Shown: piece after piece, positions 1 through 64,000 of the stretch
How the letters are laid out: each line of letters opens with the position of its first letter
Numbering within the stretch: position 1 is the first letter of the stretch
Origin: Diphasiastrum complanatum
Lineage: Eukaryota; Streptophyta; Lycopodiopsida; Lycopodiales; Lycopodiaceae
NCBI GenBank assembly: GCA_029204225.1
Contig: CM055093.1
Location: forward strand, 1,423,877-1,487,876
Reading direction: 5' to 3'
Length of the DNA stretch: 64,000 bases
Notes under the pieces: model-generated
Seen by the model: only the letters and a program-made list of their open reading frames with translations
What the model was told of the DNA's origin: nothing
The model's database searches: none
Translations under genes and position numbers: made by a program

Positions 1-739
1 TGACTCAGAGCACATATGAAACAAAGAGTTAAAGAGTGTCAACAAAATATCTCAAGTGAAACATAAAACATTATGTTAGTATCTACTGTTACATTCCCTT
101 CTAAAAACCAAGTGGCCTTTTGCAAATTGTCAATCATGTCCCTAGCTTAGAGACTAGCCATCTAGCTAACATGCCCCTTAATTGGAAGGAAGACTTTTCT
201 CTTGTAGCTACTTTGTAGGGTGAATGTGCTATGGGTGAATTTTATTGCCCAAACAAAAAGTTTTACAACTGAAACTAGCATGACCTCTACTAGGCAGGAT
301 ATATAACTCATGCTAAAAATAGCTTTTACATCCTTAATTACATGTAGGTCTACTGTAGGCATCCTCACCCTGATAAATTAGGGCCTACTCCCCTGAGCAC
401 ACCTTTTTTTGCACCTTTTGTATATTTGTGCATAACATAACACATGACAAAATTAAATGTATGAATGTTGCTTAGTAAAAATGACAGTAATTCAACAATA
501 GAAAAGATAAAAATAACCACAAAAGGCATTATAAAAAGTGGTGCTCTAATATGTGGTGGATTGGTGGACTTCATCTTCTCTAATTGAGGGCAAGGGATCG
601 ATTTCATTTTGTCACACAAATGAGAACATATAAGATAAAACAAGTGTTGGTGATGAGAATCCTAGGCATTTAAGCTTGAGAAGCATCAAACAATTTGCAA
701 AAAATAGATTCATGTATCTTGTTGAGAAGTTTAATGTCA

Positions 740-785
740 GTCCACCCATCATTAAGTGATAGACTGTCCACCCATCATTAAGTGA
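740..785. repeat. 20-bp direct repeat, two copies
   Basis: The 20 bases at 740-759 recur at 766-785 after a six-base spacer. A small local duplication with no visible coding role. Confidence 0.75.
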
Positions 786-1223
786 GAGATTTGGAGCTAG
801 CATGGGATAGTTGGGGAGTGTTCATAAGTCATCCATGGCCATGATCTGGGGAACCCCCCCAACTAATGATGTGCAAGCAAGCCTAAATGTATAACAACAA
901 ACTTCAAACTCTAGAGAGAGTAGACCAAGGCACTCCAAGTATGGGCATCTTAACATTCCTACTCATTTAGTTTTTTCTCAAATTTTGAGCTTCACATTAG
1001 TCATGACTAGTGCTTGGGAAAATCGGCAAACTATAGGAATGGAACTGGCAAGTTTTCTCAAAAGTCGGCATCACAAAATGTCTGACGATTTTTTATACAC
1101 GCATATATACCTTTTTACAAGTAAAAGTCTTTAAAAAATTGAAAAGTTCTATAAAATGCAGGTTTTTTGAGAATAACTCAAAAGAGGTTTTCCGAGTGCT
1201 AGTCATGAGAGTCTTGTGAGATT

Positions 1224-1270
1224 CGAGCTTGAAGGTGTAGGACACCTCCTCGAGCTTGAAGGTGTAGGAC
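1224..1270. repeat. 20-bp direct repeat, period 27
   Basis: The phrase CGAGCTTGAAGGTGTAGGAC is present at 1224-1243 and again at 1251-1270. The sequence between and after the copies (ACACCTCCT and AGGAGGTGT) is inverted-complementary, so the block can also fold into a stem. Confidence 0.75.
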
Positions 1271-1859
1271 GCCTTACCAAGGAGGTGTGTTTGAAACACT
1301 AGAGAGAGTCTTGGAATTTGACATGCATAACAACCTTTCATAATGATCAAGCTTTCATATGACATGTATGTTTGTAGGATACTTTTCAAGAGAAAAATGT
1401 GAGAAATATTCCACCTTTGTGAACATCTATTTTAAAAGTAGATTTTAGAAAATTTGACCTCTTAGAGAAATTTGACTTTCATTTTCAAGTTTGCCTTTCA
1501 ATTAGCACTGTGCCGAATATTTTGCTTTTCTTTGAAAGGCAGTTGCACCTTTGACATGCATTGCACCTTGCACTATGCAAGATTCCAAGCCTGAAGGGTG
1601 GGTCCTCTAGTTAGAACCTTCTTAACTTATAAGTTGAAGGCTACACACATGGCTTGAAGCCTGAAGGGTGCAGTTATAGACCTGTCAACTTTTCATATTG
1701 TCAGCTTCCCTCAGGTCCACTCGAATCGTAATAATAATAAATAAATAATTAACCTATTTATATATTTCTCCAAAACATAACTGGACAGTCTAAAGCCGAA
1801 ATTAAATTGATGGCGTGTTGACACGTAGCTAAATTTTCCCAGATATATTTTCATTAATT

Positions 1860-2980
1860 GCAGCGGTCACTCGGATGCGCGACACGTGTCCAGGAGATTA
1901 GTCAGTTAAAGCGGGCGTACGCGGCGGCCCTGGAGGTCAGTAAACTAATGGGAATACGCCATGTGGGGGGCTGTCGGGTTGCGAGAGGTGGGGTCCACGT
2001 CTACGTAGACGTATTCACACGGCGCATTAGCATACGGGATATACCGTCCGCGCCGCGATACGGCATTTAATGACACTCCCTGCGCGCCGAGCAGCTTGTA
2101 AATAAATGATTTATATCAACTGTTTGGGAAACAAAGCCGGCATACCTCATTCCTGCGTCTTACCGTATTAGAAAGTGGTATAAACGCCACCATACGTATC
2201 GAGGTACGTATCCGTAGAGCCAGGAGCGGGCTGCATACTGTGCAGTTTTTCTGTATATTTACCGCTACCGTGGACTGCAGTTTATGTCCCGTTCTTATGG
2301 CACTTTCTTGTATTGTTGTTGACCGTTGGATTTAGTTTGAGACGTCTAAATTGTGACACTTGGCTATTGTTGAGTCTAGTGTCGACACGTGTGATATAGC
2401 AATTGGTGGGTACTGGAGATGCTTGAGCAGCTGAAACGCCTGGTGGCTAAACTGCGCAGTCTGCGCAGTTTGGAAAAGTGGACAGTCACGGTTGATTGGG
2501 AATGGAGAGCCCACCGTCGTATCTTATTGGCACGCCACACTTTGAAGCTCTTTACCGTTGGATTGTGCCAGAACTGGTCCGATTTTGCCACGCGTTTTAA
2601 AATAACTGTCCAGACACATCCACGTGGCAAATATGATACGTGGCAAGAATCCGATCGGTGCGGAGCAAAGCAGTTTTTGCTACGAACCACACGGAGAGCC
2701 TCACTTCCTATCCCTCATAGCTCTGGCAGAACATGGCCGCCGTCGTCGGATGCCTGTTTAACGTTGCGATTCAACCACGTGGAGTAAAAGCGACAATTTA
2801 GATGTTTACAACTGGCCGTACTGCCACGTGGTCAGAATCCAACCGAGTAAGCGGAAGATGCGTCGTGACATCAAGGCGCATCGAGAGGTGGCCCTGTGTA
2901 GTTTGCACAGTGTACAAAAAAGTGGACAGTTGGAGATTAATTTTTAATTAAATAAATAAAGGATTAATTAGAGGCGGGTT
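1860..2980 (+). promoter_or_regulatory. CpG-rich promoter with five G-boxes, upstream of the bHLH gene
   Basis: Unlike the AT-rich flanks, this stretch is rich in CpG and ACGT cores. Perfect CACGTG G-boxes lie at 1883-1888, 2386-2391, 2621-2626, 2776-2781 and 2825-2830. A 16-bp perfect palindrome containing three ACGT cores lies at 1997-2012. CTGCGCAGT is repeated in tandem at about 2452-2470. A block ending AAAGTGGACAGT occurs near 2474 and again near 2919. G-boxes are bound by plant bHLH and bZIP factors; the downstream gene itself encodes a predicted G-box binder, so autoregulation is possible (inference). No clear TATA box was assigned and the transcription start is unknown; it probably lies near 2980-3060. 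Confidence 0.6.
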
Positions 2981-2999
2981 ATTGTTAATCGTGATCGCT

Positions 3000-3076
3000 A
3001 ATCGGGATTAGTGTAGGCTTCTTTATTCTTGTTTGTTCTTTGTGGATCGTGAGAGAGAAAGGAAAGCAGGAAAAAT

Positions 3077-3116
<40 letters not shown>

Positions 3117-4658
3117 CGCCATAGCCGAGGTGGCAGAGGAGAAGCTACAATGGCGGATTGCATATGCGGGCCATAGGCGTGTGTGAGTGTTGGGGATATG
3201 GGCCATGCTGCAACAGTACCTCCCTCTGCTGCGGCAAAACAAAAGGAGCTTGATTCCTGCATTTTCTTTCCAGATCTGGATTGTCTTCATCTCGTCAATA
3301 TCTCATCATAATAGATATCTTCTGTCCATGTCCATCCATCCATCCATCCATCCACCCCTCTTTGCTTCCAGTGTGTGTGTGGGTGTGTGAATAAATGATC
3401 CATATTTTGTGTTGATTCGCCTTTCCTTGTCCATGCAGGTCGCACTCTGAATTTCTGTCCCAGCTGTTTTCCAGCCTTTGCTGTAGATCGCTTTCTGGCT
3501 GGCGCATTTCATAGTGGCTGGCTAGATATTGTGAGGCCCGCCTCCATTACCTCCCTGGCCTTTGCTGTTCTTTCCTTCCCTTGATCATGCCTTTGCTTGA
3601 AGCCAGCAGCATATTGCACCTTCATTGCTCAATCTTCAGCTGTTCGTATAGATCCGCTTTTGTAAATTGACGCAGGCTGTGTATTGAGTTTTGCTTTTCT
3701 TTTTCAAGGACCGAGCGTTTCCTGCAAGCCGGAGGTACTTTCTGCCTCGCATGTCCTTGATCGGGATGAATGGGGCATATTTATCTTACCAGAGTTACTA
3801 AGCTTTTACTGTAATACGGAAATGCTGTTTTTTCACGTTAGTTCTTGAATGCCCTCAAATGCTGCAGCCTTCTTTCTTTTCAGTTGTGTAAAAGAAAGCA
3901 TTATCTAGCTCCGGAGGGTTTGCCTTTCCGTTTAGACAACAGCCTTTTGAAAAGCATGGTATACTCCGGAATGTATAATTTTAGATAGTATCAATCAGCA
4001 TGCTATTATTTCTGGCTAATGTCCTACCTTTTCTGGCTTTGGAACTGCATCCTGCATTTTCACTTAGAAATCGATCTTTCTCTCTGAGTATCTTTCTGTT
4101 TTTGGAATGAAAAGCTTCGATGGCGACATTTCTGACAAACTGCTCTTTAGCAGAACAGCATACTAATTCCGTAGTAAGCTCAAGATAATAGTCCGTATCC
4201 CATTGCAGCATAATTTGCAAGTGATTGAATCTATTAGATAGCTAATGCGATCACATTGAGTGGTTCTTGAAACAATTCCTTCAGATTCGTAGCCAAGTCC
4301 CTCTTGAAGGTGCCATATGCATTCTGGTTAGCAGAGTTGTGTACAGATTTTGCTTCATGCTCATCATTTTTCAAAATAGTGAAAATAGTGTTCAAATGCT
4401 CCTCATTTTTCTGTTGCTATGTAGTGATGGTTCTCTTGCCAGTTTGGAGAGGAGGGATAGAACAAAAGGTTCTGCACAAATTTCTCATTATATTTCACTA
4501 ATAGCTGCATTTTTTTTTTTGTGACAGACAACTCTAATATCTTTTAAGAGCGCTAAAAAATGGAGTGACAATAAGGACAAAATTATCCTCATCTAACCTG
4601 CAACGGAATCTAGTCGTCCATAAGGTTTTCCCTGCTGAGCAATAACAAATTCTTGCAG
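3000..4658 (+). other. Probable 5' leader of the bHLH gene with at least one intron
   Basis: About 1.6 kb without a credible open frame separates the promoter-like region from the start codon. A good 3' splice site (pyrimidine stretch, TTGCAG) ends at 4658, just before the exon that carries the start codon, so the leader is probably spliced. The donor is not resolved. A (CCAT)n run lies near 3330-3355 and a (GT)n run near 3370-3388. Short open frames here look like chance. Confidence 0.45.
3080..3112. repeat. (AG)n microsatellite in the bHLH leader
   Basis: About 16 uninterrupted GA/AG units. It sits just downstream of the G-box region, where plant genes often carry GA-rich 5' leader tracts. 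Confidence 0.9.
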
Positions 4659-4665
4659 CCCAGAG

Positions 4666-4683
4666 ATGAAAACTGTGTCCTAA
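4666..4683 (+). promoter_or_regulatory. Upstream mini-ORF before the bHLH start codon
   Basis: An ATG at 4666 opens a five-codon frame (MKTVS) ending TAA at 4683, 17 bases before the main ATG at 4701 and in another frame. If the leader is spliced at 4658 as predicted, this would be the first or a late ATG in the mature leader and could lower translation of the main frame. Confidence 0.4.
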
Positions 4684-4700
4684 AAGTCTTTTTTCTCATA

Positions 4701-7700
4701 ATGGCTCATACACTGTCTTCTCGGGGGGACCAATCACAGGCCAAAGGCTACTCTTCACCCTACGATCGAAGTCCTAACCCCCTACCAGCCCACAATTCCA
4801 CTGTTCACACGTCTAATAGCTCGTCTATATCCTGTTTCTCTGGCTCTCGAGGAATTGAATTCCGGGACAAGTATGTTGTAGAAGGCCTTTCACCGTATTC
4901 TAGTTGCTCTTCTAGCTATCACTCAGTAGGTTCTCCTTCGGGCTGGCAGTTGTCAAATCCAAACTCTGACGTGCATTTCCTGTCCTCAAACAAAAATCTT
5001 GAAAATTCCACTGGTTTGGTAGATCTTTCAGCTGCTCAACTTCAAATTCCACACGATTCTAGCCATGTCCAGTGCACTTCTTCTGATTTCACTGCTAACA
5101 AATTCGATAATGGAAGCTGGCAACAATTACTTGATCCCACCAATTCGTACATGTCAACAATGCCTGCGGTTCTTCCCACTTCTACTTGCCTTGCTTTGCC
5201 AGAAAGTACCGGAGCTCCTGCAATGGTTGAAGGTGCAATGCTCAGAGAGCTTCTTGGACGACTTGACAATAATAACTGTAGTAGCAGTATTACTTCCCTT
5301 GGGACTACACTTGCAACGGGATCAACTCAACATCTGGGATCACCTATGGCAACTGGTGGCTGCAGCTGGAATCAAGTAGATTCCTCCAGTAATATGGGTC
5401 TGACTGTAGATTCATCAACAGGAGGCCTTTCGCATCACGGAGCTGGTTTGACCACTCCTCACTTGGCTCAATTCTCTTCAGATCCAGGATTTGTTGAACG
5501 TGCTGCACGATTCTCCTCTTTTTCTAATATAGCTCAGCTTTGTCAATCTCTTTCCTCAAGTGGTGCAGTCAATATGAACCTCAGTCCTGAAGCTTCTCAG
5601 TTTTTGGACAACTCAACTGCTAGACAGACGTCAATGACACCTAGTTGTACTCCACAGAGTTCACCGAAGGTAAATTGCAATATGAATGCCAGCAATAATT
5701 TCCCCACTTGTGAAAATGCTGGTAAACTGGAGAGTTTTCGTGATCTAGTCCACAAAGCGGATACTGCAGCAGAAGATGCTGGCGATGGAATGAGGTACCG
5801 ATCTGCCGGTTGCCATTCAGAAATGGCTATAGATGAAACAAAATCATTGCAGAATGGTGCTAGCCCTGCAAACTCATCAGGTTCTGGCCAATATGCAGCA
5901 TTGCATGGCTTGATGGCTAGTAAGGGGCTGATGGATACTCAGGGGAAGAAGCGGCAAAAGTGTATCTCGGAGGAGAAAGCCAAGGAGGTTCCATGCCTGT
6001 CAGAAACTAGTAAAAAAAAGGTATTTCCAACCAAACTTTGTCTGCATTTTTCAAGCTTGATATTTGACTATGCAATGCCTTCACGAATAATACTCATTCT
6101 TGGCTTGTTTTTGCCTTTTCATGAGGTTTGTCAATGATTGTCCCTAACTGTTGGTGTCTTCTTATCGTCCTCTTCAGATGGATGAGATGAAGTCCAAACG
6201 TCAGAGAAGCTCAGAAGGATCAAAGATAAAAGAGGAGCTTAAGTCAAAAGTTGAAAAGAGTAGCAGTGAAAACTCTGGTAATTCAAGCCCAAGCTCTGCA
6301 AAAGAGAATCCAAAACCACCTGAACCACCCAAGCAAGACTACATACATGTCAGAGCTCGAAGAGGACAAGCAACAGATAGCCACAGTCTTGCAGAGCGAG
6401 TATGTCTTACATATGTTCTTTTCTGTAAGCTTCATTTGACATCTCACACAAAAAGCTCCAAATTTCATGTGTTTTGCTGATTCTCTACATTGCAGGATGT
6501 CGTCCTTCAAGTTGTGAATATTAATAGATGCATGATCAACGCAGCTTGTTAGACTGTCTTCTATTGGTTACTGAAAAACAGTATCACATATTATCTGAAC
6601 ATGTTCAGGAAGGCATAAGTTTGGTTGAGGTTTCTTCATGTTGTGATTGCTATCAATTCATGTTGTTTGACGCTGTATAGTCTGTGTAGGGTTATCATCA
6701 ATGCAAGAAGATATATATATATATGTATATAGATAGATAGATATAGATATACACACAGAGAGACTCGAGAGAGAGAACGGACAGAGTTGATTAGTTATTG
6801 GCTGTTCCCAGCACTCTGACTAATAAATTATACTGACAGGTTCGAAGAGAGAAAATCAGTGAGCGCATGAAATTTTTGCAAGATCTTGTACCGGGTTGCA
6901 GCAAGGTTGTTCTTTACAGCATTCGCGATGAAGTTTTCAAAACTCACTACTTTAAGAATTATATCCTGTGGGGGTTGAAATTAAAATGGAAGTGTTGTTT
7001 CCAGGTTACTGGGAAGGCATTAATGCTTGATGAGATAATCAACTATGTACAGTCACTACAACGTCAAGTGGAGGTAAGCCACCTCCTCTGCTGCAAGTGA
7101 CATGAAATTGCAAATCTAGAAATCAATATACATTGAGACAAAAGGTGGAGCTATTTCTTATTTCTTTATTCAAGTTCCTTCAGGTTTGCTTCAAGTTTAC
7201 AAAGGTGTTCTTTCGAAGTTTTTGTTTGCCCTTATTTCATTTCATTTGTCCACTAATTGTACTTGTCTGACTTTCCCTTATTGAACGTAAATGTTTCCTG
7301 AATGGAGTGATAGCCACATCAACATGCATGCATAATAATATAGTTTTCTGGGATTATTGCCCATTTCAAGACTTCTAGATACTGTTTTTGGATGAAATGC
7401 AAGCTTGAAGCATCATGTATGTATAAGGTCACTAACAATGGCATGGGGATGTCTTTTTAGTTTCTTTCTATGAAATTGGCGGCCGTCAATCCCAGATTGG
7501 ACTTCAATATAGAAAATTTACTGACTAAAGAGGTATGATTTTTGAAGGCATCTACAGCTTATGTTGATCTGCTAGTACGTGTCTAGACACTGTCGTCCAA
7601 TCTGGTCTTTCTCTACTTATCAAAGTGAAATTGGTATATATTTAGGTACATAGAATGATGTACTGGTCTTTGGGTGATTCAACAGTCAATTGCCAATTGC

Positions 7701-8403
7701 TTTGTTGCTGCAGATGTTATCTTCTCTTTGTCCCACTCCAGCACTATTGTTAGGTCCTGATAATGCAACAAATATTCTTCAGCTTCATCCAACACAGCCA
7801 AATCCCATTCAATTGGGGTTATCCAGTGGGTTAGATTTAAGCTCTTCTGGTAATGCAGTGGAGACCACTCTCCGAAGATCAATGACTTCTCCTATTGCAA
7901 TTGATACTTATGCTAATTCTGGCTCCCAGGCAAGTAATCTGAGAAGTGTACAACTAGTGTTTGTTCCTGATTTGCAACTATCTCTACTTAGTTATGAGAG
8001 GAGCTGCAGCATGTGATGCTATGCTCATACATCATGATGCCCTTGATGCAGACTTCAGGCGTCTGGGACGGTGAGCTGCAGAGCGTTGTCCAAATGGGGT
8101 TTGGATCAGGTAGCCAAAATAGATCTTAACTTGAAAGTGGAGTGTCTGATAACTAAACTTTTCTATTTTGGCAGTTACGGTCTGTGAAAGATTGATTATT
8201 TGAATGCATCATGATACCCTCAAATTTCTGTTGAAATGAAGCAATAAAATGGAAAAATTTTGGTCCGTCGTAAGTTGACACAATCAGATGCTTTGTGCTG
8301 AAATCTTGATCCATGCTGTGTTTCCAAGAATAATGTGAGTCATCATATGTTTGTTCTTGTTACAGGTAACTTACCTCCAGGGCAAATGAAAGTTGAGCTA
8401 TGA
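4701..8403 (+). CDS. bHLH transcription factor, plant subfamily XII (CIB/BEE-like), eight coding exons
   Basis: Exons by my reading: 4701-6020, 6178-6399, 6840-6905, 7005-7073, 7461-7532, 7714-7929, 8052-8109, 8366-8403; 2061 bases, 686 residues, all phases consistent. Exon 1 encodes a long Ser/Asn-rich N-terminal region with the subfamily motif [14 protein letters not shown] near residue 267. Exons 2-4 carry the bHLH domain (about 503-557), whose basic region [16 protein letters not shown] has the His-Glu-Arg pattern of G-box binders. Introns fall after ..AER, after ..GCSK and after ..RQVE, as in plant relatives. Exon 5 continues [15 protein letters not shown], and the protein ends QMKVEL, both typical of the subfamily. 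The start is the first in-frame ATG after the predicted leader splice. Intron 6 uses GC-AG. It should act in the nucleus as a dimeric DNA-binding regulator; which process it controls cannot be told. No disabling mutations were seen. Confidence 0.93.
6700..6775. repeat. Compound simple repeat in bHLH intron 2
   Basis: Runs of AT, GATA, CA and GA follow one another inside the intron between coding exons 2 and 3. Simple-sequence expansion, not coding. Confidence 0.8.
7930..8051 (+). other. GC-AG intron (bHLH intron 6)
   Basis: Exon 6 ends TCCCAG and the intron opens GCAAGT, a perfect match to the rare GC donor consensus; the acceptor is GATGCAG. Using it keeps the frame into the conserved exon encoding [11 protein letters not shown], whereas reading through would hit a stop at 8014-8016. 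Confidence 0.85.
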
Positions 8404-10990
8404 GCGGGATCATTAATTCTTGGAGATGATAACTTGCCTTACTATATTACATTGACGTTCCTACTTTAAGATGCTTTCAGGGCTTACTTTTTGATTGAGA
8501 CATGGAACCAAAAGTTGATGCCAAATGTCTACCCTGAAAGCATATCCCATGGACATTGATGGAGGGTGCATTATTATCAATATATAAGTTATGTCAATGT
8601 TGCATAGAGGTAGGCAGAAATACTACTCACATTCTGTCTTGTCATTTCTTTTACCATCTTGGTGAAATTTTTTTTGCAAGATCTCATTGAGGAGATGCAA
8701 TGCAGTCTTTGGGATGGAACTATGCTATGCAATAGGCAACAACATCGAAGTTGTACTATTGTCACTGAATTGATCAGTGACATGTAGAATGAAATGTACA
8801 GTTTGGATATCAGTAAAAAGGCTATTGTTCTGCAAAGCTGGCAGATTTCCAACATTGTACGCAATACATGGTTATTTTTCAAATGAATTTTTGGTTTGTA
8901 ATGATTGGTGGTGCAAGCGATTGTTGTCAAAGAGGTTAATTTACAAAATGAGGCTTACTTTTGGGAGCTATGTGTCATTGCATTCCTGCCAGCATTCAAG
9001 GGGTAGTCTTTGAGCTCATTTTATGGGTTGTATAGACACTAATATACCCACTTTTACTATAGTTCAGGCTGAGTACATGTGATTTCACTCTTTTCAACAC
9101 TCAATTTATAATTTTTGAGCTAGCACATACCTGCTCAAGTTCCATCCCTAGAACTATCAGTAACTCAGAGAGTCTCTGGGATTCTAGAGTGCAACAAGAA
9201 TCAGATCTAGGACTTTGAGGTGTAACTTGAAATCTAGCCTCTTTGGCATACCACTGAGAAGCTAGAACACCTCTCCAGCTTTTATGGTCTTCCTTGCAAG
9301 AAGCTGTAAGTCAACATATAGCAGGGGATGCAATAGGACACATCACCAAGTAGATGCTATGCCACATCGTATTGTGCTCTCTATTCATTCTAGTTATTTT
9401 TAGATTTACATGGAACCCTGCTCGTGAAAATCTAAGTTGTCGCCAAGGAGAATTCTAAAGACTAAAACCAAAGAAATGAGGACGATAGTGTTGTCAGGAG
9501 TAACTTCAAAGAAAAAGTGTCCACCTTTGACTGTCTGATCACAACTGCCCAGTAAAGATGTTTGAGGTTTATAAATGAGATTATTGATGATGCTGCGAAA
9601 GTATGGATCAATACTCCAAAAGTAAAAGTGAATGTCATGAAAATGATGATTCTAAAGAAGCACCAAATGAGGTTTTAAAAGGAAGCCCATGTCATGAAAT
9701 GTACATGTAAAGGCAGATTAAGAACAACATGAATGCCAATTTTTAACTCAAGGTATTGAAGGAGTAGGGTATGCTTGATGGATTTGCATGTTGAGCTAGA
9801 GACAGCATCATCACACTATCACAGGTAGAGGGAGCAGCACCGGCAAGTAGGCTTAAAGGCAGTGGCAGCTGCAGCAGCAGAGGCAAAGGCAGGTTCAGGG
9901 ACATAGCTGCACATACTCGAGGAGGAAATCTTCCTACTCGTCTTTCGATGATAGTGATGAGGAGGAATCCTCATCTGATCATGATGCCTCTGAGTCATAG
10001 AGATTCATCGTTGTCTATGAGTTTATTGTCCATTGTCCATCTATCATACTCATATACTTGGCCATTGGTCTATCCGCCATCGGTTTCCGTCGGGCAGTTC
10101 CTATATTGATCATCTCACGAGGCATGTGTAGAATGTGGATCAGTCGTCGTGTTTTTGTTTCATATACACTTAGCACTGTATTCTGCACTATGTGATTGCT
10201 TTTAAGTTTCAATTTTGGTATGCACCATGCTGAAGCCTAAATGCTTTGTTCAATTAATGGTAGTAAGCACTTATAGTTAATAGTTACTATGCTTTGCAAT
10301 GTGTTTGAATTTTTTTTGTCGTCCCTACATGTTGTTTTCCCCCACCCCAAACACATGGTTGAAAAAATCCCAGAACGCGGTGTTCCGGAATAGTGTACAT
10401 ATATGGATGTTAGGGAAACCTTAGATAAGACATAAAATTCCCTTTGTTTTCATAAGCACTGCCACTGAAAATGCTTTGTCTATTTGAATCTAGTTGCAAA
10501 AAATTTTCATATATTATTAGAGCATGAGTGGCAAAAAAATAAAATAAACAAGTGTCATGAAATTGGCTAGACTTGTAGGAGTTTGGCTTCTCTAGCTAGA
10601 TAGTCCAAACTCTTGAGAAATTCATAATATTGTATTTTTCTCAAGCCTTGGCCCTCCCTCTAACTAGGAAGTTAGTGCTTTGATGTCTCTACGATCGTCT
10701 TGTCATAGTTTATATATATAGCGTTTTGCCTAACTTGTACAGCCTTAGGACAACATGATTACACCTCTCAAAATGTGCACGCAAAATCTTAGCCATGGAT
10801 TTTATGAATATCACCAAAAACATTAACCACCAAAAAACCATGTTTTTTGAGAAATTTTCAACCTTTTTTGCAAATTCTTGTGGATCAAACCCACATGCAA
10901 GTGCAAATTGGCCATATTTACCGTAATTCAATTACATGCAAGCACTAAAAGTTCTGATTTTAGTTAATCACGGTTCATATAGCCCAACAC
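8404..10990. other. bHLH 3' region and intergenic DNA
   Basis: The first several hundred bases after the stop codon should contain the 3' untranslated region, but I could not assign a poly(A) site. Beyond about 9.1 kb I see no intact gene. One short acidic reading frame near 9920-9999 ends in a run of Asp/Glu/Ser codons and may be the tail of a decayed gene; it cannot be identified. Confidence 0.4.
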
Positions 10991-10993
10991 AAA

Positions 10994-11290
10994 ATGTTTT
11001 CTTTCAAACAAGCTGCCCTTGAGCTTCAAGTCCAGCAAGCGAAGCAGAAAATGCAAGCACTCCAGGCCACAGTGGATCAGACCATCGTTGTTATACTTCA
11101 AAAAACGTGGGCCGTGTATTACAAGGACCTTTCAGCTCAGCCAATCCAACTCTTGAAGGATCAACAAGCCAGCCATGAAGTTGCTCTAGCCACACGAGAT
11201 ACAGAGGTGGCAACTCTACGTGCCATGCTCCAAGAAGAAGAGCAATTCGTCAAGGATACAGAAGACGAGTTGAAGGTCATCAAAAAATAG
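10994..11290 (+). CDS. Hypothetical 98-aa coiled-coil ORF
   Basis: An ATG-initiated frame of 98 codons rich in Gln, Ala, Glu and Lys, with heptad-like spacing over most of its length (for example residues 7-30 and 57-97), predicting a coiled coil. It contains no catalytic motif and no membrane segment. It ends with an ordinary TAG. No neighbouring exon could be linked to it. It may be an exon or fragment of a larger gene or of a transposon gag-like protein. Coding status is uncertain. Confidence 0.3.
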   Translation: MFSFKQAALELQVQQAKQKMQALQATVDQTIVVILQKTWAVYYKDLSAQPIQLLKDQQASHEVALATRDTEVATLRAMLQEEEQFVKDTEDELKVIKK

Positions 11291-11572
11291 TTTAATGTTG
11301 TTCTAGAGTTCTCCACGGCTCTACATGGTAATCACCTTCCAATATTTAATTAGATTAACTTTTTATTATTTTTCTCTGCCATTCCCGACTTCCTCCCTCT
11401 AAAATATAGATATTCTTCAATGTTATTAGATTACTTTGGAGGCAAACAAGAACATTTTTGTTTTTGCCATTCTTATGGGATTCATCCAAGTTAAGGATTT
11501 TGGCTATTTCTACGATCCTTTTGGTCCTCTTATCTCATTGAATTCTAGGATCTGAGGCCAAAGCCCTAAAAT

Positions 11573-11588
11573 CCACTATATATAGTGG
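11573..11588. promoter_or_regulatory. TATA-containing 16-bp palindrome
   Basis: CCACTATATATAGTGG is a perfect palindrome, followed about 40 bases later by a TTCAATAAA poly(A)-like signal. The arrangement (TATA, then AATAAA) resembles the core of an LTR rather than a host gene promoter, but no LTR ends were found. Confidence 0.3.
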
Positions 11589-11750
11589 TGGTTTTGAGTT
11601 ATTTTGTACATTCACTCTTCATTTCAATAAAGTAGGTGGATATGGAATGTCCTTGATCTTCTTCTTTCCTTATTCATCTCTCATGTTTTCTTTGGACTTG
11701 TTAATTGTTGAATTTGTTGCTTATTGGAGTTTATCTTTATTCAACACATT

Positions 11751-11753
<3 letters not shown>

Positions 11754-11835
<82 letters not shown>
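11754..11835. repeat. (GA)n microsatellite, about 41 units
   Basis: Uninterrupted GA/AG dinucleotides over 82 bases. Open frames reading Arg-Glu repeats across it are artefacts. Confidence 0.95.
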
Positions 11836-13827
<1,992 letters not shown>

Positions 13828-13845
13828 CTCCTCCTAAAAAAATAT

Positions 13846-15534
13846 CTATGAAGATTTAAGCATTGATCTTGATATAACTCCCCGATTAGATCTATGCTTG
13901 ATGAAAGAACTTTTGCTCAAAGGCTTGGTGAGTAGATCGGCAATACAAGAGGACGAGTTGACATGCTCCAAATAGATTTCTCCTCCAATAAGCTTTTCTC
14001 TCACAAAATGGTGTGCCACTTCTATGTGCTTGCTTCTTGCATGAAATATGGGATTATTGGCAAGAGCTTGGGCCGAGATGTTATCACACTTGATCATTGG
14101 TAGATCATCTTCCTTGATGCACTTTAGCTCCATTAATAACCTCTTGATCCAAAGCACCTCTTTGGAAGTTGTAGTGAGTGCTTTGTACTCGGCCTCACAT
14201 GAAGAGAGAAATATAGTATCTTGCTTTTTGGGAAGCCAAGATATTAGATTGCCTCCAAGAAAGATAGTGTATGCACTAATAGACTTTCGATCCATCTTGT
14301 CACTTGCAAAGTCCGAATCCGAGTAGCCAACAATGGATAGATCTTCACTTTTATAAAGTAGAACATAATCACAAGATGAAGATACATATATTAGAATCCT
14401 CTTGGCCATCTTCCAATGATGGATCTTAGGATCTTGCATAAATTGACTCAATTTGTGCACACAAAAACTTAGATCGGGCCTAGTAATGGTAAGCCAAATC
14501 AAGGAGCCTACAAGACTCCTAAAAAGTGTGATGTCCTCGAAGGATCTTTCATCACCTTTATTAGGATCTTTTACAATTTGCTCCATTGGAGTATCTATGC
14601 TCTTAGAATTTTCCATATGGAATTTTTTCAACATAGAGTGAGCATATCTAGACTGGCATATAAATACATGATCTTCATAAAAATCAATTTCTAGGCCTAG
14701 GATGTAATGTATCTCTCCTACATCTTGCATTTTAAACTCACCTCCAAGTGCTAACTTAGTTTCATCAACTAGCTTGATACAACTTCCACAAAGAATAATG
14801 TCACCAACATAAATTAGAAGAATGACAATATTGCTATCAACAAACTTTAGATACATGGAAGGATCATAGTCATTAAGAGTAAATCCTAGTGAGATAAGAA
14901 AAGAATTAAGTCTTGAATACCATGATCTTGGTGCTTGCTTGAGTCCATAAAGACTTTTGAAGAGCAAACACATTTTGGACTCATCCTTGATGAATCCTTG
15001 AGGTTGTTCCATATAGATCTCCTCCTCAAGATAACCATTTAGAAAAGCATTGGATACATCTAATTGGAAAACCTTCCACTTAAAAAAACAAGCAAGAGAA
15101 ATAAGAATTCTTATTGTCACCATCTTTGCAACGGGTGCAAAGGTCTCCTCATAATCAAGGCCATGGATTTGAGCAAATCCTTTGGCACATAATCTTGCTT
15201 TATACTTGTTGATGGTGCCATCATGATTGAACTTGATCTGAAATACCGACTTGCAACCAATCACATGCTTGTTGGATGGAGGATCCACAAGCTCCCAAGT
15301 ATTGTTCGTGATTAATGCATCATACTCTTGCTTCATGGCATCATACCACTCCTTGGTATTGAGTGCCTCTTGTACATTCTTTGGCTCTTCATGAGAGACA
15401 TAAAAAACATAATTAGTGGAATCAATATCCACTTGTTTGCCTTTGTCAACATATGAGAGCCTCTTAGGCTCGGATCTATCGCTCATGGATATTCTTGGTG
15501 AGAAAATCCGAGGAGAGTCTTCTTCAATTCCCAA
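13846..15534 (-). pseudogene. Copia-1 reverse transcriptase and RNase H
   Basis: About 560 open codons. It begins in the region linking integrase to RT, then has the Copia RT signature ..NTWELVDPP.., FQLDVSNAFLNG and GLKQAPRSWY. The catalytic box, normally YVDD, reads YVGD (14800-14811), so the first catalytic Asp is lost. RNase H follows with GYSDSDFASD, SSCEAEYKAL and the terminal HFVREK and LTKPL motifs. It would copy element RNA into DNA in a virus-like particle if functional. The frame is offset from the upstream integrase frame, with which it overlaps at 15483-15534, implying a small indel in an originally single polyprotein. Confidence 0.9.
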
Positions 15535-16898
15535 CCCATCACTTCATAATTGTCTTCAAAATCAATAATAGGTGATGCATCCATAGACTTCTTGATCTCG
15601 GCCTCTTCAAAAGATGAATGTTGATCTTCATGAAAGACAACATCTCTACTTTCAATAACTTGAGAAGTAGAGAGTACAAAGACTCTATAGGCCTTCTTGG
15701 TGGATGAGTATCCAACCATGATCCCTTTGCATGCACTAGGATCTTCCTTCTTCCTTGTTTCCAAGGGAATATGGGCAAAGCATATGCATCCAAAAACTCT
15801 AAAGTGATCAACCTTAGGCTTCTTCAAATATAAGATTTCATATGGTGACTTTCCTCCAAGAGCTATATGTGGGAGTCTATCGCAAAGATAATTTGCACAA
15901 TTAATGGCTTCTCCCCAAAAATCTTTGGGCAAAGATACCTCAATTCTCATCGATTTTGCACATTCACATAGAGATCTATTCTTTCTCTCGGCCACTCCAT
16001 TTTGAGATGGAGAGTAGGCACAAGAGAACTCTCTTTTGATGCCTTCAAGCTCACAAAAATCATGAAATTTGTTGGAGATATATTCACCTCCTCCATCACA
16101 TCTAAGAGCTTTAATCTTGAATGAGAATTGCTTCTCTACATAAGCTTTGAAAACAAGGAAACGATCAAACACCATAGATTTAGAAGCAAGAAGATATATC
16201 CAAGTGAATCTTGTGAAATCATCAATAAAAGTAACAAAACAAGTGGCTCCTCCCTTGCTTATAGTTGATGAGAAATGCACATCCGAGTGGATTAACTCCA
16301 AAGGATGATTGCTTTTGATAGAAGATCTTGTAAATGGCTTTTTGTGAGATTTAGCAATAGCACAAGCCTCACAAGGCTTGATCTTCTTGGAGAATGACTT
16401 TGGCAAGCCAATAGCTTTGGCCTCTTTGATCATAGAGAGCATGGGTTTGTAGTTGGGATGTCCCAACCTCCTATGCCATAATTCCTCCATAGAGAGCTTG
16501 TTCACAAGAGCAACATTACAAGCATTCACATAATCATTTGGATCTACTTTATAGATGCCTCCAAATCTAGATCCTAATGCAAGTATCTCATCATTCTTCT
16601 TGATAGTGCAAGTATCAACATTGAATTTTACATCAAGGCCATTATCAAGCAATTGGCCAACACTAATGAGATTCTTAGTAAGCTTAGGTACATAAAAGAC
16701 TTTAGAGAGAGAAAGAACTTTAGAGGATGCAAGCTTCAAGGGAATGTTCCCTATGCCTTCAATAGGACATTCAAAATCATTTGCAATGTATATTGATTTC
16801 TTGACTCCATCATAAGGTGCAATAGAAGAGAAAGAGTCCTTGGAGCTACACATATGTGAAGAGGCTCCACTATCAATATACCAACTTGTGGTTCTTCT
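15483..16898 (-). pseudogene. Copia-1 protease, GAG-pre-integrase and integrase
   Basis: The open frame starts with the aspartic protease motif WYIDSGASSHM at about 16860-16895. It continues through the conserved NLISVGQLLDNG stretch, the GAG-pre-integrase zinc motif (LWHRRLGHPN and CEACAIAKSHKKPF) and the integrase core: HSDV, FIDDFTRF, CDGGGEY and NGVAERKNRS, which hold the usual D, D and E. It then passes YEILYLKKPKVDHFRVFGC and ends where a frameshift replaces the path into the RT frame. These enzymes would process the polyprotein and insert cDNA. Confidence 0.9.
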
Positions 16899-17083
16899 TC
16901 AAGGCCAGGAACTATGTCCATCACGTCTTGAAGGATCAAGATGGACTCCATCCTCATTTTCCAAATTGAATAGTTTGAAGTGGACAATCTTTCACCTGGT
17001 TCCAACAAGGATGAACCCATTGAAGACATTTGAAGTAAAGAAAACTCAAATGATGAACAATAAATGTTGCTACACACTCTCAA
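16899..17083 (-). pseudogene. Copia-1 gag N-terminus fused to protease by internal deletion
   Basis: The start of a Copia gag is readable (SNYSIWKMRMESILILQD, the UBN2-type N-terminal motif). After only about 45 residues of gag it jumps, out of frame, to the protease motif. The rest of gag, including the zinc knuckle, is missing. This element could not make particles by itself. The start codon probably lies near 17028-17031 (MSSMGSS). Confidence 0.8.
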
Positions 17084-17769
17084 TAGGATCCAATAATGGA
17101 GTACTATCTCCTCCTATGAAAGATCTTGCAACTATTTGTGAATTGATTCTCACTAGCTACTCAAATCTCTCTAAAACAAGATCTATTTCACATCAAATGG
17201 AGTATGGGCAAAGTTAGGATTAAACACTCTTAGCACATGTGAAGTATACTAAGAAATCAAATTTGACTCAAGTACAATGATATTGCATGAAACAAAATGG
17301 CTAAGATCTCAAAACAGTGCCTAGATCACATATAGATGAGATTGGTGAGCATTCAGCTGTGATTTTGGATCAACCAAGCAATCTCTTGACCAAACCAAAT
17401 GTGTCCACCCAAGTCTAGGTGCCCTACCTAACCCTCTTCAAAAGCTTATAACTTCTGATTGGCTCAACCAAATGGAATGAAACTGATTGCAACAGAAACT
17501 AGCAAAAATAGCTTCAAAACAAGCTATCAAGCAAGATAAATGGATCAAGCATGAGAGAGAACTTCCAAACTGAAATTGGATGCTCCTCACACGTGTCGGA
17601 GCACCTGATTCCGTGCAGTACTAGGTCAGACCCAATCAATGTCCTTTTGATCTCTTTTGATCCAAGATTGAACAAGATAGCTAGGAAAATGGGCCTTGAC
17701 AACTTCTAGCTCAAGATTGATGAAATTTTTTTCACTTAGATGGATCAAAATGCATGGTAAGCTTAGATA

Positions 17770-17782
17770 GGCTCTGATACCA
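17770..17782 (-). other. Copia-1 primer-binding site
   Basis: On the element strand TGGTATCAGAGCC follows the LTR end (..TTCAACA) without a gap. This is the standard plant Copia site for initiator methionine tRNA priming. Confidence 0.9.
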
Positions 17783-18389
17783 TGTTGAATTTCACACGTG
17801 TGGACTGTCCACTACATGTACTTGTGATCTCCTAAGGTGTGTAGATGCACCAAGATCAAGACTAGATTGAGATTCAAGATCTACCTTTGATTCTATGGCA
17901 AAAACACACTACTACGTGCATTCAATCACTTCCAACTCTCACTCACATGTGTGGGAAGTGTTCCAAAAGTAATCTAAGTAAAAATAAGCTGCTCTCCTCG
18001 GGTAGAGAGAGAAAATCATCAATAGCTCTCGGGTAGAGAGAGAAAGCTAGAAATTCAATGACACTCAAAATCCACTCAATCTCAAAATCAATTAGATCCA
18101 AATGAGGAGTACAATGATACTAGTAGATCCACGAGCTACCACTATGCTTAACTATGATTGGAACACACTTTTGCCACCTCTTAATCCTATTGGACCATTG
18201 ATCCATTCACCTCTAAATTCTATTGGACCATTTTCAAGCAAACCTCAAATTCTATTGGCTCTAATTGGCACGAGTTTGTCCTCCTACTCTATTTTGGCTC
18301 AATAGTGGCATCACAAGTGGAAATGGATAATTTGCCATCTATGTCAAATTTGACCCTATCAACATCCTACACCTAAATGCTTGATACTT
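17783..18389 (-). repeat. LTR family 1, 5' LTR of Copia-1, main part
   Basis: Collinear with 13108-13827 but missing about 80 bases in the CCAAT repeat block and diverged near its outer end. The last part is displaced to 19081-19099 by the inserted solo LTR. Confidence 0.85.
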
Positions 18390-19080
18390 TGTGAAAAATT
18401 GCCTACATTGGCAAATCTAGCCATGTAGAATATTGTACATTTTGTCAATATTGTTTGTTGGTTACTTGAATGGCCAAAGTGCCACTTGTACATACACACC
18501 TAAAGTAGGTTACCACGAGTCAAGAGGAGTGGTTGTGTCTATTTGGTAGTGATTCCTACTTTGTAGGATCTAGACCATGATTTATGATGAGATTTGTACC
18601 TACCATGCACCTACCAAGCATGACTCTTGGATCTAGACTACGGTTTTCACATTAGGGCAAGAAAGGGGAGTCTACTTCCTTATTACATGCTGGATTTTCA
18701 CCTAACTTTGCAAAGGAAGTGTGTTTTACTATGTATTTCCATTCTCCATAGTGTGAAGATAGAAACTTTTTGGAGCCTCAAGGAGAAACTCGAGTTTCCT
18801 CTCATTGTATGGTGATTACTCTATTTTTCCAATGAAACCCAGCTTTGGCACTTTGTAAACACTGTCTACAGGCCGTACTACAGCCTTATTTCCACACGTG
18901 TGGAGTTGGATTAGACTATTTGATCAATGCTTTGATTGTCTCTACTTGTTTCCTATCAAGCTGCTAAACTAGATCTTGTTTTCTGATGACTAGTTTCTGA
19001 TAGATTGTTTAACAAGCATACAATCACCTTGTGGATCATTCAAAGATCCATTTATGGTCCTTAGTACTGTACTTTTCACA
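18390..19080 (+). mobile_element. Solo LTR of family 3 inserted in the Copia-1 5' LTR
   Basis: The 691-bp unit starts TGTGAAAAATTGCC and ends TACTTTTCACA, flanked by the five-base duplication TACTT (18385-18389 and 19081-19085). Its reverse complement matches 38999-39683, the 3' LTR of Copia-3, including a GGCCGTACTACAGCC-like inverted motif. No internal region remains, so it is a recombination product. Confidence 0.9.
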
Positions 19081-19290
19081 TACTTTACAATTCTCCACAC
19101 GTGGGAACATCCTCCACACATGTGAGATTCACTCACAAACTTCTATCATAAAAAATACCAAGCTAGATTTTTGCCAATTTCTCACATCAAGTACATAGTA
19201 GCTGTGATATGCATAACATCTTTTGGACACTCCAGACGCTGCTGCAATATATTATTTTTCACTCTTATCACATTTGAGCTCAAGGGAGAG

Positions 19291-20502
19291 AGTTAGAAAT
19301 CAGCTTGTGATCTGATTCATTAGTATAAGCTCTAAATGTGATGATATAATTAGTGTACAATTTATTTGGTTTACTGTATATGGTTGTGATTGGGACGTGA
19401 CCCGTTAGGATATATTGATCGGGCACTGATCCCGTAGATGGCTACTTGGGTTAGTCGGGTAGCCACACATAGGAAGAAATTAGCCTGTATAGTGATTTTG
19501 AGCTCATTATGCTATACTCAGGGGTGTGAAGAATTGAAAAAGATTATCTATGTTAGATATAGGGGTCTTATGTTTTTTACATCAAGCATCTAGGTGTAGG
19601 ATGTTGATAGGAATAAATTTGGCATAGATGGCAAATTATGCATTTCCACTTGTAATGCCACTATTGAGCCAAAATAGAGTAAGAGGCTAAACACGTGCCA
19701 ATTAGAGTGTAGACAAGTGTAAAGTTTTTGTTTGATGAATTCCAAGAGGTCCAATAGGATTTAGAGGTGGAACCTTGTGAGGTCGGGAAATTGAGGTGTG
19801 CTTGAATATAGTCCAATAGAATTAAGAGGTGCATGGAACAATGATCCAATAGGATCAAGAGGTGACAAAATATGGTCCAATCATAGTTAAGCATGGTGGT
19901 AGCTCGTGGACCTACTAGTATCATTGTACTCCTCATTTTGAATCTAATTGATTTGGTGATTTCATGGATTTTGTGAGTTATTGGATTTCTAGCTTTCTCT
20001 CTCTACCCGAGAGCTCATGATGCATTTTCTCTCTCTACCTGAGGAGAGCGGCTTGTTTTTACTTAGATTATTTTTTGAATACTTCCCACACGTGTGACTA
20101 ACAGTTGGAAGTGATTAAATGCATGTAGTAGTGTGTTTTTGCCATAGGATCTAAGATTGATCTTGAATCTCAATCTAGTCTTGATCTTGGTGCATCTACA
20201 CACCTTAGGAGATCACAAGTACATGTAGTGGACAGTCCACACGTGTGAAATTCAACAAGGGGCATGTCCTGGGTTTGTCAGTATATGTGGCCATATTGGG
20301 CCTAACTCTAGTTTGGCAGGTGGTAGGCTAGTTTAGTGACACCTGTTGAGTCCATGCAGTTTGGGGCTTTGTTATATGTACAGTGTTTCTTCATAATAGA
20401 CTTAACTTTTGTTGTGCCATCTTAGAGAGCTTGTGAGGAGTGGCTATGGTGATTGTGTGATGTGATCTACATACTGCACTAGATCCTAACAGAATTTCAA
20501 CT
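19291..20502 (+). mobile_element. LTR family 2 copy, split by a family-1 solo LTR
   Basis: The parts 19291-19524 and 20258-20502 together form about 480 bases. They match, in reverse, 20961-21390 and 55884-56350, which show the uninterrupted sequence across the insertion point. A purine tract (CAAGGGAGAG, 19281-19290) precedes it, as expected before a 3' LTR. The terminal TG/CA bases are degraded, so its edges are approximate. Confidence 0.8.
19525..20257 (+). mobile_element. Solo LTR of family 1, perfect 5-bp target duplication
   Basis: 733 bases from TGTGAAGAATTG to GAAATTCAACA, the same family as the Copia-1 LTRs but in the opposite orientation. It is flanked by AGGGG at 19520-19524 and 20258-20262. 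The empty site is visible in the family-2 copy near 21160-21170 and in the one near 56115. It keeps four CCAAT boxes in the U3 repeat block. Confidence 0.95.
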
Positions 20503-20537
20503 ATTTATGATATGGCCGGAAGAATATTCCAAGCTAC

Positions 20538-20944
20538 ATGTACAAATCCTCATTTCTGCCATATATACGTCAGAATCACATATTTCAGATGCGTTTCTCT
20601 CTGCTCTGTGACATCGCTCTATCCGCTGGCTCTGAGCTTTCTTTCTGCAACGCCGTTGTGTTGTGGTGTGTAAGATGTAGTTCTTCTGTGAATGATTCCA
20701 CGATCATTGCAAAAATCAGTTAATCGCTTGAGATATATTCTTCACCTTGATCTGTTCTGATCTACTTCACCTTATTTCCAGTGCATCTTTCTACCCAATT
20801 CACATACTTTGTGAACTTGTCAAATGCTTCTAATTTATTGTGAATAAAGTAGACTCTAGAAAACTTATTGTAATCATCAATAAAGGTAATATAATATTTC
20901 GAGCCTCCTACAAAGATCATGTTGAAAGGTCCACAAATGTCCAT
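20538..20944 (-). pseudogene. Decayed Copia integrase core fragment
   Basis: Minus-strand reading gives MDICGPF, YYITFIDDYNKFSRVYF, then RTDQGEEY and, after a frameshift, TPQHNGVAERK, the successive integrase core motifs. Stops and at least one frameshift are present. Zinc-binding and RT parts are absent. It abuts the family-2 LTR at 20961, so deletion or rearrangement has joined the two. Confidence 0.8.
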
Positions 20945-20960
20945 AATATACCATCAACAA

Positions 20961-21390
20961 TCACATCACACAATCACCATAGCCACTCCTCACAAGCTCT
21001 CAAAGATGGCACAACAAAAGTTAAGTCTATTATGAAGAAACATTGTATATTTCAAAGCCCCAAATTGCATGGGCTCAACAGGTGTCACTAAACTGGCCTA
21101 CCACCTACCAAACTAGAGTTAGGCCCAATATGGCCACATATATTGACAAACCCAGGACATGCCCCTGAGTATAGCATAATGAGCTCAAAATCACTATACA
21201 GGCTAATTTCTTCCTATGTGTGGCTACCAGGCTAACCCAAGTAGCCGTCTACAGGATCAGTGCCCGATCAATATATCCTAACGGGTCATGTCCCGACTAC
21301 AACCATATACTATAAACCAAATAAATTGTACACTAATTACATCATCACATTTAGAGCTTATACTAATGAATCAGATCACAAGCTGATTTC
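20961..21390 (-). repeat. LTR family 2, second copy (minus orientation)
   Basis: Collinear in reverse with 19291-20502 minus the solo LTR insert. It shows the intact target sequence CATGCCCCTGAGTATAGC across the insertion point. The outer end diverges after ATTTCTAG. Confidence 0.8.
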
Positions 21391-21394
21391 TAGC

Positions 21395-22170
21395 TTAAAT
21401 TTCATCACCTTTGGTCCTATCCATGGGTGGGGTATTTCTTACTCTGTCTTTAAATCCAGACTCAGGATCTTCATCTTCAACTTCAAAATCATAACCCAGC
21501 ATGTCATCCACCCAATAGAGTGTAGCAACTAGCATCTCTTGGATTCCTTGGGTAGGGTCTTGACATCCATTCTCACTATTGTGTATCAATGTACTCATGA
21601 TCATTGTGTTCTTGTGGTCTTGGAATAGATCATGTATCTCATATGATTCCTCCTGTCTCTGTTGAAGGTCGTTGAATCTAGATTTGTGGGCCTAGATCTA
21701 GCAAAGTGATTTGTAGGGGTGGTCCATACGGGTTCTTCTATCTCCTCCCATTTTGAGCCACCATTTTTGTTGCCCTCATCTGGAGGTACAACTTCAATTG
21801 GCTGATTGCTAAATATTGCTGGTATTGTCTCCTCAAACTTAGTGGACTTCCCAAGACTCACCTGCCAATCACTCTCTTCCATCCACTCTTCTCTAGGGGG
21901 GTCTGTTTGTAAATCACTTTGGGTTATCTTCAGTACGCTTGCCCTAGCCTCTCTGAGTGTGCTTTCTGATTTTAGGGTTTAGATTTAATGTTATATTCTT
22001 TGTGAAATAGTGTGAGACTGAGAGCTCTTGAGGTTTGAATGAAGATCATAACCAGCTCCACCATCAAAGATGTAGAGCTACCACTTTTTCTCACTGATTG
22101 ATCCAGTATGGCTATCTTGTTGCTGCTCCCTATTGAGCCATAAAGGATAATCCATCGCTGTCTAATACAT
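21395..22170 (-). pseudogene. Unidentified coding-like relic
   Basis: Minus-strand frames of 93 codons (21601-21882) and 69 codons (21395-21604) overlap end to start with a frame change, and further interrupted reading continues upstream to about 22160. The composition is protein-like (Glu/Asp/Trp/Pro-rich, few low-complexity runs). I do not recognise any domain. It could be the body of a decayed retroelement associated with the neighbouring LTR, or a captured gene. Confidence 0.3.
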
Positions 22171-22703
22171 GTAAACTAAGATATCAACTAGAGAAAGCTA
22201 GTGAAGCGTGCTCAGTACGATGGCAATTCTATTGAAAATTGGAACTCAAAATGAACTTTGATGAGTGCTTTCGCTTCATTTTATTTTCGTCTAGATTTCG
22301 TCTCATTTCGTTTTGTTGTGTTACAGAGCCTGATTGATCCAACACAAATTATTCTCGAACAAAAATAATTCGTTTCACGAAATTGTTTGTGAATCGTTCG
22401 AGATTTATTTTTATCTGTCTATCACCAGAGTTTTAGCTTAAATTTGCATTTTTTGAGTCGCATTTTTTCGCATCATCACCCAAAACCATGTGCCGTAACA
22501 ACTTGACTATCATAAAAATCTAAGAGCCAATATGCATTTTAGAACTACTTGGGTCCTCTCTTATTTTGGCCCATTGGTATTTAGATCTATTTCTACTTCT
22601 TGCACCTTTGGCTTACTAGTACAGTGCACCTTCTAAGGGTGTTTGACGTTATTCCACTGACAAATCTAGTTCTTATGCCGACTTAGCCATGCTTTTATTC
22701 CCG

Positions 22704-23103
22704 TCACTGTAAGATCTGTTGGGGAGGCGCTGGGCTTTGTTTTTGCTCATTGGTTGGTCTGCAACTTGTTGACCTTCTGATATTGGCATTCCCAGTGAAT
22801 TTGAATTCAAAATTCCTTCCTGATTGTTCGTCAATATTCCTTGATGTAGTTCGACAGCATGATTTCTTCATGCAATATTCGTTGGGCACTTTTGGCATTT
22901 GTAATAAGATCAAAGGTTAAACTTTTTTCATACCAACTCGGTGAGGACAAACTACCTTTCCTTGCTAGCTCAGTTGATAGAATTTCTATACTCTCTCTTA
23001 TTTTTGAATGTGTTGTTAGTGGAGCAATGGGAAAATCCTCTTTCTGAGTTTTGATTCCTCCATATTCGAATTGAATGATATAGTCTCCCCATAGCTCACA
23101 CAA
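22704..23103 (-). pseudogene. Unidentified coding-like relic, 90-codon frame plus continuation
   Basis: A frame at 22831-23103 (begins CELWGDYIIQFEYGG) and a frame-shifted continuation at 22704-22913 read like one protein cut by a frameshift. No domain is recognised and no membrane segment is seen. It has the same orientation as the relic at 21.4-22.2 kb, so both may belong to one decayed element. Confidence 0.3.
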
Positions 23104-23159
23104 ACATCCTATAATCCTTTAGACGAATCTTTACTAGAATCAACCATTAGAAGAATCTT

Positions 23160-24091
23160 CACCAAAATCTTCTAACATGCCCCCACTGCAATTTTGGTGA
23201 CAGTCCCTTGGCACCTACGTATATCTTTGGCATTGGCGTGCATGGATGTGAAACCAAGGCAAAAGAGGGGGAAAAAGAGGTATAGACAAGAAGGTGAAAA
23301 GATTCGTCAAAAAACTTGGGAAAATTTTTTGGCAACAAAGTTGAGCTGTAGTGGGGAGAAATAGAGAAGGTATATGTATAGAGAAATAAGAGAAAAGAAA
23401 ATAAAAGAAAATTAGAAAGAGAAAATGAGGTAATGGTGAAAATAAGAAAATAAAATTGAGGGGAAAAAAGAAAAAGAAATTAAAAGAAAATAAGAAAGAG
23501 AAAATGAGATAATGGTGAAAAACAATAAAAATAAAATGGAGTCCTAGGACACTTTTTCCAGTTGTTGGCCCTTCGCATCTTTGGCATTGTGGTTCTTTCG
23601 ATGGGCTTCTGTAACTATACAGACGAAATGGGATCACAATTGATTGCACGTTGTGGACTGCAAGCGGCTTGGGCCGAATGCCAGGTTCATATTTTCAAGG
23701 AAGCTTGTTGTGTACCATCTTTCCAATCTTGCTATATTAACAAAGGACGTTGAGGATAAGCGATGGTAGGTCCAGTACGAGAGAATCTAATCCACGATGA
23801 CCGTCATTTTGATGGCTTTAATTGGGTCGAAACAATACTTTCCTAAACACATATCCCACATGGTATCCACCTTGGCAGCGGTCAGTAAGGTCTCTACATG
23901 GTAATAGGCTTATAGTACAATAGGAACTGGAGAGTTAGCCACGTTGGTCAGCAAAAAGTGGTTGAGCACTCTTTTAAATTCAATGGCCATGCTCCAACCC
24001 TTTTTTTACTTTATGATTGGCCAATTGTAGGCCTCGATGCTTGGAGTTTGCAAAGTTGGGCAGCGGATGGTACGTTGGATCTGCCCGTAGA
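23160..24091. other. Intergenic or unrecognised repeat DNA
   Basis: A purine-rich block (23270-23540, many GAAAA/GAGAAA runs) is followed by AT-rich sequence. No gene, LTR end or RNA gene could be supported. Confidence 0.4.
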
Positions 24092-24442
24092 GTTGGATTA
24101 TTCTCCTTCTTACTTATCGACTAATTAGTTTTAATTCTCATCCATTGTTTATCCAGTTCTGCGGATTTTTCTGTGTCTTTACACAGTCTACAGATTTACA
24201 AGTGTTTTTACACAGTCTACAAAAACACATGGAGTTTGACAACGGTGTTGTATTTTCTCTCTCTACAATCCAAACACACTGTCGCTTGTCAGGAATTATG
24301 TGTAAATATGTAGTGTCGTCTTTTTCGCATTTTTTGCCTGTCAAAGAATTACGAGTAAAAATGCAGAGTCGCATTTTTCAAAGTGCCTCAAATATTAAGG
24401 AAATTACTCTTGCAAAGTGTGGGGCTACCCTAAATGAGATTT
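24092..24442 (+). repeat. Inverted dispersed repeat R, copy 1
   Basis: Matches 42417-42745 in reverse complement with many substitutions and small indels. It starts GTTGGATTATTCTCC and includes two TTTACACAGTCTAC-type repeats. Copy 2 ends directly at the start codon of the small gene in element copy B. It may be a short DNA transposon or an element end; no coding potential. Confidence 0.6.
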
Positions 24443-24479
24443 AAGGACATTGTCGGGTTTTTCGCAAAAAACCGACACT

Positions 24480-24640
24480 GTCGGTTGTAACAATTTTAGT
24501 TCGTTTTTGCAAAGTGACAGTTTTAGTTCATTTATGCAAAGTGACTGTTTACGGCCAATTTTCACCACTTATCAGCAATCAATTTCTGAGAAGGAACTGG
24601 ATGAATGCCAACGGACTGGCAATCGCATTTGACGACCTAA
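24480..24640 (+). repeat. Direct repeat shared with 28505-28640
   Basis: About 140 bases, from GACAGTTTTAGTTCATTTATGCA through GAATGCCAACGGAC, recur at 28505-28640 at the point where the Copia-4 RNase H frame breaks off. A 30-base sub-unit is itself duplicated here (near 24495 and 24520). The two copies bracket the Copia-4 body. Confidence 0.65.
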
Positions 24641-25152
24641 TTACTTAGTATAATTGTAGCTTTTCATGACTAATTATTTGTCTGATAACTCAATGCATTA
24701 TTGTTTGGCTACGTAATCATTGTAGTACTGATGATTTCAAAGTTACTATAAGATCGAACGTGATTTCTATCACTATTGTTTTGTTCGAAATTGATAGGCG
24801 TAGTCATGCATGAAGAAAGAGGAAGATAGTCTATTCCGTTGTGCACGATAAGTTTTCTTTCTTGTCATTTGAATTCTTTTTATTCAGCCTACAAATTTTT
24901 TTTATTTGAATCTTATTTGACCTATCTTTCACATACCTCTTTTCGACATGGTATCAGCATTGATTCTTTTTCAGGGTCTAATACTATTTTGATATCAGAG
25001 CAAAAGCTCTAATACTTAATATCTTTCGTGATATCAAATTGATATCATATTCTTCAGTTTCTTTCATCGTTTCAGCACCATAGAATTGATTTCTTGTTGT
25101 TGACATTACTACATCTTAGCGTCATTGATACAATCAACAGACTAAGTTCCAG

Positions 25153-25980
25153 ATGGATTCTCAAAGTAAAGCTGGTCATTTTGTAGACAAGCTGAATGGA
25201 TCCAATTATCATTTGTGGAAATTTAAGATGAAGACCTTGCTAATCGCCAACGAGTTATGAGATGTTGTTTCAAGTATAGAAGTAAAACCTGAAGATGACA
25301 CATAAGACTCAAAGTGAAAATCGAAGGATGATAAAGCTTTCGCGTTTATTATTCTCAATATATCAGATACATAGATTGGACACATAGCTGAAGCTAAAAC
25401 TTCAAAAGACATTTGGGACATCCTGAACTCACATCTACGGAGGAAATTCTTCACATTCAAGATGTCTAATGGTGATTCTCTTCAGAGTCACATTAACTAG
25501 TTTAAGAATCTCTTGCAATAGATGGCCGCTGTCGGATCAATCATAGACAATCAAGATGCAATTATGACATTGCTTTCAAGCTTGCCCTCTACATATGAGC
25601 ACTGGGTGATGATCATATCAACACACTCAAATTTAACTCTTACTAGAGTTATCACTATGTTGCTGCAAGAAGACAATAGAAGAAGTCAAGACACTTTGTC
25701 TGCTTCCTCCTCTCAAGCTCTATATGTCAACAAAGGCTCTAAGCGACAGAAGCAGAAAAGCTCCAAGAAGACTACAACGAATCAGAAGCTGACTCAAAGT
25801 CAAGTACAATCATCAAATCCACAATCGAAGTAGAAGATGTTTTGTAGGTATTGCAAGCGCAATAACCATGAAATCAAGGATTGCTGAATTCTCCAAGCAA
25901 AGAATGCAGCCAAACAGCCTGATCAACAAGCAAACACAGTTTTATCATCTCCCCGGGTTGAACTGGACGAAGGCACATTC
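25153..25980 (+). pseudogene. Copia-4 gag
   Basis: Starts MDSQSKAGHFVDKLNGSNYHLWKFKM in the reading (UBN2-type gag) and includes LLSSLPSTYEHWV and a degraded zinc knuckle, CRYCKRNNHEIKDC, near 25850-25890, which keeps C-x2-C-x4-H-x4-C. Stops occur at Trp- or Gln-type positions, for example NEL(stop)DVV. It would form the virus-like particle shell. Confidence 0.8.
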
Positions 25981-26004
25981 ATAGTCAAAGACCAAAGCAC
26001 ATTT

Positions 26005-27198
26005 TTGGATGATTCATGGTTTCTTGATTCTAGAGCAACTCAAAACATGACCAATCAACATGAGATTTTCAACTCCTACACGTCTTACAACACGAAGAAA
26101 TTTGTTCATCTTGGTGACAATAGTACTCACACTATTGAAGGTGAAGGTACTGTAAGATTGCGATTCCAGCATGATCAATTCAAACTACTATCAAAGGTCT
26201 TATATATTCCTAAACTCTCCACAAATATGTTATGAGTAAGTAGAATTACAAATTTAGGTCATAAGGTAGAATTCGAATCTGATCAATGCAAAATTATCGA
26301 TAGGAGTAATAAGATCCTTGCACTTAGCAAGAGATATGGTTACTTATATAGATTGGCACATTGTTATTCTGAGTCTAGTCAAGCCTTGAAAACCTCTATT
26401 CTAGTCAATAAAGCATTACTATGGCATCATTGCTTGGGACACTTGAATTATGCATCTATTTTGAACATGTCCAGACAATCCGTTCTTGATCTCGACTATC
26501 CTTTTGGTAAGGTCGATCTCCCTGTCTGTCATAGTTGCATCTTTGGAAAGCAAGATAGGATTCCTTTTAGATCAAACCATAGGCATGCAGCAAAAGGTCT
26601 GTTAGATATTGTTCATACAGATATATGTGGAAAAACACCATTCGAAGTTTGGACAGGTACCAAACCTTCTTTATCAAACCTACGAGTTTTTGGATGTACT
26701 ACTTTTGCACAAATACCTCGTGATCTCAAGAAGAAGATCAACTTTCAGAGTATCAAATGTATTTTCATCAGCTACACTACTTCAAATCAAGCCTACAAGT
26801 TGTTTGATCCCATTGAGTCAAAAATATTCACTAGCCGGGATGTCATCTTCATCAAAGATCAGTTGATAGACCTCAAAGGAAAAGACAGTTCCCATGTAGC
26901 CGACTTGTCAAATTCTCTTGACATATTAAACTTTTCAGTTCCTCAGTCGACTATTCTCATTGAAGGTCCAAGATCTTCTACTTTTGATGAACAACAAATC
27001 AACGATGAATTAGAAGATGATGATGTTGCAGTACAACAACTACAGTATGATGTAAATGATCAAATTCCTCTATTACCCAGAAGATCTTCAAGAGCAAGCA
27101 AACCACCTAACCAGTATATCGACGAGTCTACAGCCTACCTTGTTCATGAACCGACGTCTGTCCAAGAGGAACTCAGTCAGCCTGATTCAGATCTCTGA
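26005..27198 (+). pseudogene. Copia-4 protease and integrase with deleted core
   Basis: Protease reads WFLDSRATQNM, so the DSGAT box has Arg for Gly. GAG-pre-integrase follows (LLWHHCLGHLNYAS, CHSCIFGKQDRIPF). At about 26632 the frame goes directly from LLDIVHTDICG to KTPFEVWTGTKPS. Roughly 130 residues of integrase, from just after the first catalytic Asp through the Asp and Glu, are missing without loss of frame. The C-terminal region (LRVFGC, KCIFISY, SRDVIF) is intact. Confidence 0.85.
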
Positions 27199-28495
27199 AA
27201 GAAGCTATGGATAAAGAGTATTCATCTCTTATCAATAACCAGACATAGATAATTGTTGAATTACCTACTAGCAAAAATGTAGTTGATTGCAAATGGATTT
27301 TCAAAGTCAAGTACAATGCAGATGGAAGCATCAACAGGAGAAAGGCACGACTTGCCACCAGAAGATTTTCTCAGGTACACAACGTCGATTACACTGATAC
27401 CTTTAGTCCAGTAGTCAAGCATTCTTCTTTTCAACTTTTGCTATCATGTGCCACTATAGCAGATTTGGAAATACATCAAATGGATGTACAGACAACATAT
27501 CTCAATGGAGTTATTGAAGAAGACATTTACATGGTGCAAACCGAAGGTTATATTATCGAGGGTAAACACAATCATGTGTCAAAACTCCATAAGACACTTT
27601 ATGGCTTGAAGCAATTTGTTCGAGCATGGTTTCAAGGATCAATACTTTTCTTATCGATCACGGCTACACACCTAGCTCTTTAGATTCAAATGTTACTTCA
27701 AAGCAATGCATCCGTCTTTTATTATTATCACTTTATATGTGGATGATACATTGTTTTTCAGCAACAGTACCAATCTAATAAAAGAGGAGAAGACAATACT
27801 ATCTTCCAAATTCGACATAATCGATATGGGTGAAGCTCATTTCTGCCTTGGTATACAAATCCACAGAGACAGAAAATAGAACTTGGTCTACATTACACAA
27901 CAGAGGTACATCTACAACATGTTAGTCAGATATAATCTGATTAATTGAAGTTAGCTCTCTCACCAATGAAACCAGATCTCAAATTGTCAAATAGACCAGT
28001 GTCTCCAAACAATCATGAGAAGCAGTAGATGCGTGAGTATCCTTACATTCTATTATAGAATCTCTTATGTACGCCATGATCTATACCAGGCCAGACATAG
28101 CTTTTGCAGTCAGCTCTCTCAGTTAGTTTATGACTAATCCTGGTGTAACACATTGGAAGGCTCTTATCGGAGTCATGAGATATCTTTGAGCTACTCTGGA
28201 CTTCTGCATTTGTTATGGAATAGTCGGCAATGACAAACTCAATTTACTCAGTGGTGACATAGATGCAAGTTGGGCAGGAGATGTAGACACTCGTAAATCC
28301 ACTTTCGGTTTACATTCTTTCTCAACCATTGAACAGTTGTGAGCAATATTCAATAGCTCTATCTTCCACTGAATCAGAGTATATCATACTCAAGCTACAA
28401 AAGAAACAATTTGGTTGAGGAACTTACTCTCAGATATCAGTCTGAATCGATATGCTCCGACGACATTATTTTGTGATAATGAAAGTGCCATTGTT
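27190..28495 (+). pseudogene. Copia-4 reverse transcriptase and RNase H, heavily broken
   Basis: RT motifs DCKWIFKVKYNADGS, IHQMDVQTTYLNG and KTLYGLKQFVRAW, then YVDDTLFFSN after a frameshift, and FDIIDMGEAHFCLG. RNase H is readable in pieces, to LFCDNESAIVLLAQ at about 28465-28505, where the direct repeat begins. Multiple stops and shifts. The YVDD box itself is preserved. Confidence 0.8.
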
Positions 28496-28831
28496 TTATT
28501 AGCGCAAAGCGATAGTTTTAGTTCATTTATGCAGACATACTGTCTATGGCCAATTTCCATCGCTTATCAGCAATCAATTTCTGAGAAGGATCTGGATGAA
28601 TGCCAACGGACACCAGCCAACTGGCAATCGCATTTGATGACCTATTTGGGACAAAAGATCAGATGGAGAAATAGAATGTAGAATTAAAATGTCTTCCGTG
28701 TGCTTCCGTTATCAAATTGAAAAACAAATGTTGAGCTTATGCTTCCATTATCAAACATGAAAAAAAAATAAAGGTAAATGGGTGCCACTCGATCAAGACT
28801 TGGAAGCTAGTGGACATTCAAAACAAAGAAT

Positions 28832-29148
28832 ATGAAAATTATATACAATGATGTCGTTTTGACATGTGTTGAGGTGGAAGAAGATTGGAGTCTAAACTAC
28901 ATCCGGCGGAAACTAATGCTCCTACAAGATGTACTTTCAGACTTCAAATTCATTTTCAATAATAAACTCATAAGTAATTGTAAACACTCGATCTTTTATG
29001 AATAGTTTCAATCAAAACTTTCTAATACAAACTCTGTGCTAATTCTAACTAACTTTGTATTAGTTTTATGCAGGTACGTAAAAGACATGAGCTCGAGATC
29101 GAATGTAGAGATATTGGCAAAACAATCCAACGTATGGAAGAACATTGA
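28832..29148 (+). CDS. Small element gene, copy A
   Basis: Two exons, 28832-28968 and 29074-29148, end MEEH-stop. The first has VEVEEDWSLNYIRRKL.. and ..FKFIFNNKL, the second VRKRHELEIECRDIG. The copy B counterpart has the same intron at the same position with a good GTAAGT donor; here the donor has become ATAAGT, so splicing is probably lost. The function is unknown. The phrase F-[KR]-F-I-[FI]-N-[NG]-[KR]-L faintly recalls ubiquitin-like folds, a tempting partner for a ULP1 protease, but that is a guess. The 5' end is uncertain; an in-frame stop lies at 28808. Confidence 0.5.
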
Positions 29149-29345
29149 GATTCACTATCAACAAATACATGCCAATCATCATGTCTTTTTATCATTATAG
29201 AAAATTGCATTCCAGTATTAGACTATGGACACAAGCTGATTGTAAGAATCTATTGTGATATCAATAAAAAACCCATAAACGGGTTGTTTAAAAGTAAAAT
29301 GATTGTATCTTTTTTTTTTATGTCTCTCTATTTACAAATAGATCT

Positions 29346-31404
29346 CTATTCAATTAATTTTTCTATATTTTCTATATCAGTATTAGAAACTGCTAAGGCA
29401 ACAACTCCTTCTATAATCTCACCCTCCTCTGTTTTGAGAAGGGCCTCAATGCCTTTTAAGACAAGAGGAATATCTACTATAAAATTGCCTTCCTCTATAT
29501 TCGGAAGGACTTTTATTCTTTTTTTATCATATAAAATAAGATCTGCATCCTGAACAACCTGAAAGGATGTTAAGGCATGAGCAGCTTCCTTTTGAGGGCC
29601 CTCGATTGCAGGTGCAACGCTTACACCATACTGGGCATAGGTTCTGAGCGACTCTTACGAAAATCTATATACATCATCAGGAGTATACAGCTCAAGAGTG
29701 AGTTGTCATCACAAAACATGAGAATCAGCAATGAAATGAACTACAAATGAATAGAATATTACCTTTGCAATATCTACATCCATTTGTAAATTATACCATT
29801 CAAAAAATAGCTTCGTATTGTACAGGACGAACCATGCACAACTAAAAGCGTCTTGTTGCTGTACACACTGCATATATAGAACAAAAATTAGTAATATAAT
29901 GATAAAAATTTTATTGATGCTATGACGATACATTTGAATTAAAAAAGAAATACATGCATATCAGAGATAAATTGAATATACCTTGAGAGATTTAATGGTT
30001 ATCTCTCCAATTGAAATTGCCGTTGTTGGTATTTCCCGAACGACATCATGAAGTAGAGAATCAAATTCTCTATGTGTATTTGTAGCTGAGTTTAATTTTA
30101 CACATAGAAAATTTGATACTCTCTTCTTATTTATTTTTACAAAAAGAATGTTCAGGCTCCAATGCCGACTGCAAGAACCAAAATACAAATATTGATAAAT
30201 TCATATTTATAAAAAAATTCCGTTCTTATTAAAGCAATAAAACATGCAACAATCCAGATTAAAGCAACAAAAACAAAAGAGAAATCCTTACTTATTTTCA
30301 TATGGAATCAAATAAAATTTTGCCATAGGAATGCACTCGATGAAATAGACAGCCTTTTTAAAATTGGCTTCTTTCGCTTTACTGCTCCCATGAAAAATGG
30401 ACTAACTACAAAAACTGTACCATGGGAATCGAAACTAATACTATTCTGCAAAAAAGAAACTTCGGCCTCTACTATTGCATCTGAAATTTCTGAGGTCTTA
30501 TCTTTTAGCTTGGCCCGGGACCTAATCTAGAGCTTCTACATGTATTTGAAAGAAAAAAATCAAAAAAGTTGTCGAGAAGATCAATTTTGTTAGCTAGGTA
30601 GGCCTCGTATTGATTATAATGGTCAGAATAAAAAAAAACCTGGGCTGGCTTGTATGGAATTCTCACAAAAAGATTATGTACAAAAACAGAAGTGGAAACA
30701 ATATTTACAGATTTTTCTGTTATTTTGTCTAGATCCTTTTGGGTAATTAACACTTTTGCTAATGAAACCTGCTGAGGAGCTAGACGATTAACAGGAGGAG
30801 GAATGGGTGAAGATTCTCGATATGAGTCAGATTCTCCAACATCTGACTCAGAGCTCAGGAAGACACGAGGTCTCTTGGCTGTAATACGTCTAGGAGGAAG
30901 AGAATCAGCTGGCCTTCGAGATCCAATCTTCTTGGGGACATGCTGCTTTCTCTTCCTCCTAGAGGTAGTAGGCACATTGGCTCTATCCAGAGGTAGGTCT
31001 CTGGAGGTGCTAGCATTATCAACATGCAGACCAGAATATCTGTCCCGAAGCCTTTTGAGAATGACAAAATACTTTGGCATGATGGTGACACGCTTACCAT
31101 GCACTGCCAAAAGACAAGTATCCTCAAAAAACTAAGACAAAAAATCTTCTGCAGCACCCTATAAGGCTTGCATGGCTGTCACTGCAAAACGAACATTTAG
31201 CCCAAGTGACAGAGTGACATTTCGAACAGATCGGCCGAAAGGAGCTCTAGGAATCAACAATTCAGTTGATCTCTAAAGTTTTTTGATCTCCCTCAGCCAG
31301 AGCTGCTTCTTGCCATGCCTACGGCCAGTATCAGGGAGAACACGAGAATGGGATGGCTGTACAGTGGTGATGGCACAGGCAGTGGATTTGGTCTTGGCCA
31401 TCAT
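29346..31404 (-). pseudogene. Histone H3-like domain fused to ULP1-like cysteine protease, copy A
   Basis: Frame 31404-30505 is one reading frame of 300 codons with three TAGs (31273-31275, 31159-31161, 31132-31134). Its start is histone H3-like, described separately. A basic Ser/Pro-rich linker follows (SRRKRKQHVPKK.., RRITAKRPRVF), then a region shared with copy B. After a frame change near 30530, exons continue: to LIPYEN at 30292; 30166-29962 with RHWSLNILFVK (catalytic-type His) and FDSLL; 29875-29763 with QQQDAFSCAWFVLYN (oxyanion Gln and nucleophile Cys as in C48 peptidases); and a last exon to 29346. ULP1-type enzymes remove ubiquitin-like modifiers. The last exon keeps a stop where copy B has Gln. 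Broken as it stands. Confidence 0.75.
31033..31404 (-). pseudogene. Histone H3-like histone-fold domain
   Basis: It reads MAKTKSTAC at the N-terminus (H3: ARTKQTARK), a tail about 13 residues shorter than H3, then LREIKKL, STELLIPRAPF, SVRNV, VRF, FFEDTCLLAVHGKRV and TIMPK, collinear with H3 from about residue 48 to 122 without gaps. Loop 1 has canonical H3 length, lacking the insertion common in CENP-A/CENH3. The three TAG codons align with H3 Gln55, Gln93 and Gly102. Identity is moderate and the tail is very different, with few of the modifiable Lys. The downstream frame continues without a stop into the linker of the protease gene. Known function of the family: nucleosome core. Its role here is unknown. 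Confidence 0.85.
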
Positions 31405-32213
31405 TCTCAAAAGACAAAAGTTAACCAAAAGAAGTTTGAACAAAACAAAAGTGGACGAAAACAAAAAAATTTGCGATGAAAAGGCGCTTGAGATTGATAG
31501 AACTGAATATCGGTTTCGAGCGCAAGATCTAGACAGATTATTTGAATAAAAGAGATGCGCACACGAAAGCGATATTGCACAACCAGCGGTATCAGACTCA
31601 AGCACATTGTGAGAGGGCGGAAGCTTGAACGGTGAAAGTGCGCGCTTGAGAGCGATATCGAGAGCTAAAACCGAAAATTTTGTGAAAAAAAATGAAAATT
31701 CCGAGAACTTATATATATGAAATTTTTACACATGTGAAAAGATGGCGAAGACATGTGTCGTTAGATTATTAATCCACGTGAAATGTCCATACTGACAATG
31801 ATGACCCAATTATGAGACCACGTGGGCTGAGACATGTGCACAAATCCGATATCGACGCGTGTCATTCTCGCACATGACAGATGTCAGATCAATCATTCTA
31901 GGTACGACACATTTATTGGATTTTCATGCAAATTTACGATTGCTTTTCCGGATATCGATTTCAAGCGCGCCGCTTGCTCTCATTACCTTTCATTGACTAT
32001 TATGTGCCTAGATCCGATACTACATCATCCGGTATCGCATTCAAGCGTGCTTTGCATCTCTTTTCTTTTTTGCTCGGTGTTCTTGCACTCAGATCCGATA
32101 CTCCAACTTCAAATATTTCTCTCGAGCACACGTTGCCTTGACGTGCTTGTCTGACTTGCGGTTTGCGCCTGAGAGCAATATTTGAAACTTTAGTTCTGTT
32201 ATTTTTGTTTAAA
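31405..32213. promoter_or_regulatory. Divergent promoter of element copy A with iterated motifs
   Basis: About 800 bases between the H3-ULP1 gene (-) and the plus-strand gene. GATATCG or near copies, each with a nearby CTTGAGCGC/GCGC half, occur near 31505-31529, 31560-31580, 31637-31666, 31846-31862, 31949-31976, 32011-32050 and 32093. The spacing is irregular and both orientations occur. Copy B has the same combination. Likely binding sites for an element protein (inference). Confidence 0.5.
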
Positions 32214-33710
32214 ATGTCTAGTTTTGAATCCAGTTTGCTTTCTTTTTTTAATGAATTTGGTATTATTGAAATCTCTTTTTTCTCCTTTTCTTTTTACTCT
32301 ACCTTCTATAACTGAGGGCCCTGGTGTCGAGGCATTCTCTGAGATATATCTCAGATTAAGTCCCTGCTCAGTACTCCGCTATTCAGATCTCAGAATAAGA
32401 ACATGATTAATTATCAGGACCTGGTGGCACTCGACAAGCATATCTATAAAACTAATCTTGACAGAATGTTTACCAAGTTAAATAATGATTTCAAGTATGT
32501 AAATGAGTACCCAATTCACAATAAAAAAATGTAGATTTGTTGATTTTCAGTCTGCTTTTATTTTTTTTCCTTTTGTTAAATATTTCTGACGATTCAGAGA
32601 CTGTGCCCTCCACTTTTGAAGCAGCTTCTTCTAGTGGTACAAAGTCTGAAAAGTCAAAGATTGTAGATATAGATACTTTTTTTATTTACAAGTGTTAATT
32701 TAGATAATTGTTCTAATTTTGATCCTGCTCAAAATAGGGCTACTTTTATAGGCCCTAGAACACCCACTACCCTTTCTCCTTCTAATAAATCTTTGCTAAC
32801 TTTGCCTACTTATAATATAGATAATAATTCTTTTTTGACAATATCGGATATATCGGATCTTTTTTACTTCACTGAAGCTGAGACTCTTTGCATTTTGATC
32901 AAAGAGCTTGATGAATTTTTGGATATAATTGATTTTGATGCTGATGATCTTCTCCTTGGTGTTGACGATGTACATAATGATAAGTTTTATTCAGGAAAAG
33001 ATTGCTTGAAAATGGTTGTGGAGGAAATGCCCAACAAAGAAGATGATCTACCTTCTAAGGAGGAGTTTCTTAGAATCCAAAGTCAACTTGGTTTTCCACA
33101 GCCAACTATCTATTCACCAACAATATTGACATCGAAAGGTGGAATAATATTGATGGAGAGACAGTCAGAGAAGACAAAGCCGAATGCATAAGTTTTTGTC
33201 TCTTATCAAGTACTAGTAGATTTGTTATGTCAGATTATATACTGGAGCTTACTTTGTCTTTTATCATTTCAGGAAACAATTTTCCTTAATGATTTTGCAA
33301 TTCGTCGAGGAGGGCAGAGATCTTCTGCTGGAGAATTTTCAAGAGATCATGCATTGGGGCACTATCTAAAGTCCTTTAAGAATAATGAGATAAGTGTTGC
33401 CCATTCAAAGTCTCATCAACATGGTGAAACTATGATCATGGCAATCAAGGCACTGTCTCATTTTCTTGGAGAATATAATTTCAATAAGGTGCATAAAATA
33501 ATTTTTGTAAAGAAAACTATTGCAATTAAAATTTTAGGATATGGACCAATGAATTCCATGTTCAGATTGTCTCATTTTGCAGTGTATGCTGTTGATGTTG
33601 ATCTGAGTAAGCATGAAAACTATGAGCTATTGGATCCATACGAAAGAAGAAAATTGTTGCATGATTCTAAGTTGCAACTTTCATTGAAAAAAATATCGGA
33701 AGCAGATTAG
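32214..33710 (+). pseudogene. Element plus-strand gene of unknown function, copy A
   Basis: It starts MSSFESSLLSFFNEFGIIE, matching copy B's SAILIEFGITDN. The middle is interrupted, with open blocks at 32793-33191 and 33222-33710. A splice acceptor (TCATTTCAG at 33263-33271) leads into the last exon, which has GHYLKSF, NEISVAHSKSH, GETMIMAIKALSHFLG, KIIFVKKT and LLDPYERRKLLHD, each with a counterpart in copy B. The central part is acidic (EDEVL.., DFDADDL). No known domain is recognised. The stop codon overlaps the convergent transposase end by a few bases. Confidence 0.55.
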
Positions 33711-36537
33711 ATACTGCTGAATTGTACTTTATAAATATTTTTATTTAATATACAAAATTTTATTGTGTGTCTATAGCCTACTGGCTTGTATAAATTTGCA
33801 TGCTTTTTGAACTTTTTTATAATCCGTCGATTTTGTATTATGACGAATTTGGATTCTTCTATAAAACCATTGGAAAAGTTGCAATATATAGCTGTTTTAT
33901 ATGCTAGTCCCGCCATGTTGTGTACTTTTATGAAATGCCGCTCTTGCTTGCCAATGAGATTTTTCCATTTCTTGCGATGACCATATGCTAAGACTTCCAC
34001 TATTTCTTGCAAAGAATGTCGAATGATGTCGTAATATGTGCTGCATGTCATAAAAACATAATCTAAATCAGTATTAAGAGTATCTAATTTATTTGCACAT
34101 ATTTGTCTATTGTAGTGTAAAATGAAAATCTTACCATATAATGTGTTATATGATCAATACCCCATGCACTTTGAACTGCATCCACAAATTCATTGGTTGT
34201 TTTCTGTATCATTTGAACATCAGTGAAAATTTATCTTTTCTCAAGTATTTCACCATGTTGTCTAACTTTTTCCAAACTTCTATTTTGTGTATACGAGTAG
34301 AACCTTCTTCTTCGAAATCTTGAGTTGCTGCAATAATTTCTTTCCAAACCGTGTATTGAACCTAAGATTGTTTGCCAGAACAATTCGATAAAAATCTTCG
34401 AGCTTTAGATCCTCCAATGCTCGGCTTGCATGGAATATTTCTTGTTTTACCTGATAGCTTGTCATCTTTTTTTATTTTAACGTGGCGTTTATGTAAGCCT
34501 GCTTTGGACAACACATCCTCTAATATGGAAATAGCTTTCTTCACAGAGGCCTCTGGCTCGAAATTCTATGCAAACAACATGTGAAGATATATTATTTTTT
34601 CGATAATACGCACCTCCGCATGCAATGTACAAATATGAACAATTTGTAGAAGAATCGGTAGTACAGATTTCCAATTACGATCTCTTGATATTCTTGTACT
34701 CCTTGTCATGTCTTTTGATGTTTTCATGCAGTACAAACAAGGGTGTTTAGAGTTACGCCATGAGATACATTGAACATACATTTTAATATATTCAGATCTC
34801 CTGCTAAATGCCATTCAATGTTGAAAGTGCCAATTTCAGCAATATTGAGTGGAACGCCCTCCACGTGATTTTTTATGGTGGCAGGATATGATGTTCTACT
34901 AAAATATCCATGAGAGAATGTTATGGTCTTCTTTCAGCACCTATAAGAGAATACAAAAACGTGATTAGCCTCATAATATTAACACAGAGAAGATTTTAGA
35001 CATGAAATCCATATTCAAATGATTATCTCTATTAATTATGCGAAGGAACTGCTAAAACTGAAATGCTGCCAACCACCAGATATCATTTTCTGATTGAACA
35101 CTGAAATTGAGGCCTTCTGAGTCTTCTGAATTTGAAAGTACTCCATTCATGATTGTGAGACTGACTCTTTCCATTTTTTGTCCCTTTATAATTTCAGACT
35201 CATCTAACTTGAGAACAACTATCAACTTGTTATTGACATTATCATTTGTAATACCATAAAATTTATGATGAATGTTAATAACTGATTAATGTCAATAAAT
35301 AAATTGTTGGAATTGTTATATGCTAGACTTTCTCCTTTCGAGCAATACACTTCATTGATATGAGATGGATTACCAACTATTGTCTGCATACCATGGTTTA
35401 ACATGTTTTTTTTTTTTTTTTAAAGATGAAATGGTCGTGGGATTGGAAACTTTTTAATATTTATCTGTGCAAATGCCTCCTTTATCATCTTAAACATTGT
35501 TGCATATATGCTTCCCTACTGATGCTAGAAAAGTCACATGCCCCCTGAAGCAATGTAGTGTCTAATATTTTTCCAACTTCATCCATAATGCTATCAGTAA
35601 TTGAAGCCTTAATCTTTTTCATTTTGTTATTATTTAACATTGATTTCATAGACTTAGAAGTCAAGATAGAGCCTAGTGAGTTTTCAATTGAAATCTCATC
35701 GGCCAAATGGTCTTCAACAACCAATGCCGATCTGCATTGCAAATAAAATGTTCATGAAAATGTCAGTACAAATTAGGACACTCATAGTATTCACAGCAAT
35801 ATGTAATAAGCAAATCAACAGAAAGTTGAAATGAACAAATAACAAAATTAGTGATTATGAATGAATCAAAAAGTTCAAGCAATATTCAATACCAAATAAG
35901 CTATAACTTACTTAAATGTATGGATTCGTCTTTTTCTATGACCTCCTCTGGATGGTAGATCACATATATCCTTGTTTACTAGTCTTTTTCTCTTGTTGCT
36001 TCAGACCTTTCTGTTGAGCACATCCATATCTTTAACAAGAGACAAATATGAGATATGCATGGATTGAAATGCAATTTTTATCTCATCATTACTAATTGTA
36101 TAATGATGCAAAGAATATTTCAACCTTTGGATCTCCTCCTTGAGCATCTCATTTTCATCCAAACAAGTTTTCATTTTTGTAGATTTTTCTTCACACTCCT
36201 TTGATATTTTCCTTGATTCCTCTTCCAAATAATGTATTCTTTGCATTGAATGTGCATTCCCATAGAGCATCAAATTCTCACAGTAACCCAAAAGGCCATT
36301 TTTACCATGACACATATAGATTATTAACTGACTCATCGAATGAAAATCTGGATGTTGCAATGAACATGGATCAATAAGATACAATGTTCCTGATGACCAT
36401 AAATCTACATGTTTTAGCTTTTCCTCCTTATATCGAACCATATCAGAAGTTGACAATTTGGGTTGCTTTGAATTTCTTGTCTTGAGCGGAGCATATTCTG
36501 GTGATAGATCCACATGAATATGATAAAGCTTTGTCAT
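33707..36537 (-). pseudogene. DDE-like transposase gene, copy A, with N-terminal coiled coil
   Basis: The first block (36537-36001, 178 codons) has a predicted coiled coil near residues 100-150. Following blocks (35742-35485, 35404-35222, about 35200-35090) reach KLDESEIIKGQKMERVS, the likely first catalytic Asp. Then EWHLAGDLNILKCMF (second Asp candidate), HPCLYCMK (C-x2-C), VHICTLHAEVRIIEK, and a C-terminal block YYDIIRHSLQEIVEVLAYG (34051-33707) that copy B lacks. Frameshifts occur near 34910 and 34780, and there are several stops. The Asp, Asp, C-x2-C, LHxxxR order resembles transposases of unnamed eukaryotic DNA transposon groups; the superfamily cannot be named from memory. Confidence 0.6.
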
Positions 36538-36540
36538 CAG

Positions 36541-38030
36541 TACAGTAGTATAATAACAAACAACGCAATGACAATTACAAAGCTGGAGATGGCTCTAACG
36601 ACTCTGCTGGAGATAGAGATGGCGTAGGCTTTTTTCAGAAATGTCACTCCTAGTTCAAATTTTTTAGTGTTCCCAACTATTGAGAGGGAATAATTCAGCA
36701 TTTTAAAAAATTATATTTTAACTGTGGTTAAACACCAGTGAAGTTTGATGTGACTAAACTAAGGTGCATTTATTTACATGGAAAGTAGTGCGAGCAGATG
36801 CGTAAAGAAGTTAGAAAATGATATTATAATTACTTTATAGTTATTTTTCTCTCCCCTACATGGCATTTCATATAGGGCCCTCTTTGGGCCCATATTTTCT
36901 CTAATGATTACACTTAATTGAGACTTTCATTTTAGCTGTTCAGAGATAGCTTAGAGTATGCGGCTTCGATCTGCAACTTATTGATTGTACTCATTCACTT
37001 CTGTTTCGTTTTCATACTGAATCAATACTATCTTTTTTTATTGCGTTCAGGTTCGTCTCAGAATGTATGCGTTTCTGTAGTTCTTCGCGACTAATTATTT
37101 GTTTGATAATTTAAAAGTTAGTTACTATAAGATCGAACGTGATTTCTATCACTATTGTTTTGTTCGAAATTGATAGGCATAGTCATGCATGAAGAAAGAG
37201 GAAGATAGTCTATTCCGCTGCGCACGATAAGTTTTTTTTCTTGTCATTCGAATTCTATTTATTCGAATCTTATTCGACCTATTTTTTACATACCTCTTTC
37301 TGACACGTAGAACTGTAGATGTCGTAAGATATTCTTTGATAAGCTCTGAGCTGCACAAAAGTTTCACATTCTTCCACTCTGGTTGAGGATGCAGGAGTGA
37401 GAGGATATCAGCTGGTTTCTTCTTAAGTAGTTCCTCAAGCTTTCCTGGTAGTTTATAGCCACCCCTTGTCATGACATCTAGATATTTGGCTTCGAAGAGC
37501 ATCGACTGTTCTAAATCAGGTACCGTAAAAACTTTATTATACTAGTGTTTGTGCACCGCCATAGGATTGGGGAGGTTATACACTGTGCGAGGGAGAACGG
37601 TGGAAGTTGATGGAGGATCAAATTTGGGGGGTGAAGAGGAGGTGAGAGGAGGTGAAGAAGTACAAGGAGGAGAACTGGTGCAAGGTGAGATGGTGAGATG
37701 GCACGAGGCGGAGTTGTGAGCTTGAGAGCGGGCATAGTAGGATCAATATGAAAGGAGGCATTGTCTTCGGCATGTGAGACATACTGAAGATCATGGTCGA
37801 AGGTGCGGTCTCCGCCAGTCTGGAGGTCGAAGTGAGAATAAGTTAGCTTTCTAATAAAAAAAAAACTTATGGTAAAGGGTAGTAGGCCGCCCAAATAACC
37901 TTTGGAGTACTTCAAAAACATGATAAACAAAAGTGCATGACATGCATGTTTAATTATGTGGTCATACAGTTGATATTGACTTAGAAGTGATCATTGCAGT
38001 ATAAGTCTCTATCTAACATGAAAAGTGTTT
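36541..38030. other. Intergenic with Copia-4 LTR remnant
   Basis: 37087-37305 matches the Copia-4 5' LTR (24667-24948) and ends CTGACA. On either side I see no supported gene: the 37152-37502 and 37511-37930 minus-strand frames lack any domain, and the first overlaps the LTR. Confidence 0.55.
37087..37305 (+). repeat. Copia-4 family LTR remnant
   Basis: Shares AAGATCGAACGTGATTTC, GTCATGCATGAAGAAAGAGG and the terminal ACATACCTCTTT block with 24667-24948. The 5' part of the LTR is not aligned. Probably the displaced 3' LTR of Copia-4, or a separate copy. Confidence 0.8.
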
Positions 38031-38985
38031 CATTAGAAGAGTTCCAAAATTAAAAAAAGACCCTTTGTAAGAATACTTTTATTTTTTTTCTCTAGTTTCG
38101 ACCGTCACCTGGCCCAATCACAATGCACAAATTGAAATCTACGTAACGTAGTTCAAATAAACTGAGAAATTAAAATACATTATAGAAACCTTTGAAATTT
38201 GTGTCTGGGCAACATGGACGTATCCCATTGGTTTGCTCTTCTTGCCCGTAGTTTGCCCAACGTCAATACCTCAAGTTAAATTTACTTAACTATGCTGGTT
38301 AGTATAATGAAATTTGCTAATCATACTAGTTATAGTTATAGAAATATAGTATGCACAGTTACTTAAAATATGGTATGCATAGTAATTGTGGCTACGGTGG
38401 CATTCACATTAGATTAAATGTGATAAAAAAATCAAAATTAAATATCATATCAGAGAGATTTTTGGTGCCCAAAGCTTTGAAAATAGCAATGGCAAGGAGA
38501 CCCAGATCTACAATTAAGGCTGTGATTCTTTTCAATGAGAAAGATGAAGCTAATAACTGGAAGCCAACAAAATATACAAAGAATTCATGGGTGTTGTTGC
38601 ATCCATCATCAAAGAGCAATTTTCGACAAAAGAAAAGAGCAAAAATAACATACAAATCTTATTGGAAAGCAAAAAATATGGAGTTTAAACTACTCCGGGA
38701 GGTCACTCGATATCAGAAGTTTTAGTACAACATGTATATATGCATTCAGAAATAAAAGTACAAGATATCAATCCTCATGACATCGAAAATGCAACTGTGA
38801 ATATATCAAAATGTATGCACTCTACTGCAATCATTAATAATTTTTTTATTGATGCTCTTCAGATTACGATTTAAATGCTTCAACATTTTTTTTTCCTTTC
38901 AGATTTATATCCATCATGCATAAGTGAATGGGAGCCAGCACAATCACTTGCAGGAATATTGGACGTGATTCACTCTGATGTTGGA
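38031..38985 (+). repeat. 0.95-kb dispersed repeat, copy 1 (with small ORF)
   Basis: Collinear and roughly 90% alike with 54963-55880 in the same orientation. It ends GAATATTGGACGTGATTCACTC and is followed within about 10-15 bases by an LTR of family 3; the other copy is followed at the same point by an LTR of family 2. Both inserts thus sit next to the same target sequence. It contains a short open frame, listed separately. Confidence 0.85.
38489..38725 (+). CDS. Small ORF, 78 codons, shared with the 55-kb repeat copy
   Basis: Begins MARRPRSTIKAVILFNEKD and includes NWKPTKYTKNSWVLLHPSSK. The second copy at 55427-55627 begins with the same seven residues and keeps the first 49 codons with only a few conservative changes, then shifts frame. 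No domain is recognised. An upstream ATG in frame (38351) extends it by 46 codons, but that part is broken in the other copy, so I take 38489. It may be an exon of the repeat's former gene. Confidence 0.4.
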   Translation: MARRPRSTIKAVILFNEKDEANNWKPTKYTKNSWVLLHPSSKSNFRQKKRAKITYKSYWKAKNMEFKLLREVTRYQKF

Positions 38986-38998
38986 AAGCTGCAATACA

Positions 38999-39683
38999 TG
39001 TGAAAGTACTGTACTTTAGGACCATAAATGGATCTACAAAAGATCCACAAGAGTGATTGGATGCTTGCTTAACAATCTATCAAAAAACTAGACACAAAAA
39101 AGTTGATCTAGATTGGCAATTTGACAAACAACAAGCATTGATAAACATTGAAATCCGAGCCCACATGTGTGTACTACGGGCTGTAGTACGGCCTTCAACC
39201 TGAGAAACAAGTAGAAATTGATTTGGTTTCATTTGGATCACAAAAACTCAATGTGCATAGTGAACTAGCTTGAGATTGCCAATGAGCTCCAAAAATTTTC
39301 TATCTTCTCACTGTGGGAGCTTGGAATACATAGCAAATTCGACTTCCTTCTTGAAGTTAGGTGGATTTTCAGCATGTAATCAGGAAGTTAACTCACCCTT
39401 CTTGCCCTAAAATGAAACCCTAGCCTAGATCCTAGACTTATGCTTGGTAGGTAGCTAGTTGGTCAAATTTTCACCTTAAACTTAGGTGTAGGTCCTATAA
39501 AGTAGGGATGACCACCAAATGGACATGACCAACTCTCTTGACTTGACCTAACCTACATTAGGAGTGGGTCGCCACGTGGCATCTTGGCCTTACATGTGTG
39601 GAACCCAATTATACACAATATTTACAATGTTCTACATGGTTTTTGATCAAGCTAGATTTGTCAATTTTTGGCAATTCTTCACA
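38999..39683 (-). repeat. LTR family 3, 3' LTR of Copia-3 (685 bp)
   Basis: Collinear in reverse with the solo LTR at 18390-19080. Both carry the inverted pair around TGTAGTACGGCC and end in TGTGAA/TTCACA. Confidence 0.9.
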
Positions 39684-40486
39684 CTCCTCCTCAAATTTAG
39701 CTTGATCTATCTACAACTCTCTTTCTAGATGAATGAATGCTTTTAGAAATGTCTAGAAAATCCAGCTACAAACAAGGAGCTTTTGAGACTCCAATAGAGA
39801 ATGATGTCCATGAAGGATCTTTTACCACCTCTTAAAGGATCCCTTACAAGAAGTTCCAAATATGTGTCTATATACATGTAGCACATTTCAAGAACTATAC
39901 ATCATGCCAAGTCATTAATTCCAAGGCATTTTGTGCACTTGAAGATACATCAATAAAACTATTAAGTGCATACATAATGTTGCCAAAGACAACTTGCCTT
40001 GCTTGATCCATATGATTGAGCCTAGATGGCTCCATCTTGATACTCATGGTTCTTCTTGGAGTCCTCGGGTCTTGAGCTTGTTCCTCTACTTGACTTGACT
40101 CCAGACCATCAATAAATTGAATGAGGTGTTGATGCAAAGGTGCTTCTTCAAGTTTACAAATCTTCCACTCTTGAAAGATCACATTTCCACCATTGACAAA
40201 TTATTTGGTTGAAAACAAGTAGATTTACAATCTCTACTTGAAGAGCAAAACACTACCATTATTCCTATCATTGAAATAGGATAATCTTTGGTCCTTACAT
40301 TGGAATGATCATGCTCAAAGCATGTGGACCCAAAGATTTCCAATACAAATGATGTTTCATCTTTTATGACACTATTCAAACTATTACAAAAATAGTTATC
40401 CAATGAAATTGCTTTATCAACAAATGGAGATTTGAAAGCATCTAATTTCATTGTCTTGTCATAAAGAGTACTAAACACCATAGATC

Positions 40487-41310
40487 TTAAAGAACTTCAT
40501 GTCTTCTAATATTATCTAACAAGTACTCAGAGATAGTAGACTCTCCAATGCTCACCACCCTTGCAAGATGCACACTTGAACGGACAATTTGCATACAATT
40601 TGATGACTCGGCAATTGTCATTGAGGACTCCCTTTGAGGCTGATCGTCAAGATCTTCCTCCTTTTGATGCTCCTCCTCAATGCAAGCAAGATCACACTTT
40701 GCCAAGATCTCTTCTTGAGTGATCTCCTCCTTTGCCAAGCTCATTCTTTCAAAAGCAACACTAGCTTCCAACTTAAACAATCTTCCATGTTTAAATCCCT
40801 TTGCAATGCAAACATCATTCTTCAAGATGAAGCAAACATCATGCTTAAAGTGGACATCAAAACCACTTTCTAAGAGTAGACCAACACTAAGCATATTCTT
40901 GGTGATTGATGGTACATAAAGGACATTTTCTAGATCCATGCATTTTGAGGATTCTATTCCCAAAGAGATGGTGCCAACACCATTTCTCCTACACTCTTCA
41001 TCACTTGCAGTAAAGACAAACTTTTTAGAAGCATTGAAAGAGTGTAAGGTTGAGAAAAAGTCCTTTTCACAAGACATGTGGGAGCTAGCCCCACTGTCGA
41101 TCCACCAATTGTCTCTTGAATTGCTATTGCTTGTTGGTGAGGATGTAGATGTCATCAAGAATACATCTACTTCATCCTCCTCCTCCTCCTTTGCAAGGCT
41201 TCCTTGTTTGTCCTCCTCCACTTGTGCTCTTAGCCTCTTGTAGCATTCAGATGCATAATGCCCCTTCTTTCTACAAAAGAAGCATTTCTGCTTTGACTTG
41301 TCTTTTGAGC
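40487..41310 (-). pseudogene. Copia-3 zinc knuckle and aspartic protease
   Basis: On the minus strand CFFCRKKGHYASEC (CCHC knuckle) is followed by an acidic linker and WWIDSGASSHMSCEKDFF, the intact Copia protease site, then NVLYVPSITKNMLSVG and ILKNDVCIAKGFKHG. After that the reading goes into an acidic tail (EEEHQKEEDLDDQ) rather than integrase. This suggests an internal deletion that left an open frame of 244 codons. A TGA stands just upstream of the knuckle. Confidence 0.85.
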
Positions 41311-41411
41311 TTCATGCATCATCCTCTTCTTTGACCTCCTTTGGATGCTCCTTCTTTCCATTGGTCTTTTTTTTTGCCCTTGAATGAGAAATTGGCTTTC
41401 TCATCACCATC

Positions 41412-42017
41412 CTACAAAGACAAGGAACTCATCCTAGATTTTGCATGGAGCATCCTACACTCTTCAGCCACTAATACACTGTGAAGTTTTTCTATAGTTG
41501 GCAAAGTGTCTTGGGAAAAACTTTGGACCAAATTTGCAAAGTCATCCCCTAGACCATTAAGGACAATTTGTACAAGCTCTCCATCATGAATCTTCTCTCC
41601 AATGGAAGCCAACTCCCTATTTAGAGACTTGATTCTGAGTACATAATCTTGTGCACTCTCCTCACTTCTCCTCATGCTTTGCAAAATTTGATTTCTAAGC
41701 ATAAGAACTCTAGAAGTGTTGCTAGACTCATAGATTGATTTTAAAGACTCCCAAGCCTCTTTAGCACTAGTACATGCTGATACTTCTCTCAACAAATCAT
41801 TGCTCACATTCATCTTCACACAATGAAGTGCAAGCCTAGATCTCTTCTTGTATCTAGCTAACTCTTGTGCACCTAGAGGTTCATCTTCATCTTCAATCAA
41901 GAACTCATAAAGGTCTTGGAGCACCAAGAGTGACTCCATCCTTACCTTCCAAATAGCATAATTTGTAGAATTCAACCTCTCACTAGCTTCTAGAAGGTAT
42001 GCTCTAGTAGATCCCAT
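41412..42017 (-). pseudogene. Copia-3 gag
   Basis: Starts MGSTRAYLLEASERLNSTNY (ATG at 42017) with YAIWKVRMESLLVLQD, the same N-terminal motif as Copia-1 gag, and ILQSMRRSEESAQDYVLRIK further on. It ends in TAG after SSLSL; the next codons continue DGDEKANFSF in the same frame toward the zinc knuckle, so the TAG (CAG-like position) divides one original gag-pol frame. Confidence 0.85.
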
Positions 42018-42041
42018 CTTACTAGTGACTTCTACAAACAA

Positions 42042-42385
42042 GAAATAGATTCGATTGACTTGAAACTCACAAAGGTCTCACACTTGCAGTGTTTCACTCA
42101 AATTTGATTTCTAATCCAAAAAATGGACTTATAATCACAGTTCTATCACTCTCTCACAAAGTTGGAATGAAGATAAGATGAAGTGATAACTACTTTCAAA
42201 CAAATCTTGCCAAGAAATGGATTTGATTGTCTCTAGAATCTCACTAAGGTCTCTCTCTTGTAGTGTTTCACTCAAATTAGACTTCTAATCCAACAAATGG
42301 ACTTATAATCTCAGTTCTAGCACTCCCTCACAAAGTTGGAATGAAGATAAGATGATGTGAAATCTACTTACAATCAAATCTTGTC
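42042..42385. repeat. Tandem duplication in the Copia-3 leader, unit about 175 bp
   Basis: The stretch with GTGTTTCACTCAAATT..CTAATCCAA..AAATGGACTTATAATC..CACAAAGTTGGAATGAAGATAAGATGA is present twice, near 42090-42215 and 42265-42360, with point differences. It is part of the untranslated leader between the missing 5' LTR and gag. Confidence 0.75.
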
Positions 42386-42416
42386 AATTTTGGCTATTTT
42401 TGGACAATAACATGAC

Positions 42417-42745
42417 TAAATCTCCCTCACACACACTTTGCCATAGTCATTTTCTTAACATTTGAGGCTCTTTGGAAAAAGCGAAAAATGCGACACTGTG
42501 ATTTTACACAAGATTTTTGTCAGGCAAAAAATGTGAAAAAGGTGACACTACATTTTTGAACGGGATTCCTGACAGGCAAAAAAGAAGACATTGTCATAAA
42601 CTCCGTGTAATTCTGCAGACTGTGTAAAAATACTTGTAATTCTACAGACTGTGTAAACACATGAGAAAATTCGCAGAACTGGATGTTAAGAATGGATGAA
42701 TATTAAAACTGATTTGACGATTGGTAAGAAGGAGAATAATCCAAC
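42417..42745 (-). repeat. Inverted dispersed repeat R, copy 2
   Basis: Reverse complement of 24092-24442 with substitutions and indels. Ends GGAGAATAATCCAAC at 42745, with the ATG of the copy B small gene at 42746. Confidence 0.6.
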
Positions 42746-43027
42746 ATGGTTGAGGTGGAAGAGCATTGGAAGCTTGATTTTATCATAACAGAGCTCATGC
42801 TATTACAAATCAATCTACCAACATATTTTAGATTTATCATCAACGGAAGACTCGTAAGTACTCTATGTTTATTGCCATTTCAAAATTGTACAAAATAATT
42901 GAAAATGACATAATTTACAATTGTACATTCACTAATATTTGGCATGTCATAGATGCAAAAAAGACAGGAGCTGATAACGTGCTGCAAAGATCTACCTACA
43001 ACAATCACCATTGTGGAAGAACAATAG
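42746..43027 (+). CDS. Small element gene, copy B, 60 aa
   Basis: Exons 42746-42853 (36 codons) and 42953-43027 (25 codons with stop), with GTAAGT donor and TCATAG acceptor in phase 0. The protein begins MVEVEEHWKLDFIITELMLL, includes YFRFIINGRL and ends IVEEQ. No stop or shift is seen, so this one could still be made. Unknown function; see copy A for the weak ubiquitin-like resemblance. Conservation of both exons and the intron with copy A argues for a real gene. Confidence 0.6.
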
Positions 43028-43192
43028 CTTCAAATAAAGTTTAGTAAAAATCTGTGTATAGACTCTTTCATTCAATAAATGAAAGCCCAAGTTGGGCATC
43101 AGTACATGTATTTTGTGCTCCCAAATTCATAAAATAGAATATCACTTGATATACCAATGTATATTCTCCCATCAATTCTATACATGTGCAAT

Positions 43193-44529
43193 CTATATCT
43201 GTTCTGTGCTATCTATATTTTTCTGATCTTTATTTAATATAATAACATCATCCTCAGCACCATCATCAACAATGGGAGGCTGAAGCCTTGCCCTCACGAG
43301 TATGCTTAGGATAATTTCTTGTCTAAACTTGTACACTTGGCTTGGTGTGTATTCATGAAGTGTAAACTGCAAGATAGAACACTCATGTATTAGTAACAGC
43401 TAAAAAAATCAACAGAACAGAAAAACTAATCACGATTCCAAAACCAAGATTAAACAGAATAAATTACCTTCGAAATATCAACATCCTCCTGAAGGTTGAA
43501 CCACTCAAAAAATAACTTTGCATTATATAAAGTGTACCACCCATAGCTGAATGAATCATTTTGTTGGGATGACTGCAAAAAAATTCAGCACATAAGAAAT
43601 CAATTAAGAAACAAAATGAATTAGAATGAAACAAATACATTAGAATACTGATTTCAAAATGTTGTTAAGAAAGACAAAATTTACCTCCAAACTGACGATC
43701 TACCAGTGAATTGAATGGGGAACATCTATTGGAATATATTTACTTAAATATGGCAAATATATATCTACACCCTTATGCGTATTGCTAGCCGAGTTCATCT
43801 TGACACAAAATAATTTAACAGTATTATCTACAGATCTCTTAATAGAGATCAGGTTTAAACTCTAGTGCTCACTGCAAAATAAGATAGAAAGTCCATTAGC
43901 TGCAATTTTGAGAACTATTTCCATTGATAATGCCAATGATAAAGCATTAAACAACAAGAAGCATTTAACATATCTCACTTGGTATGATAAGGCATGAGCA
44001 GGTATTTTGTTGTTGGTGTGAATCCACTAGTCAGGCACTGTGACAAAGTGTCATTATTCTCCTTGAAGGCCTGTAGCAAAAAGTTACTGAGCACCAACAA
44101 TTCATTGGATGAATCTTTTGCAATGTCATATTGCAAGAGTGTAATCCCAGACTCTATCACATGATCACTGATAGAAGCCCGTCTATTTAGATCCAAACAA
44201 TCAATAACTCTATAGTTTATACTGAAGTCAAGTTTCTCTAATCTAAAACAAAATGGAACTCCAATTCTATCTATAACATCGGCTATGTCACTCTCAAAAT
44301 TAAGATAATCATCCGAATCTAAATATGTATAGAAATTTGAAATAGGAGGAGGAGGTGGATGAGCAGTATCAACATGAATAACAAGATTATCCAAAATTGA
44401 TGTAGCTATATTTACAGTCGTATCTAGTGCAACAGTATCTACATTACCAACGAGATTAGGTTGAGAAAAATTTGTGGTATTGGCCCTCCTAACTTTCTTC
44501 AAGGCTCTCTTGGGGGCTGGTTGCTTCAT
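43193..44529 (-). pseudogene. ULP1-like cysteine protease gene, copy B (no H3 domain)
   Basis: Starts MKQPAPKRALKKVRR (ATG 44529), a short basic N-terminus, then 185 open codons to PYHTK at 43975, where a GTGAGA donor ends the exon. The next exon (about 43873-43690) reads EH(stop)SLNLI, where copy A has RHWSLNILF; the Trp codon is now TAG. Then QQNDSFSYGWYTLYN (about 43575-43530): the nucleophile Cys of copy A is Tyr here, so the protease is inactive. The last exon has YTPSQVYKFRQEIILS and ends at 43193. The overall layout equals the C-terminal two thirds of copy A. Confidence 0.7.
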
Positions 44530-44754
44530 TGACCATTGACTACACGTGTGAAAAAAATTTGCTATAAGAGACACGCAATCCAATTAATTTTTTGCTTTAT
44601 TTTTTTCGAATATCACGACATATCGCTCTTGTGCGCGCGCTTGTGTTGCTTGTAATTTCTTGATCTCTACCTGCGCACAAGTTCGATATCCCGGTTCTAT
44701 TTGTCGTACATATCTCTCTTGTGCGCGCACAAGTGTGATATCTATCGTAGTACC
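44530..44754. promoter_or_regulatory. Divergent promoter of element copy B with palindromic motifs
   Basis: 225 bases between two divergent start codons. It holds CGACATATCGCTCTTGTGCGCGCGC (44619-44643 region), CTGCGCACAAGTTCGATATC (44671-44690), and the perfect 16-bp palindrome CTTGTGCGCGCACAAG (44719-44734) flanked by ATATC on both sides. The same GATATCG plus CTTG-GCGC pairing is iterated in copy A. Confidence 0.55.
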
Positions 44755-46263
44755 ATGGCCTCGTCCTCAAGATCTACCCAAGATTCCGGCCTAAGTGCAA
44801 TTCTTATTGAATTTGGGATTACTGACAACCTAGACTACTTCCACAACCTATTTTGACCATATTTACATGTTTTCAAGACTGCACAACCCAATACTAAAGT
44901 ATTTTATGAACATTATGTTAGATTCAGGGATATACTTAGTATTCATGTTATCTCCATAGGTTCACTCTCCTACATGCATTATACTGATCTTGTCCATTTC
45001 TTCCCACTATCTAGGCAGAGACTAGATAGAATGTCTACTAAATTGTTTGATCTGTTTAAAAGCACTTCAATGTGTCCTTATTGCGACAAAAAGTGTCGAT
45101 TTGCTGAATACCAAACTGGTTTCATACTTTTCTTGTTAGTTCAGATCCCGGATGATGAGGAAGTTTCTGCTGCTGATCCTCATATTGCATCATCCTCAGT
45201 TCAATCATCCTTTAAGGATACTAGTCACTTCCTTATTGACACCCCTGATAAGGATAGTGATTTTCTTGATGTGAATACTGAGTACTTCGGGATTCTTTCA
45301 TTGGCCAGAATATTACTGCTGATGAATCAATCCCTATAGATGAATCTAAATGTCTCTTTAATTTGCTAGTATATTTTATAAATGATGATGTATTTACTAC
45401 TACAGCTGATTTGTGTCAGTTTTTTTACTATCGTGAGGATGAGGTGCTATGTTTATTATCCGGCACAATTTTTGAAATCTCCGACTTTGTAGATTTTGAA
45501 ACAGATGACCTTGTTGCTGGAATTGGTTATGATGATGAGGATGGACTTATGACCGGTGAAGAATGCTTGACAAGGGCCTTATCAAATATTGTTGGAGCAT
45601 GGATGAGGCATACCATCTGATGAAGAATTCATGGCATTTCAATCCTAGATGGGCTTCCCTCATCCATCATTAATGCATTTCACAGATGATTCTTCTTCAG
45701 TAGGTGGTCATAATATTGATCATCCTGATCTGATTGCTGTTGATGATGAAAAATGTGTAAGTTTTTAAACTTCCTTATATTAGATTGTTCTTAACTGCTG
45801 AATGTATATTATCTTTAACTTATTTTTTAATTGTAGGATGCTCTCATAATTGATGACTTTGGTGGTTACAGACAACATGCATCCTCATTCCAGAGGGATA
45901 GTGGACTTGGCCACTATCTTAGGCATTTTCTGAAGAATGAGATCTGTATTGCTCATTCATAGCTAAGCCCAGTTGGGGGAGACTCTGATAATGGTAGTTA
46001 AAGCTTTATCATTTTATCTAGGAGGACATAAATTTGTTAAGATGAATAAGATCATTTTCGTCAAAAGATCTTATGTTTTGAACATTCTAGGTTTTACTGA
46101 TGGGAATGTTCCTTTGAGGAGCTCTCATTATTTATTGTACTCTACTTATATTGAGCTTAGTGGAAATAAGGATAATGCACATCTATTAGATGCATACTCT
46201 AGCAAAGAATTTCTTTATGACAATACAGCCATAGAAGCTAACACAAAAGTTGATGATGAATAG
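44755..46263 (+). pseudogene. Element plus-strand gene of unknown function, copy B
   Basis: Starts MASSSRSTQDSGLSAILIE, with a TGA after YFHNLF at a position likely once Trp, then ORF 44974-45339 with MCPYCDKKCRF (a C-x2-C-x3-C cluster). It continues with frame changes through TADLCQFFYYREDEVLCLL (compare copy A SDLFYFTEAETLCIL) and an acidic stretch. An intron ends TTGTAG at about 45837. The last exon has GLGHYLRHFLKNEICIAHS, GETLIMVVKALSFYLGG and KIIFVKRS. Unknown domain; conserved between the copies despite decay. Confidence 0.55.
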
Positions 46264-46281
46264 TGAACACTATGTATTTTG

Positions 46282-47733
46282 TTATAATACAATCAATACA
46301 TTTACATTGAGTATTTCTCCTCTGTCTTGTTTATCTTTTCTTAAAATAGCAATCATACTATCAAGCTTCTTCCATACATCAACTTTTAGTACTCTAGTTT
46401 TGTCGTCTTTCTCGAAGTGTTGAGTGACAACAATAATATCTATCCAGACTGAGTGTTGAATATTAGAAGCCTTACCAATATGATTTGATAGGAATCGACG
46501 TGCTTTTGCTCCTCCTATGCTTGGCTTAGTTGGTATATTTCTAGTCTCTCTTGAAAGATTTTCATCTTTTTGAATTTTGACATGTCCCTTATGAAGTCCT
46601 GATTTTGATAACACTTCTTCTAATCGAGAGATAGCTTCCTTTGCGGATGATGTTGGCTTACTATTCCAAGCAAAAACTATATGAAGATAAATGATCTTTT
46701 CTATTAATCTAACTTCTGCATGAAGAGTGCAAATATGCACATTTTTCAAGGGGATAGGTAGCACAGGCTTCCAATTTGGATTTGCATATTCTCTAGTAAT
46801 TTATGTACTTCTAGTAACATCTTTTGCCATTTTCATGCAGTAAAAACAAGGGTATTTAGATGTAGCATCATGAGAGACATTATACATGCATTTCAATGTT
46901 TTCAAATCACCTGTTAAGTGCCATTCAACATTGAAGTCTCCAACTCCTGGAACATTGAGAAGTCCTCCATCCATATGGTCCTTGATGATCCTAGGATAAG
47001 ATGTCCTTGAGAATATCCATGATAATATATCATGATCCTCCTTCAGCACCTGTCCAAAGAATTAATCAAACTTAGTTTACAAAGAATTAATGCTATTCAA
47101 TGAATGTAATGTAATAATGAGACGAGTTACCTGAAACACTGCCAATCACCATATATCATTTTTAGACTAGACATTGAATCTAAAATTTTCTTGGTCCTCT
47201 GTTTGTGATAGTGCACCATTCATGAGAGTTATACTAACCCTCTCCATCTTTTTCCCTTTTACAATTTCTGACTCATCTAACTTAAGTACTATGATTATTT
47301 TGCCATTCACCTTTTCATAGGTTATATCATAGAATATGATGATGTATCTCAGCAAGTAATTTAGTTCAACAAATAAGTTGTTTGATGAATTATAGAATAT
47401 CGATCTTCCATCAGTTTCATACACCTCCTCAATATGAAATGGAGTTCCAATGATCTTATGCATACCTATGTTTATTGTATCCCTCTCTTTCTTCAAGTGA
47501 TATGTCCTAGGGATTGGGACCTTTCTAATTTGAACTTGCTTAAAAGCTTCTCTAATTAGTTTAAATATTCTTGCATATGCTTCCCTGCTAATACCTGCAA
47601 AATTACAAGCACCTTGAACTATAGTCTTATCTAAAAAAATCTGAATGTCCACCATTAAAGACTCTGTTATTTTACACTTTACATTTGAACACCTATTGTT
47701 CATCATGATACGCTCAGTGGATTTGCCTGTCAA
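46282..47733 (-). pseudogene. DDE-like transposase gene, copy B
   Basis: Reads MTGKSTERIMMNNRC (47733) through GACNFAGISREAYARIFKL, SSNNLFVELNYLLRYI and VLKLDESEIVKGKKMERVS (first Asp) to an intron (about 47131-47056, GTAACT donor, GGACAG acceptor). It continues VLKEDHDILSWIFSRTSYP, EWHLTGDLKTLKCMYNVSH (second Asp), YPCFYCMK, VHICTLHAEVRLIEKIIYLH, GLHKGHVKIQKDENL and VWKKLDSMIA. It ends at 46282, about 200 residues earlier than copy A. Stops are few (TAG/TGA at Trp or Gln positions near 47120-47170 and 46800). Cutting and joining of element ends is the expected role. Confidence 0.65.
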
Positions 47734-47789
47734 TATTGTGAGATGTCTTTGCCTCGAATCCAGGTATGGAGCTTTCTGTAAAATACCAA

Positions 47790-49370
47790 TATGGTATATC
47801 TTTTTACCTTTTTAGGGACAGTAAAAGCAAGTCGAAACACATAATACGATGCGGTCAATTTTCTCATGAGAAATTTAAATGAAAAGAGTACATTGTGCAT
47901 CTTCTAAAAAGTAGTTGTAAAGATAGACGTTTTTATAAGTTGCTTAAAGAACATAAAATGATAGCTATATGTATGCTTCTAATTGGTTCAACATGTAGCT
48001 CAAGCAGGCTTGTATGGCATGGATTTGTGCAAGCTATAAAGTGCTTTGACTCTCTAATCTTTGTATGGGAAGTTTGTGGCTAGTATGGCACGGATCTGCC
48101 CTAGTACCTAGGACAGACTGTATTGCTAATGCTATAATGCTTGGTAGGGAAGATTGAACGTATGTTTTGTATTTGCAATTAAGTTGATAAGGTAGTGATT
48201 TTTGTTTCGTACATGGATAACAACTGATATTTAGCTATGACACCTGTCTTTCTCACGTAAATAACTCATGCGGTTGTGCTTTGTGGGATGGTGGCAGCTA
48301 ATAGTTGAGTATCCTAAAACTTGTTTTGCTTTATGGTACTCTATACTGTAAGACTTTATACAGCTTTGTTTTTACCTGTTATGTTATAAATTAAAGGGTT
48401 CAAAGGGTTTGGTTTAGGGTTTGCTCCCTATCTACCATCAACATTGTGTCCAGTGATAGGCCCAAGTCATCCGTGAGGTAGCAGCCCTCCATAAAAAAAG
48501 AACAGAGTGGCGAGCCCAGCCAATGCCAACCACATGACTGCGCACCTAGCATGCGGCAGACTATTTGACCCAGCAGGTGCAGCTATTCAGACAAATGCTA
48601 ATGAGCTACCAGATTGCATTCGATCAATACCGACACCAAGCCCACTAGGAGTTATCCAGAGCCAAGGCCATATTGAGAGAATGGCAGCAACAAATGGCAC
48701 AACAACCACCAACATCCCAAGTGGTAATTCCACTAACACTTCAACTAGAGGCTGCACTGGCCATGAAGGCCGAGCTCAAGGGCAAGAGGCAGTGGGGCAA
48801 GAGACAGACTAGGGACAAAGCTAGGGGTTAGAGTAGAGCATGACACCATCGACGGAGGTAGCAACAAGCGTCATCCTCCCAAGGGTCTCGCTCCATATCA
48901 GCCTCTAGGGCCTTCAGAAAATCCAAAAACGTGGAGGAGGAAATCAACAAATGTCTAACGCAACATCCCTATGAATCCTCCTGTAGTGGGTGGTAGGTTT
49001 CCTTCACTGCCAAATAAATCAAGGGCAATGAAATCTCGTGTCTCCTTGCGTGTAAGTAGTACATCTTGGAGCACACACTGTTGGCCATCAGGGCGTATGT
49101 GTCTAGCCCGAGGACACTGAGAATAAATTCTCACTACGTCTCCATTCCACGACGCAAAAAAATGGACGTAGTGCAGGACACCTTTGGAGCAGATAATGAT
49201 CAGAACCATGAACTGGTCAAATATCCATTCCGAATATGGCTGAGGCACATATGTAGATGCCAAAAGGGCACTAGGTTAATCCCATATTTTGGATACCCTT
49301 CAGATATTGTAGGATTCGTCTTGCCATTTGCCAATGTGCCATGCCAGGATTGGAAGAGAATTGGCTTAAA
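47790..49370. other. Intergenic with weak coding-like relics
   Basis: At 48430-48830 one plus-strand frame, interrupted by a few stops, reads as a Gln/Arg-rich coiled coil (QMLMSYQIAFDQYRHQ, LREWQQQMAQQ), possibly a gag-like relic. At 48955-49263 a 102-codon minus-strand frame has protein-like composition but no recognised domain. Nothing else is supported. Confidence 0.3.
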
Positions 49371-49414
49371 GCTTAGACAGAGAAAGTCAAATTGGGTCTG
49401 GTACAAATTGTAAG

Positions 49415-49650
49415 GTACATCATACTACCGATTAGGTTTTGGTAGGGTATACCTTCCATCTTCTGTTTTTCTTCCTTTGTTTTCGGACAATCATGCTTCG
49501 TCAATTTGGTTCCAGCTATCATTGGTATGGCTTTTTCTTTGTAGTCTATCATTCGATACTGCTTTAGCACTTTTCTGGCATACTTTGACTGACTCAGATG
49601 TATTTCTCTTTTTATTCGATCTCTTCTGATCGTGTCTTTTGGTCCTAGAG
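49415..49650 (-). pseudogene. Copia reverse transcriptase/RNase H junction fragment
   Basis: Minus-strand reading gives HLSQSKYARKVLKQYRM, ..PKTKEEKQKMEGIPYQNLIG, SMMYLTICTRPNLTFSV, the region between the RT thumb and RNase H of Copia elements (consensus Y..LIGSLMYL..TRPDI). Only about 90 residues remain, with no LTR nearby. Confidence 0.85.
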
Positions 49651-49800
49651 GCATGTTTGACTTTCCCGAATCATTCGACCTTCGACCTTCGTTTCGTTTC
49701 GTGTCTTAGGGTTTTCGAGGTACGTTGACTTTCGCGAATTGTTCACCATTCGACCTTCGCTTCGTGTCGCTTCGCTTCGCATCGCGACAAAGTTGCAGGA
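49640..49800. repeat. TTCG-rich degenerate repeat
   Basis: Repeated CGACCTTCG and (GCTTC)n/(GTTTC)n phrases, CpG-rich against an AT-rich background. Not coding. Confidence 0.6.
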
Positions 49801-50071
49801 GTTCACAATTTATGACAGTCAATATCAATATCCAGAATACAAGATCATCCCAATGTAAGTCAATATCAATATTTAGAATCCAAGATCATCCGAGTGTCGT
49901 TGTCGACTTGGAGTGGTTTTATGACCAACCTATTGGATTCTCCCTCTCACTTACATATTATTATATTGGTGTTTGTAAATTCACGTGTAGTAAACAAGGT
50001 TGTTTTCCACGTCATCTCCAATGCCACGACCCCCCTCATGGAAATGGAACCGTGCTAAAATGTAAGAACGA

Positions 50072-50240
50072 GCGATGGCGTTTCTCTAATTTTGCATCAT
50101 ATTTTGTATCGATGGATGGCACGTTACGAAGGATCGGAGCGAGAGTCGTCGATGGCGTTGCTCTAATCTCGGTTAACATTTTCTGTCGATGGATGGTAAG
50201 ATATGATATGATCGTAGGCATTGCTCTTATTTTGCATACC
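50072..50240. repeat. Degenerate tandem repeat, units of about 65-80 bp
   Basis: The phrase GATGGCGTTKCTCTAAT...TCGATGGATGG occurs at 50073 and 50151, and a third partial unit (GGCATTGCTCTTATTTTGCAT) at 50217. Not obviously coding. Confidence 0.6.
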
Positions 50241-50263
50241 ATGTATTGTATTATCTATGTGCA

Positions 50264-50640
50264 TTAGTGATAATGGGGAGTTATGAGGAGTGAACTAGGA
50301 GCAAACGACGAGAACTGCAGCAAAGTACGCGGTGTGTTATGTCGTGGACGCCATGCATTTGGAGTGGCTTCCTTTTCTTGCAAAGCATTCAACCGACTTA
50401 CTTTTCTTCCTGTACACACCTCCTCTTCAGTTTTCACAATACAAGCTCTTGCAACAGCTATATTAACTTCGGCAATGGCGCTATACTTCTCTTTTAGATT
50501 GATTAGCATCTGTAAACAACGTATGCCTATTGCCAATGCTCGTCTATATCTCATTGCTTCACTCTTTCTTATTGTATGTAGTAAGTGGTGTCGAGCGTCC
50601 GTTGAAGCATTTCTGGCGATTCTGCGATAGACAACAGCTG
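50264..50640 (-). CDS. Hypothetical minus-strand ORF, possible exon
   Basis: The ATG at 50554 opens 96 codons. The frame stays open upstream for a further 30 or so codons (VVYRRIARNASTDARHHLL...), and the composition (Ala/Arg/Glu-rich, helical) is more protein-like than the overlapping plus-strand frame 50283-50630, which reads hydrophobic. Either could be real. No domain recognised. It lies head-to-head with the gene at 51117, so a shared promoter is conceivable. Confidence 0.25.
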
Positions 50641-51116
50641 CAGGAAGCGGGAAGGATTATGTTCGTCTCTTTTCAGGTTATTTTTCTCTGAAAGCTAAGG
50701 TAACCTACTCTCTTCAATATTTCTGTTCTTTTCATTTATCTTCATGATTTTTAAATCTTTACATTCCTGATTAAATTATCCCAAATGACTCGATTTCTTT
50801 TGGCAGGGCTCATGTGTGTAGTCCTGCGTAAGTCTGATGTGCTTTTACATCTAGCTACAATATTTCAATAGATCTATATATTTGGGATTTTTTCTTTCGC
50901 AATGAATGGGTTTGGCGGTGCTTGTTTATGTTTATATAAGGCGAAATTTTGTTTGAATAAAGTTTTCCTTGATGTGTTCGTTGCAGGGTGACGGTATACG
51001 TTGGTTGCGGTTACCTCTTTAAATTGGTTGTTAAGTATACGGATAGGTGTGATAAACTATGAAGAATATATAACAAGGCTATGACATCGGATAATTAAAA
51101 CAGAAATCTACGAGAC
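50640..51116 (+). other. Probable spliced 5' leader of the 51117 gene
   Basis: Candidate splice signals: a donor in AGCTAAGGTAACC (near 50700), an acceptor TTTTGGCAG (near 50807), a donor CCTGCGTAAGT (near 50826) and an acceptor GTTGCAG (near 50986). They would give short non-coding exons before the start codon. Prediction only. Confidence 0.35.
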
Positions 51117-51938
51117 ATGGAAGAGAGCATCGCCACAGGATTAATTCTTCTCAGGATCACTGTCCCCCATGCACTGGCTGAAGCTGAATCCTTCAAGCAA
51201 ACCTGCACATCAATGCTTTCTTCCATCGATGAAAAATGTTTTCATGACGAAAGCAACTGTGGCGGACGAACGGACATATGCATAGACCGCTATGCGGAAC
51301 AGATCGACGGGCAGGATTGGCGGGGTTTTCAACGGGTGCAGCACTTACTCCAATCTATCAGATTATCCTACGGTGAATTACTCCAGTACATAAGGAGGAA
51401 ACAGGAAGATTTCAAACTGAAGATGGATACTATTAAAGTCTACACACTAAAGCTTTTTCTTCTTTCAGCATCCCTCATAGCGGCACTTTGTTTAGGCTTC
51501 TGCCTTGCAAGGTCGTCTGAAATCTGTACTCCAACAGGCTTTTTTCAGGCCGCTTTTTTGGTCTTGCTTCTCTACTGCAGGGACGATCGTAATTCTATCT
51601 GGAGTATATTACGTAGCCTCAATTATTCAAATGTTGCTTGGACGAAATTGCAGAACAATATTGAAACACTAGAACGGGCCAGATACAGGTTACTTTTAGT
51701 CATCGAGCAGGCCCGTACATCAGAGATTTGTATGAAAAATAATTGGATAGAAATCAGGCGGGTCACAGGCGTTTTTAGATTTGCAGCGCAACATCAAAAA
51801 ATCTGTTGCGGGCAAGTCATCCTGCCAACCATGAAGCACGTGCTTCAATGCCTTGAGACGAGCATTGAGCAGATGAAAGAGCAGCTGACGCTTTTGCACG
51901 AGTTTATTCAACAAGCCACTTTCAGCTGGGGAATGTAG
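51117..51938 (+). CDS. Two-pass membrane protein of unknown function, 273 aa
   Basis: A single open frame from ATG 51117 to TAG. The N-terminal half is soluble and helical with Cys residues (TCTSMLSSIDEKCF, DESNCGG). Residues about 108-155 form two hydrophobic stretches (VYTLKLFLLSASLIAALCLGFCLA and FFQAAFLVLLLYC) separated by a short polar loop, so a membrane hairpin. The C-terminal half (about 170-265) is helical with heptad-like spacing (LQNNIETLERARYRLL, LETSIEQMKEQLTLLHEFIQ), likely a coiled coil. The layout of helical domain, central hairpin and coiled coil is reminiscent of plant UPF0496/At14a-type proteins, but I see no decisive motif. No stops, normal codon use: probably an active host gene. 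Confidence 0.65.
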   Translation: MEESIATGLILLRITVPHALAEAESFKQTCTSMLSSIDEKCFHDESNCGGRTDICIDRYAEQIDGQDWRGFQRVQHLLQSIRLSYGELLQYIRRKQEDFKLKMDTIKVYTLKLFLLSASLIAALCLGFCLARSSEICTPTGFFQAAFLVLLLYCRDDRNSIWSILRSLNYSNVAWTKLQNNIETLERARYRLLLVIEQARTSEICMKNNWIEIRRVTGVFRFAAQHQKICCGQVILPTMKHVLQCLETSIEQMKEQLTLLHEFIQQATFSWGM

Positions 51939-52330
51939 ACGACTTTATATGCTTTTATTGCAGGATCGCAAAGAGCATGTGCTCACTACTGACGCCATGC
52001 ATTATTCAAGAGTGTTTCAAATTCAACTCGACGGTCAGAATTTAACTGTAATTTCTATTTCTTCCAGATCAAAATTTCCCAGGTCTCATATGCAAATAAG
52101 ATGGGCAATTTTCAGTTGCTTCTCCTGCTTCTGTGAGGTGACATTTGCTTTTAATTCAATTTGTTTCGAGGAGCCTTTCTAAAATAACACACCTTAAATG
52201 GACGCGGGCAGGTCACGCCGCCATGCTTCAACATCTACATCATCGAGGCTTGCCAGTAACTGCATAAGTTTGAAACTTTCAGAGAAAGTTTCATGACACT
52301 GGTCAGAACATTTGCTTGCTTAAAGGGGTT

Positions 52331-52708
52331 TCACTTGATTGTTAAATTGCTTTGATTGTTTTGCAATATGGAGGACACGAGGGGGAGATTCTCACGTCTC
52401 TCTTCCACGGGACAAGTAGTCTGAGCAACTCTAATCTTAGTTCGTGTTGTCTTTTGACTTCTGATGAGTATTTCTATATTTTGTCTGTTTTTTGGCCCAA
52501 TGACAACCAGCGTACTTGATTCAACTAGGTGCTGTGACAACCAAAGCCAACGAAGTAATCTCAAATGGATTCTATTCCCCTTATAATAATCTTTAACCTC
52601 CATGAACCACACAGTCGAAAGGGTGGAAGGCGAACAATAAGTCAACTTCTTCGAACACGATCTTGCAAGCTTTTCCAAAACACGAATACAATGAGAAGCA
52701 GCAAACAA
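52331..52708 (-). CDS. Hypothetical ORF, 125 codons
   Basis: ATG at 52708, rich in Arg/Ser/Thr, no membrane segment and no recognised domain. It could be chance or an exon of a decayed gene. It lies convergent to the 51117 gene, 390 bases past its stop. Confidence 0.2.
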   Translation of the reverse strand: MFAASHCIRVLEKLARSCSKKLTYCSPSTLSTVWFMEVKDYYKGNRIHLRLLRWLWLSQHLVESSTLVVIGPKNRQNIEILIRSQKTTRTKIRVAQTTCPVEERRENLPLVSSILQNNQSNLTIK

Positions 52709-52719
52709 TTATCCTAACT

Positions 52720-53900
52720 AGAAGGCAACAGCAACGACTCGCAATTTGGCTCAAAAAAAGAACTGTACCGGCTTAATGCCAAATGCTCAGCTTTCCATTG
52801 TATTGTATTGTAAATAGTCTCTAGAATGTTCATGTAAATTTAAAACCAGAATTTGTTGTCCTTATCACAATTTGGACAGCTAATAAAAAGTTACACAATT
52901 CAGATGAAAAATTTGACAAATGTGCATGTGGACAGCCAATGACTCATTGCCACATAGCACATGTAGGTTATGTTAAGATTTTTCTTTTTTTAGCCTCAAA
53001 CCTCCTAAGGTGGAAGGCCCTCTGACACGAGCCTTCGCCCCCATGAAAACTCCCAATACACATTGAAATCGATTTGATTATGTTGGTATGTTTGTAATCC
53101 TTCCAAGTGACATATGATGACCAAGGAAGTCAACCATTTTCCCTAGCACATTCAATCTGAAAAACTGGATTTACTTGGCTTTATTGCATTCTAGTTTTCA
53201 AACTCCTGAGCCATTATCAAAATGAGTAATGAAAACATGGGGCTTTACATTAGTTCTAAGTACAACAATACATTCAAAGACTAATGGATCTTATCTATAG
53301 AAGAATGTTCATTCAAAAATTGAGCACATAAAGAGTCTTTAAGAATATAAAGAAACGCATGTGTAAATTTACTCTAGACTATACTTGCATACGCTTTTGT
53401 CACTCCCATTTAAAAATTATAGAATGTGTAATGCTTTTGTCCATGTCTTTGAACTTGTGAACTTTTATATTACCAAGGACCTGAATGTCTTGTAGTTTAC
53501 AACTTGAATATATTCATTGTTTTCCCTTTCTGTATTGGATTGATGTGCTTTGTACAAGAATCTTAAATTTATATTCGTGTGACATGCAGTGTTGATTGTC
53601 ACAATGCAGATTTTGTGGGATCCTTATGGAAATCAGTCAACTATTGGATAAGGCACAATGTGTCCTTCTTTTGGTTATGTTGCTACCATATACTTACTCT
53701 AAGTGCTTGATAATGCAATTGTTTGATGAAGCTTACAATTGAGATATAACACCACCTCCAACTGGTAAATGTTGTACCAAATTGTGGATCCTTCTTGCCA
53801 ATGAGTGCACAAACCAATCAATGTTAGAAACCAATGAGATGTAGATATCAAATTCCATTCCCACTTGATACGATTCCTATATCGAATGTGCCATTTTTGT
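52720..53900. other. No supported gene
   Basis: AT-rich DNA, probably decayed transposon sequence belonging to the RT relic to the right; no motif survives. Confidence 0.35.
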
Positions 53901-54059
53901 ATTTTTGAGCCCTCTTAATCATTTGCCAATCTTGTGGACTTGATCAACCAGGAATGTTACAGTACTTGATACACTTAATGGAAACTATAGATTTAATTGT
54001 GCTTAGACGATGACATACTCCAAACTTCCTATGAAGCTCTAGTAAGAAATGTTTCTCAT

Positions 54060-54480
54060 TTGATCTTCTTCTTTTGACTATGGGTGCATAATCCTTGATA
54101 AAGTTAGCTCCAATTGGCTATCGCAAATTCACATGTTAATTTTTCTTTTGTTTTCTAGTGTTTTAATTCAATACATGCTACCATGACATCATCTACAAAA
54201 AGAAGAATTACTATAATAGCGATTTTTACAAACTTCAGTGAACAGAGTTATCAGCATCACTATTTTCAAAGCCTTCTCGGATAAAGAAACTACTTCTATA
54301 CATTGTTGCCACCATGCGCGAGAAGACAATTTCATTACATATATCAACTTTCTTCATCTTGCATACGTTATTTGTCATGCCTTTGCTAATGTACTCTTCT
54401 ACTTAAGCTATGTATCTCTCTTTAACAAGTTGAATATTCAAGATTATAGATTTCACCATTCATTTGGTCAATGACCTCTA
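54060..54480 (-). pseudogene. Highly decayed Copia reverse transcriptase
   Basis: Minus-strand pieces read NNVCKMKK (compare CKLKKSLYGLKQ) near 54360 and, about 150 bases further, VILLFVDDVMVACIELKH near 54205, the YVDD box of Copia RT with Phe for Tyr, followed by LTCEFAI. Stops and shifts throughout. Confidence 0.6.
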
Positions 54481-54778
54481 AGTCTCCAGTAATTGTGAGA
54501 TCAACTATTTTATCGATGTGAGTATGTCATGGGCATAGGTGTCATTGTCATCAAATCGTACAACATTGTGCATTATATACGTAGCTTCTTAAAGCTCATT
54601 TTTTAATGAAAATTTTACACATTCATTTTCTACTATCAAATTATTACCTTGCATCTAAATGTGTTCACAAATTTATAAGCATAGTTATTACATGTTGCAT
54701 GCTTGCTAATCCAATTGTAGTCTATCTTTTGTAGCAAAATTTGTACTCCATCTTGAGCAACAAGTTGTTTTTTTGCTT

Positions 54779-54872
54779 ATAGCTTAATACAATTTTGGTA
54801 GGACTAACCTGTCTTTTGTATAAACATAGCTTAATACAATTTTGGTAGGACTAACCTGTCTTTTGTATAAAC
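54779..54872. repeat. Perfect 47-bp tandem duplication
   Basis: Two identical copies of a 47-base unit, beginning ATAGCTTAATACAATTTTGG, lie head to tail. The lack of any difference points to a recent event. Confidence 0.9.
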
Positions 54873-54962
54873 ATATTCTTGCAATTTAGATTTGTAGATT
54901 GTCAAAATTGCTAACTTTGACATGGCTATCACATATGCCTTAAATTATCATTATTTCTAATC

Positions 54963-55880
54963 ATTAGAGGAGTTCCAAAATAAAAAAAAGACCCTTTGTA
55001 ATGACACTTTTATTTTTTTCTCTAGTTTCGATCGTCACCTGGCCCAATCAAAATGCACAAATTTGAAATCTACGTAACGTAGCTCAAATAAACTGAGAAA
55101 TAAAAATACATTGTAGCAAACTTTGAAATTTGTGTTCGGGCAGCATGGACGTATCCCATTGGTTTGCTCTTCTTGCCCGACACATGCTAATCTGCCTGAC
55201 GTCAATACCTCAAGTTAAATTTACTTAACTATGTTGGTTAGTATAATGAAATTTGCTAACCATATAGTTACAACTATAGAAATATAGTATGCACAGTTAC
55301 TGAAAATATAGTATGCACAATAACTGCGACTACTGTGCCATTCACATTAGATTAAATGTGATACAAAAAATTGAAATTAAGTATCATATCAGAGAGATTT
55401 TTGGCGTCCAATCTTTGTAAATAGCAATGGCAAGGAGACCAAGATCTATAGTTGAGTCTGTGATTCTTTACAATGAGAAAGATGACGCTGATAACTGGAA
55501 GCCAACAAAATATACGAAGAATTCATGGGTGTTGTTGCATCCATCATCAAAAGGCAATTTTTTGACAAAAGAAAAGGGCAAAAATGACACACACATCTTA
55601 TTGGAAAGCAAAATTTTTGAAGTTTAAGACTACTCCCTGAGGTCACTTGATATCAGAAGTTTTAGTACAACATGTATATATGCATTCAGAAATAAAAGTA
55701 CAAGGTATCCATCCTCATGATCATTGAAAATGTAACTGTAAGTATATCAAAACGTATGCACTCTACTGAAATCATAGGTGTTTTTTGATTGACGTCTTTT
55801 TTTCTCACATTTATATTCATCATGCATAAGTGAATGAGAGCTAGCACAATCACTTGCAGGAATATTGGATGTGATTCACT
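54963..55880 (+). repeat. 0.95-kb dispersed repeat, copy 2
   Basis: Matches 38031-38985; see there. It includes the second copy of the small ORF (55427-55627), which keeps the first part of the protein and then shifts frame. Confidence 0.85.
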
Positions 55881-55883
55881 CCG

Positions 55884-56350
55884 AGTTGAAATTCTGATAG
55901 AATCTAGTGTAGTATGCAGATCACATCACACAATCACCATAGCCACTCCTCACAAGCTCTCATAGATGGCACAACAAAGTTAAGTTTATTATGAAGCAAC
56001 ATTGTACATATAGCAAAGCCCCAAACTACATGGGCTCAACAAGTGTCACTAAACTGGCCTACCACCTGCCAAACTAGAGTTAGGCCCAATATGGCCACAT
56101 AAACCTAGGACATGCCCCTGACTGTAGCATAGTGAACTCAAAAATACACTGTCCAGGCTAATTTCTTCCTACATGTGGCTACCCGGCTAACCCAAGTAGT
56201 CGTCTACGAGATCAGTGCCCAATCAATATATCCTAACGGGCCACGTCCCGGTCACAACCATATACAGTAAACCAAATAAACTGTACAATAATTACATCAT
56301 CACATTTAGAGCTTATACTAATAAATCAAATCAAAACTAATTTTTAATTC
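55884..56350 (-). repeat. LTR family 2, third copy
   Basis: Collinear with 20961-21390 and, in reverse, with 19291-20502. A purine tract (on the minus strand, GAGCTTAAGGGAGAG) adjoins at 56350-56366, followed by sequence shared with 19200-19280 (..GCATAACATCTTTTGGACACTCC). It therefore looks like the 3' LTR and adjoining internal end of a minus-strand element. Confidence 0.8.
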
Positions 56351-56940
56351 TCTCCCTTAAGCTCAAATGTGATAAGAGTGCAAAACAATAATTTGTAGCA
56401 ACGTTTGGAGTGTCCAAAAGATGTTATGCATGTCCATGCTACCCTGTACTTGACTCACACTCAAGCACACCAACAAACCACCAGGTTTGACTCACAAAGT
56501 ATCATGCAACACAATGCTCATACAAAGAGTCTATCATATTGTTGACCAACTGACTCGTCCCCAATCTGACTTGAACACAAGTGGACCACATGAGCGACAT
56601 GGCTCAAACTGAGGAAATCCCATTGCCACCATGAGACTTGGATCCTCCATCTAGCTAGGCTGACATCCTATCAGACACTTACAAGCACAAACCTGTAAAG
56701 CCGACATAAATGAGCGACTGAGATTCAACCTGAGAAAATCTTACTGCTACCATAAGATTGTACCCTCACCAGATAGACAGCTAGTAGACAATGACAAGTC
56801 AATGAGCATAAAATGATTACTTTGTTTCACACGTAGCAAATGCACAACCACATGCAACTCGGACTCAAATCTAGACTCTCGTGACAAGGTAATATGCAAG
56901 CACACATTCATGCAAACCAACACGAATACGTCAAATACCG

Positions 56941-57588
56941 TTGTGTACTAGACTAGATTTAGCATACGCTATTAGCACGTTAAGTCAATTCATGTCTAAT
57001 CCTAGGATCTCTCATTGGAAAGCATTAAATAGAGTGATGAGATATATTCAAGGAATTTTAGATCACATCTTATGTTACGATGAAAATGCTATCGACCCAC
57101 TAGTCCTGGGAGGCTACTCCGACTCAGATTGGGGAGGAACAGTCTCTACCAGAAAATCTACCTCCGAGTTCTATTTCTATCTGGCAAGGGGAGCGATTTC
57201 GTGGAACTCAAGGAAGCATAAATCAGTTGCGCTTTCTTCGACAGAGGAAAAGTACATCGCAGCATGTCAAGCTTCAAAAGAAGCTGTATGGATCAGGTTA
57301 TTACTTCATGACTTATATCACACTCAGTTTAATGCTACCACCATTCTATGTGACAACTTGAGCTATATTTCACTGTCACTGAATCCCAGATTTCATGGCA
57401 AATCCAAGCACATAGAAATTCAGTATCATTTCATTCGGGAGAAAGTTTTCTCAGGGCAAGTGATCCTTCAATACTGCTCCACAACAGAAATGGTCATAGA
57501 CATCTTCACCAAAGCGCTTCCTAGGATCAAGCACCAGAAATTCTTCAACAAGCTAAATCTGACGAAGATACCAAGGCACCAACCGTGA
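56941..57588 (+). pseudogene. Copia-5 RNase H fragment
   Basis: 215 open codons: TRLDLAYAISTLSQFMSNP (consensus TRPDI), GYSDSDWGGTVSTRKSTS, ISWNSRKHKSVALSSTEEKYIAACQ, LCDNLSYISLSLNPRFHGKSKHIEIQYHFIREKV and IDIFTKALPR. In the box usually TEAEY, this one has TEEKY. The 5' part of pol is absent; the frame starts at the break. It is unusually intact (no stops) compared with other elements here, so it is a younger fragment. Confidence 0.9.
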
Positions 57589-57601
57589 CCTTAAGAGGGA
57601 C

Positions 57602-58700
57602 TGTTGGAAATTAAGCCCACAATTGCCTCCTTGGTGAATGACTAATTTCTATTTCATGATTTTTCATGCATGTTTATTGTTCATTGATCTAGGGTCAGGT
57701 GAAACCAACTTTGGTTCTACATCTGCTCATTTGATACCTGTAGGAATCACAAACTTAGATAGCCAATTTATTTGAAGAACGTCTACAATGGGCTTCCGGC
57801 TGATCTGCAGCAAAGGCTAACCAATCCTGTCATAATTTCAAAGTTCATATGATGAGTTTAATAACTTGAATTCATTGAAGACTTGGCCATCTTTAAGGAC
57901 TTCCACAAAACTTGCATTTAGAACAAGTTTACAAAAATACATTACCTTTTTCAACAGTCTGCAGAAATACACTATGTTTTCAACAGCTTCGTCTTTTTTG
58001 CATTTCTCCGAAATGCAAAAACTTGCATAGTTCAAAAGTTTAACTGTTTGTAACACACCTTCGGCTTTTGTGAAAAATATGAAGAGAGAGAAAATTCTCG
58101 AAGGTCATCTATTTTCATGAGTTAAACTATTTTAAAGACCATCATCTTTTGAGGGCACCTTCGGCTTTTTGCAAAAAATGTGAAGAGAGAGAAAATTTCC
58201 GAAGGTCGTCTAAAATAAACGAGGAACGTTCCAGTGACGTCCTCATCCACGTCAACAATGCTGAATTATTGACTGCATATACTGTGTACAATTGTCACAA
58301 AAGCCATATACTTCCAGTACAACGGCTTTCCTAATTAGGTGACAAGCATTCAATGTAATTAATACACGGATGAAATCTATAAATAGATCGTCCAAGCACG
58401 GATTAGCGGTTGCTCCATCCATGAGATGCATTATTTGAGCCTCCCAATTACGTCGTCAATTTTTTGTTGTAACTGCTATTTGTATTGTGCTTCAATGTAA
58501 TATAGCAGTAGCACATTTTTATCTGTGTACAACATAGATGAATCCTTGTTGTGATTGAATGCACTTTCATTGCTGTTTGATCGTGCTTGTTTACTCACTA
58601 TGATCAAAACACGGACGTCTAAGACTCCTTAGTTTCTGATCAAACGATGGCCATCTTTGATGCCTGAGGAACTCGCGATATCATACTGCTCTTCCATTTA
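57602..58700 (+). repeat. Copia-5 3' LTR (left edge firm, right edge unknown)
   Basis: The purine run AAGAGGGAC is followed by TGTTGGAAATTAAGCCC, a classic Copia 3' LTR start. A TATA box (CTATAAATAG, 58377-58386) lies 775 bases in, as expected for U3/R. The right end could not be placed; there is no second copy in the window. An inner repeat, ACCTTCGGCTTTT..GAAGAGAGAGAAAAT, occurs near 58050 and 58160. Confidence 0.6.
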
Positions 58701-61700
58701 TTTCAAAACTATACTTCACATTGAATCTGATTTCAATAGTACCATACACAAACCATCTCTAATCTCTTCGGTGGACTGTACTCTTGTTTTAGAGTATGAA
58801 TTAATTTTTTAAGATCTTATTGGGCTATCAGAATACTTAAAGCTGTGATTACATTTAGCATAAGCTGTCTATTAGACTGCTTTTGTGTTTAGAAGCCGAT
58901 TAGAACAGGAGAGCTATTCCGCAATATTTCTGCTCTCTTCTTCGTTCGCGTTCTTCTATCTCCCTTGTCCCATCAGTGCCCTCAAGTATTCACCACCCAA
59001 CCATAGCTAGTTAGCACATGCAATCTTGCATCCAGGCTCATCAAGCACCCCCTTGCTAACCAATAACTAACCACAAGCATACCACCACACACCATAGCAT
59101 ACTCAAGATCCAAACCCTAAGCATACTACACACAAGAAAACACTCTATACACTAGTAGCCACACTAGAGCATAAGCATAGCAAACAAGAGAGATCTCTCT
59201 TCCTCCCAATGGGCGCCCTCCTCCCCTCATATAGATGGCAATTGGCACCCTCCAATACACTATGGAGTTCCATGCACAACCAATGAGAAAGAGAGAGTCC
59301 TAGGGGAGTAAAAGAACTTTCATAGGCTTATGGAAGGTCAAGAGACTTCTTCCATAACCTATGACTCTTTGAATGCTTGTCTTGTGGGAGTTGGGAACTC
59401 AATGGACCTTTTAGAAGGGCGCCCTCCTACTAGGTCCCATTGCCTAAGTTGTGCTTGTATACTTTGGTCCAAGACCTATAAAGATATAAACAATGGATCA
59501 ATTGCTAGAATTGGTTGGTTGATCAGACATGCCCAAAAAGAAATTGTTATGCGTGAAAGTCTGCCAATGAGCAGAACATAGCTAGTTCATGAGAGAAGTG
59601 TCAAGCCCCCAACGAGCGAGCCCATGAACGACTCACTTGAACTAAAATCAAATTACAGAATGCTTCCAGTTCTTGCATCTCTCATTGTCCGTGTCGTGTC
59701 ATCTGATCGAATGCTTGAAAGTCTATGATCTTTAGTCGTTTGTCTAGGATCCTGCAAAATTCCACAAGCTAGCCAAAGGAGCAGCCAGAACAATTGCCCC
59801 CGAACAGTCGAAAACTCTACAAGAATATCACAAGGAATCACTCTTTTGTCAATTTTTTTGCATTGCTACATTGAAAGGTCTGGAAAAAAACCCACACCTC
59901 ACAATCTCGCTCGTTGAAATAGCTCACCTAGCCAAGCTCACTCGAACTTCACACTCGTACCACCTCATATATCTCAATTTCACCATATCCAAACACACAT
60001 GTATAATAATATCATCCAATTGTCCAAACATTTGACCAAGAATCAACTAAAAATTATCATAGCTAACTACACATGTGATAATCTTACTATATTCCAAATG
60101 AGTCCTTGTTTCAGATAGCCGATGATCAATCTCATCCAGTAGCTATTATAGTAAAATTCTTGTGCATTACTTTTTATCAATACTAAAATGGTATAATGCA
60201 TACTAACACTCTAACAATCATTCAATTCTCGTGCATGACTTTTTATCAATACTAAATTGGTATGATGCATACCAACACTCTAGCAATCATTCAACAACTC
60301 TGCAAGATTTCCAATAGAGCTTGTAGGAAGTTGGCTAAAGTTTTTATTCTAATTTAATTGTGAACAACCAGTCCACTTGATCCCATGATCCCCTTCCTTT
60401 TGAGAATGCAATCATTGTTCATCCTACAAGTACCCATTGCAATTATTCTTCTGCAAATCTAAACCAACATGGACCATCCTAAGAACAACTAGTTGAATGG
60501 AGATTGACATAACTTCCCATCCATAGAGCTCACCCCTGAGCTATGACAATCTACATGGTACCCTAGATTTATTCCTTAGGAAGTAGTTGTTGTGTCCAAC
60601 ATAACCAGGTCATCATGTTGTTGAGGATACATGATATAATCACTCATTATCAAAATATTCTCTTGAGAGAACCTTGGAAGAAACATGTAGAAATAAGCCT
60701 TTCTTGGTTGATGCATGGTGCCCAAACATTGTACATTATATGAGGAACTACCAATTTTTGGATTCCTTTGAGGCCCACTTTTTCATAGAATCAACATTAC
60801 TTTGGATCATCTTCCAAATTGTCAATGCTAGAAGTTATGAGTGACCTTTTCACCTCTCAATGTAGGTATCACTATATAGTTCTAGGGCATTGGTAATTTT
60901 TTAAAAGTTGTAACTTTGTGTCCTATAAGTTGAGCACCATATTAAACTTAGGGACCAATCACAAAAATGAACAAATGTAGGACCTTCTAATTTCATATTT
61001 AAATCCCTCACAATCTAGGAAAAAACGCTTACATGATAAACATGTTTCTATTGCAATTGTTGTGGGAGATCATCAACATAATTCCTACAACAACAAAAAC
61101 TATGCCTCCTCACAATTTCATAACAATAAACAATGGGGGCTCAAATTTTTTTTTTTTAAGATGTAACTATATAAGTCAATCACCACCTTGTGGTGTCATT
61201 TTGTAATATTGTGTCAAAAAGATGGCCATTTGTATCAAGCAATATTTAGTTGAAAGCATGTGCCTATGAGCACGTTGGAGAATTTCAGCTTTGCTATGTA
61301 ATCAGAACAAAGTTAAAGGCTTGTAAAGTCAAGGTGTTTGCAAAAAAAAGAACGAAAAGCAATGTAAATTAGACTCCTTAAGCTTAAAAAGTTGGTAAAG
61401 TGGCCAATAACCTATTGTAGATATAGCCCAATTTTATAAGCCCTTTCATTTATGTATATTTTGTGTGCTTCAAGCTCGTTTGTGAAATGCAAGCTTAGGA
61501 GTCTTTTTGAAGGTGTTTGAAAGCAATGTGAGTGAGAATGGCAATGTTTGATGTTATTTTGAGTGTTCTTTTTTTTATTCTCTTACCTATAACTTCATAA
61601 GATTTGATGTGGTAAATAGGATGCACATTTTTTTGTGGAAGCAAATGTTCATGAGCTTGGCTATGAGATGCTTCCCTGTTACTTGCTACATAGCATGTTA

Positions 61701-63370
61701 TCTTGGTATCTATGCAGGTGAAGGACCCACTCTCATCATCCTAATACATTTGGCGCGGATGGCTAAAACAATGGTTTGAAGGTGGATGAAAAGGTATGTG
61801 CTCACATCTTCCCTTGATAGTAGTTCTCCCCCTCTAAGCTCTTAATTTCTCACCCCTTTGGGTTAGTTGACTCATGAAGAGGGCATTAGGCCTAGTAGGT
61901 AATATGGAGAGAGAGGTGGCAATCCTTAGCTTTTACCAGAATGAGGTTGTAGCATATTTTAAGATAATGCTACTAAAAAACTATTTGTGCTTTGGGGGAA
62001 GAAGAGGAGCTCAATTTGTGTACCTATAATGAGTAGTTGCTATCAAATATTGAAAACTAAAAAATGAATTTGAATACAAAATGTACTTTACTGTGAAAGT
62101 AGTATGGACCAAGGAAGAGGATGACGATTGAAGGTTAAAGAGGTAGTGCATTATTCTAAGCTTTTTCACTCTCAAAATGAGACATCTAGTTTACCTCACT
62201 GAATCTCATTGAAAATGTCCTTGACATTGAGGACTTTCCCATGAAGTAAACAAATTTTGAACTAGCAATACAATTAAAATGCTAACTATAATATTATATG
62301 CCATTCCTATATAAAGTATTGCTTACTTTACTTTTCAATAACTTGGCATTGGTGAAGCATGCCATATCTTGCAACAAACATGAACAAAAAAAATTTATAT
62401 TATCTCTGATAAATTTATGCCTTAAAGCAAATATTTGGGACGAGGTTGGGTGACGGGGACGTTGTGGTCGATGGTAGATAGGAACTGAGAAAATGAGTTA
62501 TTTTAGGAAAATGCTTGCTGAGATGATTCCTCCACATATAGGTGATTTTGATTGTAGGAGTGGTGACTATGCAGCTTGATTGTGGGACATGTCTATATTC
62601 ATATATCATCTCTCAATCTTATAAGTAACCTTCTAAGTTGTGCTACTATTTATACATTTCTTGATCATAAGCTTTGTTGCAAATCGGTAAAGCTATTGCT
62701 CAAAATTGATATGTCTTTGAGTGGTGAATTTGAGTAGCAAACTAGTTTTTTAACGATTTTAAATTGAACTTCATATTTCTTTTTAACATTTTTCCACATT
62801 TGAAAAACTAGTCATGATCACCTTGTTTTTTAACTAATTTTCATTGTGTTGATTACCATTAGGGATCACACCGATGTCGTCCTCCATATCAATTTTTTTG
62901 CTCATGACTGTCTTTTGTCAAAGTCTTAAACTTCATCTCTCCAACTTTGAAGTTCATTCCTTGCGTGAACGTTGCGTGCATACACACATACGAAGTCACT
63001 CTATTCTCTCATGCTTGGGTGTGGAAGGTGCGTGCATATGAGAAATGACACTCACTCAATCATTTACTCTATGATCTCCTTAGGTTGGCCACATGAGCTT
63101 TGGCATTTATGACCTTTTGACTCATTTATAAATGTTGGTTCAAATTTTAGTTTTTGGCCTCACGAAAGAAGAAAATCCCATTTTTGTTCAAGAAGCACAT
63201 AGTCACTTTGTTTTTTTTTTGTTCACATGGCGCCAGAGGTAAGATAGCTTGGGTTGATTCTAGGTTCTCGGTTCGGTTAATAAGCCTTGCAAGCCCCTAC
63301 CAACTCGCATGAGAGACAACGAGTTCTATGCGGCGATGCTTTCTCATTCATTCCTTCTAATCTAGCCTCT
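58700..63370. other. Intergenic, no supported gene
   Basis: About 4.7 kb of AT-rich sequence. Open frames are short and without domains. No LTR ends, RNA genes or transposase motifs were recognised. It contains one tandem duplication at 60155-60297. Confidence 0.45.
60155..60297. repeat. Tandem duplication, unit about 72 bp
   Basis: TGCATKACTTTTTATCAATACTAAAWTGGTATRATGCATACYAACACTCTARCAATCATTCAA is present twice head to tail with about five differences. Confidence 0.8.
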
Positions 63371-63374
63371 CCCA

Positions 63375-63375
63375 T

Positions 63376-63462
<87 letters not shown>
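63375..63462. repeat. Compound (GT)n(GA)n microsatellite
   Basis: A GT tract (63375-63410) runs directly into a GA tract of about 25 units (63412-63462). Confidence 0.95.
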
Positions 63463-63465
<3 letters not shown>

Positions 63466-63723
63466 ATATGCATTATATTTTGTCTCAACTTCCGAAATGT
63501 CATCCAGAGCGAGATGTGCACATCCAAAAACTATCTCTACATCTCGGATGTAATAAAAAGTGGTTCCAAGATCTACACATAGCTAACTTTGCTAGAACAT
63601 TCAAGAGGTGCAAGCTTTTAGAAATGCATGTATCGACAGGCTTCAACTGCCCAAATTGGATGCCCATCTTGGGAGAGCATCGGGATGGAGGATGCATGAT
63701 GTAGAGAAGGCATTTGGCTAGGA

Positions 63724-63725
<2 letters not shown>

Positions 63726-63782
<57 letters not shown>
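63726..63782. repeat. (GA)n microsatellite, about 28 units
   Basis: Uninterrupted GA repeats, only 260 bases from the preceding one. No gene is supported around it. Confidence 0.95.
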
Positions 63783-63784
<2 letters not shown>

Positions 63785-64000
63785 CTAATGGAAACATGAT
63801 ATCTATAGATAATAAAAAGGAGGATAGTGGGATCCACACACAAGGACTTTAAGAAACAACCTTTTAAGTTTTTCTTTTCTTTTGAGATGAAGGGTATCAT
63901 TTTCTTATAACATTCATCTTATTATAATGTTAGCTTTCATCAACTTTTTAAATGAAATGTACCAAGAGTCCTAAACCCTTCAGGAAAATATTTGAGGACA

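Follow-up and report, generated by a model that had tools for sequence, protein, structure and literature searches.

Diverged histone H3 genes are already known from DNA transposons of fungi: hAT transposons of Pyrenophora tritici-repentis carry H3L genes (PMC3538342), and a hAT element has captured H3 in Pseudocercospora fijiensis and its relatives (PMC6710886). The Pyrenophora report describes H3L as fitting neither H3 nor CENH3, with ESTs, in an element that has a further ORF (PMC3538342). Among plants, three reports describe KIU and KAONASHI Ulp1 genes and VANC anti-silencing proteins in the VANDAL (MULE) elements of Arabidopsis (PMC13317346, PMC5735166, PMC10398659), the Ulp1-bearing VANC genes (KIU) acting on motifs in noncoding DNA and reducing methylation (PMC13317346). 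Two further reports extend the range of captured or parasite-borne chromatin genes: diverse fungal DNA transposons have captured TET/JBP dioxygenase genes, with escape from silencing as the proposed role (PMC12730594), and giant viruses carry histones and histone fusions, some of the latter to unknown proteins (PMC9145170).

The locus analyzed here, in 64 kb of DNA from a plant (the whole stretch, hereafter the window), resembles the fungal hAT elements in that a DNA transposon bears an H3-like gene beside its transposase, in this case in one element copy, copy A. The published elements have fungal hosts, a hAT transposase and multiple copies with terminal inverted repeats (TIRs), and the Pyrenophora H3 is a separate ORF, whereas our element resides in a plant, has a transposase of another family, joins H3 to an Ulp1-type protein, and has its H3 part in one dead copy. 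Because the fungal genes are published (PMC3538342 and PMC6710886), the original prediction erred in stating that no case of a transposon with its own H3 variant had been described. For a transposon-borne H3, none of the literature matches listed (titles and abstract starts, with few subscription papers covered) had a plant host, an H3–Ulp1 fusion, or a motif-cluster promoter.

Like the KIU/VANC systems, the element has short, repeated noncoding motifs, together with an accessory gene whose domain is apparently Ulp1-like (below the Pfam cut-off here); it differs from them in its H3 domain (no histone is mentioned in PMC13317346). The TET/JBP elements likewise captured a chromatin-type enzyme, although both enzyme and hosts differ. 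Giant-virus histones are also parasite-borne and in some cases fused; the virus-side comparison made here, of the element transposase against IMG/VR contigs, yielded no confirmed relative.

A histone H3-like domain on the minus strand

The H3-like domain occupies the start of gene 3 of copy A, in a single minus-strand frame that runs from 31404 to 30508 (MMAKTKSTAC...LREIKKL-stop-RSTELLIPRAPF...AL-stop-GAAEDFLS-stop-FFEDTCLLAVHGKRVTIMPK) and whose leading 120 residues align collinearly with histone H3, beginning at its initiator methionine, the MAKTKSTAC start being the second ATG, at 31401. Features of this part are as follows:

31045..31404, minus strand: H3-like domain at the N terminus of gene 3, copy A (frame, Pfam, tblastn)
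31273..31275, minus strand: first in-frame TAG stop (tblastn), which counting along the alignment puts at H3 position 55
31159..31161, minus strand: second in-frame TAG stop (tblastn), at H3 position 93
31132..31134, minus strand: third in-frame TAG stop (tblastn)

With stops set to X, the translated frame matches the Pfam Histone family (PF00125) at E=2e-21, a profile comparison that the original prediction had proposed. The top match in a search of the PDB is a histone H3 (3.9e-19), and 175 distinct PDB sequences match at E≤0.001 (60 of the 175 among the matches listed). In a tblastn search of the 64-kb window, residues 1–132 of a canonical plant H3 align to 31401–31045 on the minus strand (39% identity, E=8.5e-20); this value and the Pfam match exclude a chance frame as the source of the likeness. 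The core agrees with plant H3 at 42 of 85 residues and is ungapped in a global alignment, the gaps being confined to a short, divergent N-terminal tail. A minus-strand protein collinear with H3 across the histone fold, its gapless core, its short divergent tail and the lack of a CENH3-type loop-1 insertion had all been claimed for this frame from its letters, and all are borne out, the last by an alignment that shows no insertion and F84 kept.

The same tblastn search found no second significant H3 match in the window. The runner-up (E=0.34; 44718–44605, 38 residues, 29% identity) lies in the promoter of the second element copy, copy B, on the strand of gene 3; it overlaps the motif repeats of that promoter, and we take it to be due to chance.

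Relation to H3 and CENH3

The domain is 48 to 50% identical to three canonical H3s, 43 to 51% identical to four CENH3s, and at most 52% identical to any of 15 references. Alignments lack the loop-1 insertion and have F, not W, at H3 position 84, which together argue against a CENH3 gene. Other residues point the opposite way: LLIP is shared with Arabidopsis CENH3, and W47, L54, and L110 with human CENP-A. In the tree, two long branches join weakly (support 65/35), and we leave the domain unplaced. Judged by its residues, it is neither a plain H3 nor a CENH3.

Several of the residues considered next (R116, H113, D123, K4, K9, and K27) are H3 positions with known roles. R116 and H113 are kept in the alignment and D123 is changed; in the tail, K4 is kept, K9, K14, and K18 are changed, and K23, K27, and K36 fall in gaps, the placement of which is uncertain. 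The predicted structure of the domain is poor (pLDDT 52), with helices in the order of H3: no histone was among the 50 Foldseek matches listed for this model, and its VIA Z to histone chains was 2.3 to 2.6, with unrelated chains reaching 3.3.

Fusion to an Ulp1/C48-like protein

Downstream of the H3-like domain, gene 3 of copy A continues as follows:

30508..31044, minus strand: open extension of the H3 frame, a basic linker (SRRKRKQHVPKK...) (dinucleotide shuffles)
about 30547–30717, minus strand: portion of the extension resembling the N-terminal region of gene 3 in copy B (shuffles)
30291..30526, minus strand: continuation of gene 3 after frame changes (ISDAIVEAEVSFLQ..., then FYLIPYENK) (frames, shuffles)
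29712..30164, minus strand: Ulp1/C48-protease-like exons (HW..., NSATNTH, QQQDAFSCAWFVLYNTKLFFEW) (Pfam, tblastn to copy B)

The H3 frame extends ~180 residues past H3, the basic stretch included, and beyond the last stop 208 residues remain open; none of 5,000 dinucleotide shuffles keeps the linker open, and by eye the linker resembles a nuclear signal. Similarity to gene 3 of copy B is weak for the tail of the extension by itself (25 of 2,000 shuffles reach its score) and stronger when the tail is taken together with the next segment, after the frame change (0 of 2,000). The C48-like exons of the two copies match each other at E=1.7e-16 and 8.9e-9 (tblastn), and Pfam Peptidase_C48 matches gene 3 at E=0.021 (15.1 bits, below the cut-off of 20.7). 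The HW and QQ.D.FS motifs, which we take to be C48-like, can be read in copy A, where the latter appears as QQQDAFSCAWF; copy B has Y in place of C. On these sequence comparisons, gene 3 of copy A very probably encodes an in-frame fusion of a diverged histone H3, a basic linker, and an Ulp1/C48-type protease.

A protein search returned no relative of the H3–Ulp1 fusion: each of its 20 matches has a histone domain, with 25 to 42% of the query covered. A two-row alignment search for relatives of gene 3 confirmed 0 of 7,707 candidates, the H3 columns being filled in one of the two rows, so that the H3 part probably lay outside the search profile. Several H3-fold proteins (P0007, P0011, and P0017–P0020) are 73 to 214 residues longer than the 136 of H3, mostly at the N terminus, and may be viral histones or further fusions of H3.

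Two copies of an element

The genes that flank the H3-like domain recur in the same order at 42.7 to 47.8 kb of the window (tblastn), which upholds the earlier claim of a second element copy. The two copies comprise, in addition to the parts of gene 3 given above:

33900..36594, minus strand: transposase gene, copy A, frames broken (frames, tblastn)
near 35204, 34798, and 33965, minus strand: candidate transposase D, D, and E residues, copy A
32214..33707, plus strand: element gene 2, copy A, start from frames (frames, tblastn); no Pfam family above the cut-off
28811..29002, plus strand: another conserved segment of the element in copy A (matches copy B at E=3.6e-8)
46285..47811, minus strand: transposase gene, copy B; the N-terminal exon of copy A has no match there
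44755..46260, plus strand: element gene 2, copy B, start from frames (frames, tblastn)
43196..44529, minus strand: gene 3, copy B, with Ulp1/C48-like exons and without a significant match to H3
31482..32180, no strand: divergent promoter, copy A, with motif copies (TATCGcTcTcaaGCGCGC), 10 sites at a score of at least 12
44621..44740, no strand: divergent promoter, copy B, containing the 18-bp motif (TATCGcTcTcaaGCGCGC) four times

Copy B is truncated and very divergent: its DNA is 67% identical to that of copy A over the longest alignable stretch, dN between the copies is 0.28 over 482 codons (stop codons excluded), and dS could not be calculated for five of the seven segments or in total. At 42.7 to 47.8 kb, tblastn found no significant match to an H3 remnant, though the Ulp1-type gene is present, and gene 3 of copy B begins about where the H3 part and linker of copy A end; one of the two copies in the window, copy A, thus bears H3. 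Gene 2 is a conserved gene of the element that in both copies is transcribed divergently from the gene for the H3–Ulp1 protein.

The transposase has 101 relatives at E≤0.01, and neither it nor six of these relatives matches a Pfam family above the cut-off. Its predicted core fold resembles that of RAG1/Transib, with no sequence match to these in Pfam (six relatives) or in the PDB, where neither RAG nor Transib is among the seven sequences that match up to E=10. Searches of viral (IMG/VR) and prokaryote contigs with the transposase gave 2, 80, and 74 pattern matches, none of them confirmed as relatives. Nothing clear was found in the way of terminal inverted repeats or other termini; copy A has a Copia insertion on its left, and copy B is truncated. 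Apparently, the element represents an uncatalogued family of DNA transposons.

By eye, Copia-type retrotransposons occupy 13846–16898, 24509–28611, 40487–42077, and 56893–57588 of the window; the one at 24.5 to 28.6 kb is bounded by direct repeats of 89% identity and sits directly left of copy A. We take the gene at 4614–6480 (plus strand), from its motif, to be a plant bHLH-like host gene.

A divergent promoter with a clustered motif

Genes 2 and 3 diverge from a common gap (starts from frames), in which an 18-bp motif (approximately TATCGcTcTcaaGCGCGC) is clustered. At a score of at least 12, there are 10 sites in copy A, 4 in copy B, and 1 elsewhere in the 64 kb (14 of 15 in the promoters), by a matrix whose ten input sites, six in A and four in B, themselves make up 10 of the 14 promoter matches. 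When the matrix is restricted to the six A sites, it still recovers each of the four B sites (scores of 12.5 to 22.4), compared with eight matches at a score of at least 9 elsewhere in the 64 kb (best, 13.7). The reciprocal matrix, based on the B sites (four in all), recovers four of the six in copy A plus three additional places within the copy A gap (up to 18.7), misses the remaining two A sites, and has five matches elsewhere (best, 12.1). Independently of any matrix, the promoters have 33 8-mers in common, against a mean of 14.8 in shuffles (0 of 300 reach the observed number); the signal is weak for common 7-mers (13 of 300) and shows no excess for common 6-mers (52 of 300).

The motif nearest to the ATG of gene 3 lies ~81 bp away in copy A, where this is the ATG of the H3-like domain, and ~92 bp away in copy B; the H3 part therefore starts where the element's own gene starts. 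Such a start at the motif-cluster promoter, along with the in-frame fusion to the Ulp1-type part, leads us to assign the domain to an element gene, in agreement with the original prediction, which had it belong to the mobile element. A separate host H3 gene beside the element is disfavored by the same fused open frame and promoter motifs.

Decay and past function

With three in-frame TAG stops, copy A is unable to make the protein, and these stops, together with the frame changes, mark it as a dead element. Neutral decay to the observed identity gives a mean of 2.3 to 3.5 stops in simulations, so the three observed fit neutral decay and their number does not discriminate. Other measures separate the domain from simulated decay (substitutions only, starting from canonical H3): its HMM family score is 93.3 bits, versus a maximum of 84.2 among 4,000 decays, and of its 40 altered residues, 24 are shared with other reference H3 or CENH3 proteins, where ~6 are expected and none of the 4,000 simulations reaches 24. 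The reference profile for the family consists of 15 sequences. Invariant columns are retained slightly more often than chance would give (44 to 56 of 1,000 simulations per model), the changes are on average not significantly conservative (66 to 304 of 1,000 simulations per model reach the observed mean), and the 85-codon core is free of indels, though ~84 to 91 substitutions would be needed. Overall, the domain has changed in a way that resembles a working H3 variant, and we lean toward the view that its H3 fold was functional for some period.

Alternative explanations

Since the decay test starts from canonical H3, it is unable to reject the decay of an already divergent variant, and the explanation that survives best among the alternatives, though in our estimate somewhat unlikely, builds on this: the lineage would have taken up a transcript or fragment from a host H3 variant that had already diverged, whether CENH3-like or of another kind, and that by luck joined gene 3 in frame without serving any function in the element. 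In fungi, DNA transposons are documented to have transduplicated H3; here, no significant match to H3 exists in copy B, and the H3 part is intronless, as expected of a retrocopy. Such a passenger is harder to reconcile with H3's own ATG at the start site of the element gene, near the promoter motifs, and with a frame that stays open through a 180-residue extension, which is beyond what an accidental insertion needs.

Alternatively, the domain could steer the transposition complex or protein to particular chromatin (e.g., centromeric) rather than counter silencing. Its identity to canonical H3s (48 to 50%) and to CENH3s (43 to 51%), together with some CENH3-like residues, would suit a module that stands between the two. 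Absence of the loop-1 insertion, F at position 84, and a tree that does not place the domain argue against such targeting, as does the fact that the domain is not fused to the transposase, and we regard it as improbable.

Finally, the chance arrival in the element of a retrocopy of ordinary host H3, since decayed, is highly improbable, and an ordinary H3 pseudogene is rejected: its three stops would fit neutral decay, but 0 of 4,000 simulated decays reach the family score or the family-like residue number, the 85-codon core is indel-free despite ~84 to 91 substitutions, and the open frame is fused.

Proposed role and implications

We return to the reading that we prefer, namely, a fusion of diverged H3, linker, and Ulp1 in gene 3 of the element that would act on chromatin against silencing; as a whole, we give it an even prospect. 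In living copies, the H3 part would pair with H4 and enter or dock on nucleosomes, and a tail with the K4 context and without the K9 and K27 sites would be unable to carry plant silencing marks. The fusion could thereby deliver a SUMO-type protease to chromatin, possibly that of the element's own motif-rich promoter, and counter silencing there. A nucleosome-docking protein fused to a SUMO-type protease would most simply be an anti-silencing factor, in parallel with the Ulp1-bearing KIU/VANC proteins of VANDAL elements, whose targets are repeated noncoding motifs (PMC13317346); we regard this use of the fusion as possible, though somewhat less likely than not. The most specific version is unlikely to hold in every part: in it, a lineage of plant DNA transposons whose recombinase core resembles RAG1/Transib would have evolved a dedicated H3 variant, fused to a SUMO-type protease and unmarkable at K9/K27, for anti-silencing on nucleosomes at its own promoter.

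Transposons and their hosts contend over chromatin, and the counter-weapons of plant elements met in the literature listed are anti-silencing proteins, such as VANC, that recognize DNA motifs. If the proposed role is true, the element described here would supply its own nucleosome subunit without K9/K27 sites, joined to a SUMO-type protease, acting on the substrate of silencing itself, which would also suggest why unrelated transposons, in fungi and in this plant, have captured H3.
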